The position numbers and the translations under genes are program-made. A stretch of 64,000 nt of DNA from Mya arenaria (Eukaryota; Mollusca; Bivalvia; Myida; Myidae), in the NCBI RefSeq assembly GCF_026914265.1, contig NC_069124.1, positions 89,680,628-89,744,627 of the forward strand, read 5' to 3'. This document shows positions 1 to 64,000 of the stretch, one piece after another; position 1 is the stretch's first letter; each line of letters begins with the position of its first letter. Under the pieces are notes generated by a model. The model was not told the DNA's origin. It did not search any database and saw only the letters and a program-made list of their open reading frames with translations.

Positions 1-330
1 TACTATTTTAAATAATGATGATTTAGTTTATTGGCCGTACTCATATAGTTTAGACAAAATATATATTAGAATTCGTTTCGCCGATTTGTTTGCTTGTTTC
101 CCTGCAATTTTTGGTAGTGATAAGGTTAAGGTAACGCCGACATAAAACTAGTTGCAACCTCTATTTGTTCAACGTGATTATACCATTTTTCCGCTCTTGA
201 TAGTTTTCCGCCATTTTTTAAAACTATAATTTTAGTCATCATCACTTAAGTCATCGAGTACATTTAGTAGAGGTTGGAGACCACATGGTATATCCGCTAG
301 CATAGTAAGACCGTCAGCAAAGAATAAAGA
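1..330. other. No gene or repeat recognised
   Basis: AT-rich sequence upstream of the SINE. I see no long reading frame, splice-flanked exon or repeat in it. Confidence 0.5.
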
Positions 331-735
331 ACCGTCTCCGTGGCCTAGTGGATAAGCGTCCGCCTACGGAGCGGGAGGTCGTGGGTTCCATCCCTGGCCG
401 CGTCATACCAAAAGACGTTAAAAGTTGGTACAAGTAGCTCCCTTGCCTGGCGCTTGGCATTTAAAGGGTAGTGCTTGGAAAAGTGGTGTACTCAGTACTG
501 GTTTAACCCAGGAAAGTTGTACCCCGTGTATCGGTGCTTTACACCGAGCACGTAAAAGAACCAAGGGGTCTCTTCGAAAAAGAGCTAGGGTCTCGCACCC
601 GGACTTCCTTGTATCCCACCACTGTCTCTTCAGCGTACTGTCTCTTCAGCAAAAACAAAGGACCCCGTTGGAAATAAGTGCTTGCACTTTCACGGGTTAT
701 CCTTGATCGCAAGGTCTAAAGAAATATATACATAC
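331..735 (+). repeat. tRNA-Arg-derived SINE
   Basis: The first 74 bases fold like a tRNA: an A-box-like TGGCCTAGTGG at 341-351, an anticodon arm at about 362-375 with loop CTACGGA (anticodon ACG, arginine), and a B-box-like GGTTCCATCCC at 384-394. The B box differs from the consensus GGTTCGA, so the internal RNA polymerase III promoter is probably weakened. About 330 bases of non-tRNA body follow and end in a short AT-rich tail with ATAC repeats near 725-740. This head, body and tail layout is that of a tRNA SINE of the kind widespread in bivalves. I do not assign a named family. The tail boundary is approximate. Confidence 0.75.
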
Positions 736-737
736 AT

Positions 738-1560
738 ACAAAGAATTTATAAGTGTCGAGTCCGAACAAAAATGTCTCCGATTGTATTTCGGTGGTTGTA
801 AAAGGCTTATAAAGTCATTTGCAAACAATATAAAGAGTATAGGCGAGGCCATGCACCCTTCGTGTATACTGTGTATGAAGCATTCTGGCACTAAACCATT
901 ACTACCGACACTTTTACAAGGCTTAAGCAGTTTTATGGCTCGAATAATTTCGTCATCTCAAATGTTTACATTTAAGATTGTATCTGTTATTTCATTAGAT
1001 TTAATTTAAGTTTCATATGGAAATGTCATGTCCGTAATATCAATGTCTTTAAACTGCAAAGAGCGTTTTCCACTCTTCAATAGATATAGTATTCTCAGTT
1101 CATCGAGTGCTGAATAAACGTTTAAATTTTAACCAGACAGATTTAGTGTCATTGCAATTATCTATCAAGTCGTTCAGTACCCGGTACATAGTCATTAAAA
1201 TCTCCTTTCCCTTTGTCACAATAATCTTTATATTCCTTTCTTGCTAATATATTAGCTTGCGAATTTATATCACAGCTATCTATCCTAACATTTTCTGTTT
1301 ATGATACTAAAGCGATTTGCATGTTTTATCAAACCATTTTTTTCTTTCGAGGGTTAGTGAATACAAATGTATACGTTCACAAACTTTAGTACATCGTTTC
1401 AGTGTATTGGAAAGAAGTTTACAAGGTCATTTATGTCCAACACAAAATAATTTACTAGTATTTGGAATTCAACATTCAAAGGTCACAATGAACTCGTCAT
1501 TGATCACCCCTTTCACCTCTGTATCAAATAAAAGTTGATGGCCACAATCATATACATATT
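738..1560 (-). mobile_element. Decayed non-LTR reverse-transcriptase relic (tentative)
   Basis: On the minus strand near 790-870 a reading frame carries GCMASPILFILFANDFI, close to the conserved reverse-transcriptase block (R)QGC-x-LSP-x-LF-x-LF-x-ND that precedes the catalytic aspartates. Upstream on the same strand, up to about 1560, short open pieces lie in shifting frames with no recognisable motif. I infer an old LINE fragment. The limits are guesses and the call rests on one motif. Confidence 0.35.
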
Positions 1561-1930
1561 GTGTTGACTTATTGTCTTCTGAAGGCCGGCTATCATTATA
1601 GATTGTCTGCTAGAAATACGTATTTCCAATTTCGATGAAACGGTGATGCGATTCCGTTCGGTCACCTATTATAAAGTCGTCGATTTTGAGAGAACAAACA
1701 TGTTGACTTTACTGGTTAGAGTTTCGTCTAGCTAGAATATACAAAAGAATTTTCACGGACATTGTCCCGATCGCAAACAATAGAGGTCACTTAATGGTCA
1801 AGGGGATCCATTATAGTTTATGTTTTATGATCATTATGTCAAACTGTTATCAAGTTATGACACTTTGCTATTTTCTTTTTAATATAGTGTACATTAGTCG
1901 ATATTTTTGTACGAGCTTCATTTTCAAAAA

Positions 1931-4900
1931 CACTACAGGCCTGATATGGATGAAAACCTACACACCGGATCTGGATGGAATTCTTCAGGCCGGATCTGGA
2001 TGAAACTTCACTGGCCGGATCTGGATGAAACTCCACAGGCCTGATATGGATGAAACTCTACAGGCCGGATCTGGATAAACCCAACAAGCCGGATCTGGAT
2101 GAAACCCTACAGGCCGTATCTGGATGAAACCCTACAAGCCGTATCTGGATGAAACCCTACAGGCCGTATCTGGATGAAACCCTACAGGCCGTATCTGGAT
2201 GAAACCCTACAAGCCGTATCTGGATGAAACCCTACAGGCCGTATCTGGATGAAACCCTACAAGCCGGATCGGATGAAACTCTACAGGCCGTAACTGGATG
2301 AAACCCCACAAACCGGATCTGGTTAAAACCCTACAAGCCGGATCTGGATGGAACACTACAAGCCGTTTATGGATGAAGCCCTACAAGCCAAATCTGGATA
2401 AATCTCTAGCGACCGGATCTGGATGAACCCCCACAGGCCGGATCTGGATGAAACTCCACAGGCCAGATCTGGATGAATCTCTTCAGACCGGATCTGGATG
2501 GAACTCTCCAGACCGGATCTGGATGAAACCCCACAGGCCGGATCTGGAAGAAACCCCACAGGCCGGATCCGAAAGAAACCCTACAGGCCGGATATGGATG
2601 AAACCCTACAGGCCGGATCTGGATGAAACCCCACAGGCCGGATCTGGATGGAACCCTACAAGCCGGATCTATATAAAAACCCTACAGGCCGGATCTGGAT
2701 GAAACCCTACAGGGCGGATCTGGGTGGAACTCTTCAGGCCGGATCTGGATGAAACCCTACAGGGCGGATCTGGGTGGAACTCTTCAGGCCGGATCTGCAT
2801 GAAACCCCACAGGCCGGATCCGAAAGAAACCCTGCAGGCCGGATATGGATGAAACCCTACAGTCCGGATCTATATAAAAACCCTACAGGCCGGATCTGGA
2901 TGAAACCCTACAGGGCGGATCTGGGTGGAACTCTTCAGGCCGGATCTGGATGAAACCCTACAGGGCGGATCTGGGTGGAACTCTTCAGGCCGGATCTGCA
3001 TGAAACCCCACAGGCCGGATCCGAAAGAAACCCTGCAGGCCGGATATGGATGAAACCCTACAAGCCGGATCTGGATGAAACCCTGCAAGCCTGATCTTCA
3101 TGAAACCCCACAGGCCGGATATGGATGAAACCCCACAGGCCGGATATGGATGAAACCCTACAAGCCGGATCTGGATGAAACCCTACAAGCCGGATCTTCA
3201 TGAAACCCCACAGGCATGATCTGGATGAAACCCCACAGGCATGATCCGAAAGAAACCCTGCAGGCCGGATATGGATGAAACCCTACAAGCCGGATCTGGA
3301 TGAAACCCTACAAGCCGGATCTTCATGAAACCCCACAGGCCGGATATGGATGAAACCCTACAGGCCGGATCTGGATGAAACCCCACAGGCCGGATCTGGA
3401 TGAAACCCTACAAGCCGGATCTGGATGAAACCCTACAGGCCGGATCTTCATGAAACCCCACAGGCCGGATCTGGATGAAACCCCACAGGCCGGATCCGAA
3501 AGAAACCCTGCAGGCCGGATATGGATGAAACCCCACAGGCCTGATCTGGATGAACCCCACAGGCCGGATCTGGATTAAACCCTACAAGATGGATCTGGAT
3601 GAAACCTTACAAGCGGGATCTATATGAAACCCTACAGGCCGGATCTGGATGAAACCCCACAGGCCAGATCTGCATGAAACCCCACAGGCCGGATCTGGAT
3701 AAAACCCTACAGGCCGGTTCCGAAAGAAACGCTGCAGGCCGGATATGGATGAAACTCTACAGGCCGGATCTGGATGAAACCCTACAGGCCTGGTCTGGAT
3801 GAAACTCTACAGGCCGGATCTGGATGGAACCCTACAAGCCGGATCTATATAAAAAAACTACAGCCGAATCTGGATGAAACCCTGCAGGGCGGATCTGGAT
3901 GAAACCCTGCAGGCCGGATCTGCATGAAACCCCACAGGCCGGATCTGGATGAAACCCCACAGGCCGGATCCGAAAGAAACGCTGCAGGCCGGATATGGAT
4001 GAAACCCTACAGACCGGATCTGGATGAATCTCTACAGGCCGGATCTGGATGAATCTCTTCAGACCGGATCTTCATGAATCCATACAGGCCGGATCTGGAT
4101 GAAACTTTACAGGCCGGATCTGGATGAAACTCTTCAAGCCAGATCTGGATGAAGCTCCTCAGGCCGGATCTTGATGAAACTCTCCAGGCCTGATCTGGAC
4201 GAAAACCTGCATGCTGGATCTGGATGAAACTCCACAGGCCAGATCTGGATGAATCTCTTCAGACCGGATCTGGATGTTACTCTCCGGATCTGAAAGAAAC
4301 CCTACAAGCCGGATCTGGACGACACCCTACATGCCGGGTCTGGATGAAACCCTACATTCCGGATCTAGATAAAACCCTACAGGCCGGGTCTGGATGAAAC
4401 TCTTCATGCCGTGTTTTTGATGAAACCCTTCATACCAGGTCTGGGTGAAACTCTACAGGCCGAATCTGGATGAAACCCTACAGGCCGGAACTGGATGAAT
4501 CTCTGTAGGCCGGATATTGAAGAAACACGACATGCCGGGTCTGTATGAAACTCTACAGGCCGGATCTGGATGAAATTCTATAGGCCGGATCTGGATGAAA
4601 CTCTACAGACCAGATCTGGATGAAACCCTACTGGCCGGATCTGGATGAAACTCTACAGGCTTGATCTGGATGACACCATACAGGCCGGGTCTGGATGACA
4701 CCATACAGGTCGGATCTGAATGAAACTCTACAGGCCGGATCTGGATGACACCATACAGGCCGGGTCTGGATGAAACGCTACAGGCCGGATCTGGATGAAA
4801 CTCTACAGGCCGGATCTGGATGACACCATACAGGCCGGATCTGGATGAAACCCTACAGGCCGGATCTGGATGAAACTCTACAGGCCGGATCTGGATGACA

Positions 4901-5033
4901 CCATACAGGCCGGGTCTGGATGAAACTCTACAGGCCGGGTCTGGATGACACCATACAGGCCGGATCTGGATGAAACCCTTCACGCTGGATCTGGTTGAAA
5001 TCCAACAGACCGGATCTGAATGAATCCGTACAG
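1931..5033. repeat. 25-bp minisatellite, about 124 units
   Basis: A head-to-tail array with the core GGATCTGGATGAAACCCT and a period of 25 bases spans 3.1 kb. Units vary at fixed places (CCTACA or CCCACA or CTTCA; GGCC or AAGCC). Between about 2660 and 3070 a block of eight units (about 201 bases) recurs almost unchanged, so there is higher-order structure. Since 25 is not a multiple of 3, frames run on by rotating through the unit; the stop-free stretches (such as 4603-4983 minus) are by-products of the array and not genes. No exon was found next to it, so whether it is intronic is unknown. Confidence 0.95.
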
Positions 5034-5975
5034 TTATCTATAACTCTTGTTCAATTATCGCATAGTAATCTCCCTTTGCTCTTTTGATTATTTAAAAATA
5101 TTCGCCCAAGACATAACTTGCAAACTACGAGAGGAGATTGAATGAAAGTTTGAACATTTCTTTATAGTAATGTGAATTTTTACACAGCGCAAGAAATTTT
5201 AGTCTTCAACATTTCTTGACAAAGGTATGTCCTCTTGTACTTTGAAGTACTTTGAAATTTGATTTAAAAATAATTAGAAACTGCTGAATGAAGCTGAATT
5301 AAACAGTGGGCATTGATATATGGCAATGAAATGTTGAGCACAGCGCAGGAATGTTTTGTAATTCTTGGGAATCTTCTTGCGTATTCATTTTCCATTGTAC
5401 TATTATTTTCTTCAAACAAAAATGAGTTTTATGCCTGAAGAAATCATTTGACTCAGTAGCTACAAGATGGATAATATATTTTACTGGTGCAAAAAGATTT
5501 GACATTAGGTCACATCTGATGGAGTTTCTATGACAAATGGCGCAGTGTTTTACATATGTAGCATTTTATAAACGGTAGCATAACACACTCCTTCTTCGAA
5601 GTTGGAATAACAATACGCACCCCTTCGATTGTTTAGCCTTTAATAAGAACAATAGACTTCAAGCGATATGAAAATTGTCATAGACTTGGTCGTCGTTTGA
5701 TAACTTATATCAAATAAATAATTTATATACAGTTAAAACATACAAGTAGATATGTCGATAACACGATATCATGAAATATAATTATATTAATTGTCACTGA
5801 AAATATTAGTCTACTGTTACAATTAACAATCTATTCTACAATCTCAAAATTAAAACAAATTATTCTAATAAAATCATTAGGAAAAATATTTCACGAGGAA
5901 ATTACGTTTGAAGAATATTTTTAGAAAAAAATGAACAAATATGATTGCCAAATAAAATCACGAATGAGTCTCTTC
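5034..5975. other. Gene-free AT-rich stretch
   Basis: Lies between the 25-bp array and the 3' end of the ankyrin-repeat gene. I see only short random reading frames and AT-rich runs (about 5690-5900). Confidence 0.5.
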
Positions 5976-5981
5976 TTTATT
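5976..5981 (-). terminator. Polyadenylation signal AATAAA
   Basis: AATAAA on the minus strand, 68 bases past the stop codon of the ankyrin-repeat gene at 6049-6051. Position and spacing fit its 3' end. Confidence 0.55.
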
Positions 5982-6048
5982 GTCTCTACGACAAAAGCGA
6001 TGCATAAAGCGCTTATTGTCCCACGTCTGCCTGGGATGGTTGCGGTGG

Positions 6049-9000
6049 TCACTTCGAGGCGGCGGGAGTGGACGACCGGGGCGTGAGGCGGAGGAAGCCG
6101 AGGATGGTGTCCGACACGGACCTGGGTGGCCGGTGGTCTGCAGTACATAGCGTTAACACAATCATCATATACCACAGTAAGTTTAAAGACAAAGGGACCA
6201 TTAATTGTTACTTTTGTTACAAAGAAAATTTCAATCGAAAGAAATGATGATACATTTTAACTTTATCATTCAGACATGTCTTATATAGTCATATGCACGA
6301 AATCTATTAAAGATAGCAGAGCTGAAACACATCGATAAAGCATGTGCGTAGGTAAAGAGTTAGAAACACATGCATGGCTATATGGCGAATGCAAGAAAAT
6401 CCATGAATGTAAATGATACACAATTTTCTGAATAGGTGTAATCAAACGTGCGATCTGTTCAAGCATGGAACATCTAAAACTCGCATGATAATGAATTACC
6501 ATGCACTCAATTAAGTTATCATTCCTGCTTAAAGAATGGCTTAACATCTGGGTACCGCTTTAACTTGATTTTAGGTCTTGCTGAAAAGAAGAAAAGTCGC
6601 CAGGCCAAATCAATGATACTTAAGCAACTTGTATATCGTCCCTGTTGTAAATATATAGCATTATGTTAATATAAAGATGATCGAAATTATATTTACATTA
6701 AAGGACCTTTATTTGGTACGCACCTGCCTGTTTACGGGAGAAATCTTGAATAGCACTGGTGGGGGTCTTTGGCGGTGGCGGTGGAGGCGTTAGGCGGACC
6801 CGGAGCCGGGCGGCCTCCTCCAGTCCTTCGTCCGTCTTCTGGGATATGACAACGTGGCCGAACGCTTGGTCGGCGTCGTAAATGCCGTCATGGAGGATAA
6901 TACGAAAGGCTTGAAAGCTGGAGCGGCACTGAGAAAACTGCAACCTCCGCCCAGTAGAGTCTGACTTATCCTCAAGGCTAGAGTTCCCCTGATAAACAAT
7001 GCGTGTTGTTGTTGTTTTCAGAAAAAAGTATTACATCATTACATTTAAGACAGATTAATAGAATCATTTCGTTTGAAAAACCGTGTTAAGAACATGCCAA
7101 GTATACAACTCACGATGACGTCCACGAAGAATGTGTCGCCAGGAGTCATCATAATGGCGCCCGTTTCCGGCGGATTCTGCTCATCGTAGTCGCGCTCCAG
7201 CCAGCGCGCCCGCCGCTCATCGCTCCTGCTTGCCTGGACACACTCGACTACCAGAATGTGCCGCCGACCTACAGAGAAGAACACATGGATTGTTGGACTT
7301 GAAGTGAAATGAATACTGGCAATGAAAAGCGACGACGCCGGTTTTTAAAAATTAATTCTGTTATGGTTAATAGGAGAACAGCTGGAAATAATTTAAAATC
7401 TATATAAAATATTAATATAATAAATAAAATGCTATGAATATAATATACGACCTGATATCGAGCGTCTTTTTGTCCTTTGATTTATGACAATTATAATTTC
7501 ATACATAGTCGAAACTCGTTATTTCGAAGTATTGGCTATATCGACACTTTTCGCATGTGTTGGGTCTAGTTATACACTTATTTCGAGGTATTTCCCGGGG
7601 TATCAACGACTTCGACAAAGCGGGGTTTGACTGTATATAATAAACACACAATCTCCGTGAAATGGGTGAAAGCGGTCGAAGTTCTTAAACTGATTTTACC
7701 ATAGCTCATTGGGATGAAGTCATACAAATAAGTATAGTTCTGCGCGTGTCACGACCATGAATACCCTAATCCCATCCCCTAAGACCCTCTCACCCACCGC
7801 TTACCGGCGGGATCGGTGTCGTCCTTCCGGATGACGGTGAAGAAGGCGGCTGGGCGGCGCTTCTCCCGCGCGCTACTGATCTGCCGCTGCAGCTGCTGCC
7901 GCTCCTCCGACGTCCCGACCTTCTTTTTCCACGTCGCCACGTAGCTAGAAAGTGGTTAGGAAACTGTACAGTTATATTACTGGTGATATACATATACATG
8001 TAGTAATAACCAAAACATTAATGTTATTGATTATATAACGGCGGGTCCTATATACGAATATAACCACGAAGAATGTGCTATTGAGATAACGGATAAATAA
8101 AACTTAAATAAACAGTGAATTTTATCATTACGCGATGCATTTTACGAAATACAAAGAACGGACTAGAACGGTATATTAAATATTCTTAATAAATGCCAAT
8201 AGTTTGTAGACATACTGCAGAATAAAGCTTAAGTAGGGATGAGGCGATTCAGAGAAGATCGATACTTCCAAAATATCAGCTGAAACAGGAGTGCGATAGC
8301 TTCGATATAAGTTGTACTCAATTCTGATAGCACATGAGTCTCAAAGAAGAACTAAATATTGCAAACTTGAAAATTAGACATAAGCATTGTTTTTCAAACA
8401 TTATTGTCCTTTGTAGAAACAGTCTGCCGAGAATGTTCAAGAAAGTTTGACAGAATAAATGAATTGTTGTATTTAGAAATTTTTCCATCCTTTACTATAT
8501 TTTATTTGTAAAACACTGCACAGAATCAAAATATATCTAGAGGCTAATCATTTGCTGCGTTCATATGGCATGAAATGACCACGCGGTAAAATTTACCACA
8601 CCTCCAGACTAGAGACAAATTTTCTCCAGATGGAAAAAATTACCTCGTGGGTATGTGCTTTTGTATGCACAAATTTGCCCCCCCCTGGGGTTAAAATTGC
8701 CTACGGGGAAATGTTCCTCTGAGGGTAAACCTTGTCATATAAACGCAACATACGCCAAAAGTGTTTTCCATTTTTCTGACCTTAATCAAACACTGTACAC
8801 TGTATAAGAGCGACCTTAACTTTGACCCAAAATAATTTACTAATAATCCTAGAGTATTTATTCACATAATCGTCATATGCACAATGTTTCATTACCATAC
8901 GAATCTATGTATGCATAATGGTGATGAAACTTTGTGGATAAGAATCGATGTATGGTGATGAAACTTTGTGGGTAAGGATCGATGTATGGTGATGAAACTT

Positions 9001-12000
9001 TGTGGGTAAGTATCGATGTATGGTGATGAAACTTTGTGGGTAAGTATCGATGTATGGTGATGAAACTTTGTGGGTAAGTATCGATGTATGGCCATTGATG
9101 AAACTTTGTGGGTAAGGATCGATGTATGGCCATTGATGAAACTTTGTGGGTAAGAATCGATGTATGGTGATGAAACTTTGTGGGTAGGGATCGATGTATG
9201 GTGATGAAAGTTTGTGGGTAAGAATCGACGTATGGCCATTGATGAAACTTTGCGGATAAGACTCGATGTATGGTGATGAAACTTTGTGCGTAGGACTCGA
9301 TGTATGGTGATGAAACTTTGTGCATAGGACTCGATGTATGGTTATGAAACTTTGTGCATAAGACTCGATGTATGGTGATGAGGATAAGAATCGATGTATG
9401 GTGATGAAACTTTGTGCATAAGACTCGATGTATGGTGATGAGGATAAGAATCGATGTATCGTGATGAAACTTTGTGCATAAGACTCGATGTATGGTGATG
9501 AAACTTTGTGCATAAGACTCGATGTATGGTGATGAAACTTTGTGCATAAGACTCGATGTATGGTGATGAAACTTTGTGCATAAGACTCGATGTATGGTGA
9601 TGAAACTTTGTGCATAGGACTCGATGTATGGTTATGAAACTTTGTGCATAGGACTCGATGTATGGTGATGAAACTTTGTGGATAAAACTCGATGTATGGT
9701 TATGAAACTTTGTGCATAAGACTCGATGTATGGTGATGAAACTTTGTGCATAAGACTCGATGTATGGTGATGAAACTTTGTGGATAAAACTCGATGTATG
9801 GTGATGAAACTTTGTGCATAGGACTCGATGTATGATGATGAAACTTTGTGCATAGGACTCGATGTATGGTGATGAAACTTTGTGCATAGGACTCGATGTA
9901 TGGTTATGAAACTTTGTGCATAGGACTCGATGTATGGTGATGAAACTTTGTGCATAAGACTCGATGTATGGTTATGAAACTTTGTACATAAGACTCGATG
10001 TATGGTGAAGAAACTTTGTGCATAAGACTCGATGTATGGTGAAGAAACTTTGTGCATTGGACTCGATGTTTGGTTATGAAACTTTGTGGATAAGACTCGA
10101 TGTATGGTTATAAAACTTTGAAACTTTGTGCATAGGACTCGATGTATGGTGATGAAACTTTGTGCATAGGACTCGATGTATGGTTGTGAAACTTTGTGCA
10201 TAGGACTAGATGTATGGTTGTGAAACTTTGTGCATAGGACTCGATGTATGGTTGTGAAACTTTGTGCATAGGACTCGATGTATGGTGATGAAACTTTGTG
10301 CATAAGACTCGATGTATGGTGATGAAATTTTGTGCATAAGACTCGATGTATGGTGATGAAACTTTGTGCATAAGACTCGATGTATGGTGATGAAACTTTG
10401 TGCATAGGACTCGATGTATGGTGATGAAACTTTGTGGATAAAACTCGATGTATGGTGATGAAACTTTGTGGATAAAACTCGATGTATGGTGATGAAACTT
10501 TGTGCATAGGACTCGATGTATGGTGATGAAACTTTGTGCATATGACTCGATGTTTGGTGATGAAACTTTGTGCATAGGACTCGATGTATGGTGATGAAAC
10601 TTTGTGCATAAAACTCGATGTATGGTGATGAAACTTTGTGGATAAGACTCGATGTATGGTTATGAAACTTTGTGGATAAGACACGATGTATGGTTATGAA
10701 ACTTTGTGGATAAGACTCGATGTATGGTTATGAAACTTTGTGCATAGGACTCGATGTATGGTTATGAAACTTTGTGCATAGGACTCGATGTATGGTTATG
10801 AAACTTTGTGCATAGGACTCGATGTATGGTGATGAAACTTTGTGGATAAGACTCGATGTATGGTGATGAAACTTTGTGGATATGAAACTTTGTACATAGG
10901 ACTCGATGTATGGTTATGAAACTTTGTGCATAGGACTCGATGTATGGTTATGAAACTTTGTGCATAGGACTCGATGTATGGTTATGAAACTTTGTGCATA
11001 GGACTCGATGTATGGTTATGAAACTTTGTGCATAGGACTCGATGTATGGTTATGAAACTTTGTGCATAGGACTCGATGTATGGCTATGAAACTTTGTGCA
11101 TAGGACTCGATGTATGGTGATGAAACTTTGTGCATAGGACTCGATGTATGGTGATGAAACTTTGTGCATAAGACTCGATGTATGGTGATGAAACTTTGTG
11201 CATAGGACTCGATGTATGGTTATGAAACTTTGTGCATAGGACTCGATGTATGGTTATGAAACTTTGTGCATAGGACTCGATGTATGGTTATGAAACTTTG
11301 TGCATAGGACTCGATGTATGGTTGTGAAACTTTGTGCATAGGACTCGATGTATGGTGACTAACTTTGTGCATAGGACTCGATGTATGGTTATGAAACTTT
11401 GTGCATAGGACTCGATGTATGGTTGTGAAACTTTGTGCATAGGACTCGATGTATGGTTATGAAACTTTGTGCATAGGACTCGATGTATGGTTGTGAAACT
11501 TTGTGCATAGGACTCGATATATGGTGATGAAACTTTGTGCATAAGACTCGATGTATGGTGATGAAACTTTGTGCATAAGACTCGATGTATGGTGATGAAA
11601 CTTTGTGCATAAGACTCGATGTATCGTAATGAAACTTTGCGGATACGCAGTTTTTAATCTTTATAAAGTGTTTGAGCTGAAACTACTTTTTTGGCGCAAT
11701 CCTGCCATCCAGCGAATTCAATAACCAGTATTTTTCGGTAAAAATGTATGCCTTAATTTCTGGCCGATAAGATTGTAATGTACAGTGATAAACTACATAT
11801 GCATAATATTATGCTCGTAATCATTTTACGATTTAAACAGCTGAATTGCGTTTCTTCGGTAGTAAACAGTATGGCATTATTTGTTGTTCTGATATTGGTA
11901 CTTGATTATCATTCCTATAAATCCAAACGTGCATCATGTCAAGTGCAACTTAAGTGCATGTCAATATACTAGTAATGCTCGGCTTACATGCTGAAGTGCG

Positions 12001-15000
12001 TCACTTCAAAGATGATGTTACAGTCCACTACTCTCGGTTTAAGGGGGAGCACCTCGAGGGCTTCATCGCTTGCCTCCAGCAGCCCCTCGTCCGCGCAAAC
12101 CACCGCAATCTCGTCATCCGGCCGCATACCGGCACACATCGGGATCTGTACATGCACGCCCTTTTTGGGCTGCTTTCCTGCACAGAGGTTTATACATCAG
12201 TATGATTGTTTTGTAAACCATCGCGAGTTCAAATACCTGAAAACATCTATATTAAACAAATATTATCCCCCAGAAAGAGGGCGGTATTGAATAATGAGCT
12301 TCCGATGAATGGGGATCAACTACTCTTATAAAAAGGCTAACATCATGGACAATAAAAAATTATCGCTCGCATGATCAATTTTTTTAAAGCATCGGTTGAT
12401 ATTCTAGATAGAAATGTTGACTGACACTACGTTCATTGTTCAAATTTAATAAACAACCGAAATGAAAATATTTAATTTAACCTTGAACATTTATTTGATA
12501 GACGTCCGTCAGCAAGTTTGGATTTTGCACGACCGGCGGAGGTCTGACGGCTTTTGTTTTGGATGTCCGAGAGTCACTCTTTCCGGATTTCATCTGTCCT
12601 CGCGAGGCAGGTTTATCCGGGGCCTTACCACCAGAACCCCCTGGCTGGTCACCGCCCGGCTCCAGCTCCTCAACCGACTCCTCCCCGCCCTCGTCGTGCG
12701 TCTCATACACCTGGAACAATCAGTTTATATCGATAAATTTTAACATTGATTTAGGATCAGTATCCGCTCGATGTGACCTTAGCGCTTTAGAGACATAATA
12801 TTATACCGGTCTGATTTAAAAAAAATCTGGCGGAAGTTTTGAAGTTTCTACATCACAATATATGACTTATTTATGACCATGAACACGTTTTCAAGTAGCA
12901 AATACTCTTTTTATTGCTATACGTTCCTTATCCAGCCAGCTAGCCGCCTACCTGCAGACTGAGCACAGTGTCCTCCTCGAAGGTCCCCGCGGTCACATCC
13001 AGTCGAAACTGCTGCTCCATGTCGGAGGTGATGCTAGTCCCCTCGTCTGCGCAGACACGATTCTCCTCGCGCCGCGGACGGAGGAACACCACGCATACAC
13101 AGTTGGTTTCTGGTACAAGCACCACCTCCAGGGGGCAGTAGTGAACCTATAAAGCGAGGGAACATTGTATTGTAGGAATGAGCAAGGGGACAACTATCGC
13201 AACTGCATGTATTTTCCATTTGTTTGTTTTTCTCAAATAATAGCTGGTTGGTATCTTAGATCGTTTCTTACGAGCAATGGGAAACAGTATTAGGTTTTAT
13301 GTATATCCCCTATTTTAAGTACAAGGTGAATGTGTCCACCGACCTTATTCTCTGTGACACAGGCCTCCACAGACCGGTCCTCGTCCTTGCAGTTGATGAA
13401 CCTGAGGACCATCTGCTCCTTTTCAGAGGGTGCCTTGTACAGCGGGAGGTGGATTACAGCCGGACAGTCCTTGTTCACTTCGAACACCCGGATGTGAAAC
13501 ACGTCGCTCAGAACCGTCTCTTCAGCGTGCTGGGGCAAGGACATCGAGCTGTTTTCCGCCTTTTCCCGGCGGCAGTAAAACCCCGTCGGAAACTCCCCAG
13601 GAATGTCAAACTTTGTGATTATGACCCCGACACGCTCGATTTTCATTGCCTTTTCCACTTGACGTCTGCTGATTTTCATTCCTTTGGCCTGTATGTACCT
13701 ACAAGAGACAATAGATTGAGTGATGTATTTACCTGCACGAGTCAGTAGATTGAGTGATGTATGTATCAACACGAGTCAGTAGATTGAGTGATGTATGTAC
13801 CTACACGAGTCACTAGATTGAGTGATGTATGTACCTACACGAGTCACTAGATTGAGAGATGTATGTACCTACACGAGTCAGTAGACTGAGTGATGTATGT
13901 ACCTGCACGAGTTAGTAGACTGAGTGATGTATGTACCTACACGAGTCAGTAGACTGAGTGATGTATGTACCTACACGAGTCAGTAGACTGAGTGATGTGT
14001 GTACCAACACGAGTCAGTAGATTGAGTGATGTATGTACCTACACGAGTCAGTAGATTGAGTGATGTATGTACCTACACGAGTCACTAGATTGAGAGATGT
14101 ATGTACCTACACGAGTCAGTAGACTGAGTGATGTATGTACCTGCACGAGTTAGTAGACTGAGTGATGTATGTACCTACACGAGTCAGTAGACTGAGTGAT
14201 GTGTGTACCTACACGAGTCAGTAGATTGAGTGATGTGTGTACCAACACGAGTCAGTAGATTGAGTGATGTATGTACCTACACGAGTTAGTAGACTGAGTG
14301 ATGTATGTACCTGCACGAGTTAGTAGACTGAGTGATGTGTGTACCAACACGAGTCAGTAGATTGAGTGATGTGTGTACCAACACGAGTCACTAGATTGAG
14401 TGATGTATGTACCAACACGAGTCACTAGATTGAGTGATGTATGTACCAACACGAGTCACTAGATTGAGTGATGTATGTACCAACACGAGTCAGTAGATTG
14501 AGTGATGTATGTACCTACACGAGTCAGTAGATTGAGTGATGTATTTACCTGCACGAGTGAGTAGATTGAGTGATGTATGTACCTACACGAGTCACTAGAT
14601 TGAGTGATGTATGTACCAACACGAGTCACTAGATTGAGTGATGTATGTACCTACACGAGTCAATAGATTGAGTGATGTATGTACCTGCACGCTACACGAG
14701 TCAATAGATCTAGTGATGTATGTACCTACACGAGTCAGTAGATTGAGTGATGCATCTGCCTGCACGAGTCAGTAGATTGAGTGATGTATGTACCTGCACG
14801 AGTCAATAGATTGAGTGATGTATGTTCCAACACGAGTCAGTAGATTGAGTGATGTATGTACCTGCACGAGTCAATAGATTGAGTGATGTATGTACCTGCA
14901 CGCTACACGAGTCAATAGATTGAGTGATGTATGTACCAACACAAGTCACTAGATTTAGTGATGTATGTACCTACACGAGTCAGTAGATTGGGTGATGTAT

Positions 15001-18000
15001 GTACCTGCACGAGTCAGTAGATTGGGTGATGTATGTACCTGCACGAGTCAGTAGATTGGGTGATGTATGTACCTGCACGAGTCAGTAGATTGGGTGATGT
15101 ATGTACCTACACGAGTCAGTAGATTGAGTGATGTATGTACCTGCACGAGTGAGTAGATTGGGTGATGTATGTACCTACACGAGTCAGTAGATTGAGTGAT
15201 GTATGTACCTGCACGAGTCAGTAGATTGGGTGATGTATGTTCCAACACGAGTCAGTAGATTGGGTGATGTATGTACCTGCACGAGTCAGTAGATTGAGTG
15301 ATGTATGTTCCAACACGAGTCAGTAGATTGAGTGATGTATGTACCTGCACGAGTCAGTAGATTGGGTGATGTATGTACCTGCACGAGTCAGTAGATTGGG
15401 TGATGTATGTACCTGCACGAGTCAGTAGATTGAGTGATGTATGTTCCAACACGAGTCAATAGATTGAGTGATGTATGTACCTGCACGAGTCAGTAGATTG
15501 GGTGATGTATGTACCTGCACGAGTCAGTAGATTGAGTGATGTATGTTCCAACACGAGTCAGTAGATTGAGTGATGTATGTACCTACACGAGTCAGTAGAT
15601 TGAGTGATGTATGTACCTGCACGAGTCAGTAGATTGGGTGATGTATGTACCTGCACGAGTCAGTAGATTGAGTGATGTATGTACCTACACGAGTCAGTAG
15701 ATTGGGTGATGTATGTACCTGCACGAGTCAGTAGATTGAGTGATGTATGTACCTGCAAGAGTCAGTAGATTGGGTGATGTATGTACCTGCACGAGTCAGT
15801 AGATTGAGTGATGTATGTACCTACACGAGTCAGTAGATTGGGTGATGTATGTACCTGCACGAGTCAGTAGATTGGGTGATGTATGTACCTGCACGAGTCA
15901 GTAGATTGAGTGATGTATGTTCCAACACGAGTCAGTAGATTGAGTGATGTATGTACCTGCACGAGTCAGTAGATTGGGTGATGTATGTACCTGCACGAGT
16001 CAGTAGATTGGGTGATGTATGTACCTACACGAGTCAGTAGATTGAGTGATGTATGTACCTGCACGAGTGAGTAGATTGGGTGATGTATGTACCTACACGA
16101 GTCAGTAGATTGAGTGATGTATGTACCTGCACGAGTCAGTAGATTGGGTGATGTACCTGCACGAGTCAGTAGATTGGGTGATGTATGTACCTTCACGAGT
16201 CACTAGATTGAGTGATGTATGTACCTACACGAGTCAGTAGACTGAGTGATGTATGTACCTGCACGAGTCATTAGACTGAGTGATGTATGTACCTACACGA
16301 GTCAGTAGATTGAGTGATGTATGTTCCAACACGAGTCAATAGATTGAGTGATGTATGTTCCAACACGAGTCAATAGATTGAGTGATGTATGTTCCAACAC
16401 GAGTCAGTAGATTGAGTGATGTATGTACCAACACGAGTCAGTAGATTAAGTGATGTATGTACCTACACGAGTCAGTAGATTGAGCGATGTATGTACCTAC
16501 ACGAGTCAATAGATTTAGTGATTTTCTTTTGGAAAAAAAAATGTATTACAACAAGTGACTATCACATTTATGATTAATCTATATGATTAGTGTGGTATAC
16601 TAGTAAACATATAAAGGGATCGTACCCGGCGCTCATAGCGATCAGCAGGGTGGCATACATACGTAGATTCTCCCGGATGGAGCTGTTCTTTGCGACATCT
16701 TCAGGCCTCTTTTTCTCCTGTGTAAAAGCGACTACATGAATATAAGCATCGAAAGTTTACTATCCATCATAAACTACAGGGAAACAACAAAAGTAAACAC
16801 GCCTTGCGGGTGCTGTCTAAAAAGACAGTATTGCACGTAAAGGAAGACATGATTTTAACGAGTACATGTATATGGACTCAAGTTTTAAGGTTGATTTACA
16901 AAATACCCAGAAGGCCATTGCCCATAAAGACAAATAAAAATACAATTACAATGTGTGTACATTGTGCATTCATAAATGCATTACAAAATATAACAATTAA
17001 CTAGAAATAAGCCTGAATATCGAATAAGCATATACAACAACTACAGATGTAAATTGAAATACTTCATATTGTAATGTTTTTATCAAAATTGAATTTTGGG
17101 GTTGTTTAAAACATGTTTGTGCTAGTGTTAAATATTCATAGAAATGTACGTCTGTGCTGTCGCTATTTAAATATTCATAGAAATGTACGTCTGTGCTGTC
17201 ACTATTTAAATATTCATAGAAATGTACGTCTGTGTTGTCGCTATTTTAATATTCATAGAAATGTACGTCTGTGCTGGCTCTATTTTCTTAATTAGTTTGT
17301 GGACACAGTATATCTACATTGTTAGTGGCAGCGGTATTGGCGCCTTTAATGAGCAGTCCTTCCATGGCTTCCTGTGCTCCGGTCGCCAGCGCCGTGTGGA
17401 GCGGCGTATCTCCCGTCAGCTGAAACGTACAGAATCACAAGATATAATCGAGTTGCCTAAAACACTAAAAAGAACCTGCATAGACTTTGACGGATATGGC
17501 ATAGATCTGCGTATGAAATAATTATAAAAAACTATTACAAATATTTAAATATAGGCCTTAAACGTACTTTATTCTTCACGTTCGGGTCCATGCCGAGGTC
17601 GACAAGCGTCTCTATGACGTCCATGGTCTGGGAGAGTATAGCTTTGTGTAGTGGCGCGTCACCCTCCTGTGGCAAACGGTAAAAAAGAGTTTTATCGCGC
17701 TTGGTATGTAGCAAATGTACCACATGTAATTACACACATGCGTAACACGTCCCATCAAATAAACCAAAACAGCATTAATTAAATGACTGTAATATGTAGC
17801 TCACGAGTTGATTGAGGGGGTTTAGAGCGCATTTCCGGTGTTTCAGGTATCGGACAAGGTCGAGATAGCCACCCCGCGCTGCGTAGTGCATCGCCGTGTT
17901 CCCGTGCTGGAATTAGAAGACGACAAGAGGATTTATAATCGCCGTGTTCCCGTTCTGGGAATTAAAGACGATGAGAGGATTTATTATCGCCGTGTTTCCG

Positions 18001-21000
18001 TTCTGGGAATTAACTTTAGACGATGAGAGGATTTATTGTTGTGTTCCCGTTCTGGGAATAATAGACGACTAGAGGATTTAAAATCGCCGCGTTCCGCTGC
18101 TTGGAATTAAAACGAGGAAAGGATATATTATCGCCGTGTTCCCGTTCTGGGAATAATAGATGAGGATTTATAATCGCCATTTTCCAGTTCCGGGAAGAAT
18201 AGATGATTAAAGGATATATTAGGCCAAAAAAATAATATACCTGTGTTTCCGGTAACATGGCGAAAAAAATAGGGTCGGTCGGTCTGGTTTTTTTTTTTTT
18301 TTTACAGTTTCGATTTTATGCAAAATCCTGTGCATCATATCAATTTTATTATATCCAAGCATTCCATACGTAACAGATAGTCAGAAAAAAGCATTGTTTA
18401 AATAAATCCTTGCCTTCGACTACCGTATTTTCCCGCCAATTTTGCCGATGAAATTTGTTTGTTTTTGTATACAATACTCCTTTATAAGTCGCGATCGGTT
18501 TTTCAGAACAAATCCAGCACTTCAATTTCTACAAATCTATGATGATGTTCTAGCGAAACAGTCATTTATCAACTAAATTTGTTAATTTGCTTGAAGAAAA
18601 TAGCCGATTTTCTTGTAAACTATTTAAGCTCTCTTATATGGAGGTAGGTTAATTTTCTTACCAACCTAGAAGAAATCCTGGCAATCAAATGGTATCATAC
18701 GGTATTCAACCGACCGATTTAAATACAAACCATAGCTACGCACCTCTGATCTTATAGCTCGTGCTATGACGTCACAAATTGTACTGTTTGATCTGCGGCA
18801 GACACATTCCTATACATGTGTTGTTATAACTTTCGCAGGTTTTTGTTTGGATTTCAATTGATGGGACTTAAATTATGCGAAATAAATTAACATTGATAAC
18901 TGCGGATACATTAATGTAACGATTAATGAAATGTGAACCTCGCAGATAAGCCTGCATGAATTCGCAAAGCCTAATCGTAAGAAGCCTGCATGATATACGC
19001 AAAGCCTAATTTAAAAAACGTAAGTTCTATTTTGGACGTGGATAAATAACAACGCGAACTATATCCTAAATATTTTCATTATAAAGACAGCAAAATGCGT
19101 CTCCTGTGATCAACCACGTGTTTGGACCATAAACATGCGTTTGCCAATTTAAAGATATCGGACAGGGATCGCCGAACTCCGCCATTTTGTTTCCCTGTTG
19201 ACAAAGCGTCTCGGTAATACATAATCAGGCATGAAAGTTTATTTTCCGAGAACAGAGACAGCCAAACAACGAAAATAACGACGAAATAATATATGATTTT
19301 TTTTTACTTTTATGCCTAAAAAACGATAAGGGTCGGCGAGGAAAAAATAGGGTCGGTCGGGTTACCGGAAACACAGGTTGTTTTTTTTTGGGGCCTTATC
19401 GCCGTGTTCCCGTTCTGGGAATAATAGACGACGAGAGGACTTATAAACGCCATTTTCCAGTTCCAGGAAGAATAGATGATTAAAGTATTTATTATCGCCG
19501 TGTTCCGGTTCTGGGAAGGATAGACGACTATAGGATTCATGATCGTCCTGTTCCCGTGCTGGATCATACAGACGACTGGAAGAGTCATCATTAATAAAAA
19601 CCAACCAGTGAGAAAAACAAAATCGATGATGATCAATAAAATTATGATCAATTGTCCTTTTTATTAAGTATAGCACAGGGTTATGCCAAATACGTATGTG
19701 CATCTTAGATAACAAACTGCCAAATTAAACCGACAGTGTCCGAAAGTTACCATGTAAATTAAAAAAAACTACTTGCTTAAAAAACCTCCCTGGTTTAATG
19801 TGTGTTTGAACCCTGGTGCAATTATCACAGAGTGTTGAATATGTGCGTCATTGGCTGAATGTTTGTGTTTGGACATGATGCAAATATCAGTCTCCTTGGC
19901 TGAATGTTTGTGTTAGGACATGACACAAGTGTCAGTATCCTTGGTTGAATGTTTGTGTCTGGACACGATGCAAGTATCAGTAAACATGGCTGAATTTTTG
20001 TGTTAGGACATGACACAAGTGTCAGTATCCATGGCTGAATGTTTGTGTAAGGACATGACACAAGTGTCAGTATCCATGGCTGAATATTTGTGTTAGGACA
20101 TGACACAAGTGTCAGTATTCATGGCTGAATGTTTGTGTAAGGACATGACACAAGTGTCAGTATCCATGGCTGAATATTTGTGTTAGGACATGACACAAGT
20201 GTCAGTATCCTTGGCTGAATAATTGTGTAAGGACATGACACAAGTGTCAGTATCCATGGCTGGATGTTAGTGTATGGACACGATGAAAGTATCAGTCTCC
20301 TTGGCTGAATGTTTGTGTTAGGACATGCAACAAGTGTCAGTATCCATGGCTGAATATTTTTGTTTGAACATGGTACAATTATCAGTCTCCTTGGCTGAAT
20401 GTTTGTGTTAGGACATGACACAGGTGTCAGTATCCCTGGCTGAATGTTTATGTATGGACATGATGCAATTGTCAGTATCCTTGGCTAAATATTTGTGTTA
20501 GGACATGTCAAAAGTGTCAGTATCCCTGGCTGAATGTTTGTGTTAGGACATGCAGCAAGTGTCAGTACCCTTGGCTGAATGTTTGTGTTAGGACATGATG
20601 CAATTGTCAGTATCCTTGGCTGAATGTTTGTGTTAGGACATGACACAAGTGTCAGTATCCTTGGCTGAATGTTTGTGTTAGGACATGACGCACGTGTCAG
20701 TATCCTTGGCTGAATGTTTGTGTTAGGACATGACACAAGTGTCAGTCTCCTTGGCTGAATGTTTGTGTTAGGACATGATGCAAGTGTCAGTACCATTGGC
20801 TGAATGTTTGTGTTAGGACATGATGCAATTGTCAGTATCCTTGGCTGAATGTTTGTGTTAGGACATGACACAAGTGTCAGTATCCTTGGCTGAATGTTTG
20901 TGTTAGGACATGACGCACGTGTCAGTATCCTTGGCTGAATGTTTGTGTTAGGACATGACACAAGTGTCAGTATCCTTGGCTGAATGTTTGTGTTTGGGCA

Positions 21001-24000
21001 TGACACAAGTGTCAGTATCCTTGGCTGATAGTTTGTGTTAGGACATGACACAAGTGTCATTATCATTGGCTGAATATTTGTGTTTGGGCATGACACAAGT
21101 GTCAGTATCCTTGGCTGAATGCTCGTGTTAGGACATGATTCAAGTGTCAGTATCCTTGGCTGAATGTTAATGTTTGGACACGATGAAAGTATCAGTCTCC
21201 TTGGCTATATGTTTGTGCTAGGACATGATGAAAGTATCAGTATCCTTGGCTGAATGTTTGTGTTAGGACATGATGCAAGTGTCAGTACCCTTGGCTAAAT
21301 GTTTGTGTTTGGACATGACACAAGTGTCAGTATCCTTGGCTGAATGTTTGTGGTGTTTGGACATGACGCAAGTGTCAGTATCCTTGGCTGAATGTTTGTG
21401 TTAGGACATGACACAAGTGTCAGTATCCTTGGCTGAATGTTTGTGTTTGGACATGACACAAGTGTCAGTCTCCTTGGCTGAATGTTTGTGTTTGGACATG
21501 ACACAAGTGTCAGTCTCCTTGACTGGATGTTGGTGTTTGGACATGCAGCAAGTGTCAGTGTCAGTATCCTTGGCTGAATGTTTGAGTTAGGACATGACAC
21601 AAGTGTCAGTCTCCTTGGCTGAATGTTTGTGTTTGGACATGACACAAGTGTCAGTCTCCTTGGGTGAATGTTTGTGTTTGGACATGACACAAGTGTCAGT
21701 CTCCTTGGCTGAATGTTGGTATTTGGACATGCAGCAAGTGTCAGTATCCTTGGCTGAATGTTTGTGTTAGGACATGACACAAGTGTCAGAATCCTAAGCT
21801 GAATGTTTGTGTTAAGGCATAACACAAGTGTCAGTATCCTTGGCTGAATGTTTGTGTTAGGACATGACACAAGTGTCAGTATCCTTCGCTGAATGTTTGT
21901 GTTTGGACATGCAGCAAGTGTCAGTATCCTTGGCTGAATGTTGGTGTTAGGACATGCAGCAAGTGTCAGTATCCTTGGCTGAATGTTTGTGTTTGGACAT
22001 GACACAAGTGTCAGTATCCTTGGCTGAATGTTTGTGTTTGGACATGATCCAAGTGTCAGTATCCTTGGCTGAATGTTGGTGTTTGGACATACAGCAAGTG
22101 TCAGTATCCTTGGCTGAATGTTTGTGTTTGGGCATGACACAAGTGTCAGTATCCTTGGCTGAATGTTTGTGTTTGGGCCTGACACAAGTGTCAGTATCCT
22201 TGGCTGAATGTTGGTGTTTGGACATGCAGCAAATGTCTGTATCCTTGGCTAAATGTTGGTGTTTGGACATGCAGCAAGTGTCAGTATCCTTGGCTGAATG
22301 TTGGTGTTAGGACATGCAGCAAGTGTCAGTATCATTGGCTGAATGTTGGTGTTTGGACATGATCCAAGTGTCAGTATCCTTGGCTGAATGTTGGTGTTTG
22401 GACATACAGCAAGTGTCAGTATCCTTGGCTGAATGTTTGTGTTTGGGCATGACACAAGTGTCAGTATCCTTGGCTGAATGTTTGTGTTTGCGCCTGACAC
22501 AAGTGTCAGTATCCTTGGCTGAATGTTTGTGTTTGGGCCTGACACAAGTGTCAGTATCCTTGGCTGAATGTTGGTGTTTGGACATGCAGCAAATGTCTGT
22601 ATCCTTGGCTAAATGTTGGTGTTTGGACATGCAGCAAGTGTCAGTATCCTTGGCTGAATGTTGGTGTTAGGACATGCAGCAAGTGTCAGTATCATTGGCT
22701 GAATGTTGGTGTTAGGACATGCAGCAAGTGTCAGTGTCCTTGGCTGAATGTTGGTGTTAGGACATGCAGCAAGTGTCAGTGTCCTTGGCTGAATGTTGGT
22801 GTTAGGACATGCAGCAAGTGTCAGTGTCCTTGGCTGAATGTTGGTGTTAGGACATGCAGCAAGTGTCAGTGTCCTTGGCTGAATGTTGGTGTTTGGACAT
22901 GCAGCAAGTTTCAGTGTCCTTGGCTGAATGTTGGTGTTTGGACATGCAGCAAGTGTCAGTATCCTTGGCTGAATGTTGGTGTTTGGACATGCAGCAAGTG
23001 TCAGTATCCTTGGCTGAATGTTGGTGTTAGGACATGCAGCAAGTGTCAGTATCCTTGGCTGAATGTTGGTGTTAGGACATGCAGCAAGTGTCAGTATCCT
23101 TGGCTGAATGTTGGTGTTAGGACATGCAGCAAGTGTCAGTATCCTTGGCTGAATGTTGGTGTTAGGACATGCAGCAAGTGTCATTATCCTTGGCTGAATG
23201 TTGGTGTTTGGACATGCAGCAAGTGTCAGTCTCCTTGGCTGAATGTTGGTGTTTGGACATGGCGCAAGTGTCAGTGTCCTTGGCTGAATGTTGGTGTTTG
23301 GACATGCAGCAAGTGTCAGTATCCTTGGCTGAATGTTGGTGTTTGGACATGCAGCAAGTGTCAGTATCCTTGGCTGAATGTTGGTGTTTGGACATGCAGC
23401 AAGTGTCAGTATCCTTGGCTGAATGTTGGTGTTTGGACATGCAGCAAGTGTCAGTATCCTTGGCTGAATGTTGGTGTTAGGACATGCAGCAAGTGTCAGT
23501 ATCCTTGGCTGAATGTTGGTGTTAGGACATGCAGCAAGTGTCAGTATCCTTGGCTGAATGTTGGTGTTTGGACATGCAGCAAGTGTCAGTATCCTTGGCT
23601 GAATGTTGGTGTTTGGAAGTGTAAGTATCCAGTACACGTTTGTTCGTACTCGATAGAAGTGATACACCCTGGCTGTTATAATTTGTGTGTTTGAACATCT
23701 CAGATGCAAGAATAAAGGAGAGGGATGGTACTGACCATGTTTGTTCTCTGCAGGTCCTCCCCTACCGCTTCCATCAACTTAACGAGCTCGAGTTTGCCGC
23801 GCCGCGCCGCAAGGTGGAGCGGGTTGTCCCCCCTCTGAAACGCACAATACACATGCACACTGTCAGGATACTTATGATATACATGTATTGTTTTTACTAA
23901 CTCTACAACCAACCATCAATCCATTTATCAATTAATCATTTGCATTAAAACAAATGTAGTCAAAGTTTGTTAATTGAGTTGCAAACCTAATCCGGTGCTT

Positions 24001-25388
24001 GTGGTCGTGTTCGATAATTATTGTCGGCCACTTTTCTACAATGATTATTTTTGACAACATAACTTGTCTTCATTCGCTTGACAATTTAACTTCGTTTACG
24101 ACCGGGCAACTCGTTAAAGAAAGGTTTGAGCGGGATGTCAGATATGTCTCCTGCTCTATTGCTGTTGTTAACACGTACATTTTCCACGGTGAAGTCTATG
24201 TCTCGCAGTGAGCGGACGTTGAGCAGCTGGCGAGCATCCTCGTCCTTGCCCGCTAACAGGGCATCTAACAGCTTTCCGCCACGCTCCTGTCATTATTTAG
24301 TGTTATTTAGTGCAAACAAAAATCATTTATTGAATTGGTAAATATAAATACTTGATAAACTGAAAATCGTAATACATGTATTTACTTAGTTCAAAGTATA
24401 TATTCATGCATGAGATAATAAAATAATTTACATAATTAAATTATACATTCTTTTGCAAAATTTCATTGCTTCAAAATGTCGGCCAAAAGCAACATGTTAC
24501 CTTTGGGTGCATGTTTGTGTCCTGTCTAAGAGGGGCAATAACCTGTAATAAAATATGAACTATTTTGTTTATATGGAGCGTAAAATACAAATAAGTGAGT
24601 TATTTTGCTCCATTTAAAAAAAAAAACACATAAAGATTACCTTTGTTCAAATCCGACTGATCTAAAATGTTGATCTTACCGAGTGTCTAGAACTTTCTTT
24701 TTGTTAACACTTCTTCACGCGTCAGATTTTAAATCCTGACATAGTCGCAGAAATCTAAAGCACTACTTAGAATCCACAATTGTTTGCACCGTTTCTGACA
24801 CACGCTTATTTTTGTTTTATGTTCCTATCAGTAAAATAAAAAGAACTCTAAGAACTCTTATCTCAAAAATGCTATTAAAAAAGATTGATTTGACTGATTC
24901 TGTCACAGCTTTAACTCTTGAGCTTGTAGACAAACAACGTCTACCGCACAGATAACCAACATATTGACAAATCATTGCACGCTATCGGGGGTCAATCAAT
25001 TCAACAAGGAAGATTTATTCTACCTAAAAAGTTATTGGTCCCGAACTAAATATGATACTTTCTGAAAGGTAAACAACGTAAATTCAATCAGCGTCAAGTT
25101 ACACAATCATTCTAACCAAGTTTATTGGCCATATAGCTGTCTAGGAAGAACGTGCGGGGTCCTTGTGTCCCCCGTTCAGATCGGGCCATACAAAAAAACT
25201 ATATGTAATCTTTCAGTTACTCCGAATAAGACAGGTGTCATAGGAAACGTTCAGCACATACCCATATACCCATATAACACATCTCCGGTGGAATTGGTAT
25301 ACGTGTATTGAACCGGGAAACTTCAAGAGTGCCGGGATCTTACCTGTTGCCAACAGATCTCCTTCATATATCTGCCAGGGTTTGCCCA
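6049..25388 (-). CDS. Ankyrin-repeat protein with two ZU5/UPA-like modules, 5' end uncertain
   Basis: Exons in transcript order: 25388-25344 (tentative), 24542-24501, 24286-24179, 23834-23736, 17906-17805, 17666-17568, 17419-17318, 16717-16626, 13698-13344, 13146-12952, 12710-12482, 12177-11988, 7944-7805, 7268-7114, 6988-6724, 6137-6049 (stop TGA). All have AG/GT borders and the phases match at each join, giving 768 residues. Residues about 30-230 are ankyrin repeats, one per phase-0 exon of 33-36 codons (GDNPLHLAARRG, GNTAMHYAARGG, GDAPLHKAI, GDTPLHTAL). Residues about 230-490 and 490-650 are two beta-rich stretches that share a D-V-[FY]-x-I-x-V start and a later IP/LP strand; the second has VTHFSIYVATW, similar to the end of ZU5 domains. 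An acidic, Gly-rich linker separates them. A PPPPPP run precedes the C-terminus, and I see no death domain. ANK plus ZU5/UPA-like modules suggest a cytosolic scaffold or signalling protein, but I know no exact family. Translation may start at the ATG at 25367-25365, or an upstream exon may be missing. Confidence 0.8.
7506..7637. mobile_element. Decayed short inverted-repeat element (pogo/Tigger-like MITE)
   Basis: The left end AGTCGAAACTCG and the right end GGGGTTTGACTGTA form an imperfect terminal inverted repeat, with a TA at the right end as Tc1/mariner-type elements leave. About 130 bp with no coding capacity. It sits in the intron between the exons at 7268-7114 and 7944-7805. The ends match the better-preserved element at 25529-25698. 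Confidence 0.5.
8553..8750. mobile_element. 198-bp MITE with 18-bp inverted ends
   Basis: Left end TGCTGCGTTCATATGGCA and right end (reverse complement) TGTTGCGTTTATATGACA agree at 15 of 18 bases. The inside is non-coding. No clear target duplication is visible, so the superfamily is open. It lies in the ankyrin-gene intron 7945-11987. Confidence 0.55.
8886..11648. repeat. 34-bp minisatellite, about 81 units, intronic
   Basis: Head-to-tail 34-bp units with the core GATGAAACTTTGTGCATA make up most of the 4.0-kb intron between the exons 12177-11988 and 7944-7805. Unit variants (GGATAAG, GGGTAAG or GCATAGG in the middle; GTGATG, GTTATG or GTTGTG) occur in blocks, which points to local unit duplication. 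Sub-variants near 9060-9240 carry a 4-5 base insertion (GGCCATTGATG). Three units equal 34 codons, and long minus-strand frames run through the array (for example 9632-10684), but these are a product of the repeat and not a protein gene. A more diverged edge unit is seen at the low end. Confidence 0.95.
13691..16521. repeat. 34-bp minisatellite, about 83 units, built on a 3' splice site
   Basis: The units (plus-strand core GATTGAGTGATGTATGTACC) fill about 97% of the 2.9-kb intron between the exons 16717-16626 and 13698-13344. On the sense (minus) strand the last unit ends inside the exon: its final eight bases, GTACATAC, are the first eight exon bases at 13698-13691, directly after the true acceptor TTGTAG. 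Many units therefore repeat the motif TAG or CAG followed by GTACATAC. Other units read TTG at that place and have lost the AG. The unit shares no sequence with the 34-bp array at 8.9-11.6 kb. Confidence 0.95.
17131..17280. repeat. 39-bp tandem repeat, four copies
   Basis: Four copies with the core AATATTCATAGAAATGTACG start at 17131, 17170, 17209 and 17248. They lie in the 600-bp intron between the exons 17419-17318 and 16717-16626. Confidence 0.9.
17888..18221. repeat. 48-bp minisatellite, part 1, overlapping an exon start
   Basis: Units of about 48 bp (clean starts at 17892, 17940 and 17988, then less regular) contain, on the sense strand, an ATTCCCAG acceptor followed by a copy of the first bases of the ankyrin exon 17906-17805 (real exon: CACGGGAACACGGCGATG; copies: AACGGGAACACGGCGAT). 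The array was thus seeded from the exon's own 3' splice site. A transposon at 18222-19395 interrupts it and it resumes at 19396. Confidence 0.85.
18222..19395. mobile_element. 1.17-kb TTA-flanked inverted-repeat element (PIF/Harbinger-like, non-autonomous)
   Basis: The ends are inverted: the left begins GGCCAAAAAAATAATATACC and the right ends in the reverse complement of a near-identical sequence; both arms then carry TGTGTTTCCGGTAAC. A duplicated TTA flanks the element (18219-18221 and 19396-19398). Removing the element and one TTA restores GGATATATTATCGCCGTG, a sequence present in an unbroken unit of the host array near 18121. That fixes both ends and the target duplication. The 3-bp TTA target and GG-CC ends are typical of PIF/Harbinger. 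No transposase frame is present. Confidence 0.8.
19396..19579. repeat. 48-bp minisatellite, part 2
   Basis: Continuation, beyond the inserted element, of the array that begins at 17888, with the same CGCCGTGTTCCCG core. The units grow more diverged towards the high-coordinate end. Confidence 0.85.
19829..23700. repeat. 45-bp minisatellite, about 85 units, intronic
   Basis: A regular 45-bp array (core CAAGTGTCAGTATCCTTGGC) in the 5.8-kb intron between the exons 23834-23736 and 17906-17805. Units towards the high end are nearly identical (22.7-23.6 kb); those towards 19.8 kb are diverged. A degraded last unit (GGCTGTTATAATTTGTG at 23671) brings the array to within 36 bases of the 5' splice site. 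Since 45 is a multiple of 3, stop-free frames run for hundreds of codons on both strands with a 15-residue period. Reading on from the real exon meets a stop before the array, so I regard it as non-coding. Confidence 0.95.
24543..25343 (-). other. Intron with no recognised content
   Basis: Between the 42-bp exon 24542-24501 and the tentative exon 25388-25344 of the ankyrin-repeat gene. AT-rich, with no repeat family I recognise. Confidence 0.45.
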
Positions 25389-25528
25389 CTATGCTTTCAA
25401 ATCCGAAAACGTGTTATTTTACTATTATGAATAATAAGATTAAAATATTAACAACCAGAAACTTTAAACACACTGTCCTCTCGCTATCGCATACTTTATT
25501 ATTATAGCTAATTATATATTTATCTATA

Positions 25529-25698
25529 CAGTCGAACCCCGTTGGCTTGAACTCGCTTGGCTCGAATTCCTCGTTTGCTCGTACTAGATGTAAAAGGACC
25601 AATTTCTTTATATCAAAAAATACCGCTTGGCTCGAATTTTCCGAGGCTCGATGTATTTTCGCCGGTCCCTGGGAGTTCGAGCCAACGGGGTTCGACTG
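25529..25698. mobile_element. 170-bp pogo/Tigger-like MITE
   Basis: Ends CAGTCGAACCCCGTTGGCT and AGCCAACGGGGTTCGACTG are a perfect 19-bp inverted repeat flanked by TA on both sides (25527-25528 and 25699-25700). CAGT ends and a TA target are the hallmark of pogo/Tigger Tc1-mariner elements. It is too short to code for anything. Confidence 0.85.
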
Positions 25699-25904
25699 TA
25701 ATTACAAATATTTTGATTTTGTATGTTTTTATTGATTTTATTGTATACATGAATTTGGATATATGTATACTCATGGACTTGTCTATATGTTATGTTAATA
25801 AACTGTCTAAAACTGTCAGGCTATCTGCCAGGGTTTGCCTCTTCAGATATGATGTCATTTCATGTTAAGGATATCATTGATTGCAAGATCTGAATCAAGC
25901 CTTA

Positions 25905-26310
25905 ATCCTAAACAAGATATATGTCACAGTAAGTGACAAATGCCCCCGAAGTGCCTACCAGTTCAATGGAGTATGCAATTACTCATATGCCTTTATTCCG
26001 GCAGAGCTATCATAAACAAAAAGCATATGCCGGTCTCCATGATGGTTGACATCAAGTGTGGACGAGTGATGCCGTAAGCGGTAGGGACATGGGTCTTGCC
26101 TTTATGTACCAAAGACATGTGCAATTAATTGTAAAATCCCTCCATACATGATACAGTTATAGCCCGGACACGACCAACTCTTCTGTCTATGCATATATGT
26201 AGCATAGTGATTAAACTCCGTGACCTTGAACTTTGAAGTAGGGTCTTACATGCGACACATCGCCTATATGCACTGGGTCTGTAATACAGAAGCGCCTCAA
26301 GAATTTTTTA
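25905..26310. repeat. Dispersed repeat, copy 1
   Basis: Shares GCCCGGACACGACCAAC and flanking blocks (AATCCCTCCAT..., GTAGGGTC...) with the copy at 26563-26760. The opening TGTCACAGTAAGTGACAAATG resembles the block at 33497. Non-coding; class unknown. Confidence 0.5.
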
Positions 26311-26562
26311 ACATATTTAAGTGTAAAATTTAGAATTGATATATTTCTTATAAAACTAGTTCTTTAAAATGGAGTTTTCATTTAAAAACATGAGTGTCCA
26401 TGGTTTAATTGAAGAATGTACAATTAGCATTAAACTTTCTTTAAATGAAAAAAAATCAGTAAAGGAAATTGTTGAATTTAAGGAAAATGTAAAATTTCAA
26501 TTAAGATGCTTCTGTAATCTTGTGTGCCAATTTGTTTTAAAATCACGCTGTGTTATACAAAG

Positions 26563-26760
26563 CTACAGCCCGGACACGACCAACCATACTGTAAATGCAT
26601 ATTTACAGCATTCCAGAATGATTTAACTCCAATGGTGCCCTTGAACGTTGATGTAGGGTCGTCGGTCTTGCACGCGGCACGTCGTCTTTAGTACTGCGCA
26701 CATGAGCCAAGTAATTTTAGAATCCCTCCATGAATGACAAAGTTACTGCCTAGGCACTGG
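26563..26760. repeat. Dispersed repeat, copy 2
   Basis: A second, shorter copy of the repeat at 25905-26310, recognised by GCCCGGACACGACCAAC and a following GTAGGGTCGTCGG block. It ends in a GACGGACGG run. Confidence 0.5.
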
Positions 26761-26794
26761 AAACCTGACGGACGGAGCGATTTTTCCGTTTAAA

Positions 26795-27050
26795 TATGAC
26801 ATCCAGCTTTCAAATATGACTTCCACGTTTCAAAAAAGACTTCCAGGTTTCAAATAAGACTGCTAGTTTGTAAATATGACTTCCAGGTTTCAAATAAGAC
26901 TGCTAGTTTGTAAATATGACTTCCAGGTTTCAAATATCACTTCCAACTTCGACTTTCAAATTCGACTTCCAGCTTTCAAATACGACTTCCAGCTTTTAAA
27001 TAAGACTACCAGGTTTCAAATATGACTTCCAGCTTTCAAATAAGATTTCC
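26795..27050. repeat. About 22-bp minisatellite, diverged
   Basis: Repeats of the pattern AAATATGACTTCCAGGTTTC (with AAGAC and CTGCTAG variants) about every 22 bases, roughly 11 units. Lies between the 5' end of the ankyrin gene and the 3' end of the next gene. Confidence 0.8.
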
Positions 27051-27059
27051 CGTATTTAA

Positions 27060-28825
27060 AAGGTTTTATTACATGCTTTTTGTTGCTTTAGCTCGCGCTC
27101 ACTCATAATTTATATATCAAACGTCAGCGCGCATACACTCATTAAAAACATATCTATCGTGATGATCAGTTCATTACGTTGTGTACATACCGAAACGAGT
27201 ATCGTGAATCTGATTTGAATGTGATTGGCGCGCACACATGATTCTTTTACACCAGAGTGATAATGCTGTACGTTAGATTGAGCATTGTCGAACCTCTAAT
27301 AATTGAGATTTAAGCGCACAGGGCTTGGACACAAAATAACGACGTTATATCCGAAATGACGATATAATCGCATACAATTTGGCTTGCCTTTCTGGTAAAA
27401 CTACAAAAAAACGACATATTGTATCTCTTTTCGGCACATACTAAACAAGGAAAGGTTTGTTTCCGTGTACGATGATTGCGGTGAAATATATTGCGATCTT
27501 CCACGGAAACACACAATTATCATCTATGTCTTCCATGCTTTGCAAGACATAGTCAAGGTAAGGACACCAGCTTCTAATAGTTTTAATTTCATTACGACAA
27601 GTGTATCCTATGTTTTATGAGGAGACAGACATCTCCGCCTCAGTGTACAAAACAAAAGGTGGTTAAAACAGTCACAGACAAAACAGACCGATTGACAAGC
27701 GACGGGCCACCGGTTTTATTGCTGCTCTATAACCAACACAACTGTTCCCGATCTCTTACAAGGGAAGTTCACAACATTGTTATTTTATTAACCATTTAAT
27801 AAACATTAACATTCTATGGGCGCAATAGGATGACCTCATTGTGTGGAGAATAGTTTAACAAAGGTGAATTTGATAATATCATATAATGACAAACAAAGCA
27901 TTGAAACTTAACAGTAACACAATCCCCGAAGTTTGATAATATCTTATATAACAGTACCATTTCAAAAACATAATTATCATGCAATTAAAGTACACAGACG
28001 CTCACTAAATAAACCAGACTATTCATAAAAAGGCAATTGCACATTTATATATACGGGTGCATGCATTCTAATTGTTGTAATACAGTCCAACACACCGTGA
28101 AATATCCATATAGTGCCTGTAATAACTAAAACATCTTAGTATAAATATAACAAGAATGCTGCAGAGCGAACACCAACAAAAAACGCAACAAGTATGACAT
28201 CCAGAGTTATGTGCCTTGCTGTATGTGCGCGTATTGTCCCTGGCAACGCATGTACCAAAGTACACTTGTACAGTTGGGGTTATCCCCAAGATTTAAGTCT
28301 CTGTACGCCGTCGTCGACAGAAAGGCAAGGACAATAACTAGATTTACTTATTTTACTTAAAAACAAACAAACAGACAAACATAACTGATGTAAATGAACG
28401 CACTGTAACAAAAACTGTTACACTTAAGGTAACCGGAATGAGTGAAATAAGCAAACAGCAAAGGCAGCTGTGAGATATACAACATGAACAGTGATAGGTA
28501 CCAACTTGACTGGTTAGATGCCATGCAACACTTCATAAATGAAGGAATGACGACAACGTACGATTTAATATATTGATGACTATATAAGGTTATTTCATGG
28601 TGCTAAAAGTCATCCATCAGTTTATGCAATAAATGCTTCTTCTTTTTTCAGCAATACAGCTCAATCAATTCCATGCAAATTGAATTCAAATAACAATTAT
28701 CTAATGAAATGTGATCATAAATAAACACATTTATCAAAAGATAAAATGAAGAACGGGAAAAACTGCTCACTTTAAAATAATAACTTCACAATAACAAATG
28801 TATTCAACTGGCGACTATATCAGAT
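27060..28825. other. Intergenic, nothing recognised
   Basis: Separates two minus-strand genes. It must hold the promoter and any further 5' exon of the ankyrin-repeat gene, but I found no exon with convincing splice sites. It includes the 3' UTR of the CCPG1-like gene next to 28826. Confidence 0.4.
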
Positions 28826-31800
28826 CTATAAGTCAACACAGAATGGTCTACGCTTTCTCCTCGTTACTGTTTCATCCACATTCATAAAATCTCCATCGAA
28901 GTTGTCCTCGCCACTTTCCACCCACTCTGGACTGTGTGCGCCCTGGTAGAAATTCTTGTTTTCGCGGTCTTGACTCCTGCGGAAGTACCATGTGTCGGGC
29001 ACCTGGTGAAGATACTCTCGACCCTCGCCAAGCGACAGGTACCAGTTATCATCATCCCCGTTATCATTCATTGAACTCTGTGAATGCTGGTTGTCACTGA
29101 ACTTTATTTTATCAGTGTTTTGAATCTTTTCGTTTGCGTGTTTCGTGTATTTCCTGCTTGGTGGGGCATCACTGTTTCCATCAATGTTCTGTTGCAGGAA
29201 ATCATCACTAGACCCTTGCTCCTGTGCATTTTTGTCTTTTGTGCCTTTAAACCTCTCCTCTGTATTAGTCTTTTTCTGTTCCGAATCTTTTATTGATTTT
29301 TTGTTTGCTGGTTCGAGATTGATTTCACTCAAAATACATGAATTTTCTTCTGAAATAACAACCAAATCACAGATTAACAATTAAAACATGATTGTCACTT
29401 GAAAACAAGCTTTTTCTATTATGAAGTATAACTTATATTAAAAATTTAATCAAGGAAGAAAACCACTAAGAGTTGCAAAATAGTGTAAATCAATAAACAG
29501 TTTGAGTGACACCTGGGAGTAGGACTTCTTATTAGTCCCAGGTGACACACACCACTGCTGTATTTCCATCCATATCACGTTTATGGAGGTGTTACGTCAC
29601 TTACTTATGGCAAGCATCTTCTTCTTTCTGCGACAGTAGTTCCTGTTACCATTGGCGACATGTACCTGCCAGCAGCACAGGAAGCGATGGTCGTCATCGC
29701 CCTGGGGTAGAGGGGAGATTTCAATGCCCGCCTGGTGCCTCCACCACTGCCTCTGTTTGGCAAACCACCCTTGCCCAGCTTCACTAAGCAACGGCACCAT
29801 CATACCCTCTACAACAATGTGATAGGCATCATGTTACTTGCTGAGTTTGTAAGAGTTAATATAATTTATGCACTGCACTTTACATGAAAATTCTTGCTAA
29901 ACTATTGTTTTGAAAACAAAAGTATGTTCCAAACCATGCATTGCTTGTCTCATTCTGTTCAACCTGATTGCATTTTGGGTGTTGTGTCTATGGGGTAAAT
30001 ATTTTGACCGAGTTTCGTGAACATCCTACAAAAGGTTAAGGAGATAAAGAGTGGGTCTCAAGGGTTTAGGGGGTACAGAGTGGACATGAAATGTACGACT
30101 CGAAGCCTAGACCTTGAGCCTGCGATCCTGTAATGTTGGTTTTGCACGTCATCTCGATGTGGTGCTTATTTGACACGAGCAGGACGGACATACGCTAGTT
30201 GGGCAAATAAATTTAATCAGTAAACCCGCGTGTGTATTTTTCCACGTAGCAAAGGACGTAATGACAACAAACCAGTATAGTTAAAGAAGAAGTCTGCAAG
30301 CGATATCAGTTGCCATGGATCAGACTCCATGAGACGTCGGTACTGTTTGGCATTCAGGCTGCTGATTGTCTTACTCACATCCTCCGCTTTCTCTGCCGTT
30401 GTCATTTCGTTGTTGTCTGAAATAAGCAATATTGAATTAAGCAAAAAAATAAAGAAGGCAATTTCTTACTTCCATGCTCACTATACAAATTAGTGAAATC
30501 AAAGCTCATAAATTCAACTATTTAGACAAGTGTTTTTTAAATCTTAAAAAAAATGAAACCCTATGTCTCTATAGGTAAATCAGTGAACTTACCAACTTTT
30601 GAACCAAACTTCCTCCTTTTTGTGTTCGCCTTTAAGTTATCATTCTCATCGAAGGTTTTCTTCTCTTTACAGCTTTTTCCACCCTTCTTGTTGCCACGAG
30701 GATGTGATTTTCCTTTGTGGAACCACTTGTTCACTTTATTGGTCATTTTCTGGTGGAAACGGTCAGTGAGCTGCTGCAGGCGGTCAGTGAATGTCTGCTG
30801 GATGCGCATGACAGACGGCTCATTATCCTCCCAGAACTGACCAGAAATGTTCCTCACCTAGGAGAATATGGTCAAGCATAATCAAGCAATCATAGCTATT
30901 TTTACAAATTTTTAAAATTTTCTAAGTTGCCAAATTGTTTTAAGTCTGCCTTGTCCTTTCTCCTAATGAAATTAGGTTTCACTAGCCTTTCTGCCGACTA
31001 CGTCACAATTATTTTGTATGCCATTGGGCCAATTGTTCAGAACTTTGTTAAAGTTAACATTGTTTTTAATGTCATCGTTGTTAACTTTCACATCTTTATT
31101 GCTCTGAATATTAATTGATTCACTTGTGATCTGCAGTATTTCTATCACAATAACAACTGTTTCAGCTATACTGGTTTCATTTAAATGTGAGCACATTATC
31201 AAATAGTTCAAATTTCACGTAAAAAAATAACAAGATGTTGTAAATCACGTTATTAACTTTAAGTTCTGAACCATCGGTTTAATTATTTTGTTCACATTCG
31301 AAAATTCATTGTTCTATGCAGGATTTTGATATTACACCAGGGGATTTTTACGCGACGAAATTTTGCCCAATATCTGCATTTATAATATAAGAATAAATAC
31401 AGAAATACATTCAAATTACAATAATTTTTGGACTTAGTCATCATGGTCCTTCATGGAATTTCACACACATAATATTATTGATGCTTTCCACTGTCAACCT
31501 TAAGCAAGTTTTGAAAAAGAAAAACATTTTTTTTTTTTAAATTCCAGGGGATGTGGATCCCCCAGCGGGGGACCAAGGGATGGGTCGAAATTCCGGGGGA
31601 TTCCGCACCCCCGCCGGGGGATATGGCATGTATGTATGCTTCAACCTGAACTGATGCAACAGACACAATATATAGCAATATATAGCAAGCGCTTCAACCT
31701 CAAAGCATATAATTAAAGGTAAAAAGCATACACTGATTTTATACAAAATTTAACCATTTATTACAACATTATCCTCTAAAACTCAAACTTGTTGCTGTTT

Positions 31801-34800
31801 TATGAAAGTTAGAGTCACTACCTTCTCCCAGGCATGTTCAATCTGCCCTCGTGTTTTGTTCATCATCTTGAAAACTGTTTCTGTCCACAAATTGTCTGCA
31901 TGCTGCTCTCCAGAACTTTCACTTCCCTCATCAGCAACTTTATGGCCTGTATTTGAAAATGTTTCTTTCGTCTGTGTATGTTCCTCATGTACATTTGACT
32001 CGGGTTCGTCTTTTTTGTAAGGTTTCCTCCCTTGTGTATTGTAATCCCTCTGAGGTTCCTTATAGGTATTGTCCCCCTGGTGAGGTACATCCTGGGTGGG
32101 TCCTGTAAACACCCCACTCGACTTCAGGAACTCCAATACAGTGTGCGGCAGATGTTTATCAGCGTACTCATGCAGGCCGGCTCCGACCTCTGACCATGCT
32201 ACATTCATCTGCAAATGACAGAATAGTATCTTTATCAGGGTTTGAAAAGTCAAATCAGTTAAGAAATCATGGGCGACATCAGCATCAGAAAGAGAAGAAA
32301 TAAAAGAATGCGATCAGGATATTTACCTTTGACATTTCTGTTCTTAAGGCATCACTGAGCTCACTGAAGCAGCCTTCCCAGGTCTGCCCTGTTCTTTCAA
32401 AACCATCCGCTTTTTTTAATTCATCCTTCAATGTCAGGATTTCACTTGCCTGTTCTTTTATGACTGAGGATTTTTTTTCTGTTGCCAACCTTAATCTCTG
32501 TATTTCTTCTTCCAATTCTTGTTTATGACTTAGTTCAGCCTCCAAGTAGTCTTTTTCATTGATAGCTTCATATTGCCTAGCCTTTAAAGTATCAACTGCT
32601 TGCTTGTTGAATGCTTCCATATCCCCAAATGTCTTCTTAACATCAGCCAGAGTTTGAACAAGGTCACCTTGATATACGAATGGCTCTTCCATGTTGAGGA
32701 GATCAAGAAGTACCAGTGTTGCTTGCTGCCTCCATGTTGAGCAGTCCGCTTGAGCTCCAGAGTCCTGTTGAACAGGCTTCCTGTAAATAATGCACAAGAC
32801 CGCCCCATGAGCCCATTGCAATGGGAGAAAAAAGATAACAGAAACAATTGAAACAAGTAATCAAGAATAAGCTAATTTATAACATGAGTAATTGTTTAGA
32901 TCCATATATAATGAAGCCATGATCAACAAAGTTAAACCAACTTACACATGAATACCGGAAGAAGTGTTATTCATGTAGAGTATGCAAAATGATGCCGCCA
33001 GAACAGAAAAGACTGCCAACAGGAGGAAAAACAGCACTTCAGGTACTACAAGAAGGATTAAAGTCATGTGATGTTATGTCATGATCTCAAATCTAGTTGT
33101 ACAGTTTTATTGAACAAATGATTGTATATTTACTTTTTCTGATAGCTTATGATTGACATTAAAGCCTAGATATATCTCAATTATGGTTAAAAATGATGGT
33201 ATCAACGGGTGTATCACGATAATTTAAGTGCTGCTTAAAATACTAGTAGTATTAACTGTCGTCGCCAGGCTTCAAATATTCTTTGTTTCATGTCCCTCGA
33301 CACAGATAGGTAAAGTGTAGGTCAGTTGGTTGATACAAAGTTTTGTTTCTATATTTTTCCACAATAAACAAAAGAAGTGATGTTGCTTTTTTCATTAAAA
33401 GAACTGGGCCGAACAGACAAAGAGAAATACTGCTACATTTGCTGTGTTGAGAGAGCATTCTTGGCAAAAACTATAAGATCAATTAAAACAGGAGCTGTCA
33501 CAAAAATGTGAGAAATGCCCCCAAATAGCCTCGTTTAACAGGTAAGTATGTGGACTTGTGCAGACACATAGCCTTCATATAACTTCTTTTTATGATGACC
33601 TCCAATACCTTCCCATGAAGTTTGGAAATATTGATCTACAACATTTTTAAAGAGCAAAGTATGCACCGGCATATGGAAATTATGTCACTGCAAGATACAA
33701 TGGATGTCAACCCGCCACTACATGTGTATGCCTAATGTTCTTCAGTTATTGATCAGAAACTCATTTTCAGCTTAAGGTCACCACAGCCTTGATCTTTGAC
33801 CCACTGACCTCAAAATCAAAAAGGTTCATCTGTTGATCATTAACAAAATGCCTACCAAGTTCAAGGTCTCTTAGCTATCCATTGATTCCAAAATCAAAGA
33901 GTTCGTCTGCTAGTCATAACCAACCTGCCTGCCAAGTTTGATGTCTCTGGGCCTAAGAGTTCTTCAGTTATTAATTGGAAAATATTTTCATTGCCAAGCT
34001 AGAAGAATAGCTTGACCTGCTATGGTGTATTTGTAGAATAGCTTGACATGCCATGGTGTATTGTAGAATAGCATGACATGCCATGGGGGACTTGCAGAAC
34101 CACACATATTCAAATACATTAATTTAAGTATTCTGCAAGGGAAGTGATTGAGAAAAATATAGCCAAAACTGTGTTTGAAACTAACAGTTTTTATTCCAGG
34201 CTGCAAAAAATAAACAAGAGGGCCAAAATGGCCTATATAGCTCACCCGATGGGCAAAGGGTTCTAAAGTTATTGATTGGACAACATACTTGACCCCACCG
34301 GCCCAAACAACCCACCACAGGTGAAACTATAACACATCCTGTTTTTTAAACGGTGTACAAAAACATCAACAAGAGCTGTCACAGAAACAGCGCGCTCGAC
34401 TATTCCGCCGCTTTTCAGTGTAAGGATTGAAAAGATTTGGGGAAACATGCATAGATCACTGTAAAATTAGATTTCAATGCAATACATGATGTATTTGCTG
34501 AGATATTAACATAAATTTGGTAACATGCAAAATTTTAACCAGAATTTCTAATTCCAATATTAAAGGGCCATTATTTTCAAAGTACAGTTATCTAACTTGG
34601 TTATTCAAGTAGGTTGGGTGGTTGAGTACCATTGTATCAAATCTCAATGCAATACATCAAGTAGTCGCTGAGATATTAACCTATGTGTGCTAACATGCAA
34701 AACCTTAACCAGAATTTCTAAGTCGCATAATAAAGGGGCAAAAATGATAAAATATGCAAGATAAAGTTATCTTACTTGATTAATTAAGAAGGTTGAATGG

Positions 34801-37800
34801 TTGGGAACCTGTGTATAAAGTTTCAATGCAATACATGATGTATTCGCTTAGGTATTGACTTATAAGTGGTAACATGAAAAACCTTAACCATTTCTATGTC
34901 GAATAAAAAGGGCCATTATTTGAATTTAATGCAAATTAGAGTTATCTTCCTTGTTTATTTAAGTAGACTGTATGGTTGAGTACCATTGTATAAAGTCTCA
35001 ATGCAACACATCAAGTAGTTGCTGAGATATTAACCTATGTGTGCCTACATGAAAAACCTTAACCAGAATTTTTAAGTCGAATAATAAAGGGCAATAATTT
35101 GCATTAAATACAAACTAGAGTTATCTCATTTGGTTAATTAAGTAGGTTGGATGGTTGAGTACCATTGTGTAAAGTCTCAATGCAATGCATCAAGTAGTTG
35201 CTGAGATATTAACCTATGTGTGCTTACATGCAAAACCTTAACCAGAATTTCTAAGTCAAATAATAAAGGCCCATTTTTTGCATTAAATTCAAAAAAGTGT
35301 TATCTAACTTCATTAATTTAGTAGATTAGATAATTGGGAATACATATCCAAAGTTTCAATGCAATAAATGATGCATTAACTGAGATAATGACTTAAATGT
35401 GCTTACATGCAAAACCTTAACCAAGGTGTGACGCTGACACCAACGCCAACGCTTGGGTTAGTGGTATAGCTCTCCTCATTCTTCAAATAGTCGATCTAAA
35501 AATATGATTTTGTTTAATAAGGTTAAAAAGGGCCACTCGTAGTTTATTTAAGTTGGAGTTATATTTCTTCACAAATTAGCACACTTTTAATGTGAATAAG
35601 ATCATGAAGTTTGAAGTTGAAATATAAATAATAACATAAGGACAATTTCTGTGAACATATTTTAAAATCGTGCCAATGGTTTTTAAAGAAAATATTTTCA
35701 GAATCCCATATAGACATATAGTGAAAACTAGCTCCAACCCTGGCAGCCATGTTTTTTTATGAATCACAATTGGCTCAAGGAATTTGAAATATGGTCCCCT
35801 AAGGAACATTTCTGAGAAATTATTTTGATATCAGGTAATGGTTTCTGAAGGGAAGATTATCAAAGTGTTACATATAGAAATGTAGTGGTAACTAGCCAAG
35901 CCCCTGGCGGCCATGCTTTTTTATTAATTTGATAGAGGGTCACCTAAAAAACATTTTTGTGATTTTTTTGTATATCCAGCCAGTGGTTTCTGTTAAGATT
36001 TTCAAAGCTTTTTCTTTCAGTTGCCATGCCAACCAGAATTCTGCAAGGAACTACTTATTGAATCCAGACGAAGACCACTCAAGGAACTTTCCTGTGAAGT
36101 TTGGTTGAAATTGTTCCAGTGCTAAAGGAGGAGAAGTTGTTTGAAGGAAAATGTTGATGACAGACAGATGACGGACACACAACGGACAATCACCAAATCA
36201 CAATAGTCCATAACATATCTATTTTAGCAATATAATTAATTGGGTCAGGTCAGTCTTGGGAGAGGAAGCATTTAATATTCGATTTTAGGCCCTATAGTAA
36301 ACTACAGTGAAACTGCGTTCCCTCAAACAAGCGGTCTTTCGAGAACCGGCGTTCCCTCGAGGTCGGAGCTTGGTCCCGAACTTTTTTCCTTCTATTTTCA
36401 TATAAAATATACCCACACTGCATCGAAACCTAATTATGTTGAGCAGTCAAGCAATATCCTCGGTCCCAAGTACACAAATCGTGCACAAGACCTTATGGCT
36501 CCCTCAAGGACATAATTTCACACTTTTTCCCGAACGCGTGTTCCAAAATAAACAAACAATTGCTAGGTGGTAAAATTTTCGTAAGTAGTAAAAATTGCAA
36601 TGACAGTTGAAAGGCAATTTGATAAGGTGTGAAAAATCGTTTTTCACTGTTAACGCATGACCGATATAAGTTGATATGGGCATTTGAGATGATAATTATG
36701 AGAAGTTAATGAAGAGAAGTTAACGCTTTAGATGTGGTCAGAAGGTTCTTTGAATTCACTGCCGATGCTGACCGTGATCTTCAGACGCTCTGTACGCTGT
36801 CACGTCACATTACGATTGAACAGTTTCGCGAAACAGACAAGATGCGCCAATCGACAAACCTTGATTTTGCGAAACTTAAATCTGACTAATGCCACAATAT
36901 GTTCTGTCATTCAAATGTTGCTTGTTACGAAAATGTGCTTTTTTGTTAAAATAGACATTTCTATTCAATCATTTATTGTTTTTTCTTCTGCGTTTTACAT
37001 TTAGTTTACGTCAACATATTGGCGATTTCCACAACGCAACACATAATCAGTGTATTAGTAAACAGTCTGTTTGACGACTTCAAACTTACTGTAAAATACA
37101 CTGAAAGATATTTCATACATTGTATGAAACTGGAAAATTGAAAATCGGGTCGTTCGAAACAAGGTTTTGGCTCGGTCCCTGGCGACCTCGAGCAATTGCA
37201 GTTTTACTGTAATTCATACTTCCAAATATGAATGTGATTTCTACTTCAAAATGTGTACTGGGAAGTATTTCATCCCAGAATTTCTATTACCAGTACACCA
37301 CGGGAGAGTCTCGTGTTTCACGCCTCCATCTCTTCCGTCCCTCTCCCCCACCCCAACAGCTCGGCCTCTAATATCTGCAGCTTCCTGCTCCAAAATTGCC
37401 TCCTGTGGCGGCAGTGCCTGTTTTTCACCAAGAAACTCAGTGTCTGCCATCTCCAAGTCCTCAACACCTTCACCAGCCGCTGAAATGTATAACACATTTT
37501 AAACTTCTCTGAAAATCATTCAGTATGCAAAATAAAAACATATATATTTTCAAATAAAATCAGCGTGCAGATAAGATATTTGATTTCCTTTTTTAACAGT
37601 TTCAAAATATATATACAACAAGAACTATACAAAAAGCAAATGGTTAACAGAATTTGATAGAAGTAGATTGGAAAATGGTATGATTTTTTTAAACTATTAC
37701 TGGTATGGGGAAACAAAATAACTAGCACTAACTTTTAAGTGAATGATTTTCATCAATAGGGTCATTCGCTGGTAGTGTTCAAACTGCCTACCAAGTATAA

Positions 37801-40776
37801 GTTTCCAAGGCCAAAGTGTTCATCAATCCTTGACCTTAACCATTGACCTCTAAATTGTAAGAGTTTATATGCTGGTCATGACCAACTTGCCTACCAAGCT
37901 TAAGGCGTTCTTCAGTTATTGATTAAAACAGTTTTTTAGCTCATGGTCATCATGACTATGATGACCCACTGACCTCAATATGGTTCATCTGCTGGTTATG
38001 ACCAACCAGCATACAAAGTTTGAATCCCTTGTCCCTGACATTCTTCAGTTTTTGAACACAAACAGATTTTAAGCTTAATGTCACCACAACCTTTACCTTT
38101 GTCCCACTACTTCAAAAACAATAACATTTATCTGCAGGGCATAACCAACCTGCCTACCAAGTTTGAGTTCTTCAGAACTGAGCATTAAGTTATTGATCGG
38201 AAACTGTCGGGACAGACAGACAGTCTAATTACTGCCATCCTTTAGAGGCATAAAAACGGAAGGTTTTCTGGTGTTATTCTAATGACACTAGACTGGTTAC
38301 CTTGGCCAGGAGTTTGGAGCAAGCTGTACTGAGAACTGATAGACACATCCAAAGACTGGTCACTTGTCACACTGAAACAAAGTATTGATTGCAATCCAAT
38401 GGTACAAACATCTCCACATGTATACTAATGACTGGTCTAATATGGCTAGCGTATTCTTACAGCATGAACTACAAATGACACCATTCTAATGATCATTGAG
38501 GTTCACTATTAGAAATGGTCAGTGACTCTACCTATTATGCCTGCACTGTCCTGCTGTGTCAAGGGGTCTGAGTTTGTCTTTGATGCAGTCGAGGGTTCTA
38601 CACAGCTCCTCCAACTCTTCAGCAGACACCTGACGCTCGTAGCTTGCCTGCAACATTTACATGGCATATCAGCTTCACAAAAAAAATGATCCCACCATGC
38701 CATTGGAAAACATTCATCTTCAACAGGAATACACCCAAACTTATGATCTCTCTCCTAATTTCCACAAAAAATGTCCACAATAACATTATGTAAGAGCACA
38801 TGTATAATGAGTCAATTGGACTGCCAGTCCAGAGCAACACTTAGTACATGTATCTAACAACTATTGGAATACCTGTGGCAGTGAACTGGAGGTGGGTGAC
38901 AGGTCAGTGACTGTTGTGGTGGAAGGGCTAGAGTCAGTCAATCTCTGTGGCGGGATAGATACAGTTTCCTCATCTGTCTCTACTACTAGAAAATATATTA
39001 CAGAACAAGAGTTTTGACTTAGAAGTGAATACAATATTGATGTATGTGCCTGTCAAAAGCAATAAAAATCAAATTAAAAAGTAAACAGTGATAATTACTG
39101 TAGGGAGCCCGAAACACAATCTCATGAAAGGTCTCTATAAACTCTTTATATATATCAAGTTTGCTCGTGATGGTCCTGAACAACTGTGTGAAACATTAAG
39201 TCAATTGAATGAAGGGTATAGAAGTTATTAATGAAGATCCCAACCTGCCCTTAAACTTTAACATAAGTTCCAAAGTCAATCAGGGGCCATAATTTGTATA
39301 AAGGATAATATGGAGTTATCTAACCTCATTATGTGATGGTCCTAAACAACTGTGTGAAACATTAATTCAATTAAAGGAAGGGTTATAGATGTTATTAATA
39401 AATATCCCAACCTGCCCTAAAACTTAAACCTAAGTTCAAAAGTTAATCAGGGGCCATAATTTGTATTAAGGACAATATGGAGTTATCTAACCTCATTATG
39501 TGATGGTCTTGAACAACTGTGTGAAGTATCAAGTCAATTGAATGAAGGGTATAGAAGCTATAAATAAGTATCCCAACCTGCCCTAAAACTTTAACCTAAG
39601 TTCCATAGTCAATCAGGGGCTATAATTTGTATAAAGGATAATATGGAGTTATCTAACCTCATTATGTGATGGCCATAAACAACTGTGTGAAGTATCAAGG
39701 GAATTGAATGAAGGGTATTGGACTTATAAGTGAAAAGCCTAACTTGCCCTAAAACTTTAACCGGATGCTGACGCTGGGGTGAGTAGTAAAGCCCTCCTTA
39801 TTCTTTGAATAGTCGAGCTAAAAATGTTTATAATAGCAAGTACTGGAATAGTCTTATTCCCTAATTTCAAATGGATGACTCTAAATTAAGTCTACCTGTC
39901 AGACAATACATCTATAAAAATACCTGCGGCATTCCTGGAGGGTAGACTGAGGACATACACGGGTCCCGTCCTGGCTGTGTTGACCTGTTGCAGGGTTTCC
40001 TCCCCTGAATCCTCCTCTCTATCACCCACAATCTCCACCGAACTCGAGCTGCTGTCAGTCTCATCATCCTGACAACAAACATGCAAATAAAATGTCACTG
40101 TTTTCATGAAAGAAGACAAGTATAGTGGCACTTGATGATAACAAAAGGTTTATGCAATACAATTAATTTTATTTGCTTTAAAATCTCTAAAGAGCTGATA
40201 TGTTCATCATTACGACATACAATTGACCTTGCTTTCACTGATGGTCAATGTTGAAAAATAAGTAATGGAACAAATGACAAAAATGTTAAATTGTTATTAA
40301 AAATCTGCAATAATGTATCATGAATACTATGCTTTGAATATGTTTTTAATTGACAAAATAAAACATTTTTTTTTTTAAATATGGCAAAGCATTTAGCAAC
40401 CATAGGGTCTTACTGTAATATAATTTTAAAATGTGAACTGGCTTATAGTTAACTCCACCTCTTTCTGTTTTTATTTGAAACTTTCATTGAAATTGATTTG
40501 GTAATAGGACATGTATGCACATTAACCAGCCTTGTAAAACTATTGTTTGCCTCCTTATTTGTAGACTATAGTGCAGACCATTCCATGAATTTCACAGATA
40601 TTGTTTACACTTTCAAAATATAAGAAAAATCCGCCAACATTTTTTGTTGCTAATTGGAGGAGATGCACATGAAGGGGCACAGTGAACAGTAATAGGCTAA
40701 TTACAGGAATCCCGCCAGCAGAAGTAACGAATGCCCAATCCTCACATGTGCCCTCTGACATCTCAGTGTCAGACAT
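28826..40776 (-). CDS. CCPG1: CCPG1/PBXIP1-like ER-phagy receptor, complete coding region
   Basis: Coding exons: 40776-40705, 40068-39924, 38985-38873, 38647-38532, 38371-38301, 37479-37291, 33045-32946, 32780-32327, 32208-31822, 30857-30593, 30416-30273, 29808-29605, 29349-28826 (stop TAG). Phases agree at all 12 joins; the product has 927 residues. An acidic, Ser-rich N-terminus (1-236) would face the cytosol. It carries EDWAFV with W14 and V17, the spacing and position of the LC3-interacting motif of human CCPG1 (W14-x-x-I17). One membrane segment spans about 239-260. Past it come a coiled coil with many Glu/Lys/Gln (about 310-400), Trp-containing helical stretches, a Lys-rich segment (RRKFGSK) and a C-terminus with DTWYFRRSQDRE and VTRRKRR. 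Order and orientation match CCPG1, an ER membrane receptor for selective autophagy; vertebrate CCPG1 has 757 residues. Orthology to CCPG1 versus its paralogue PBXIP1 is not settled. The first coding exon begins at 40804 with 28 bases of 5' UTR. Confidence 0.75.
33480..33975. repeat. Dispersed mollusc-type repeat in an intron
   Basis: Begins with GAGCTGTCACAAAAATGTGAG and continues into blocks such as CTGCCTACCAAGTTTGA-like and GACCCACTGACCTCAAAATC that recur at 37760-38225. Lies in the CCPG1-like intron between exons 33045-32946 and 37479-37291. Non-coding. Confidence 0.55.
34371..35502. mobile_element. Tandem-core dispersed element (pearl/HINE-like)
   Basis: The left arm contains GCTCGACTATTC and the right arm its inverted partner AATAGTCGATC. 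Between them six units of about 177 bp repeat (TCAATGCAATACAT at about 34475, 34652, 34828, 35007, 35188 and 35357). The right end has CTCATTCTTC before the AATAGTCGA motif. Left arm, tandem core, right arm and subterminal inverted repeats describe the bivalve pearl elements, now linked to Helentrons. That class is my inference. In an intron of the CCPG1-like gene. Confidence 0.6.
35540..36190. repeat. Dispersed repeat with two degenerate inner copies
   Basis: Two diverged copies of a block holding ATATAG-AAATGTAGTG-like sequence and GGC(A/G)GCCATG then poly-T, starting near 35700 and 35870, followed by a tail rich in GACGGACACAC near 36170. A common style of molluscan dispersed repeat; class unknown. 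Confidence 0.45.
36305..37209. mobile_element. 905-bp pogo/Tigger-like non-autonomous element
   Basis: Ends CAGTGAAACTGC and GCAGTTTTACTG are inverted and flanked by TA (36303-36304, 37210-37211). Subterminal CCCTCGAGG/CCTCGAG motifs also mirror each other. No transposase frame. It lies 81 bases from exon 37479-37291 of the CCPG1-like gene, close to its 5' splice site. Confidence 0.75.
37760..38225. repeat. Dispersed mollusc-type repeat
   Basis: Three to four diverged inner repeats of about 120 bp share ATGACCAAC(T/C)TGCCTACCAAG and TTCTTCAGTTATTGAT. Related to 33770-33975. Ends in GACAGACAGACAG near 38212-38223. Intronic in the CCPG1-like gene. Confidence 0.55.
39110..39826. mobile_element. 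Second tandem-core element (pearl/HINE-like)
   Basis: Four units of about 170 bp (ACAACTGTGTGAA at about 39180, 39350, 39520 and 39690) end in the same right arm as the element at 34371-35502: a GACGCTG run, AG(C/T)CCTCC, TATTCTTTGAATAGTCGAGC. The unit sequence itself differs, so the two elements share an end but not a core. No matching left arm is clear. Intronic in the CCPG1-like gene. Confidence 0.55.
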
Positions 40777-40804
40777 CACAGTTCTTGTGTTATGACTACC
40801 TCCA

Positions 40805-41756
40805 CTGAAAATGAAATAGTCTGTACACTTAACATTTACAATTTCTTTTCCTCCCTTTATCTTCATGTGTACTGTAAATTGTGCATTTATCATCACATCA
40901 TTATTATTATCATCATTTAATCATTGTAAAACCCCCCAAAGTTTTCAAACATTCATGAACAAAAGAACATTTCATCTCAGAATTTACTCGGAAACAAGAT
41001 GCACATTTTAAATAATCATAATCATTTATTAAATGAAAATCTGTGAAAAAATCATGGACAAACAAATGCACATACAGCAGACTTGCATTTATTATAATTA
41101 TTCTGGGAAACAATTATACATTAAGCATTTTACTAATCTATGGAAGAATCAAGTGCCATGTCAAAGAAAGTAAAAAAATCCTTCAATCCAGTTACATTTG
41201 ACCCTGCAGTCACCAAAATCAATTGCTGTGGTTGTTTTGCAAGTTCTTTTAAAGTTAATCCATTGAATAATGAAACTACACATGTACAGTACATGTATGT
41301 AACAGTAAATATTTTTTTATTTATGATATAAAATATAATCCTTTTCTTGGTCAATTGCTATGTTAACACTCTGACTGCATGTGCTCCTATGCAATCACAT
41401 GTAATTTGACGACATGTTTGTATATTCCAAAATGTTTTACATACTTAAATTTAGAAATGACAGTTGATAATTACGTGTCCTTCTGTGACCTGGTTAGCCA
41501 GCTACTGCGATGCACTTAATAGTCATGGCAGTCACTGCTCAACCGTTTTATTTATGCTTTTAACTTGGATGACCGCTTTATGACAATCGGTTTATAAGAA
41601 GAAGAGCAAACTTAAACGTTGGCAAGAATAAACTTTAATAGAAACACTTAGCATTCCCCACAGCAAAACGAAACAATAACAAAAACATAAAAAAACTAAG
41701 GCAGTTAGTCAAAACGGCTTTAGACATAAAACTGCAGGATAAAACGCAGATTATAA
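40805..41756. other. Upstream of the CCPG1-like gene, nothing recognised
   Basis: AT-rich. It should contain the non-coding 5' exon and promoter of the gene at 28826-40776, because the first coding exon is preceded by a TTTTCAG acceptor at 40805. I could not place the 5' exon. Confidence 0.4.
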
Positions 41757-42290
41757 GTATCTATCATGTGTTTCCGGTACGGATAGAAAAATCCGACCCG
41801 AGGGCACGCGCGTAAGCCGGTAACAAGACTTGCCGAGTTACCGGTCACGCAGCGTGCTCGAGGGTCGGATTTTTCGATCCGAACCGGAAAAACATGATTG
41901 ATATTTTTTCATGCATACCTAAAATTATGAATTTGTGGAAAATTGACGTAGAAAACGCACTTTTGTACATTTCACCAAAAAGCGCGTGCGTCGTTGTGTT
42001 CTGACGTCATAAGCGCAGTAATTTTAAATCACTACCGACGTCAAATAGTTTCTTTAAAAATGGCGCTTTAACGATTATTTATTTTCAATTTTTATTAAAA
42101 GTATTGTATAATCATATTTTTGATTCCGCTTTAGTGAAATTGCACTATATACTTTTCATAAACCATACAATAAAAGAAATATGAAGTGGCGCGTTGTTGA
42201 GTGTGACTCATCTTACATGGGTGGTGTAAGATGAGTATTTCCAGCACTGGTCACATGACCGGAAAAACACGGCCGGTATGCAAGAAAATG
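41757..42290. mobile_element. Foldback element: 150-bp hairpin plus non-coding body, copy 1
   Basis: 41757-41905 is a long imperfect hairpin with arms GGATAGAAAAATCCGACCC and GGGTCGGATTTTTCGATCC and outer ends ATCATGTGTTTCCGG / CCGGAAAAACATGAT. The body to about 42290 has TGACGTCATAA and AAAAAGCGCGTGCG, both also found, inverted, in the element at 43390-43965. A second small palindrome (ATCTTAC...GTAAGAT) lies near 42212. No coding capacity; class unknown. Confidence 0.6.
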
Positions 42291-42699
42291 GTTACGCAGA
42301 TGATATAAGCGAATAAGGGCATTGTCATATGCAAAAATCATATACAAAAGGACATGATATGTCACGCAGTCAATTGATTACGAAGGAGAGATCAGTTTTT
42401 TAGATGTTTGTTATCCCCAATTTAATGTATTGATAATGTTCCGAATATTTTAAAAGCAGAATAGCATTTTTATTCACAGACTTGATTCATGTAAAAAAAT
42501 AATTGCTTTGGGTTAAACCTGTCAGACGTATCTTGTGATATATACTGAGTTGACAGATTCACGGGTTTGGTCACAAAATTTGGCGTGCGAACATTTTCAT
42601 ATGGTGACATAGTTCGAGGGTGCCAGAGAAGGATTTTCGCTATCACTCCGAAAGTCAACCTATAAACAATTGAAGCGCTCATTTGTTTTTAAAAGGTGT

Positions 42700-43380
42700 T
42701 TTCTGTCACGCCTATAGCAAGCAAGAAAGGAATTTGAATAATGCCCCAGCAAGGCTAGTTCAACGTATGCTCTTTCAAATGCAGCGTTATGACATTGAAG
42801 TAAAATATCAACCGGGCAAGAACATGCCTATTCCAGATAAGTTATCTAGGAAATATGTTCCTAATACATGCCCAAGTCTGACTGAAGACATTGACACACA
42901 AGTAAACATGGTTATGGTTAGTTCACCGATAAATGATCAGAAAATGACAGAAATTAGGACAGAGACAGACACAGACTCTCAACTTGTCCCATTGAAGCAA
43001 GTAATTTGCAAGGGTGGCCTAACAATATAAAGAATTATAAGTCAGAAATACTAGACTTCTGGAATTATAGATGTTGGTGTGAAAGGAAACAAAGTTGTCA
43101 TACCCAATTATCTCAGAAAAACATGTTTAGACATTGTTCATGCATTTTGGTATGGACGAGTGCTTGAAAAGGACACGAGATGTCATTTTTTTGCCTCGAA
43201 TTTCAGAGGAAATTAAAATGTTAGTTTTGAGCTCTATTATATGCTAAGTGCACAGAAACTCACAAAAGAACCCATGCAATCTCATGATATTTCAAAATAT
43301 CCATGGCAAATGGTAGCCACAGATCTGTTTTCAATAGATGATAAAAAAGCTACTTGTTTTAGATTACTATTACCATTTCT
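42700..43380 (+). mobile_element. Ty3/Gypsy-type LTR retrotransposon fossil (partial pol)
   Basis: The segment retains the end of the RNase H region (RYDIEVKYQPGKNMPIPDKL is the family signature) and traces of the integrase region that follows in Ty3/Gypsy pol. It is a short broken fragment with several breaks. No LTRs, gag or remainder of pol were found, and foldback elements flank it on both sides. Old, judging by decay. Confidence 0.75.
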
Positions 43381-43389
43381 TTGAGATTA

Positions 43390-43965
43390 TAAGTATCTTC
43401 CAAGCGCTCGGATCGGGATGAACCTTTCTAGCACACCGGATAGGCATTTCCGGTGACGTCAGCCGTGCTGGAAAACTCCATCTGGCATCCCCCCATGCCA
43501 GATGAGTCACGCGTTGTGACGTAATAATTTCAATTCCTTTTATAATACACTTTATGTAATCATATTTATGAGATTTAAATAGATGAGTTCCATTAGCATT
43601 AACTTTACAAAAATGTACTTTCAAAAACAAAACAAAATTACCCTTAAAAGACGTGATATTAAAGGAACTTATTGACGTATGCAGTGAATACAAATTACTG
43701 CGCGTCATGACGTCAGTAAACATCATCGCACGCGCTTTTTGGTGCCATGTACAAAAATGCGCTTTTTTATGTATTTTCTTCACAAAAATGTAATTTGATT
43801 TGTGCTAGAAAAAAATATCTATCATGTGTGTCCGTTCCGGATAGAAAAATCCGACCCTCGGGCACGCTGCGTTGTCGGTAACTCGGCAAGCCTCGTTACC
43901 TGGCAACGCAGGTGCCCTCGGGTCGGATTTTTCTATCCGGAACGGTAACACATGATAGATATTAT
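43390..43965. mobile_element. Foldback element, copy 2 (inverted)
   Basis: A relative of 41757-42290 in reverse order: body first (with TGACGTCAGTAAAC and GCACGCGCTTTTTGG), then the terminal hairpin 43818-43965 with arms GGATAGAAAAATCCGACCC and GGGTCGGATTTTTCTATCC, which are perfectly complementary over 19 bases. An extra inner palindrome, ATCTGGCAT/ATGCCAGAT, lies near 43480. Confidence 0.6.
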
Positions 43966-43995
43966 TAATCTTACACGAGCGGCTATGGTAGATGC

Positions 43996-44424
43996 TTTTT
44001 CTCCCACCTCAGTTAAACAAAATTAAGTAAAAATGTAATTTTTACTGGAACTCTTTTGTTTGTAGTGAAAATAAATGCGTATGGATATTTGATAATTCGT
44101 AGTTGTCATGGATATGCGCGCAGTGATTCAGATTGTGTTAATAGTCAAATCGGTCTTTAAATAGTTCGGAGGAGAGTGGAGCATTATTTCTTGAAAGGAG
44201 CGTGAAAACTTTTTTTCTGGTGACACTTGAAGCGAGAAATAGTTAATTAGCACACTAAATATTGGCACAAGACAAGGTTTCTATGATGTTATAGACGACT
44301 GTCTTCAACAAGGGAGGTAATTACAATGCGGTGACCATTAAAAAGGAATTCCATACGTGGGCAAGATAAGAATTTCTAGCATGGTTAAATTATTGGATTT
44401 GCTTATCTAAGGTGGGAGAAAAAA
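43996..44424 (+). mobile_element. About 430-bp MITE, TIR TTTTCTCCCACCTCAG, copy A
   Basis: Starts TTTTTCTCCCACCTCAG and ends CTAAGGTGGGAGAAAAA, an inverted repeat of about 17 bp. The inside (GTTGTCATGGATATGCGCGC, AACAAGGGAGGTAATTACAA) is shared with four copies at 55.5-57.6 kb. Non-coding. Confidence 0.75.
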
Positions 44425-45229
44425 TAATTGCCAAACTTGAAAAGCAGTTACGCTTATCAGCCGTATGAAAGCCATATTTGAAAAAATGGCTTTCCAGAAA
44501 ATGTGATATCTGATAATAGGCCATGCTTTTCAACCGTTTGCTTAGCAGTATAAGAGTATAGTTAAACTCTACAGGTGGGAGCATCATATAACTTTAACCC
44601 CACATTAAATATCAGTGCAATGATAACATTAACTAAATCAAACTTCAAAATATATAACATTTGACCTTTTCATAAGGCGACTTAGTCGATGTTTTAGTAG
44701 AGTTGAAAGAAAATATTGTTGTTAACCAATACTAACAAGGATATGGAAACATTAGTTAATACATCTGTCAACATTTTGTACTCAAGCTATTCTTAGTTGG
44801 AAAATAAGATTAGTTTAAATGAGTTAATGAATCCCGTATCTGAACATATACAATTTAATAACCTCTAAACCAAAGTCAAAAGAGAATCTAAAGCTGTTTA
44901 TTTCCAAGAACGGTGCAGTGGAGAACCCAAATCTAAAGACTTATTGCCTGACAATTAAACCTTTTTCTCTCATAGAAACCTACAAATAAATCGGATAACC
45001 TAATAATATTCAAAGAAAGCATAGGAAATTTGGTTTCTGATCAAAAGCTGGTGGCAAATCTTATTTCACACAAAAATAGCGGAAATTATTAGAATATCTT
45101 GAACTCAGTTAAAATATAACCCCCCTAGTATTTACAAAATACAGGAAAATTGCCATATGTCAGCTGATTTTCATTTAATCCTGGTCACCGATAAAAATAT
45201 TGAAAAAAAATTGATTGGTTAAATCCAAA

Positions 45230-46560
45230 AACTAGCAACTGGAATAGATCTGTTTCCTCCAAAATCATCATTTGCGGGCAAAGATACTTCAAAAGTTTCC
45301 ATCCTGGTTAACATGGTTAATAAAATCATGAGCCAAGGTCTTAAAAAAGCACAAGTTACCCCTATGTTAAAAAAGATGACACATTTATAGAAAGTAACCA
45401 TAGACCAGTCAGTATTTTACCTTCAATGTCCAAATTATATGAAAGGGTTATTAGTGCGCACCGATCAGTCATTTTAATAACATTTTTCACTTTTTCCAGA
45501 CAGCTTTCAGAACAACATACGGATGTCACATAACCCTGTTAAGACTGGTGGAAGGCTGGAAAAAAACTTTGATGAGTACAAATATGTAGACGAAGTTCTT
45601 ATGGACTTCTAAAAAGCATTCGACTGCCTACCCCATGACCTCATCGTAGACAACCTTAATACATATGGTCTCTAGACCCCACCATATAAACTAAAGCACA
45701 GCTATCGTACACACACAAAACAACGGGTCAAACTTAGTCAAATTACCAGTGATTGGGACTCCATCCTATAAGGCGTCCCGCAAGGATCAATATTATGGTC
45801 TTAACATATTTCTCAACGACATCTTCTCCTTTATCAATATGTCAGCCTTGTATAATGCAGATAGCAATGCTCTTTCTGTGTGTGATAAAATCCTGATTTT
45901 GTTGAAAACCACTCTTGGAAAAGAAAGTAGCATTTTGATAAACTGGTTTACTTTCAATGAAATGCAGACTTACCCAGTCATATTTCAAGCAATTTCAGTT
46001 GACTTTAAGTCTGTTAAAGAAACAATGCAATCGAAATACTTAATCACGCTATAGTTTGTATAGTTAAGTTAAACTTTTAGGCGTTGAGGTAGAGTATTAC
46101 ATTTTGATGCCCATATTTCTAATATGTGCAAACACGCTGTTAAGAAGCTGTTAACAACTGTGTTTCTTTTAAAGACTAAGCAATTGTATGACAATCAGTA
46201 CTTATTATTTTAAATCTTTTATCAGATGCAATTTCAATTACTTGCCTGTTGTTTGGCATTTTTGAAGCACGATCAACAAAATTAGAAACTATTCGATATA
46301 GATCTTTAAAAATTGTCTAGAGTGGTTACAATGAACATCTTCTTTATATAGTTTAATTGCCAACATTACATTTGATCAGAGTAAGATGATCGCTTTTGAA
46401 ACTTACAAATGTCTGTATGGTATCTCAACAGAATGTGTTCAAACCTTGAAGCATTTAAGACATGAATTTTATCTCAGATATGGGAATCATCAACTAATTA
46501 TCATTGTATACATTGCTCTTATCCATCTTACTTTTTGTATCTTTCTGCACAAATATGATA
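45230..46560 (+). mobile_element. LINE reverse-transcriptase fragment, decayed
   Basis: Frames in order show pieces of a non-LTR reverse transcriptase: a NHRPVSILPS-like block near 45395, TTYGCHITLLRLVEGWKK near 45515, KAFDCLPHDLI near 45615, GVPQGSI near 45775, then YNADSNALS in place of the catalytic Y-ADD block and the thumb region WHF near 46255. Stops and frameshifts break the frame many times, and the catalytic aspartates after YNAD are changed. The order fits CR1/Jockey-clade LINEs. The 5' end and the endonuclease are missing. Confidence 0.75.
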
Positions 46561-47155
46561 AAAAACGTTGTTTTTTTGTAATTACATTTTCCATTATATA
46601 ACCTATTTAGGTCACCAGATCATTGATATGTTTTGTTATGTTATGCATGTCTGTTATTCATGTCGGAAAAAGGCTCATTGAATTAATGTTCCTTGGTATC
46701 ATTTACCCTACTTTAAATAAAGAGCTTGTATCGTGTTCCTTTAATATACGGATGCAACTGTTGGATGCTTATGAAATGTAACCATACTTTGATACTGTTT
46801 CACTAGAGTTCACAAATTTCAGAGAACAACATTGTTATTGTCTGTATTTATGTCGTTTACATGTATGAATGTCAAGAAAAATGTATGGACACCATAAAAG
46901 AAGGGCATTGACTCTATGCTTTAATGCACTGCCTCCGTTTATTCTGTAACCTTTGTTACGCTGGGATGAACCATAAATTTCACAACCTTTTGCATGTGGT
47001 GTTTTTTTTATAGATAACAAGTGTTTTATTGAAGGTGACACCACGTTCGCGGCGAGGAATGAATTCATATCTAGTGTGTATTGCATACAAATACAATGTT
47101 TCTAGCAGAAACGTATTAAACAAAATTTGACGGGAGCCGGACAAAACCTCCTATG

Positions 47156-47324
47156 GACAAAACCTCCCATGTACTTTTGACAAGGTGGAAAAAACATCCC
47201 TAACATTTTGAAATGGTGGTCAAAACATACCATCCTGGACATTATATCGCCATAATCGTTTGTCAGAATGAATACAAAGGTGAATTTCACGAATTATTAA
47301 AATATTTTTCAGGGAGGTTTTGTC
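47156..47324. mobile_element. Possible 169-bp MITE
   Basis: A perfect 13-bp inverted repeat, GACAAAACCTCCC at 47156-47168 and GGGAGGTTTTGTC at 47312-47324, with a third copy ACAAAACCTCCT just outside at 47140. Short and non-coding. No target duplication is evident. Confidence 0.4.
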
Positions 47325-47329
47325 ATGCA

Positions 47330-48286
47330 TTCGAATTTGTCAGAACTGGTTAAATAGTCTTGGCAATAGAGTACTCATTATTTATTTCCATCAGTAACAC
47401 TCATCGAACAGCATAACTCTATTACTTAAGATTAATGATTTTTTTATTATATATTACAAACACTCTTATTTAATATTGAAATTACATGCATACAATATTG
47501 AAGTATAAATTCAAAATAAAAACCTATACACATTATACAGTACATATGTTATATGCGCAACAACGCCTTGGAAATGCATTTCTTCGTTTGTATTATCTGC
47601 GTAACTATATATCTTTGTTATCTGCGTTTTATACAGTCCTGACATAAAAGGCCACGTCATAAATATGTTTTCACTTCCATTAAGAACTTGGCCCTTATGG
47701 GAGTCAGTTTTAATGACAAAGTATAAAGAAGATACATAGACACAAAGTAAACATGAATAATACATCAAGTTTAAAACCATACAGCACTATTTAGTGGCGG
47801 CTCCATGATTTAAAGGAAGAGGGGATGTAACACAACATCGCTACTGGCGCCCATTTCCTCGGAAACGAAACAGATAATATTTCACCCTCAAGACAATATT
47901 TGTTTATTTCTGTATGCAATTGTGTATTTTTATGTATGCAGTGCAATGAGTGCAAACCATTTCTACCACATCGTCATAAAACGTTAACTTGGCCATCATT
48001 TGTAGGTGGGAGGAGTTTGCCCAACCCTGGATCCGTCAGTGTCAATTGCGGCAGATAATTAATAGGTCTGATCTGATTGTAAACCACTGCGAACAGTTAG
48101 TTTTGATAATAATGTAAAATTGATAGCCTAAACCAGATACTATGCAGCTCTCATAAGTTGCACTTTCATAACTTTGCTTCGATGAACAGTTAAGCGATTC
48201 TCAAATGCGTACATTTTTTCCTGAAAAACAGCTAGTTCTGACGGAGTCCTGGCAACAAAAAGAGACGTTTGTACAGGTCGGGCTAT
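47330..48286. other. No gene recognised
   Basis: Between the LINE/MITE region and the 3' end of the 164-residue gene. Only short random frames. Confidence 0.4.
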
Positions 48287-48292
48287 TTTATT
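48287..48292 (-). terminator. Polyadenylation signal AATAAA
   Basis: Minus-strand AATAAA 128 bases past the stop at 48420-48422, consistent with the end of the two-exon gene. Confidence 0.5.
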
Positions 48293-48419
48293 CATATATC
48301 GATAAATCTATTGAAATACTTGTACAGTGAATAATGAATGTTAAGCATGCGATGTTTACGATGACATATATTCATTTAACCCTTACACGTGGACAAACTG
48401 TATCACTCCACGTGTATGT

Positions 48420-49297
48420 TCACAAATCTCGCGGCATGTGTTCCATATTCACGTGCAGTATGGCCTCTGGTTTCGTGCGTAGACTGACAGCCAGCGTCTC
48501 CAGGAAGCTCAGACTGTGTCTGTGCCGGAATGCCTCCGCCTCCGCGCATAGGAAGAGGATCGCCCTGGCGTCCGTGAAGCTCATCTCAAACCTGGTCAGT
48601 TCATCTAGCGTGTCCACAGCGCATATACGCTCGTTGTTTTGTATCCTTTCAACTATGCCATTGTAAAGAGTCTTCCTGTATTATTGATTAAGATGTTAAA
48701 AGGAAGATTAACAACATTTTTGACAACGTTAAAAATCATATGTCAATAATAATATTATCGATTATCAACTGGTCGCGATCTTTGCTGGCATCACTAGCAC
48801 AACATTCAGAACAGTCACAAGTTTTTCACCATGATAGTAACTTTTTCATAAAAAGGCAAATTTAATTTTCCCGCTTCTCGAAATGTTTGAGCGGCGGCCA
48901 CCGCCCCTGCCAACCCAGTCCCTACGCTTCTGGATATGCCATCTTACATTCAATTAGTTAGTATAAGACATAAGGAAAGTGAAAAAATATAATATTGTAC
49001 ATGACTTTTTTATATTCTACTTTTTAAGGCAAACGCGCGCATATAAATATGTAATTACCTGTCTTTCCAAGATACACTTACGGCGTCACCATGCGGGTAA
49101 AAGTATGTGTATAGGCACTTGTGGGAAAGTTCCGTCATGAGGACACTCATCCTGTCCGTGACGTCCCTGTGGTCGGCTAGAACTATGAGATGGACGCGAG
49201 GCTGGAAATTTGACCGCTTGTCAAACTGGTAAAACCATTCCCTCGCCTCCGAGGTGCTCGTGAAATAGTCGTGTCCGTCGGTTATACCATTTGACAT
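48420..49297 (-). CDS. Two-exon gene, 164-residue protein of unknown family
   Basis: Exon 1 runs 49297-49059 (ATG start; ends GACAG with donor GTAATT); exon 2 runs 48675-48420 (acceptor TACAG, stop TGA). The split codon AG+G restores Arg at the join, so phases agree. The protein begins MSNGITDGHDYF and has a beta-strand-like stretch PRVHLIVLADHRD (about 33-45) followed by a helix, a Cys/Tyr-rich KCLYTYFYPHGD (about 59-70), then a helical second half (LDELTRFEMSFTDARAIL, AEAEAFRHRHSLSFLETLAV). No signal peptide or membrane segment is seen. Codon use is GC-rich in third positions compared with flanking DNA, as in the other real exons here. I do not recognise the family. Further upstream exons are possible, but the ATG is a good start. 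Confidence 0.7.
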
Positions 49298-49899
49298 AGC
49301 TGGTTATTTAGTATAGACGCACATTTTCTCACGTCATTTTTGTCATGGTAACAACGTCAGAAGCAGTGAAACGCCATGACGTCTGATAAAAAAAGGCTTC
49401 ATGGTTTAGTTATCATGAGATGCCCCACAAATTCAATGACATTGCCGCATTATAGCATCCCGAAGCTCACAATGTTCTATTCCTAGTTTAGTTTAGACAT
49501 ATCTTCGTACGACTATTTATTGGATGTAAACATGAACTGAGGGATCATTCATCCCCAAAAGCATGTATTAAAACTTAATGTTAATTATCTGGCAGTACTT
49601 TGCGCTGCTATTTTTTCTCACAATGACCTTGAGGTACTGTTTCAGTGACAAATCTTACAAAGAGTCATCAATTATGTTCAAGGCAATTTAATTATAAGCG
49701 AGAAGAGAACACTTTAAGCATCCGATGTTATCGATTTCCCCTCCAGGATCGTTTGAGCTCGTCACACATTCCAATACGGCACTAATTGGCATGGACGCGA
49801 CGTCACGGGCCCTTAGTCGATATGGAATACTTCTTAGGAAAAACACATTTATGAGCTTTTATTATGATTTTATTTCGTTAATCTAATTGGTGTGTGCAG
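49298..49899. promoter_or_regulatory. Candidate shared promoter region between divergent genes
   Basis: About 600 bp between the start codon of the minus-strand 164-residue gene and the first plus-strand exon at 49900. It contains GCGACGTCAC near 49798, a CRE-like element, in a locally GC-richer patch. Promoter function is inferred from position only. Confidence 0.3.
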
Positions 49900-51933
49900 A
49901 TTTAACCGAGACGCGACCGCCGTCCGTCAACACCGCTAAAGCAGCCCACTGGGACGTGCTCTCGCCACGTTTGCTGTTGCCCGAGACTGGCTTATGTAAG
50001 GTCTGCTGCTTTAAATGATTGTTTTAGTGGATCAATGATCCCCCTTGTCTGTAGGATAAATGTTGCAGTGTGTGATTTCTTTTGTAAATTCTTGATTCTA
50101 TGGCTCACGGTAAAGTGCTGAAATTGATCTGAAGTTTACTTAAAAACATTTATTCTTTGTTTTCTCGAGGGATTTCAAATGGAATATTAACAATATTTCC
50201 ATGAAGGGATTATTGTCGAATCTCACAACAGCAACCTTTGATGTGACAGAATAATCGTTATTAGATCAATGAACTATAGAGTAGTAGACATCCGATTGGA
50301 TTCACCTCTTAATTGTGTTGAATGCATATAAAATATATATGCTCGGATTGTGATCGATGTTTCTGTCGGAACAGGCGTCGTTAGCATCTGCTGAGGACAC
50401 TTTGACAGGAGCCAGATGCAGACGACCTGGGCTGCATTGTTACGAGCTGGTGACTTACGGGAGTAGAGCGTCATCATTTAGCTGAACTGAATCAGTTTAA
50501 ATATGATGGAAATTATTAATGATATTTTCTCGAAACTACTGTCATGGAGGGTTTTCATGCTGCGGGTCCAATAATACAGTACTGTTATTGTAGTAGAAGA
50601 TGGATTAAACTCGGTCGTTTAATGTTCTGAATTTTAATAAAAGTTCGTATACGTTCGTATAAGGAATGGCAAACGAGACATTGTGTAAACAGGGACATTT
50701 ATCAGGAGATACTCTTCTCCAACTAGACATGTCAGCGCAGTTTTATCCAAGCCAAAGAAGGGAATCTGCGGTAACTGTTGCCGGTGCGGTAATAACGAGA
50801 CAAATGACATATTTGTAAAGAAATGTGTGACATTAAAGTACAATAGGTCTGAGACACTTTTAACACAGATGCCGAGAAGTAATGGCGCTCCGGATCGCTA
50901 TGGACGGTTTCAAGGAGACACCATACAGCAGTCTGCAAACAGCGAAATTGACCATAAAACATGTGGTAAAAGTGGAGAGTTGGTCGTTGAAATGAAATCA
51001 GAAAACGTTGAATCGCCTGCACTGTTGTCAACAGACACACCGAAGTCGGCGTTTGATGAACACCTGAGTGTTCAGCGGGCCTCGGTGTCGAGGAATTCTA
51101 TCAGCTGCCAGAGCGCCCAGCGGACCCAGCCGTCTGTCCCTGCGGGGTATGCCACCCCGCCACGCCGAAAGGCGTCAAACGCCGTTTGGAGGGCGGGGGT
51201 ATCACTCAGCATGGGCACCCCGCCTCGCCCTGGGAATAAACTCCACCCTTTGGGATGCCGGCCAATTCAACACAACTGCCGTAGTCAGACTTCTCTCGAC
51301 TCAGTGTCCATGCCGGAATCATCAAAAAACTGCTTGCAGGTAAATATTTGATGGCTGTGTCGAAATAATCATATTTCCTCTATAAAAAAAAACATGAACA
51401 ATTATTACACCTCATTTTGACGAAGCTTTTTATAGTAATAATGTCATGATAACTCAATTGTGGGAACAGTTCCCTTAATTAATCGAGGTTCAAATAAACA
51501 ATGATGCGCGACGTTACCTTAAAACTCGCACTGGCATTGCTCGGTAATTACTGAGGCAAATCAAAGTAATAAGAGCACTTACAAGAGTGCAATATGATGT
51601 ATTCAGTCCCAACACCATAGAGTCTATTCTACTTAATTATGTAATATATCACAGCCTCTTTAGCCGTCGACTAGCCGACGTAGTGGTGGGTGAACGCGTG
51701 CATATATCTTGCACGCCCGCACACTACATGTGAGAGCGAAGGTTACGGCAAGGCTACATGGCATCCCATAGGAACCACGGGAACCAATGCTGTTGTTTTT
51801 TTCTCAGTTGAACAAGGAACCCATTTCGACCGAAAACGGCATTAATGGTTTGACCAAACCTCGACTTTTTTCGAAGAAACAAAACAAACCCAACTCAACC
51901 CTGGCGAAGGGTAGACAAGGTCCGGGTAGACAA
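49900..51933 (+). CDS. 5' exons of an unrecognised disordered protein
   Basis: Three exons: 49900 to 49995 or 50000 (acceptor TGTGTGCAG; donor GTAAGG or GTCTGC), 50869-51339 (acceptor TAACACAG, donor GTAAAT) and 51808 to about 51933 (acceptor TTTTTTCTCAG, donor uncertain). The second starts with ATG right after its acceptor and is open for 157 codons; phase 0 carries into the third. If the first exon uses the GTAAGG donor it is 5' UTR and translation starts at 50869; if it uses the other, its open frame joins in phase. The product is low in hydrophobic residues and rich in Ser, Pro, Arg and Lys, with basic-proline stretches (TPPRRKASNAV, MGTPPRPGN), and looks intrinsically disordered. No domain recognised. 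The exon at 61230 may be its continuation. Confidence 0.55.
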
Positions 51934-52435
51934 GTGACAGGAAGTCAATATCCTAATATATATATACGCTTTGACATTACATCAGATAGGGGAGACAACT
52001 CACTCATCCGTCAGATAACCACACACTCGATTTAATGTCTCTGTAAAGAGAGTTAGTGGCATATTGCAAATCCTCGTTCAAATTGTATTTCTGTGTGTAA
52101 ATCCATACACAATCATTAATTAACAACCGTATATATGGACATACAATAGTTAGCCTAAACTATTGTACTAGTCTTTTAAACTATTTTTAAATTTAGACTT
52201 CATCAAAACATCCATGGGAATGCGTTAAAGTATGCTTAAGACATGTTCTGTCTATAGTCAAATCATATCAATCAGCGTTTATTCTCTCATTATACCATAT
52301 ATTAATGTATGGCAAATGAGTTTTATACAATATACATGTACATTCATGGTTTGGCGGCAGTTTTATGCTTGAATTCAGAATGTGTTACCCAGCATAGGAT
52401 ATCGTAGAGTCATAAATTTGACTTGCAGTCTAACT
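51934..52435 (+). other. Probable intron, nothing recognised
   Basis: AT-rich sequence past the exon at 51808. No repeat or further exon recognised. Confidence 0.35.
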
Positions 52436-52560
52436 GACTGGTATATATACATACACATTTACATATATACACAGATACACATATACTCTTACATACACAC
52501 ATACATACCCACACACACACGCAACCATTAATACAAACCAGACAACGAATCAAACAGATA
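52436..52560. repeat. TA/CA-rich simple repeat
   Basis: A degenerate (TA)n(CA)n-type microsatellite: runs of ATACATACACAT and ACACACACAC. Confidence 0.85.
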
Positions 52561-52564
52561 CAGA

Positions 52565-53640
52565 TAGGTATGATATTGACGTGGATGCTGAGTTTACAGA
52601 ATCTGAGTTGAAAGTGTTGTGTTTGCACAAAATAATTATAAAAGTCCTGCTTATTGCCAAACTATTTAAAAACTCGTTCGACATAACATCTCATATGTTA
52701 CTAAATTTCAACAACAAACTATTCAACGATGTCGTTTTTCCAGAGAACTGGGACGAGGGTATCATTGTTCCAATATTCAAAGGCGAGGCTTGTTAGGCAG
52801 AGAACTTTCGCGAAATCAATAATATATCAGCGAAAATATACTCAAAGTTACTTGTAAACAGACAAATTAAGTGGTTGACTTTTACATATCTAACTCAAGG
52901 GTGGATGTAGCTTTCTCGTTCAAATATTTAGGTGGGCTTCTTTTAAAAAATGGAAACCGGCTTCGGACTCAGCAAAGAGTCGTTCTCACTCTATAGCCTG
53001 TTTGCTGTTTACAATAATCTGGACCACCCGGTCAGTAATATAATTGAATTGTTCAACTCACTTTTACTACCAACATTTAATTATGGGGCAGAAATATGGG
53101 GCTAACATGAAGGAGCGGATTTCGAAAATATACATTCTGAATTTGTCGCAAAATTAGGTATGAGACGCCCTACTAATCTTGAAACTCTCTACGGTGAACT
53201 TGGTAAAATACCTATGTCAGTTCACAGAAAACTATAAATGATTAAATACTGGATCAAACTAATCACATTGAATGACAATTCTATAAAATATAAAACATGT
53301 AACATGCTCAAAACTGACACAGAAAACGAACTTAACTTTAAGGCCTATAACTGGGCATATAAAGTTAAACAAATTCTAACTGAATACGGGCTTGGCTAGT
53401 TTTTGGGGAATCAGTTTTAAATGCTTATGGATTCAAGTGTTATAAAACAATATCATCACAGTTGGTATGCATCGATTAATAACTCCAGGCGCATTGAAAC
53501 GTAATGTCAATATAAACATAATATATTTTCAATTATGCATAGAAAACTATACCGATGCACAAAAGATTATGTAACGACTGTATCATTTGTCATTGATACG
53601 CCCCAAATATTTAGTATTAAGAACCAAATCCTTTATATTG
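52565..53640 (+). mobile_element. LINE fragment, second type, decayed
   Basis: The frame at 52581-52796 reads LLNFNNKLFNDVVFPENWD then GIIVPIFKG, the start of the reverse-transcriptase fingers (usually F-x-x-x-P-x-x-W-x-x-GIIVPIFK). Broken frames beyond hold FKYLGGLLLKNG and the TYVSS / IKYW-type tail blocks near 52925-53260. Many stops. The order of blocks fits an RTE/L1-like LINE and differs from the family at 45.2 and 59.0 kb. The endonuclease is absent. Confidence 0.6.
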
Positions 53641-53802
53641 TTTTGCTCTTCATTTAAAACAATATGTTGCCTAAATTCATGTCTCTAAAGGATTTGAATA
53701 GGTCTCGAATTTAATTGATGCTCTCATAAATTCAATTGGAGCCCTCTTTGATTGAATTAAAGATTGTATAACACGTTATTACAATTATATTAATCACTCT
53801 CG

Positions 53803-53970
53803 TTGGCACGATGTTACGCGAGAGGATGGTCTTGTGTTGTTGGAAAACCAGGAGTACTCGGGGAAACCCTACTTGTCCGGTTTGGTGGCCACAAACCAAT
53901 CTCACATGACATGCCCAGGCCGGTAATCGAGCCCAACCACTGCGCTAACCGGACAAGACCTATTAGAGTG
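53803..53970. repeat. Dispersed repeat fragment
   Basis: A GC-richer block with CTTGTCCGGTTTGGTGGCC and its partial inverse CTAACCGGACAAG at the other end (about 53872 and 53945). The style is that of a dispersed molluscan repeat. A reading frame crosses it (53803-54225), but no splice or domain evidence supports a gene. Confidence 0.4.
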
Positions 53971-54777
53971 TATTTAGATTTGGTGATCCATAGAAATGGG
54001 GTTATGTTGAATGAAGTCCGCTCAAATGTTTGCCATATTGGTAGGTCACCTTCCCCGAGGGCTCTTCAAGTTTTACTGGTCAAACATCTTTGTCCTGCGT
54101 TCCGCAATAATGTATGTATGCAGGCGACAGCGGCATTCCAAAATCATTGCTTGTTGAATTTCTACAGTGAACAGTGGAATGCCAAGGTTCTAGAGGTTTA
54201 TGAATATTTCATACTGAGCGACTGAGTCAATATGTTTTATGCAATTAGATCATCGTATCTGTAGGGCCCTGGAACAATCTATAGCGAGGAAATTGCCAAG
54301 TATTGGTTCATATTACCTGTGAGTCGATGAAATGGAACGGAAATATACCGAATAAAGAACAATTACAGCATATCCATTCTTCTATCATGGTCTCTAGGGT
54401 ATTCCGTAAAATTGGCCCTGAAAGGTACAAGCGCTTCTAAAAGCGGGCTGAATTTAGATTAGCAATCGGAATGTTGAGTGCGACAAGCTACAGGACAGAA
54501 GGATATAGTTGTTTATGCATTACTTGTGAGATTCGTGGAGACAGTTGTGTCGGCACTCTGTGCTATGTGCGACGATCGTGGCCATGACGCGCCAACAAAA
54601 GGTAAGACTTACCGAAGTGTTGTCAAAAATAATTCCCGTCGTTCAGTTTAATGACTAATTCGGTGACTGTTGCGGTTAGCAAACTGAATTATTAATCTAT
54701 TTTCGAGAAAATAAAATGAAGAATTTAAGAGAGTTCGATTATCGCATTGAATGATAGTCATTTCCGACCGAAAGTAT

Positions 54778-54895
54778 AACTGCACCCATCAAATATATGA
54801 CAGTGTCGACCGAGCCTATAACTCGCCCATCAGCTATCTATACTGTCAGTGTCGACCGAGCCTATAACTCGCCCATCAGCTATCTATATGACATG
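54778..54895. repeat. About 52-bp tandem duplication
   Basis: Two to two and a half copies share GTGTCGACCGAGCCTATAAC and TCGCCCATCAGCTATCTATA. Confidence 0.85.
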
Positions 54896-55186
54896 TGTGT
54901 ATGCCCATCGTATTCCATTGATTAAAATTAGGCACAATTAAATAGAGGATACTTGTTCGTTTCACATCGTTATATATTTCACCGAGTGAGCAACAAAAGC
55001 TATATTTCACGAGTGGGGCAGCGTCGAGTGAAATATTCACTTTTGGTGTTCACGAGGTGAAATATATTGCGAAATAAACCTTTATTTTTATTTTTAATGT
55101 ATGCATAAAAACGATATCAAATGACATTTAGATGCATTTTTTAGAAAAGCGCGCCAAATTGTATGCGCATTTCGTAAATGGCGTCG

Positions 55187-55485
55187 TTGAATATAAGTAT
55201 CTTCCATGGCCGCTCGTGTAAGATAGGTTCATTCCGGCCCGAGCGTAGGGTGTTTTGTGGAAACGAGGTTTACCGAGTTTCCGCAAAACACCCTGCGCGA
55301 GGGTCGGGATAAACATTTCTCCCACCTCAGATTATAATTATCTTCCATGGCCGAGAGTGTAAGATAGGTTCATTCCGACCCGAGCGTAGGGTGTTTTGCG
55401 GAAACGAGGTTTACCGAGTTTTCGCAAAACACCCTGCAGGAGGGTCGGGATAAACCTATCTTACACGAGCGGCTATGGTAGATGC
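55187..55485. mobile_element. Two adjacent foldback hairpins (H1, H2)
   Basis: Two nearly identical hairpins of about 130 bp. Stem arms AGGGTGTTTTGCGGAAAC and its partner (H1 has TG for CG) enclose the palindromic loop GAGGTTTACCGAG; outer arms are TATCTTCCATGGCCG and CGGCTATGGTAGATG. A partial MITE end (TTCTCCCACCTCAG) lies between them. Confidence 0.75.
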
Positions 55486-55932
55486 TTTTTCTCCCACCTC
55501 AGTTAAACAAAATTAAGTAAAAATATATTTTTTTGCCAGAACTCTTTTGTGCTTAGTGAAAATAATTGCGTACGGATATGCAATAATTCGTGGTTGTCAT
55601 GGATATTCGCGCAGTGATTCAGAGTATGTAAATGGTCTGATCGGTCTTTAAATAGTTTTAAGAAGAGTGAAGCATTATTTCTTGAATGGTGCGTGAAAAC
55701 TGTTTTATGGTGACATTTGAAGCGAGAAATAATTAACTCGCGTTCTAAATATTGCCACCAGACAAGGTTTCCATGATGCGCTACAGACAACAGTCTTCAA
55801 CAAGGGAGGTAATTACAATTTGGTGACCATTAAAAGAAGTTCCATACGGGCATTTTATCTTCGCCCGTGGGCAAGATAAGATTTTCTAGCATGGTTAAAT
55901 TAATGGATCTACTTATCTGAGGTGGGAGAAAA
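55486..55932 (+). mobile_element. MITE copy B
   Basis: Complete, 447 bp, with ends TTTTTCTCCCACCTCAG and CTGAGGTGGGAGAAAA. It abuts the inverted copy C, so together they form a palindrome centred near 55930. Confidence 0.8.
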
Positions 55933-56358
55933 GTAGATCCAATAATTTAAGCATGCTAGAAAATCTTATCTTGCCCACGGGCGAAGATAAAATGCCCGTA
56001 TGGAACTTCTTTTAATGGTCACCACATTGTAATTACCTCCCTTGTTGAAGACTGTCGTCAGTAGCATCAAGGAAATCTTGTCTTATGGTAATATTTAGAA
56101 TGCTGATTAATTATTGCTCGCTTCAAATGTTACCATAAAACAGTTTTCACGCACCATTTAAGAAATAATGCTTCATTCTCCTTAGAACTATTTAAAAATA
56201 CCGATTTGACTTTTAACATTAACTGGATCACTGCGCGGATATCCATGACAACCACGTGCTATCGCATATCCATACGCAATTATTTTCACTAAGCACAAAA
56301 GAGTTCCAGCAAAAAAAACAACATTTTTACTTAATTTTGTTTAACTGAAGTTGGAGTA
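55933..56358 (-). mobile_element. MITE copy C (inverted)
   Basis: Inverted relative to copy B and highly similar over about 425 bp. The inner ends meet at a short spacer (GTAGATCCAATAATTTAAGC). The outer end reads TTTAACTGAAGTTGGAG, a mutated TIR. Confidence 0.8.
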
Positions 56359-56509
56359 TAAGTATCTTCCATGGCCGAGAGTGTAAGATAGGTTCATTCC
56401 GACCCGAGCGTAGGGTATTTTGCGGAAACGAGGTTTACCGAGTTTCCGCAAAACACCCTGCGCGAGGGTCGGGATAAACCTATCTTACACGAGCGGCTAT
56501 GGTAGATGC
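56359..56509. mobile_element. Foldback hairpin H3
   Basis: Same hairpin family as H1 and H2, with intact arms and the loop GAGGTTTACCGAG. Joins MITE copies C and D. Confidence 0.75.
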
Positions 56510-56941
56510 TTTTCTCCCACCTCAGTTAAACAAAATTAAGCAAAAATGTATTTTTTGCAGGAACACTTTTGTGCATAATTGCGTACGGATATGCAATAAT
56601 TCGTGGTTGTCATGGATATTCGCGCAGTGTTTCAGAGTATGTAAATGTTCTGATCGGTCTTTAAATAGTTCTAAGAAGAGTGAAGCATTATTTCTTGAAT
56701 GGTGCGTGAAAAATGTTTTCTGGTGACATTTGAAGCGAGAAATAATTAACTCCCGTTCTAAATATTGCCACCAGACAAGGTTTCCTTGATGCGCTACAGA
56801 CGACAGTCTTCAACAAGGGAGGTAATTACAATGTGGTGACCATTAAGTTCCATACGGGCATTTTATCTTCGCCCGTGGGCAAGATAAGAATTTCTAGCAT
56901 GGTTAAATTAATGGATCTACTTATCTGAGGTGGGAGAAAAA
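56510..56941 (+). mobile_element. MITE copy D
   Basis: Same orientation as B, about 432 bp, both TIRs present. It lacks about 20 bp around GTGCATAATTGCG compared with B. Confidence 0.8.
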
Positions 56942-57236
56942 AGCATCTACCATAGCCGCTCGTGTAAGATAGGTTCATCCCGACCCTCGCGCAGGGTGTT
57001 TTGCCGAAACTCGGTAAACCTCGTTTCCGCAAAACACCCTACGCCCGGGTCAGAATGAATCTATCTTACACTCTCGGCCATGGAAGATACTTATAATCTG
57101 AGGTGGGAGAAATGTTTATCCCGACCCTCGCGCAGGGTGTTTTGCGGAAACTCGGTAAACCTCGTTTCCGCAAAACACCCTACGCTCGGGTCGGAATGAA
57201 CCTATCTTACACTCTCGGCCATGGAAGATACTTATA
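56942..57236. mobile_element. Two foldback hairpins, inverted (H4, H5)
   Basis: The hairpins read in the opposite sense to H1-H3 (CTCGGTAAACCTC loop), again with a MITE TIR remnant (CTGAGGTGGGAGAAA) between them near 57100. Confidence 0.75.
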
Positions 57237-57565
57237 CTCCCACCTCAGTTAAACAAAATTAAGTAAAAATGTTTTTTTTTGCTGGAACTCTTTTGTGCTT
57301 AGTGAAAATAATTGCGTATGGATATGCAATATTTCGTGGTTGTCATGGATATGCGCACAGTGATTCAGATTATGTTAATAATCAAATCGGTCTAACGAGA
57401 GTGAAGCATTATTTCTTGAATGGTGCGTGAAAACTGTTTTATGGTGACATTTGAAGCGAGAAATAATTAAATAACGTTCTCAATATTGCCACAAGACAAG
57501 GTTTCAATGATGCTACAGTCGACAGTCTTCAACAAGGGAGGTAATTACAAGTAATTACTAGTTCC
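57237..57565 (+). mobile_element. MITE copy E (3' truncated)
   Basis: Begins with the TIR core CCCACCTCAGTTAAAC and matches B and D up to GGAGGTAATTACAA, where the similarity stops. The right end is missing. Confidence 0.75.
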
Positions 57566-58394
57566 ACTAGTTGACATACCACTGTAGAATGGTCAGTTCT
57601 TTCAAAAGTATAACTTAAAGGGTAATCATATACATTGAAGCAGCAAAATTGTAAGTAGCAAAATATACAAGGGAATAACAGATTTGTACATCGATGTATA
57701 GTTGTTAAAAAAACAACAACTTAATATTAATTAAAATTAATATAGCTTGATAGGAAAAAACTTTGGAAAGTATTTCTTAGAGGAGGTATTATACGTATCA
57801 TGTTATTTTGATATTACACCTATCACTGTAAAAATGTCAATTGAAAAAGTAAAGTCGTAACACCCAAACAAAATACTTGCTGAAAGATAAACACAAGTAG
57901 TTATAGACAGATGGATAGACTTATTTTAGTAAGGAACGCACATACATGGACATTTAAAATAAACAAAATGTATAGTAAATAACATTATACATACATGATA
58001 TTATCAATAGCCATGACAGGCACACCGAACCAAGGATGATACAAAAAGATAAAAACTATTATTTCCATTGTGGTCCTTTGTTTTGCTGGCATGGCATAGG
58101 GAGGCATTGCATATTTAAGTAATAATATAGCTGTACTCGAAATTGCACAAATATATTAAAAGTTAGTCTTTATGCATTAAAATAAATATTTCATTAGTTG
58201 TATCACATTCATTATACATAATAAGTTATAAGTTTAGAAAGATATATAATTATCACATTGTAGTATGAATATGACAGTATGTAGTACTTATAAAATGGGA
58301 GGATACGTTAAAATAGTTCCTTTACTGAAAATCTTTAAATAAAAAAATGAAAAAAAAACTTTATTAAAATCCTGCCTTTTAATAGCATAACTAA
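57566..58394. other. AT-rich, nothing recognised
   Basis: No gene, repeat family or long frame. Confidence 0.4.
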
Positions 58395-58715
58395 TTATGC
58401 CAAATTATTTAAAAAAAGGTTCTTTATTAGCAATTTAAAATCAGGTAATTTCTTAATCTGTGCTATACGAGATGGCAATTTGTTCCATAAGGAAATGCCA
58501 GAAAAGAAGAAGGACTTGAACCAAAAACCTTTGACTTCTGGAACAGCATAAGCCCCTTTCTGACATAACCTTGTCCTATGTGTGTGTACAGTATCTTTGG
58601 AGATAAAATTGTCTCCCATATAGTCCGGGGCTATGCCATTTTTTATTCTAAAGACATGACCCAAAATAATCTGGTCTTGTATGTGTTCGACAGATGTTAT
58701 ATAAATTTGAAACAA
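58395..58715 (-). mobile_element. LINE reverse-transcriptase C-terminus
   Basis: A clean frame of 106 codons reads FRIKNGIAPDYM, HRTRLCQKGAYAVPE and SGISLWNKLPSRI. These are the closing blocks of CR1/Jockey-clade LINE ORF2 proteins (NNIAPxYL, TR, W-NSLP). Its longer undamaged frame suggests it is younger than its neighbour at 59.0 kb. Confidence 0.7.
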
Positions 58716-59019
58716 TCAATAATATATATCAGCCCATGTTATTTAATTTAATAAGTTGTTATTTTATTCAAAAAGTCCGCTGAAATCTTTTCTGGTATTT
58801 GAATGCCATATCTTGTCCAGTGGGTGTAAGCCATCCAACTGAAAACAAAACTCCGTTAAGACAAAGAATAAACTATAATCAGTGAAACATCTTATACTTC
58901 TCATATTCTTTTATCTTTTAAAGCAAAAGGGTATTATTTACACATTGAACATTTACAAGATGGACATGTCCAGGTGCGGATCAGCCTTCTAAGTTCCAGG
59001 TAGTTTTGGGAGCACATTA

Positions 59020-59730
59020 TTTCCTATGGGAGGCTGTTCCAAATCTGACTGGCCTCAAAGCGGAAAGAGATTTTCCCATATTTAGTTGTACTTACTGATG
59101 GAACATCTATACAGTTTTCGTATCTTAGATTAAAATTACATGTCTTAAAAGTTACAAGGTTTCGAACATATTCTGGTGAGAAATCATACAGACATTTATA
59201 AGTTTTAATAGCAATGTATCTTACCCTGCTCAAATGTAATGTTGGCAGTTGAACTCTATGAAGAAGATTTTCCTAAGTTGAGGTGTAATCATTAAAAAAG
59301 AATTTAAAGCTCTATATTGAATCTTTTCCAATTTTTCTATGTTAGTCTTTCTATACATAAAAATGCCATACGACAGGACAGGAGTTGGAATTGGATCTGA
59401 TAAAAGATTTAAAGAAAATAAGCTTGGTATTGGTTGTCAAAAAATTGCGTAGTCTTTGAAGAATATTATTGCTTAGCTGATTTTTTGCACATTGTAGAAC
59501 TCTTGGCATCTAATTTAATAAACTTTCTACCTCAACACCTAAAAGTTTCACTTGCTCTTCACAAACAATGGTGTGATTAAGTATATTGAATTGTATTATT
59601 TCTTCAACAGACTTTGAGCCAACTGAAATTGCTTGGAATTTGTCAGGGTTAGCCTGCATTTGATAGGAAGTAAACCAGTTTATCAAAATGTTACTTTCTG
59701 TTTGACACAGTGAGATATCAATTTTATTTC
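59020..59730 (-). mobile_element. LINE fragment related to the one at 45.2-46.6 kb
   Basis: From high to low coordinates: INWFTSYQMQANPDKFQAI with VGSKSV close by, then VKLLGVEVE, then CPVVWHFY, then YKCLYDFSPEYVRNLVTFKT and SFRFEASQIWNSLP. These are the thumb and C-terminal blocks of a CR1/Jockey-type reverse transcriptase, in shifting frames with stops. Same family as 45230-46560. Confidence 0.75.
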
Positions 59731-59759
59731 ACTGATAAATCTCTATTTACCTCCGGAAA

Positions 59760-61229
59760 GCACACAATAAATATGTTTTATTCCTCTTGCTGGAATGGCA
59801 ACAAGTAAATCATTGATGCAAATCACCAAAGAGCACCGGAGAGACTCATTTCAAGCTCTGCTTTTTTTCAATTCGTTATTCTTTTATAATAGTATAACAT
59901 ACCATGTTGCAGTCTGATGTTTGATATGTAGTTTCTGTTTTAACTAAACTAAAGGGCGCGGTAAGATAGCTGATAGTACAGCAGGACATAATTTACTACT
60001 CTTATTGTTTGAAAATGAATTTAGTATTTCAAGTATTTGATGCATTGACTGATAGTGGCTTTATGTCCACCTAAATCAAAGAAGTGAATTTAGAATCAAG
60101 CCTATCGATGGACTTCCCACATCAAAGGACACCGCATGCAGGCATCAAAGATTTGTTATATACTTTGGGGAATCACCATGAACTAACTAATAAAGATGCG
60201 GGCTCTAACCCTCGACAGAGCATCAGCACAAGTACATTTTTGCATTGGTTTTGCATCGAATTAAATCATAGTAAATAACGCCCACAAAGACAGCGATGCT
60301 ACAAACGAATGTCGTTGAAGTGCCGAGAAATGTTCGAAACAGCTTTTGTTGCAAAAGAGATTGTGAACGTGATCTTATTAATTGACTGCCGAGTATATGC
60401 TTTGCAAGTTTTCCTGCACACAGTATAATTATATACTTTAAGTTTAGTAAGAGCGAACATATGATTTAGTACATATTTGAATCGAATTAAATTAATTTCT
60501 ATTTTCGTTTCCATGCTGTTGTACTAATAAAACTAATCTTCCAAAATATACGGTGGGACTTCCTTTAAACACTGAGTGATTTAAGTGGTACTAATATATT
60601 CATCATAAGTGAACTTTATATGAATTATGTTTGAAGTAAATATTTACGTTTAAATTAACACATTTTACATGAATATGCTCTATTAAGTATACTGCAAATA
60701 TATTGTTATTATGCACTCTGCACGATTTTGCCCAAAATTTGAATCCCCCGATGCATTTATCAAGTCATAAACTGAGCTAGTAAAAATTATATTAAGATGT
60801 TCAGTAATGAGATATTACTGCATTATTTATTTTGACCGGGAAGCATTTTAACATAGCGTTATGTGTAATGAATCCATAAAGGAAGGAGAAAGTACAATTC
60901 GTACAATACCGATCCACATTGAATGTAGTGACGAAGTATTGGATTTTATGAAACACAGATGTCATATGCCCACGTTGACCACAATGTCTACCATCGATAG
61001 AAGTTGTGTATGAAGTATTAGACAGTGCTGTGCTCATTAAATGATGCGACATATTTAGCATAATTAAAGATGTTTGTAAGATCGGAAAATGTAAATAACG
61101 AGTTAGTGAGACGTTACCACTATGAATTGCTTAAATAGATGCTTGAAACGAGCATAAAAGGATTATTTGCATGACGTGGTGTTGGTTAAGCGGGTATTTT
61201 GATTGGGTGTGTCGGTTATGTTCCGGCAG
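59760..61229. other. No gene recognised
   Basis: AT-rich sequence ahead of the exon at 61230. A few frames of 60-90 codons, none with splice or domain support. Confidence 0.4.
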
Positions 61230-61332
61230 GACTCACTGTGCTTGCCTCGTGGGTTTCAGATAGACGAGGACCCGCGGCGGGGCGGACGGGAGGATGACTG
61301 CGCCATGTCAACCATTCTTCAACCAACCGCAA
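61230..61332 (+). CDS. Isolated internal exon, protein unknown
   Basis: 103 bp between acceptor CCGGCAG and a strong donor GTGAGT. Only one frame is open: 34 codons starting DSLCLPRGFQIDEDPRRGG, phase 0 in and phase 1 out. GC-rich with coding-type third positions, unlike the AT-rich DNA around it. Acidic and basic residues alternate (DEDPRRGGREDD). Strand, phase and composition make it a plausible continuation of the gene at 49900-51933, 9.3 kb upstream; the rest of the gene would then lie outside the window. Confidence 0.55.
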
Positions 61333-64000
61333 GTGAGTACTCTATAAGACATATCGTGCTTCAGACTAGTCTAATAAAAGACGTTTTATACGGGATTTTT
61401 CCATTTTGCCATATCAAAAATCGTAAAAAATCCGTCAACGTACAATTATTTGGACTAACTTCAGACCAGATACCCGTCTTGCTTTATAAAGTGGGTGAGA
61501 GTCCGTCTGTACCTCACACCTTCTTGTATACAGATACTGGACCCCTACACAGTCTATAACACAAGTCGGACCACCCCGCTGAATAATGCGTTTAACGGGT
61601 TTAAATTATCTAGCTTTGTCTCCTTCGATGCGGCCATGCACGAGCGGTTTCAAGTTTACTATTTATTTCAATAACTTAGTAAAAGGTAATAAAATACGCC
61701 CAAAATGCGCCAATTCGGACAACAAATTGTTAAAATTTTCATGATAGATTACCCCTGAATAACCCTTATCAACGCTTGAAACCATATTAATTTCTGTTCT
61801 GAGAGAGTGGCGCAAGTCAAAAGGTCCGAAAGCCCCCTGAGTTACGCCCCTTCTAATTTCGAATCTTGGATCCGCCCCTGGCATGGGTATTCAGGAGTTT
61901 TTACAGTTTTTTTTTCATTGAAACGAAGCAGAGCTGTCGTAAATCGCGTACATTTCAAATATTTGCTAATCGAGCAACACACGTCCATCATACTAGAGTT
62001 ACCGCTCTCCGCGCCAGCATTGATAGAAGGTGATCTTTACTGAAGTTAATGCACAAAGTTAATGCATACTACGTATAAAAAATAGCAATACAATACCGTG
62101 GGATGGTGTGGTGAGGCTGTGTGGTTGGACAACAATAACAATACAAGACCGTGGGATTGGGTTGTTAGGATCACCTAGTATATTTTTATCCTTAATACAT
62201 ATCTGGTGAAATTTGCATTACTCTGATTAGTCAATTGGAGTTCAATTTTGACACAATCTTCATTTCTCACATACAGGACTGTGGTCAGTCAAACGTTTAG
62301 ATACGGCAGGGGAGGGGGGGGGGGGTATTCAAACAAGTTTACTTCACTAAAGCGATACCACGCTAATCATGACCAGTGGTTTAATTAAGTATGCAAGTTT
62401 GATGCATGTGTATGTTTTATATACAATTTATTTAATCCGGCCTCGTTATTATTCATCCAGATATCCCAGATGTCCTCACACGTCTAACACAGGCTCGGTA
62501 GCCGTTGAGTATCCAGCATTTATGGAAACAAATGGAAAATTGCCTATCTCTGTGTTGTATATCTAGCTACAAGTTACGGTCAGGAGCTCCATAAGGAATT
62601 CCTGTGGGTCGCCCTGTCTGCATTTTACAAAAGGCATTCAATAAATACAAATATTATATACTCCTCAAAATAATGAATACACCCTATTCTGCAGTTGCAA
62701 TATTTTATAAATAACCGGAGGCAATTAAGCACATTTCTTTTGAACGAAATACATTTGGAAGTCACGTGTTCGACATAAGATAAGTACAAAGTATGCCTTT
62801 TGGATTTAAAGGAGAATAAGCTCAGTGGACATCCATGGGGTCAGAGTTTGTAAGCTGCATATATGGACAGTTTCTAAATGCAGATATGATCAACTTAATG
62901 ATAAGGCGGTAATAGACGGCTCGTGGGTTTTTCCATTGGGGTAGGACACAGGCAATCTCATCTTAATTTTACTTGAAACATACAAGCAAATTTAGTTTGC
63001 CATTATGGTGGCATTTATTTATGGGTCAATACAAAAATATGCCGTCTTTTCTTAATGGAAGATGGTTGCCTTGGAAACAAATAAATAATGTTTCGCTACT
63101 TGCTTGTTCAGGAGTATGACACCCTTGGACGCTATGGAATATGTAAACAACGCTGGTATTATAAATCACTATCATGTTGCACATTCTTTCGATTGGTTTT
63201 GTTGGCTAATAAAGCACTGGCAAATAGGGCAAATATGTCGCCTTCCTTACCTCCCTTTTGTCATCATTTAAAAACGTATGTACAGCTTCTGGTTTGCCGG
63301 GGTAAAATAACCGTAAGTCATACTCACGTGTACATATCTTTTTCTAAGGTGAGATACACATCAATTATAATCCGGCACACATGTTCGATTGTGATGGGTG
63401 ATTTATTGCGCGTCATGACGTTATTAAACGCGCATTTTGACGTCAAATTGATTGGTGATTAACATTTTAAGGACTGCAAGGAAAAGCATCAATTATGTGT
63501 TTTCTTTACGAATGGAAAAATCCGCTCTTCTTGCAGGTTGCATGTTTTCGCACGTGCCCTCGGGTCGGATGTATATTCTAATATTGCCCTTTCAATCGGA
63601 ACACCTCGGCCATAAGATTGCCCTTTTGTGATCAGTCTTTGTTTTTGTTCTTATTTGCGTCAAAATTCTTCTTCTTAGCACATACTTCGTAACAGCCAAA
63701 CCTTCAGCCTAATTGTCATAGAATTTGGTCAAAATATGTGCCTTTTGAAATCTAGGTAAAGTCGATTATGGTCATGTCGGGCCCAAATTTCTCGAAAAGT
63801 CTTGGGTTTGTTTTCGAAAAAGCTTAACCATAACAGGTTTAAATCTCTTATTTCTTTTAGACGAAAAACATCCTTGCCTTTGATTTTACATGGCGAAAGT
63901 AATTTATCATGATAATTTTTATAATAATTTATTTTTAAAGTATCAAAACTTTCTAAAATGAGAAAATCGCACAAGTTATACCAAAACGAAATATTGATGA
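61333..64000. other. No gene recognised; scattered repeat scraps
   Basis: Contains a G-run at about 62310-62327, a dispersed fragment ending in GGATCCGCCCCTGGCATG near 61880 and, at 63380-63575, a decayed scrap of the foldback family (GCGCGTCATGACG, then GTGCCCTCGGGTCGGAT). An 81-codon minus-strand frame at 63729-63974 has no recognisable domain. Confidence 0.4.

Follow-up and report, generated by a model that had tools for sequence, protein, structure and literature searches.

A 34-bp minisatellite repeats a probable 3' splice site in an intron of an ankyrin-repeat gene of Mya arenaria

Introduction

A minisatellite in the genome region studied here fills nearly a whole intron and runs into the downstream exon. 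This raises the question of whether each repeat unit carries a copy of the genuine 3' splice site and, if so, how the gene is spliced past the copies. The window analysed is a stretch of 64,000 nucleotides from Mya arenaria (GCF_026914265.1, contig NC_069124.1, positions 89,680,628 to 89,744,627). All coordinates refer to this window.

Results

The gene carrying the array

The array belongs to a partial gene model on the minus strand. Its 12 exons, from 24286 to 6724, join in a single open frame and have AG before and GT after each of them. The gene product contains an Ank_2 match (Pfam, E 3.2e-22). Ankyrin-protein matches cross the 5' junction of the exon 16717-16626, each stretch being weak alone. 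In the region past the ankyrin repeats, Pfam gave no non-ankyrin match and the PDB gave no match, both at E up to 1. This region may resemble ZU5/UPA proteins such as PIDD. The GC3 of the gene model is 0.70 and four of the 12 exons start with GT.

Of the 17,563 bases that the gene model spans, 9,964 (57%) are arrays. Three further intronic minisatellites are present in the same gene at 8918-11639 (34 bp), 19851-23617 (45 bp) and 17128-17285 (39 bp). One of its introns also holds two short arrays apart from each other, at 17890-18206 and 19396-19562, whose 48-bp units are similar. A large minisatellite with 124 copies of 25 bp (1928-5033) is found downstream, past the modelled exons.

A second gene may be represented by several minus-strand open reading frames at 28826-32860, of which three gave nothing in Pfam at E up to 0.01. 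The peptide of a plus-strand frame (42674-43030) may resemble the terminal part of a reverse transcriptase/RNase H from a retroelement. A dense nest of 20 inverted-repeat pairs is found at 55186-57550, where no open reading frame of at least 110 amino acids is listed. The largest pair (55189-55490 and 56938-57239) comprises 302 nt with 95% complementarity. The nest may represent a mobile element without coding sequence. Rfam and tRNA searches of the whole window returned no matches.

Architecture of the array

The array extends over 13690-16522 on the minus strand. TRF reports a period of 34, 83.0 copies and 92% matches. Splitting of the minus-strand reading on the repeat core also yields 83 units, which agrees with the original prediction of about 83 34-bp units repeating a 3' splice site. 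The units are spaced by 34 bp with the exception of one spacing of 30 bp and two of 41 bp; each of the latter results from a 7-base insertion repeating CGTGYAG. The consensus of the unit is ACATCACTCAATCTACTGACTCGTGTAGGTACAT and, by its columns, corresponds to 25 nt of the intron 3' end followed by the first 9 nt of the exon. There are 35 distinct sequences among the 83 units. Blocks of units recur within the array: units 12-17 equal units 39-44, and units 67-72 share 99% identity with six units located 7 units further on. This makes local duplication the probable way in which the array expanded.

The intron, delimited by the exon phases of the gene model, spans 13699-16625 (2,927 nt). The array occupies 96.5% of it, close to the 97% expected beforehand. 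It starts 103 nt past the donor and ends 9 bases into the exon. The non-array part (16523-16625) carries a T9 tract adjoining the array.

The exon-like part of the unit is preceded by TAG in 30 units, CAG in 32, AAG in one and TTG in 20. As anticipated, most units keep TAG or CAG (62 of 83), and with AG present in 63 of 83 units dozens of near-identical AGs do precede the exon. A branch-like TACTGAC is found in 55 units and TACTAAC in four. The A of TACTGAC is 9 nt from the G of the AG in its own unit; to the corresponding G one unit further on, the distance is 43 nt. By the rules on branch-point distance, this spacing suggests that unit 82 supplies the branch site for the last acceptor.

The array runs across the probable exon junction

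The upstream exon (16626-16717, 92 nt, minus strand) seems to complete the last ankyrin repeat and ends in the donor cgg/GTACGA, the slash marking the junction. The downstream exon (13344-13698, 355 nt, minus strand) begins with GTACATACAGGCC, starting in phase 2 and ending in phase 0. There are 11 GT sites between 16696 and 16502. Those at 16625 (donor score 5.85) and 16658 (3.49) are in frame with an exon start at 13698; the scores of the gene's 12 donors range from 3.47 to 9.01. The best donor, 16625, fits TAG/GTACATAC. On the grounds of reading frame and donor score, 16625/13698 is taken as the junction, and the sequence supports 13698 as the exon start. The repeated unit accordingly spans what is probably the genuine 3' splice site and nine exon bases.

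The array would meet the exon merely by accident, with no exon sequence repeated, if the true start were CAG/GCC, located 10 nt downstream at 13688. An AG is present there with a score of 6.33 (generic acceptor matrix). This start is in frame with the GT sites 16600 and 16696 among the 11, or with the donor 17318 if exon 16717-16626 is skipped. However, 16600 (0.03) and 16696 (-3.59) score below all 12 donors of the gene, the best donor 16625 meets stops when joined to 13688, and skipping would cost the protein what seems to be the end of its last ankyrin repeat. A start at 13688 is therefore rated as very improbable.

With the start at 13698, the overlap of array and exon is GTACATACA. The overlap itself had been predicted correctly, but it comprises nine matched bases, one more than the eight proposed. 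To judge this overlap, 34-mers over the 24 splice junctions of the gene were searched in the whole window at a threshold of at least 80% identity. The 13698 junction has 78 other matches, whereas the remaining 23 junctions have none; at this identity, none of the other arrays reaches a model splice junction and could count as a further repeat of this kind. As a control, 300 random 34-mers were drawn from the gene span, and 56% of these have a match at the same threshold because arrays fill 57% of the span. The sequence match between the array and the 13698 junction is not due to chance. Arrays are common in this gene, and one of them may lie across a junction by luck of position.

The terminal unit holds the best-scoring acceptor

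The terminal unit (number 83, 13690-13723, minus strand) holds the probable genuine acceptor. As to an escape of this boundary unit from homogenisation, it has one private and one rare change, but its three mismatches to the consensus in total are not unusual (range 0-9 over the units). Two of its changes convert a purine of the tract to T. A19T is private to this unit (1 of 83), and G23T is rare (2 of 83), its other copy being in unit 23 at 15761. Together with a commoner C-to-T change, A19T turns TACTGAC into TATTGTC, which occurs in the terminal unit only. One such gain for the tract is seen in four of the 82 other units and two gains in none (Poisson p about 0.001, a post hoc test). Since the two purine-to-T changes are combined there alone, the terminal unit has the best pyrimidine tract: 11 of 14 positions are pyrimidines, compared to 7-10 at the other 64 unit AGs. 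The longest pyrimidine run at the terminal AG is 6, a length common to two other unit AGs.

Acceptors were scored with the generic matrix and with a second matrix derived from the gene's 11 other acceptors. With the generic matrix, 13698 ranks first of the 92 AGs in the intron (9.72; next 8.40), and the median of the 88 array AGs including 13698 is 4.48. The gene-derived matrix also ranks it first of 92 (3.60; next 2.87), with the acceptors of the gene ranging from -1.70 to 4.40. Units at the edge of an array may, on the other hand, diverge for other reasons.

Loss of AG in part of the units

In 20 of the 83 units AG is replaced by TTG. The original prediction suggested that the AG-less classes might have been selected to silence surplus acceptors. 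The number of such units would be compatible with this, as would the column of the A, which is one of the four most variable columns of the unit (minor counts 33, 21, 20 and 20). All units were aligned and the loss of AG was compared with the distance from the exon; it shows no preference for either end. The mean index of the units concerned is 42.8 with 42.0 expected (p = 0.87), and they form 27 runs with 31.4 expected (p = 0.13), though both tests are weak as the units of an array are not independent. The last 10, 15, 20 and 27 units contain 2, 2, 4 and 8 of them (expected 2.4, 3.6, 4.8 and 6.5). Two of the subclasses are regional: TTGGA is restricted to units 4-50 and TTGGTACAC to units 63-74. 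A further subclass, TTGGTACAT, is scattered over units 3-62. With neither a position effect nor significant clustering, with two regional subclasses and with 63 AGs remaining, selected silencing finds no backing here and is the least probable of the explanations considered. The pattern resembles what a small number of mutations copied by duplication would give, and the loss would then reflect drift, spread through amplification.

Predicted outcome of splicing to other array AGs

With 16625 as the donor, the frame behind every one of the other 87 array AGs meets a stop codon, most commonly (48 of 87) some 8 codons past the junction. This translation covered the AGs inside the array; four further AGs of the intron lie outside it. 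If all 92 AGs competed naively and additively by score, the terminal acceptor would receive 20.5% and be outweighed 3.9 times by the other 91. Thus, site strength alone fails to explain correct splicing. Either real splicing discriminates more sharply, or the decoys are commonly used and the products are cleared by decay or corrected.

Frequent use of the decoys would yield unproductive transcripts, and the copy number could then tune the output of the gene by analogy with a repeat in human CBS, where activity is lower with more repeats according to the available text of PMC5188458. Both the additive competition and the stops behind all 87 AGs are in line with such tuning. The mirages of amphioxus (see Discussion) in Adh3, TnC and globin genes, however, are reported without disturbance of the mRNA in the parts of the sources available. 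Tuning of this kind is considered unlikely, though less so than the other alternatives.

Correction of decoy splicing is conceivable as well. A decoy splice rebuilds a donor, CGG/GTACAT, with a score of 4.03 compared to 5.85 for the real donor and inside the range of the gene's donors. Most units read AG/GTACAT, with GT directly following 62 of the 65 unit AGs. Most units combine an acceptor with a branch-like site and a donor that a splice would rebuild, and the array could act as an error-correcting ladder, in which the rest of the intron would be removed stepwise until the tract-improved last unit is reached. Tandem acceptor-donor pairs of this kind define recursive splice sites in the accessible part of PMC8605326. 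AG and GT are both kept in 60 units, both lost in 10 and found one without the other in 13, two of which carry an inserted AGGT copy. This coupling could also be produced by a single lineage with both sites lost, and AG/GT follows simply from an exon beginning with GT, as do four of the 12 exons of the gene. Ten units have kept GT without AG. Furthermore, the ratchet points of flies are described in PMC8605326, as far as available, as lying mostly in long introns, and an intron of 2,927 nt is short relative to the usual hosts of recursive sites. A self-correcting ladder, read from the sequence, is thus regarded as improbable. If it were true, a 3' splice site could be amplified 80-fold harmlessly, and this would account for amphioxus mirages leaving the mRNA undisturbed.

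Discussion

Tandem repeats across exon-intron boundaries are described in amphioxus as mirages, among others in the globin genes BflGb6 and BflGb9 (PMC3087553, available text). BflGb6, which has 6 units in one haplotype and 3 in another, shows joint duplication of intron end and exon start. For the Adh3 mirage, cited in the same source, units of 10-72 bp and both length and somatic instability are given. The Adh3 data and RT-PCR suggest that regular splicing is kept there though many units carry AG/GT (PMC3087553, same portion). A mirage of 2-7 units in PGBD5 is described in PMC3902484, whose available text also cites TnC.

The array in M. arenaria resembles these mirages in that its units span the boundary (25 intron and 9 exon nt, with the junction placed by frame and donor score), and in that many but not all units carry the signals (AG in 63 of 83, AG and GT in 60 of 83). 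It differs in size, with 83 units compared to the 6 and 3 given for BflGb6 and 2-7 for PGBD5 in the available texts, and in repeating the 3' side only, together with nine exon bases. The 31-bp VNTR of human CBS, c.1444_1467+7(16_21), likewise crosses an exon-intron boundary and by its notation comprises 24 exonic and 7 intronic bases (PMC2630376; PMC5188458, both as available). Unlike the present array, it is located at the donor side and has 16-21 units. The AG directly followed by GT is shared with recursive ratchet points, but those of flies are conserved and mostly found in long introns in the accessible part of PMC8605326, whereas here tandem copies are packed into 2.9 kb. Literature searches, judged by title, found nothing relevant on recursive splicing in tandem repeats or minisatellites; judged by title and the start of the abstract, they found nothing related on repeats carrying acceptors.

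Most probably, the array belongs with the mirages of amphioxus as a minisatellite that spans a splice junction, and the gene tolerates it by virtue of its terminal acceptor being the strongest. A stretch of 34 nt across the junction, 25 nt on the intron side and 9 nt on the exon side, would have been duplicated in tandem. Local duplication of blocks presumably expanded it to the present 83 units, all of which are intronic except for the last 9 bases. Most decoys retain a tract broken by purines, which may weaken them in splicing relative to the terminal unit. In transcripts spliced to a decoy, the frame meets a stop codon, and nonsense-mediated decay would be expected to remove them.

What is new is a large case, with 83 units, of a repeat type known from amphioxus genes. 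The locus is a natural experiment with dozens of near-identical acceptors in one intron. As the unit with the probable genuine acceptor is only three bases off the consensus, the choice of the spliceosome among many AGs becomes directly testable. The array may also bear on the growth of introns or their origin from duplicated AG/GT sites.
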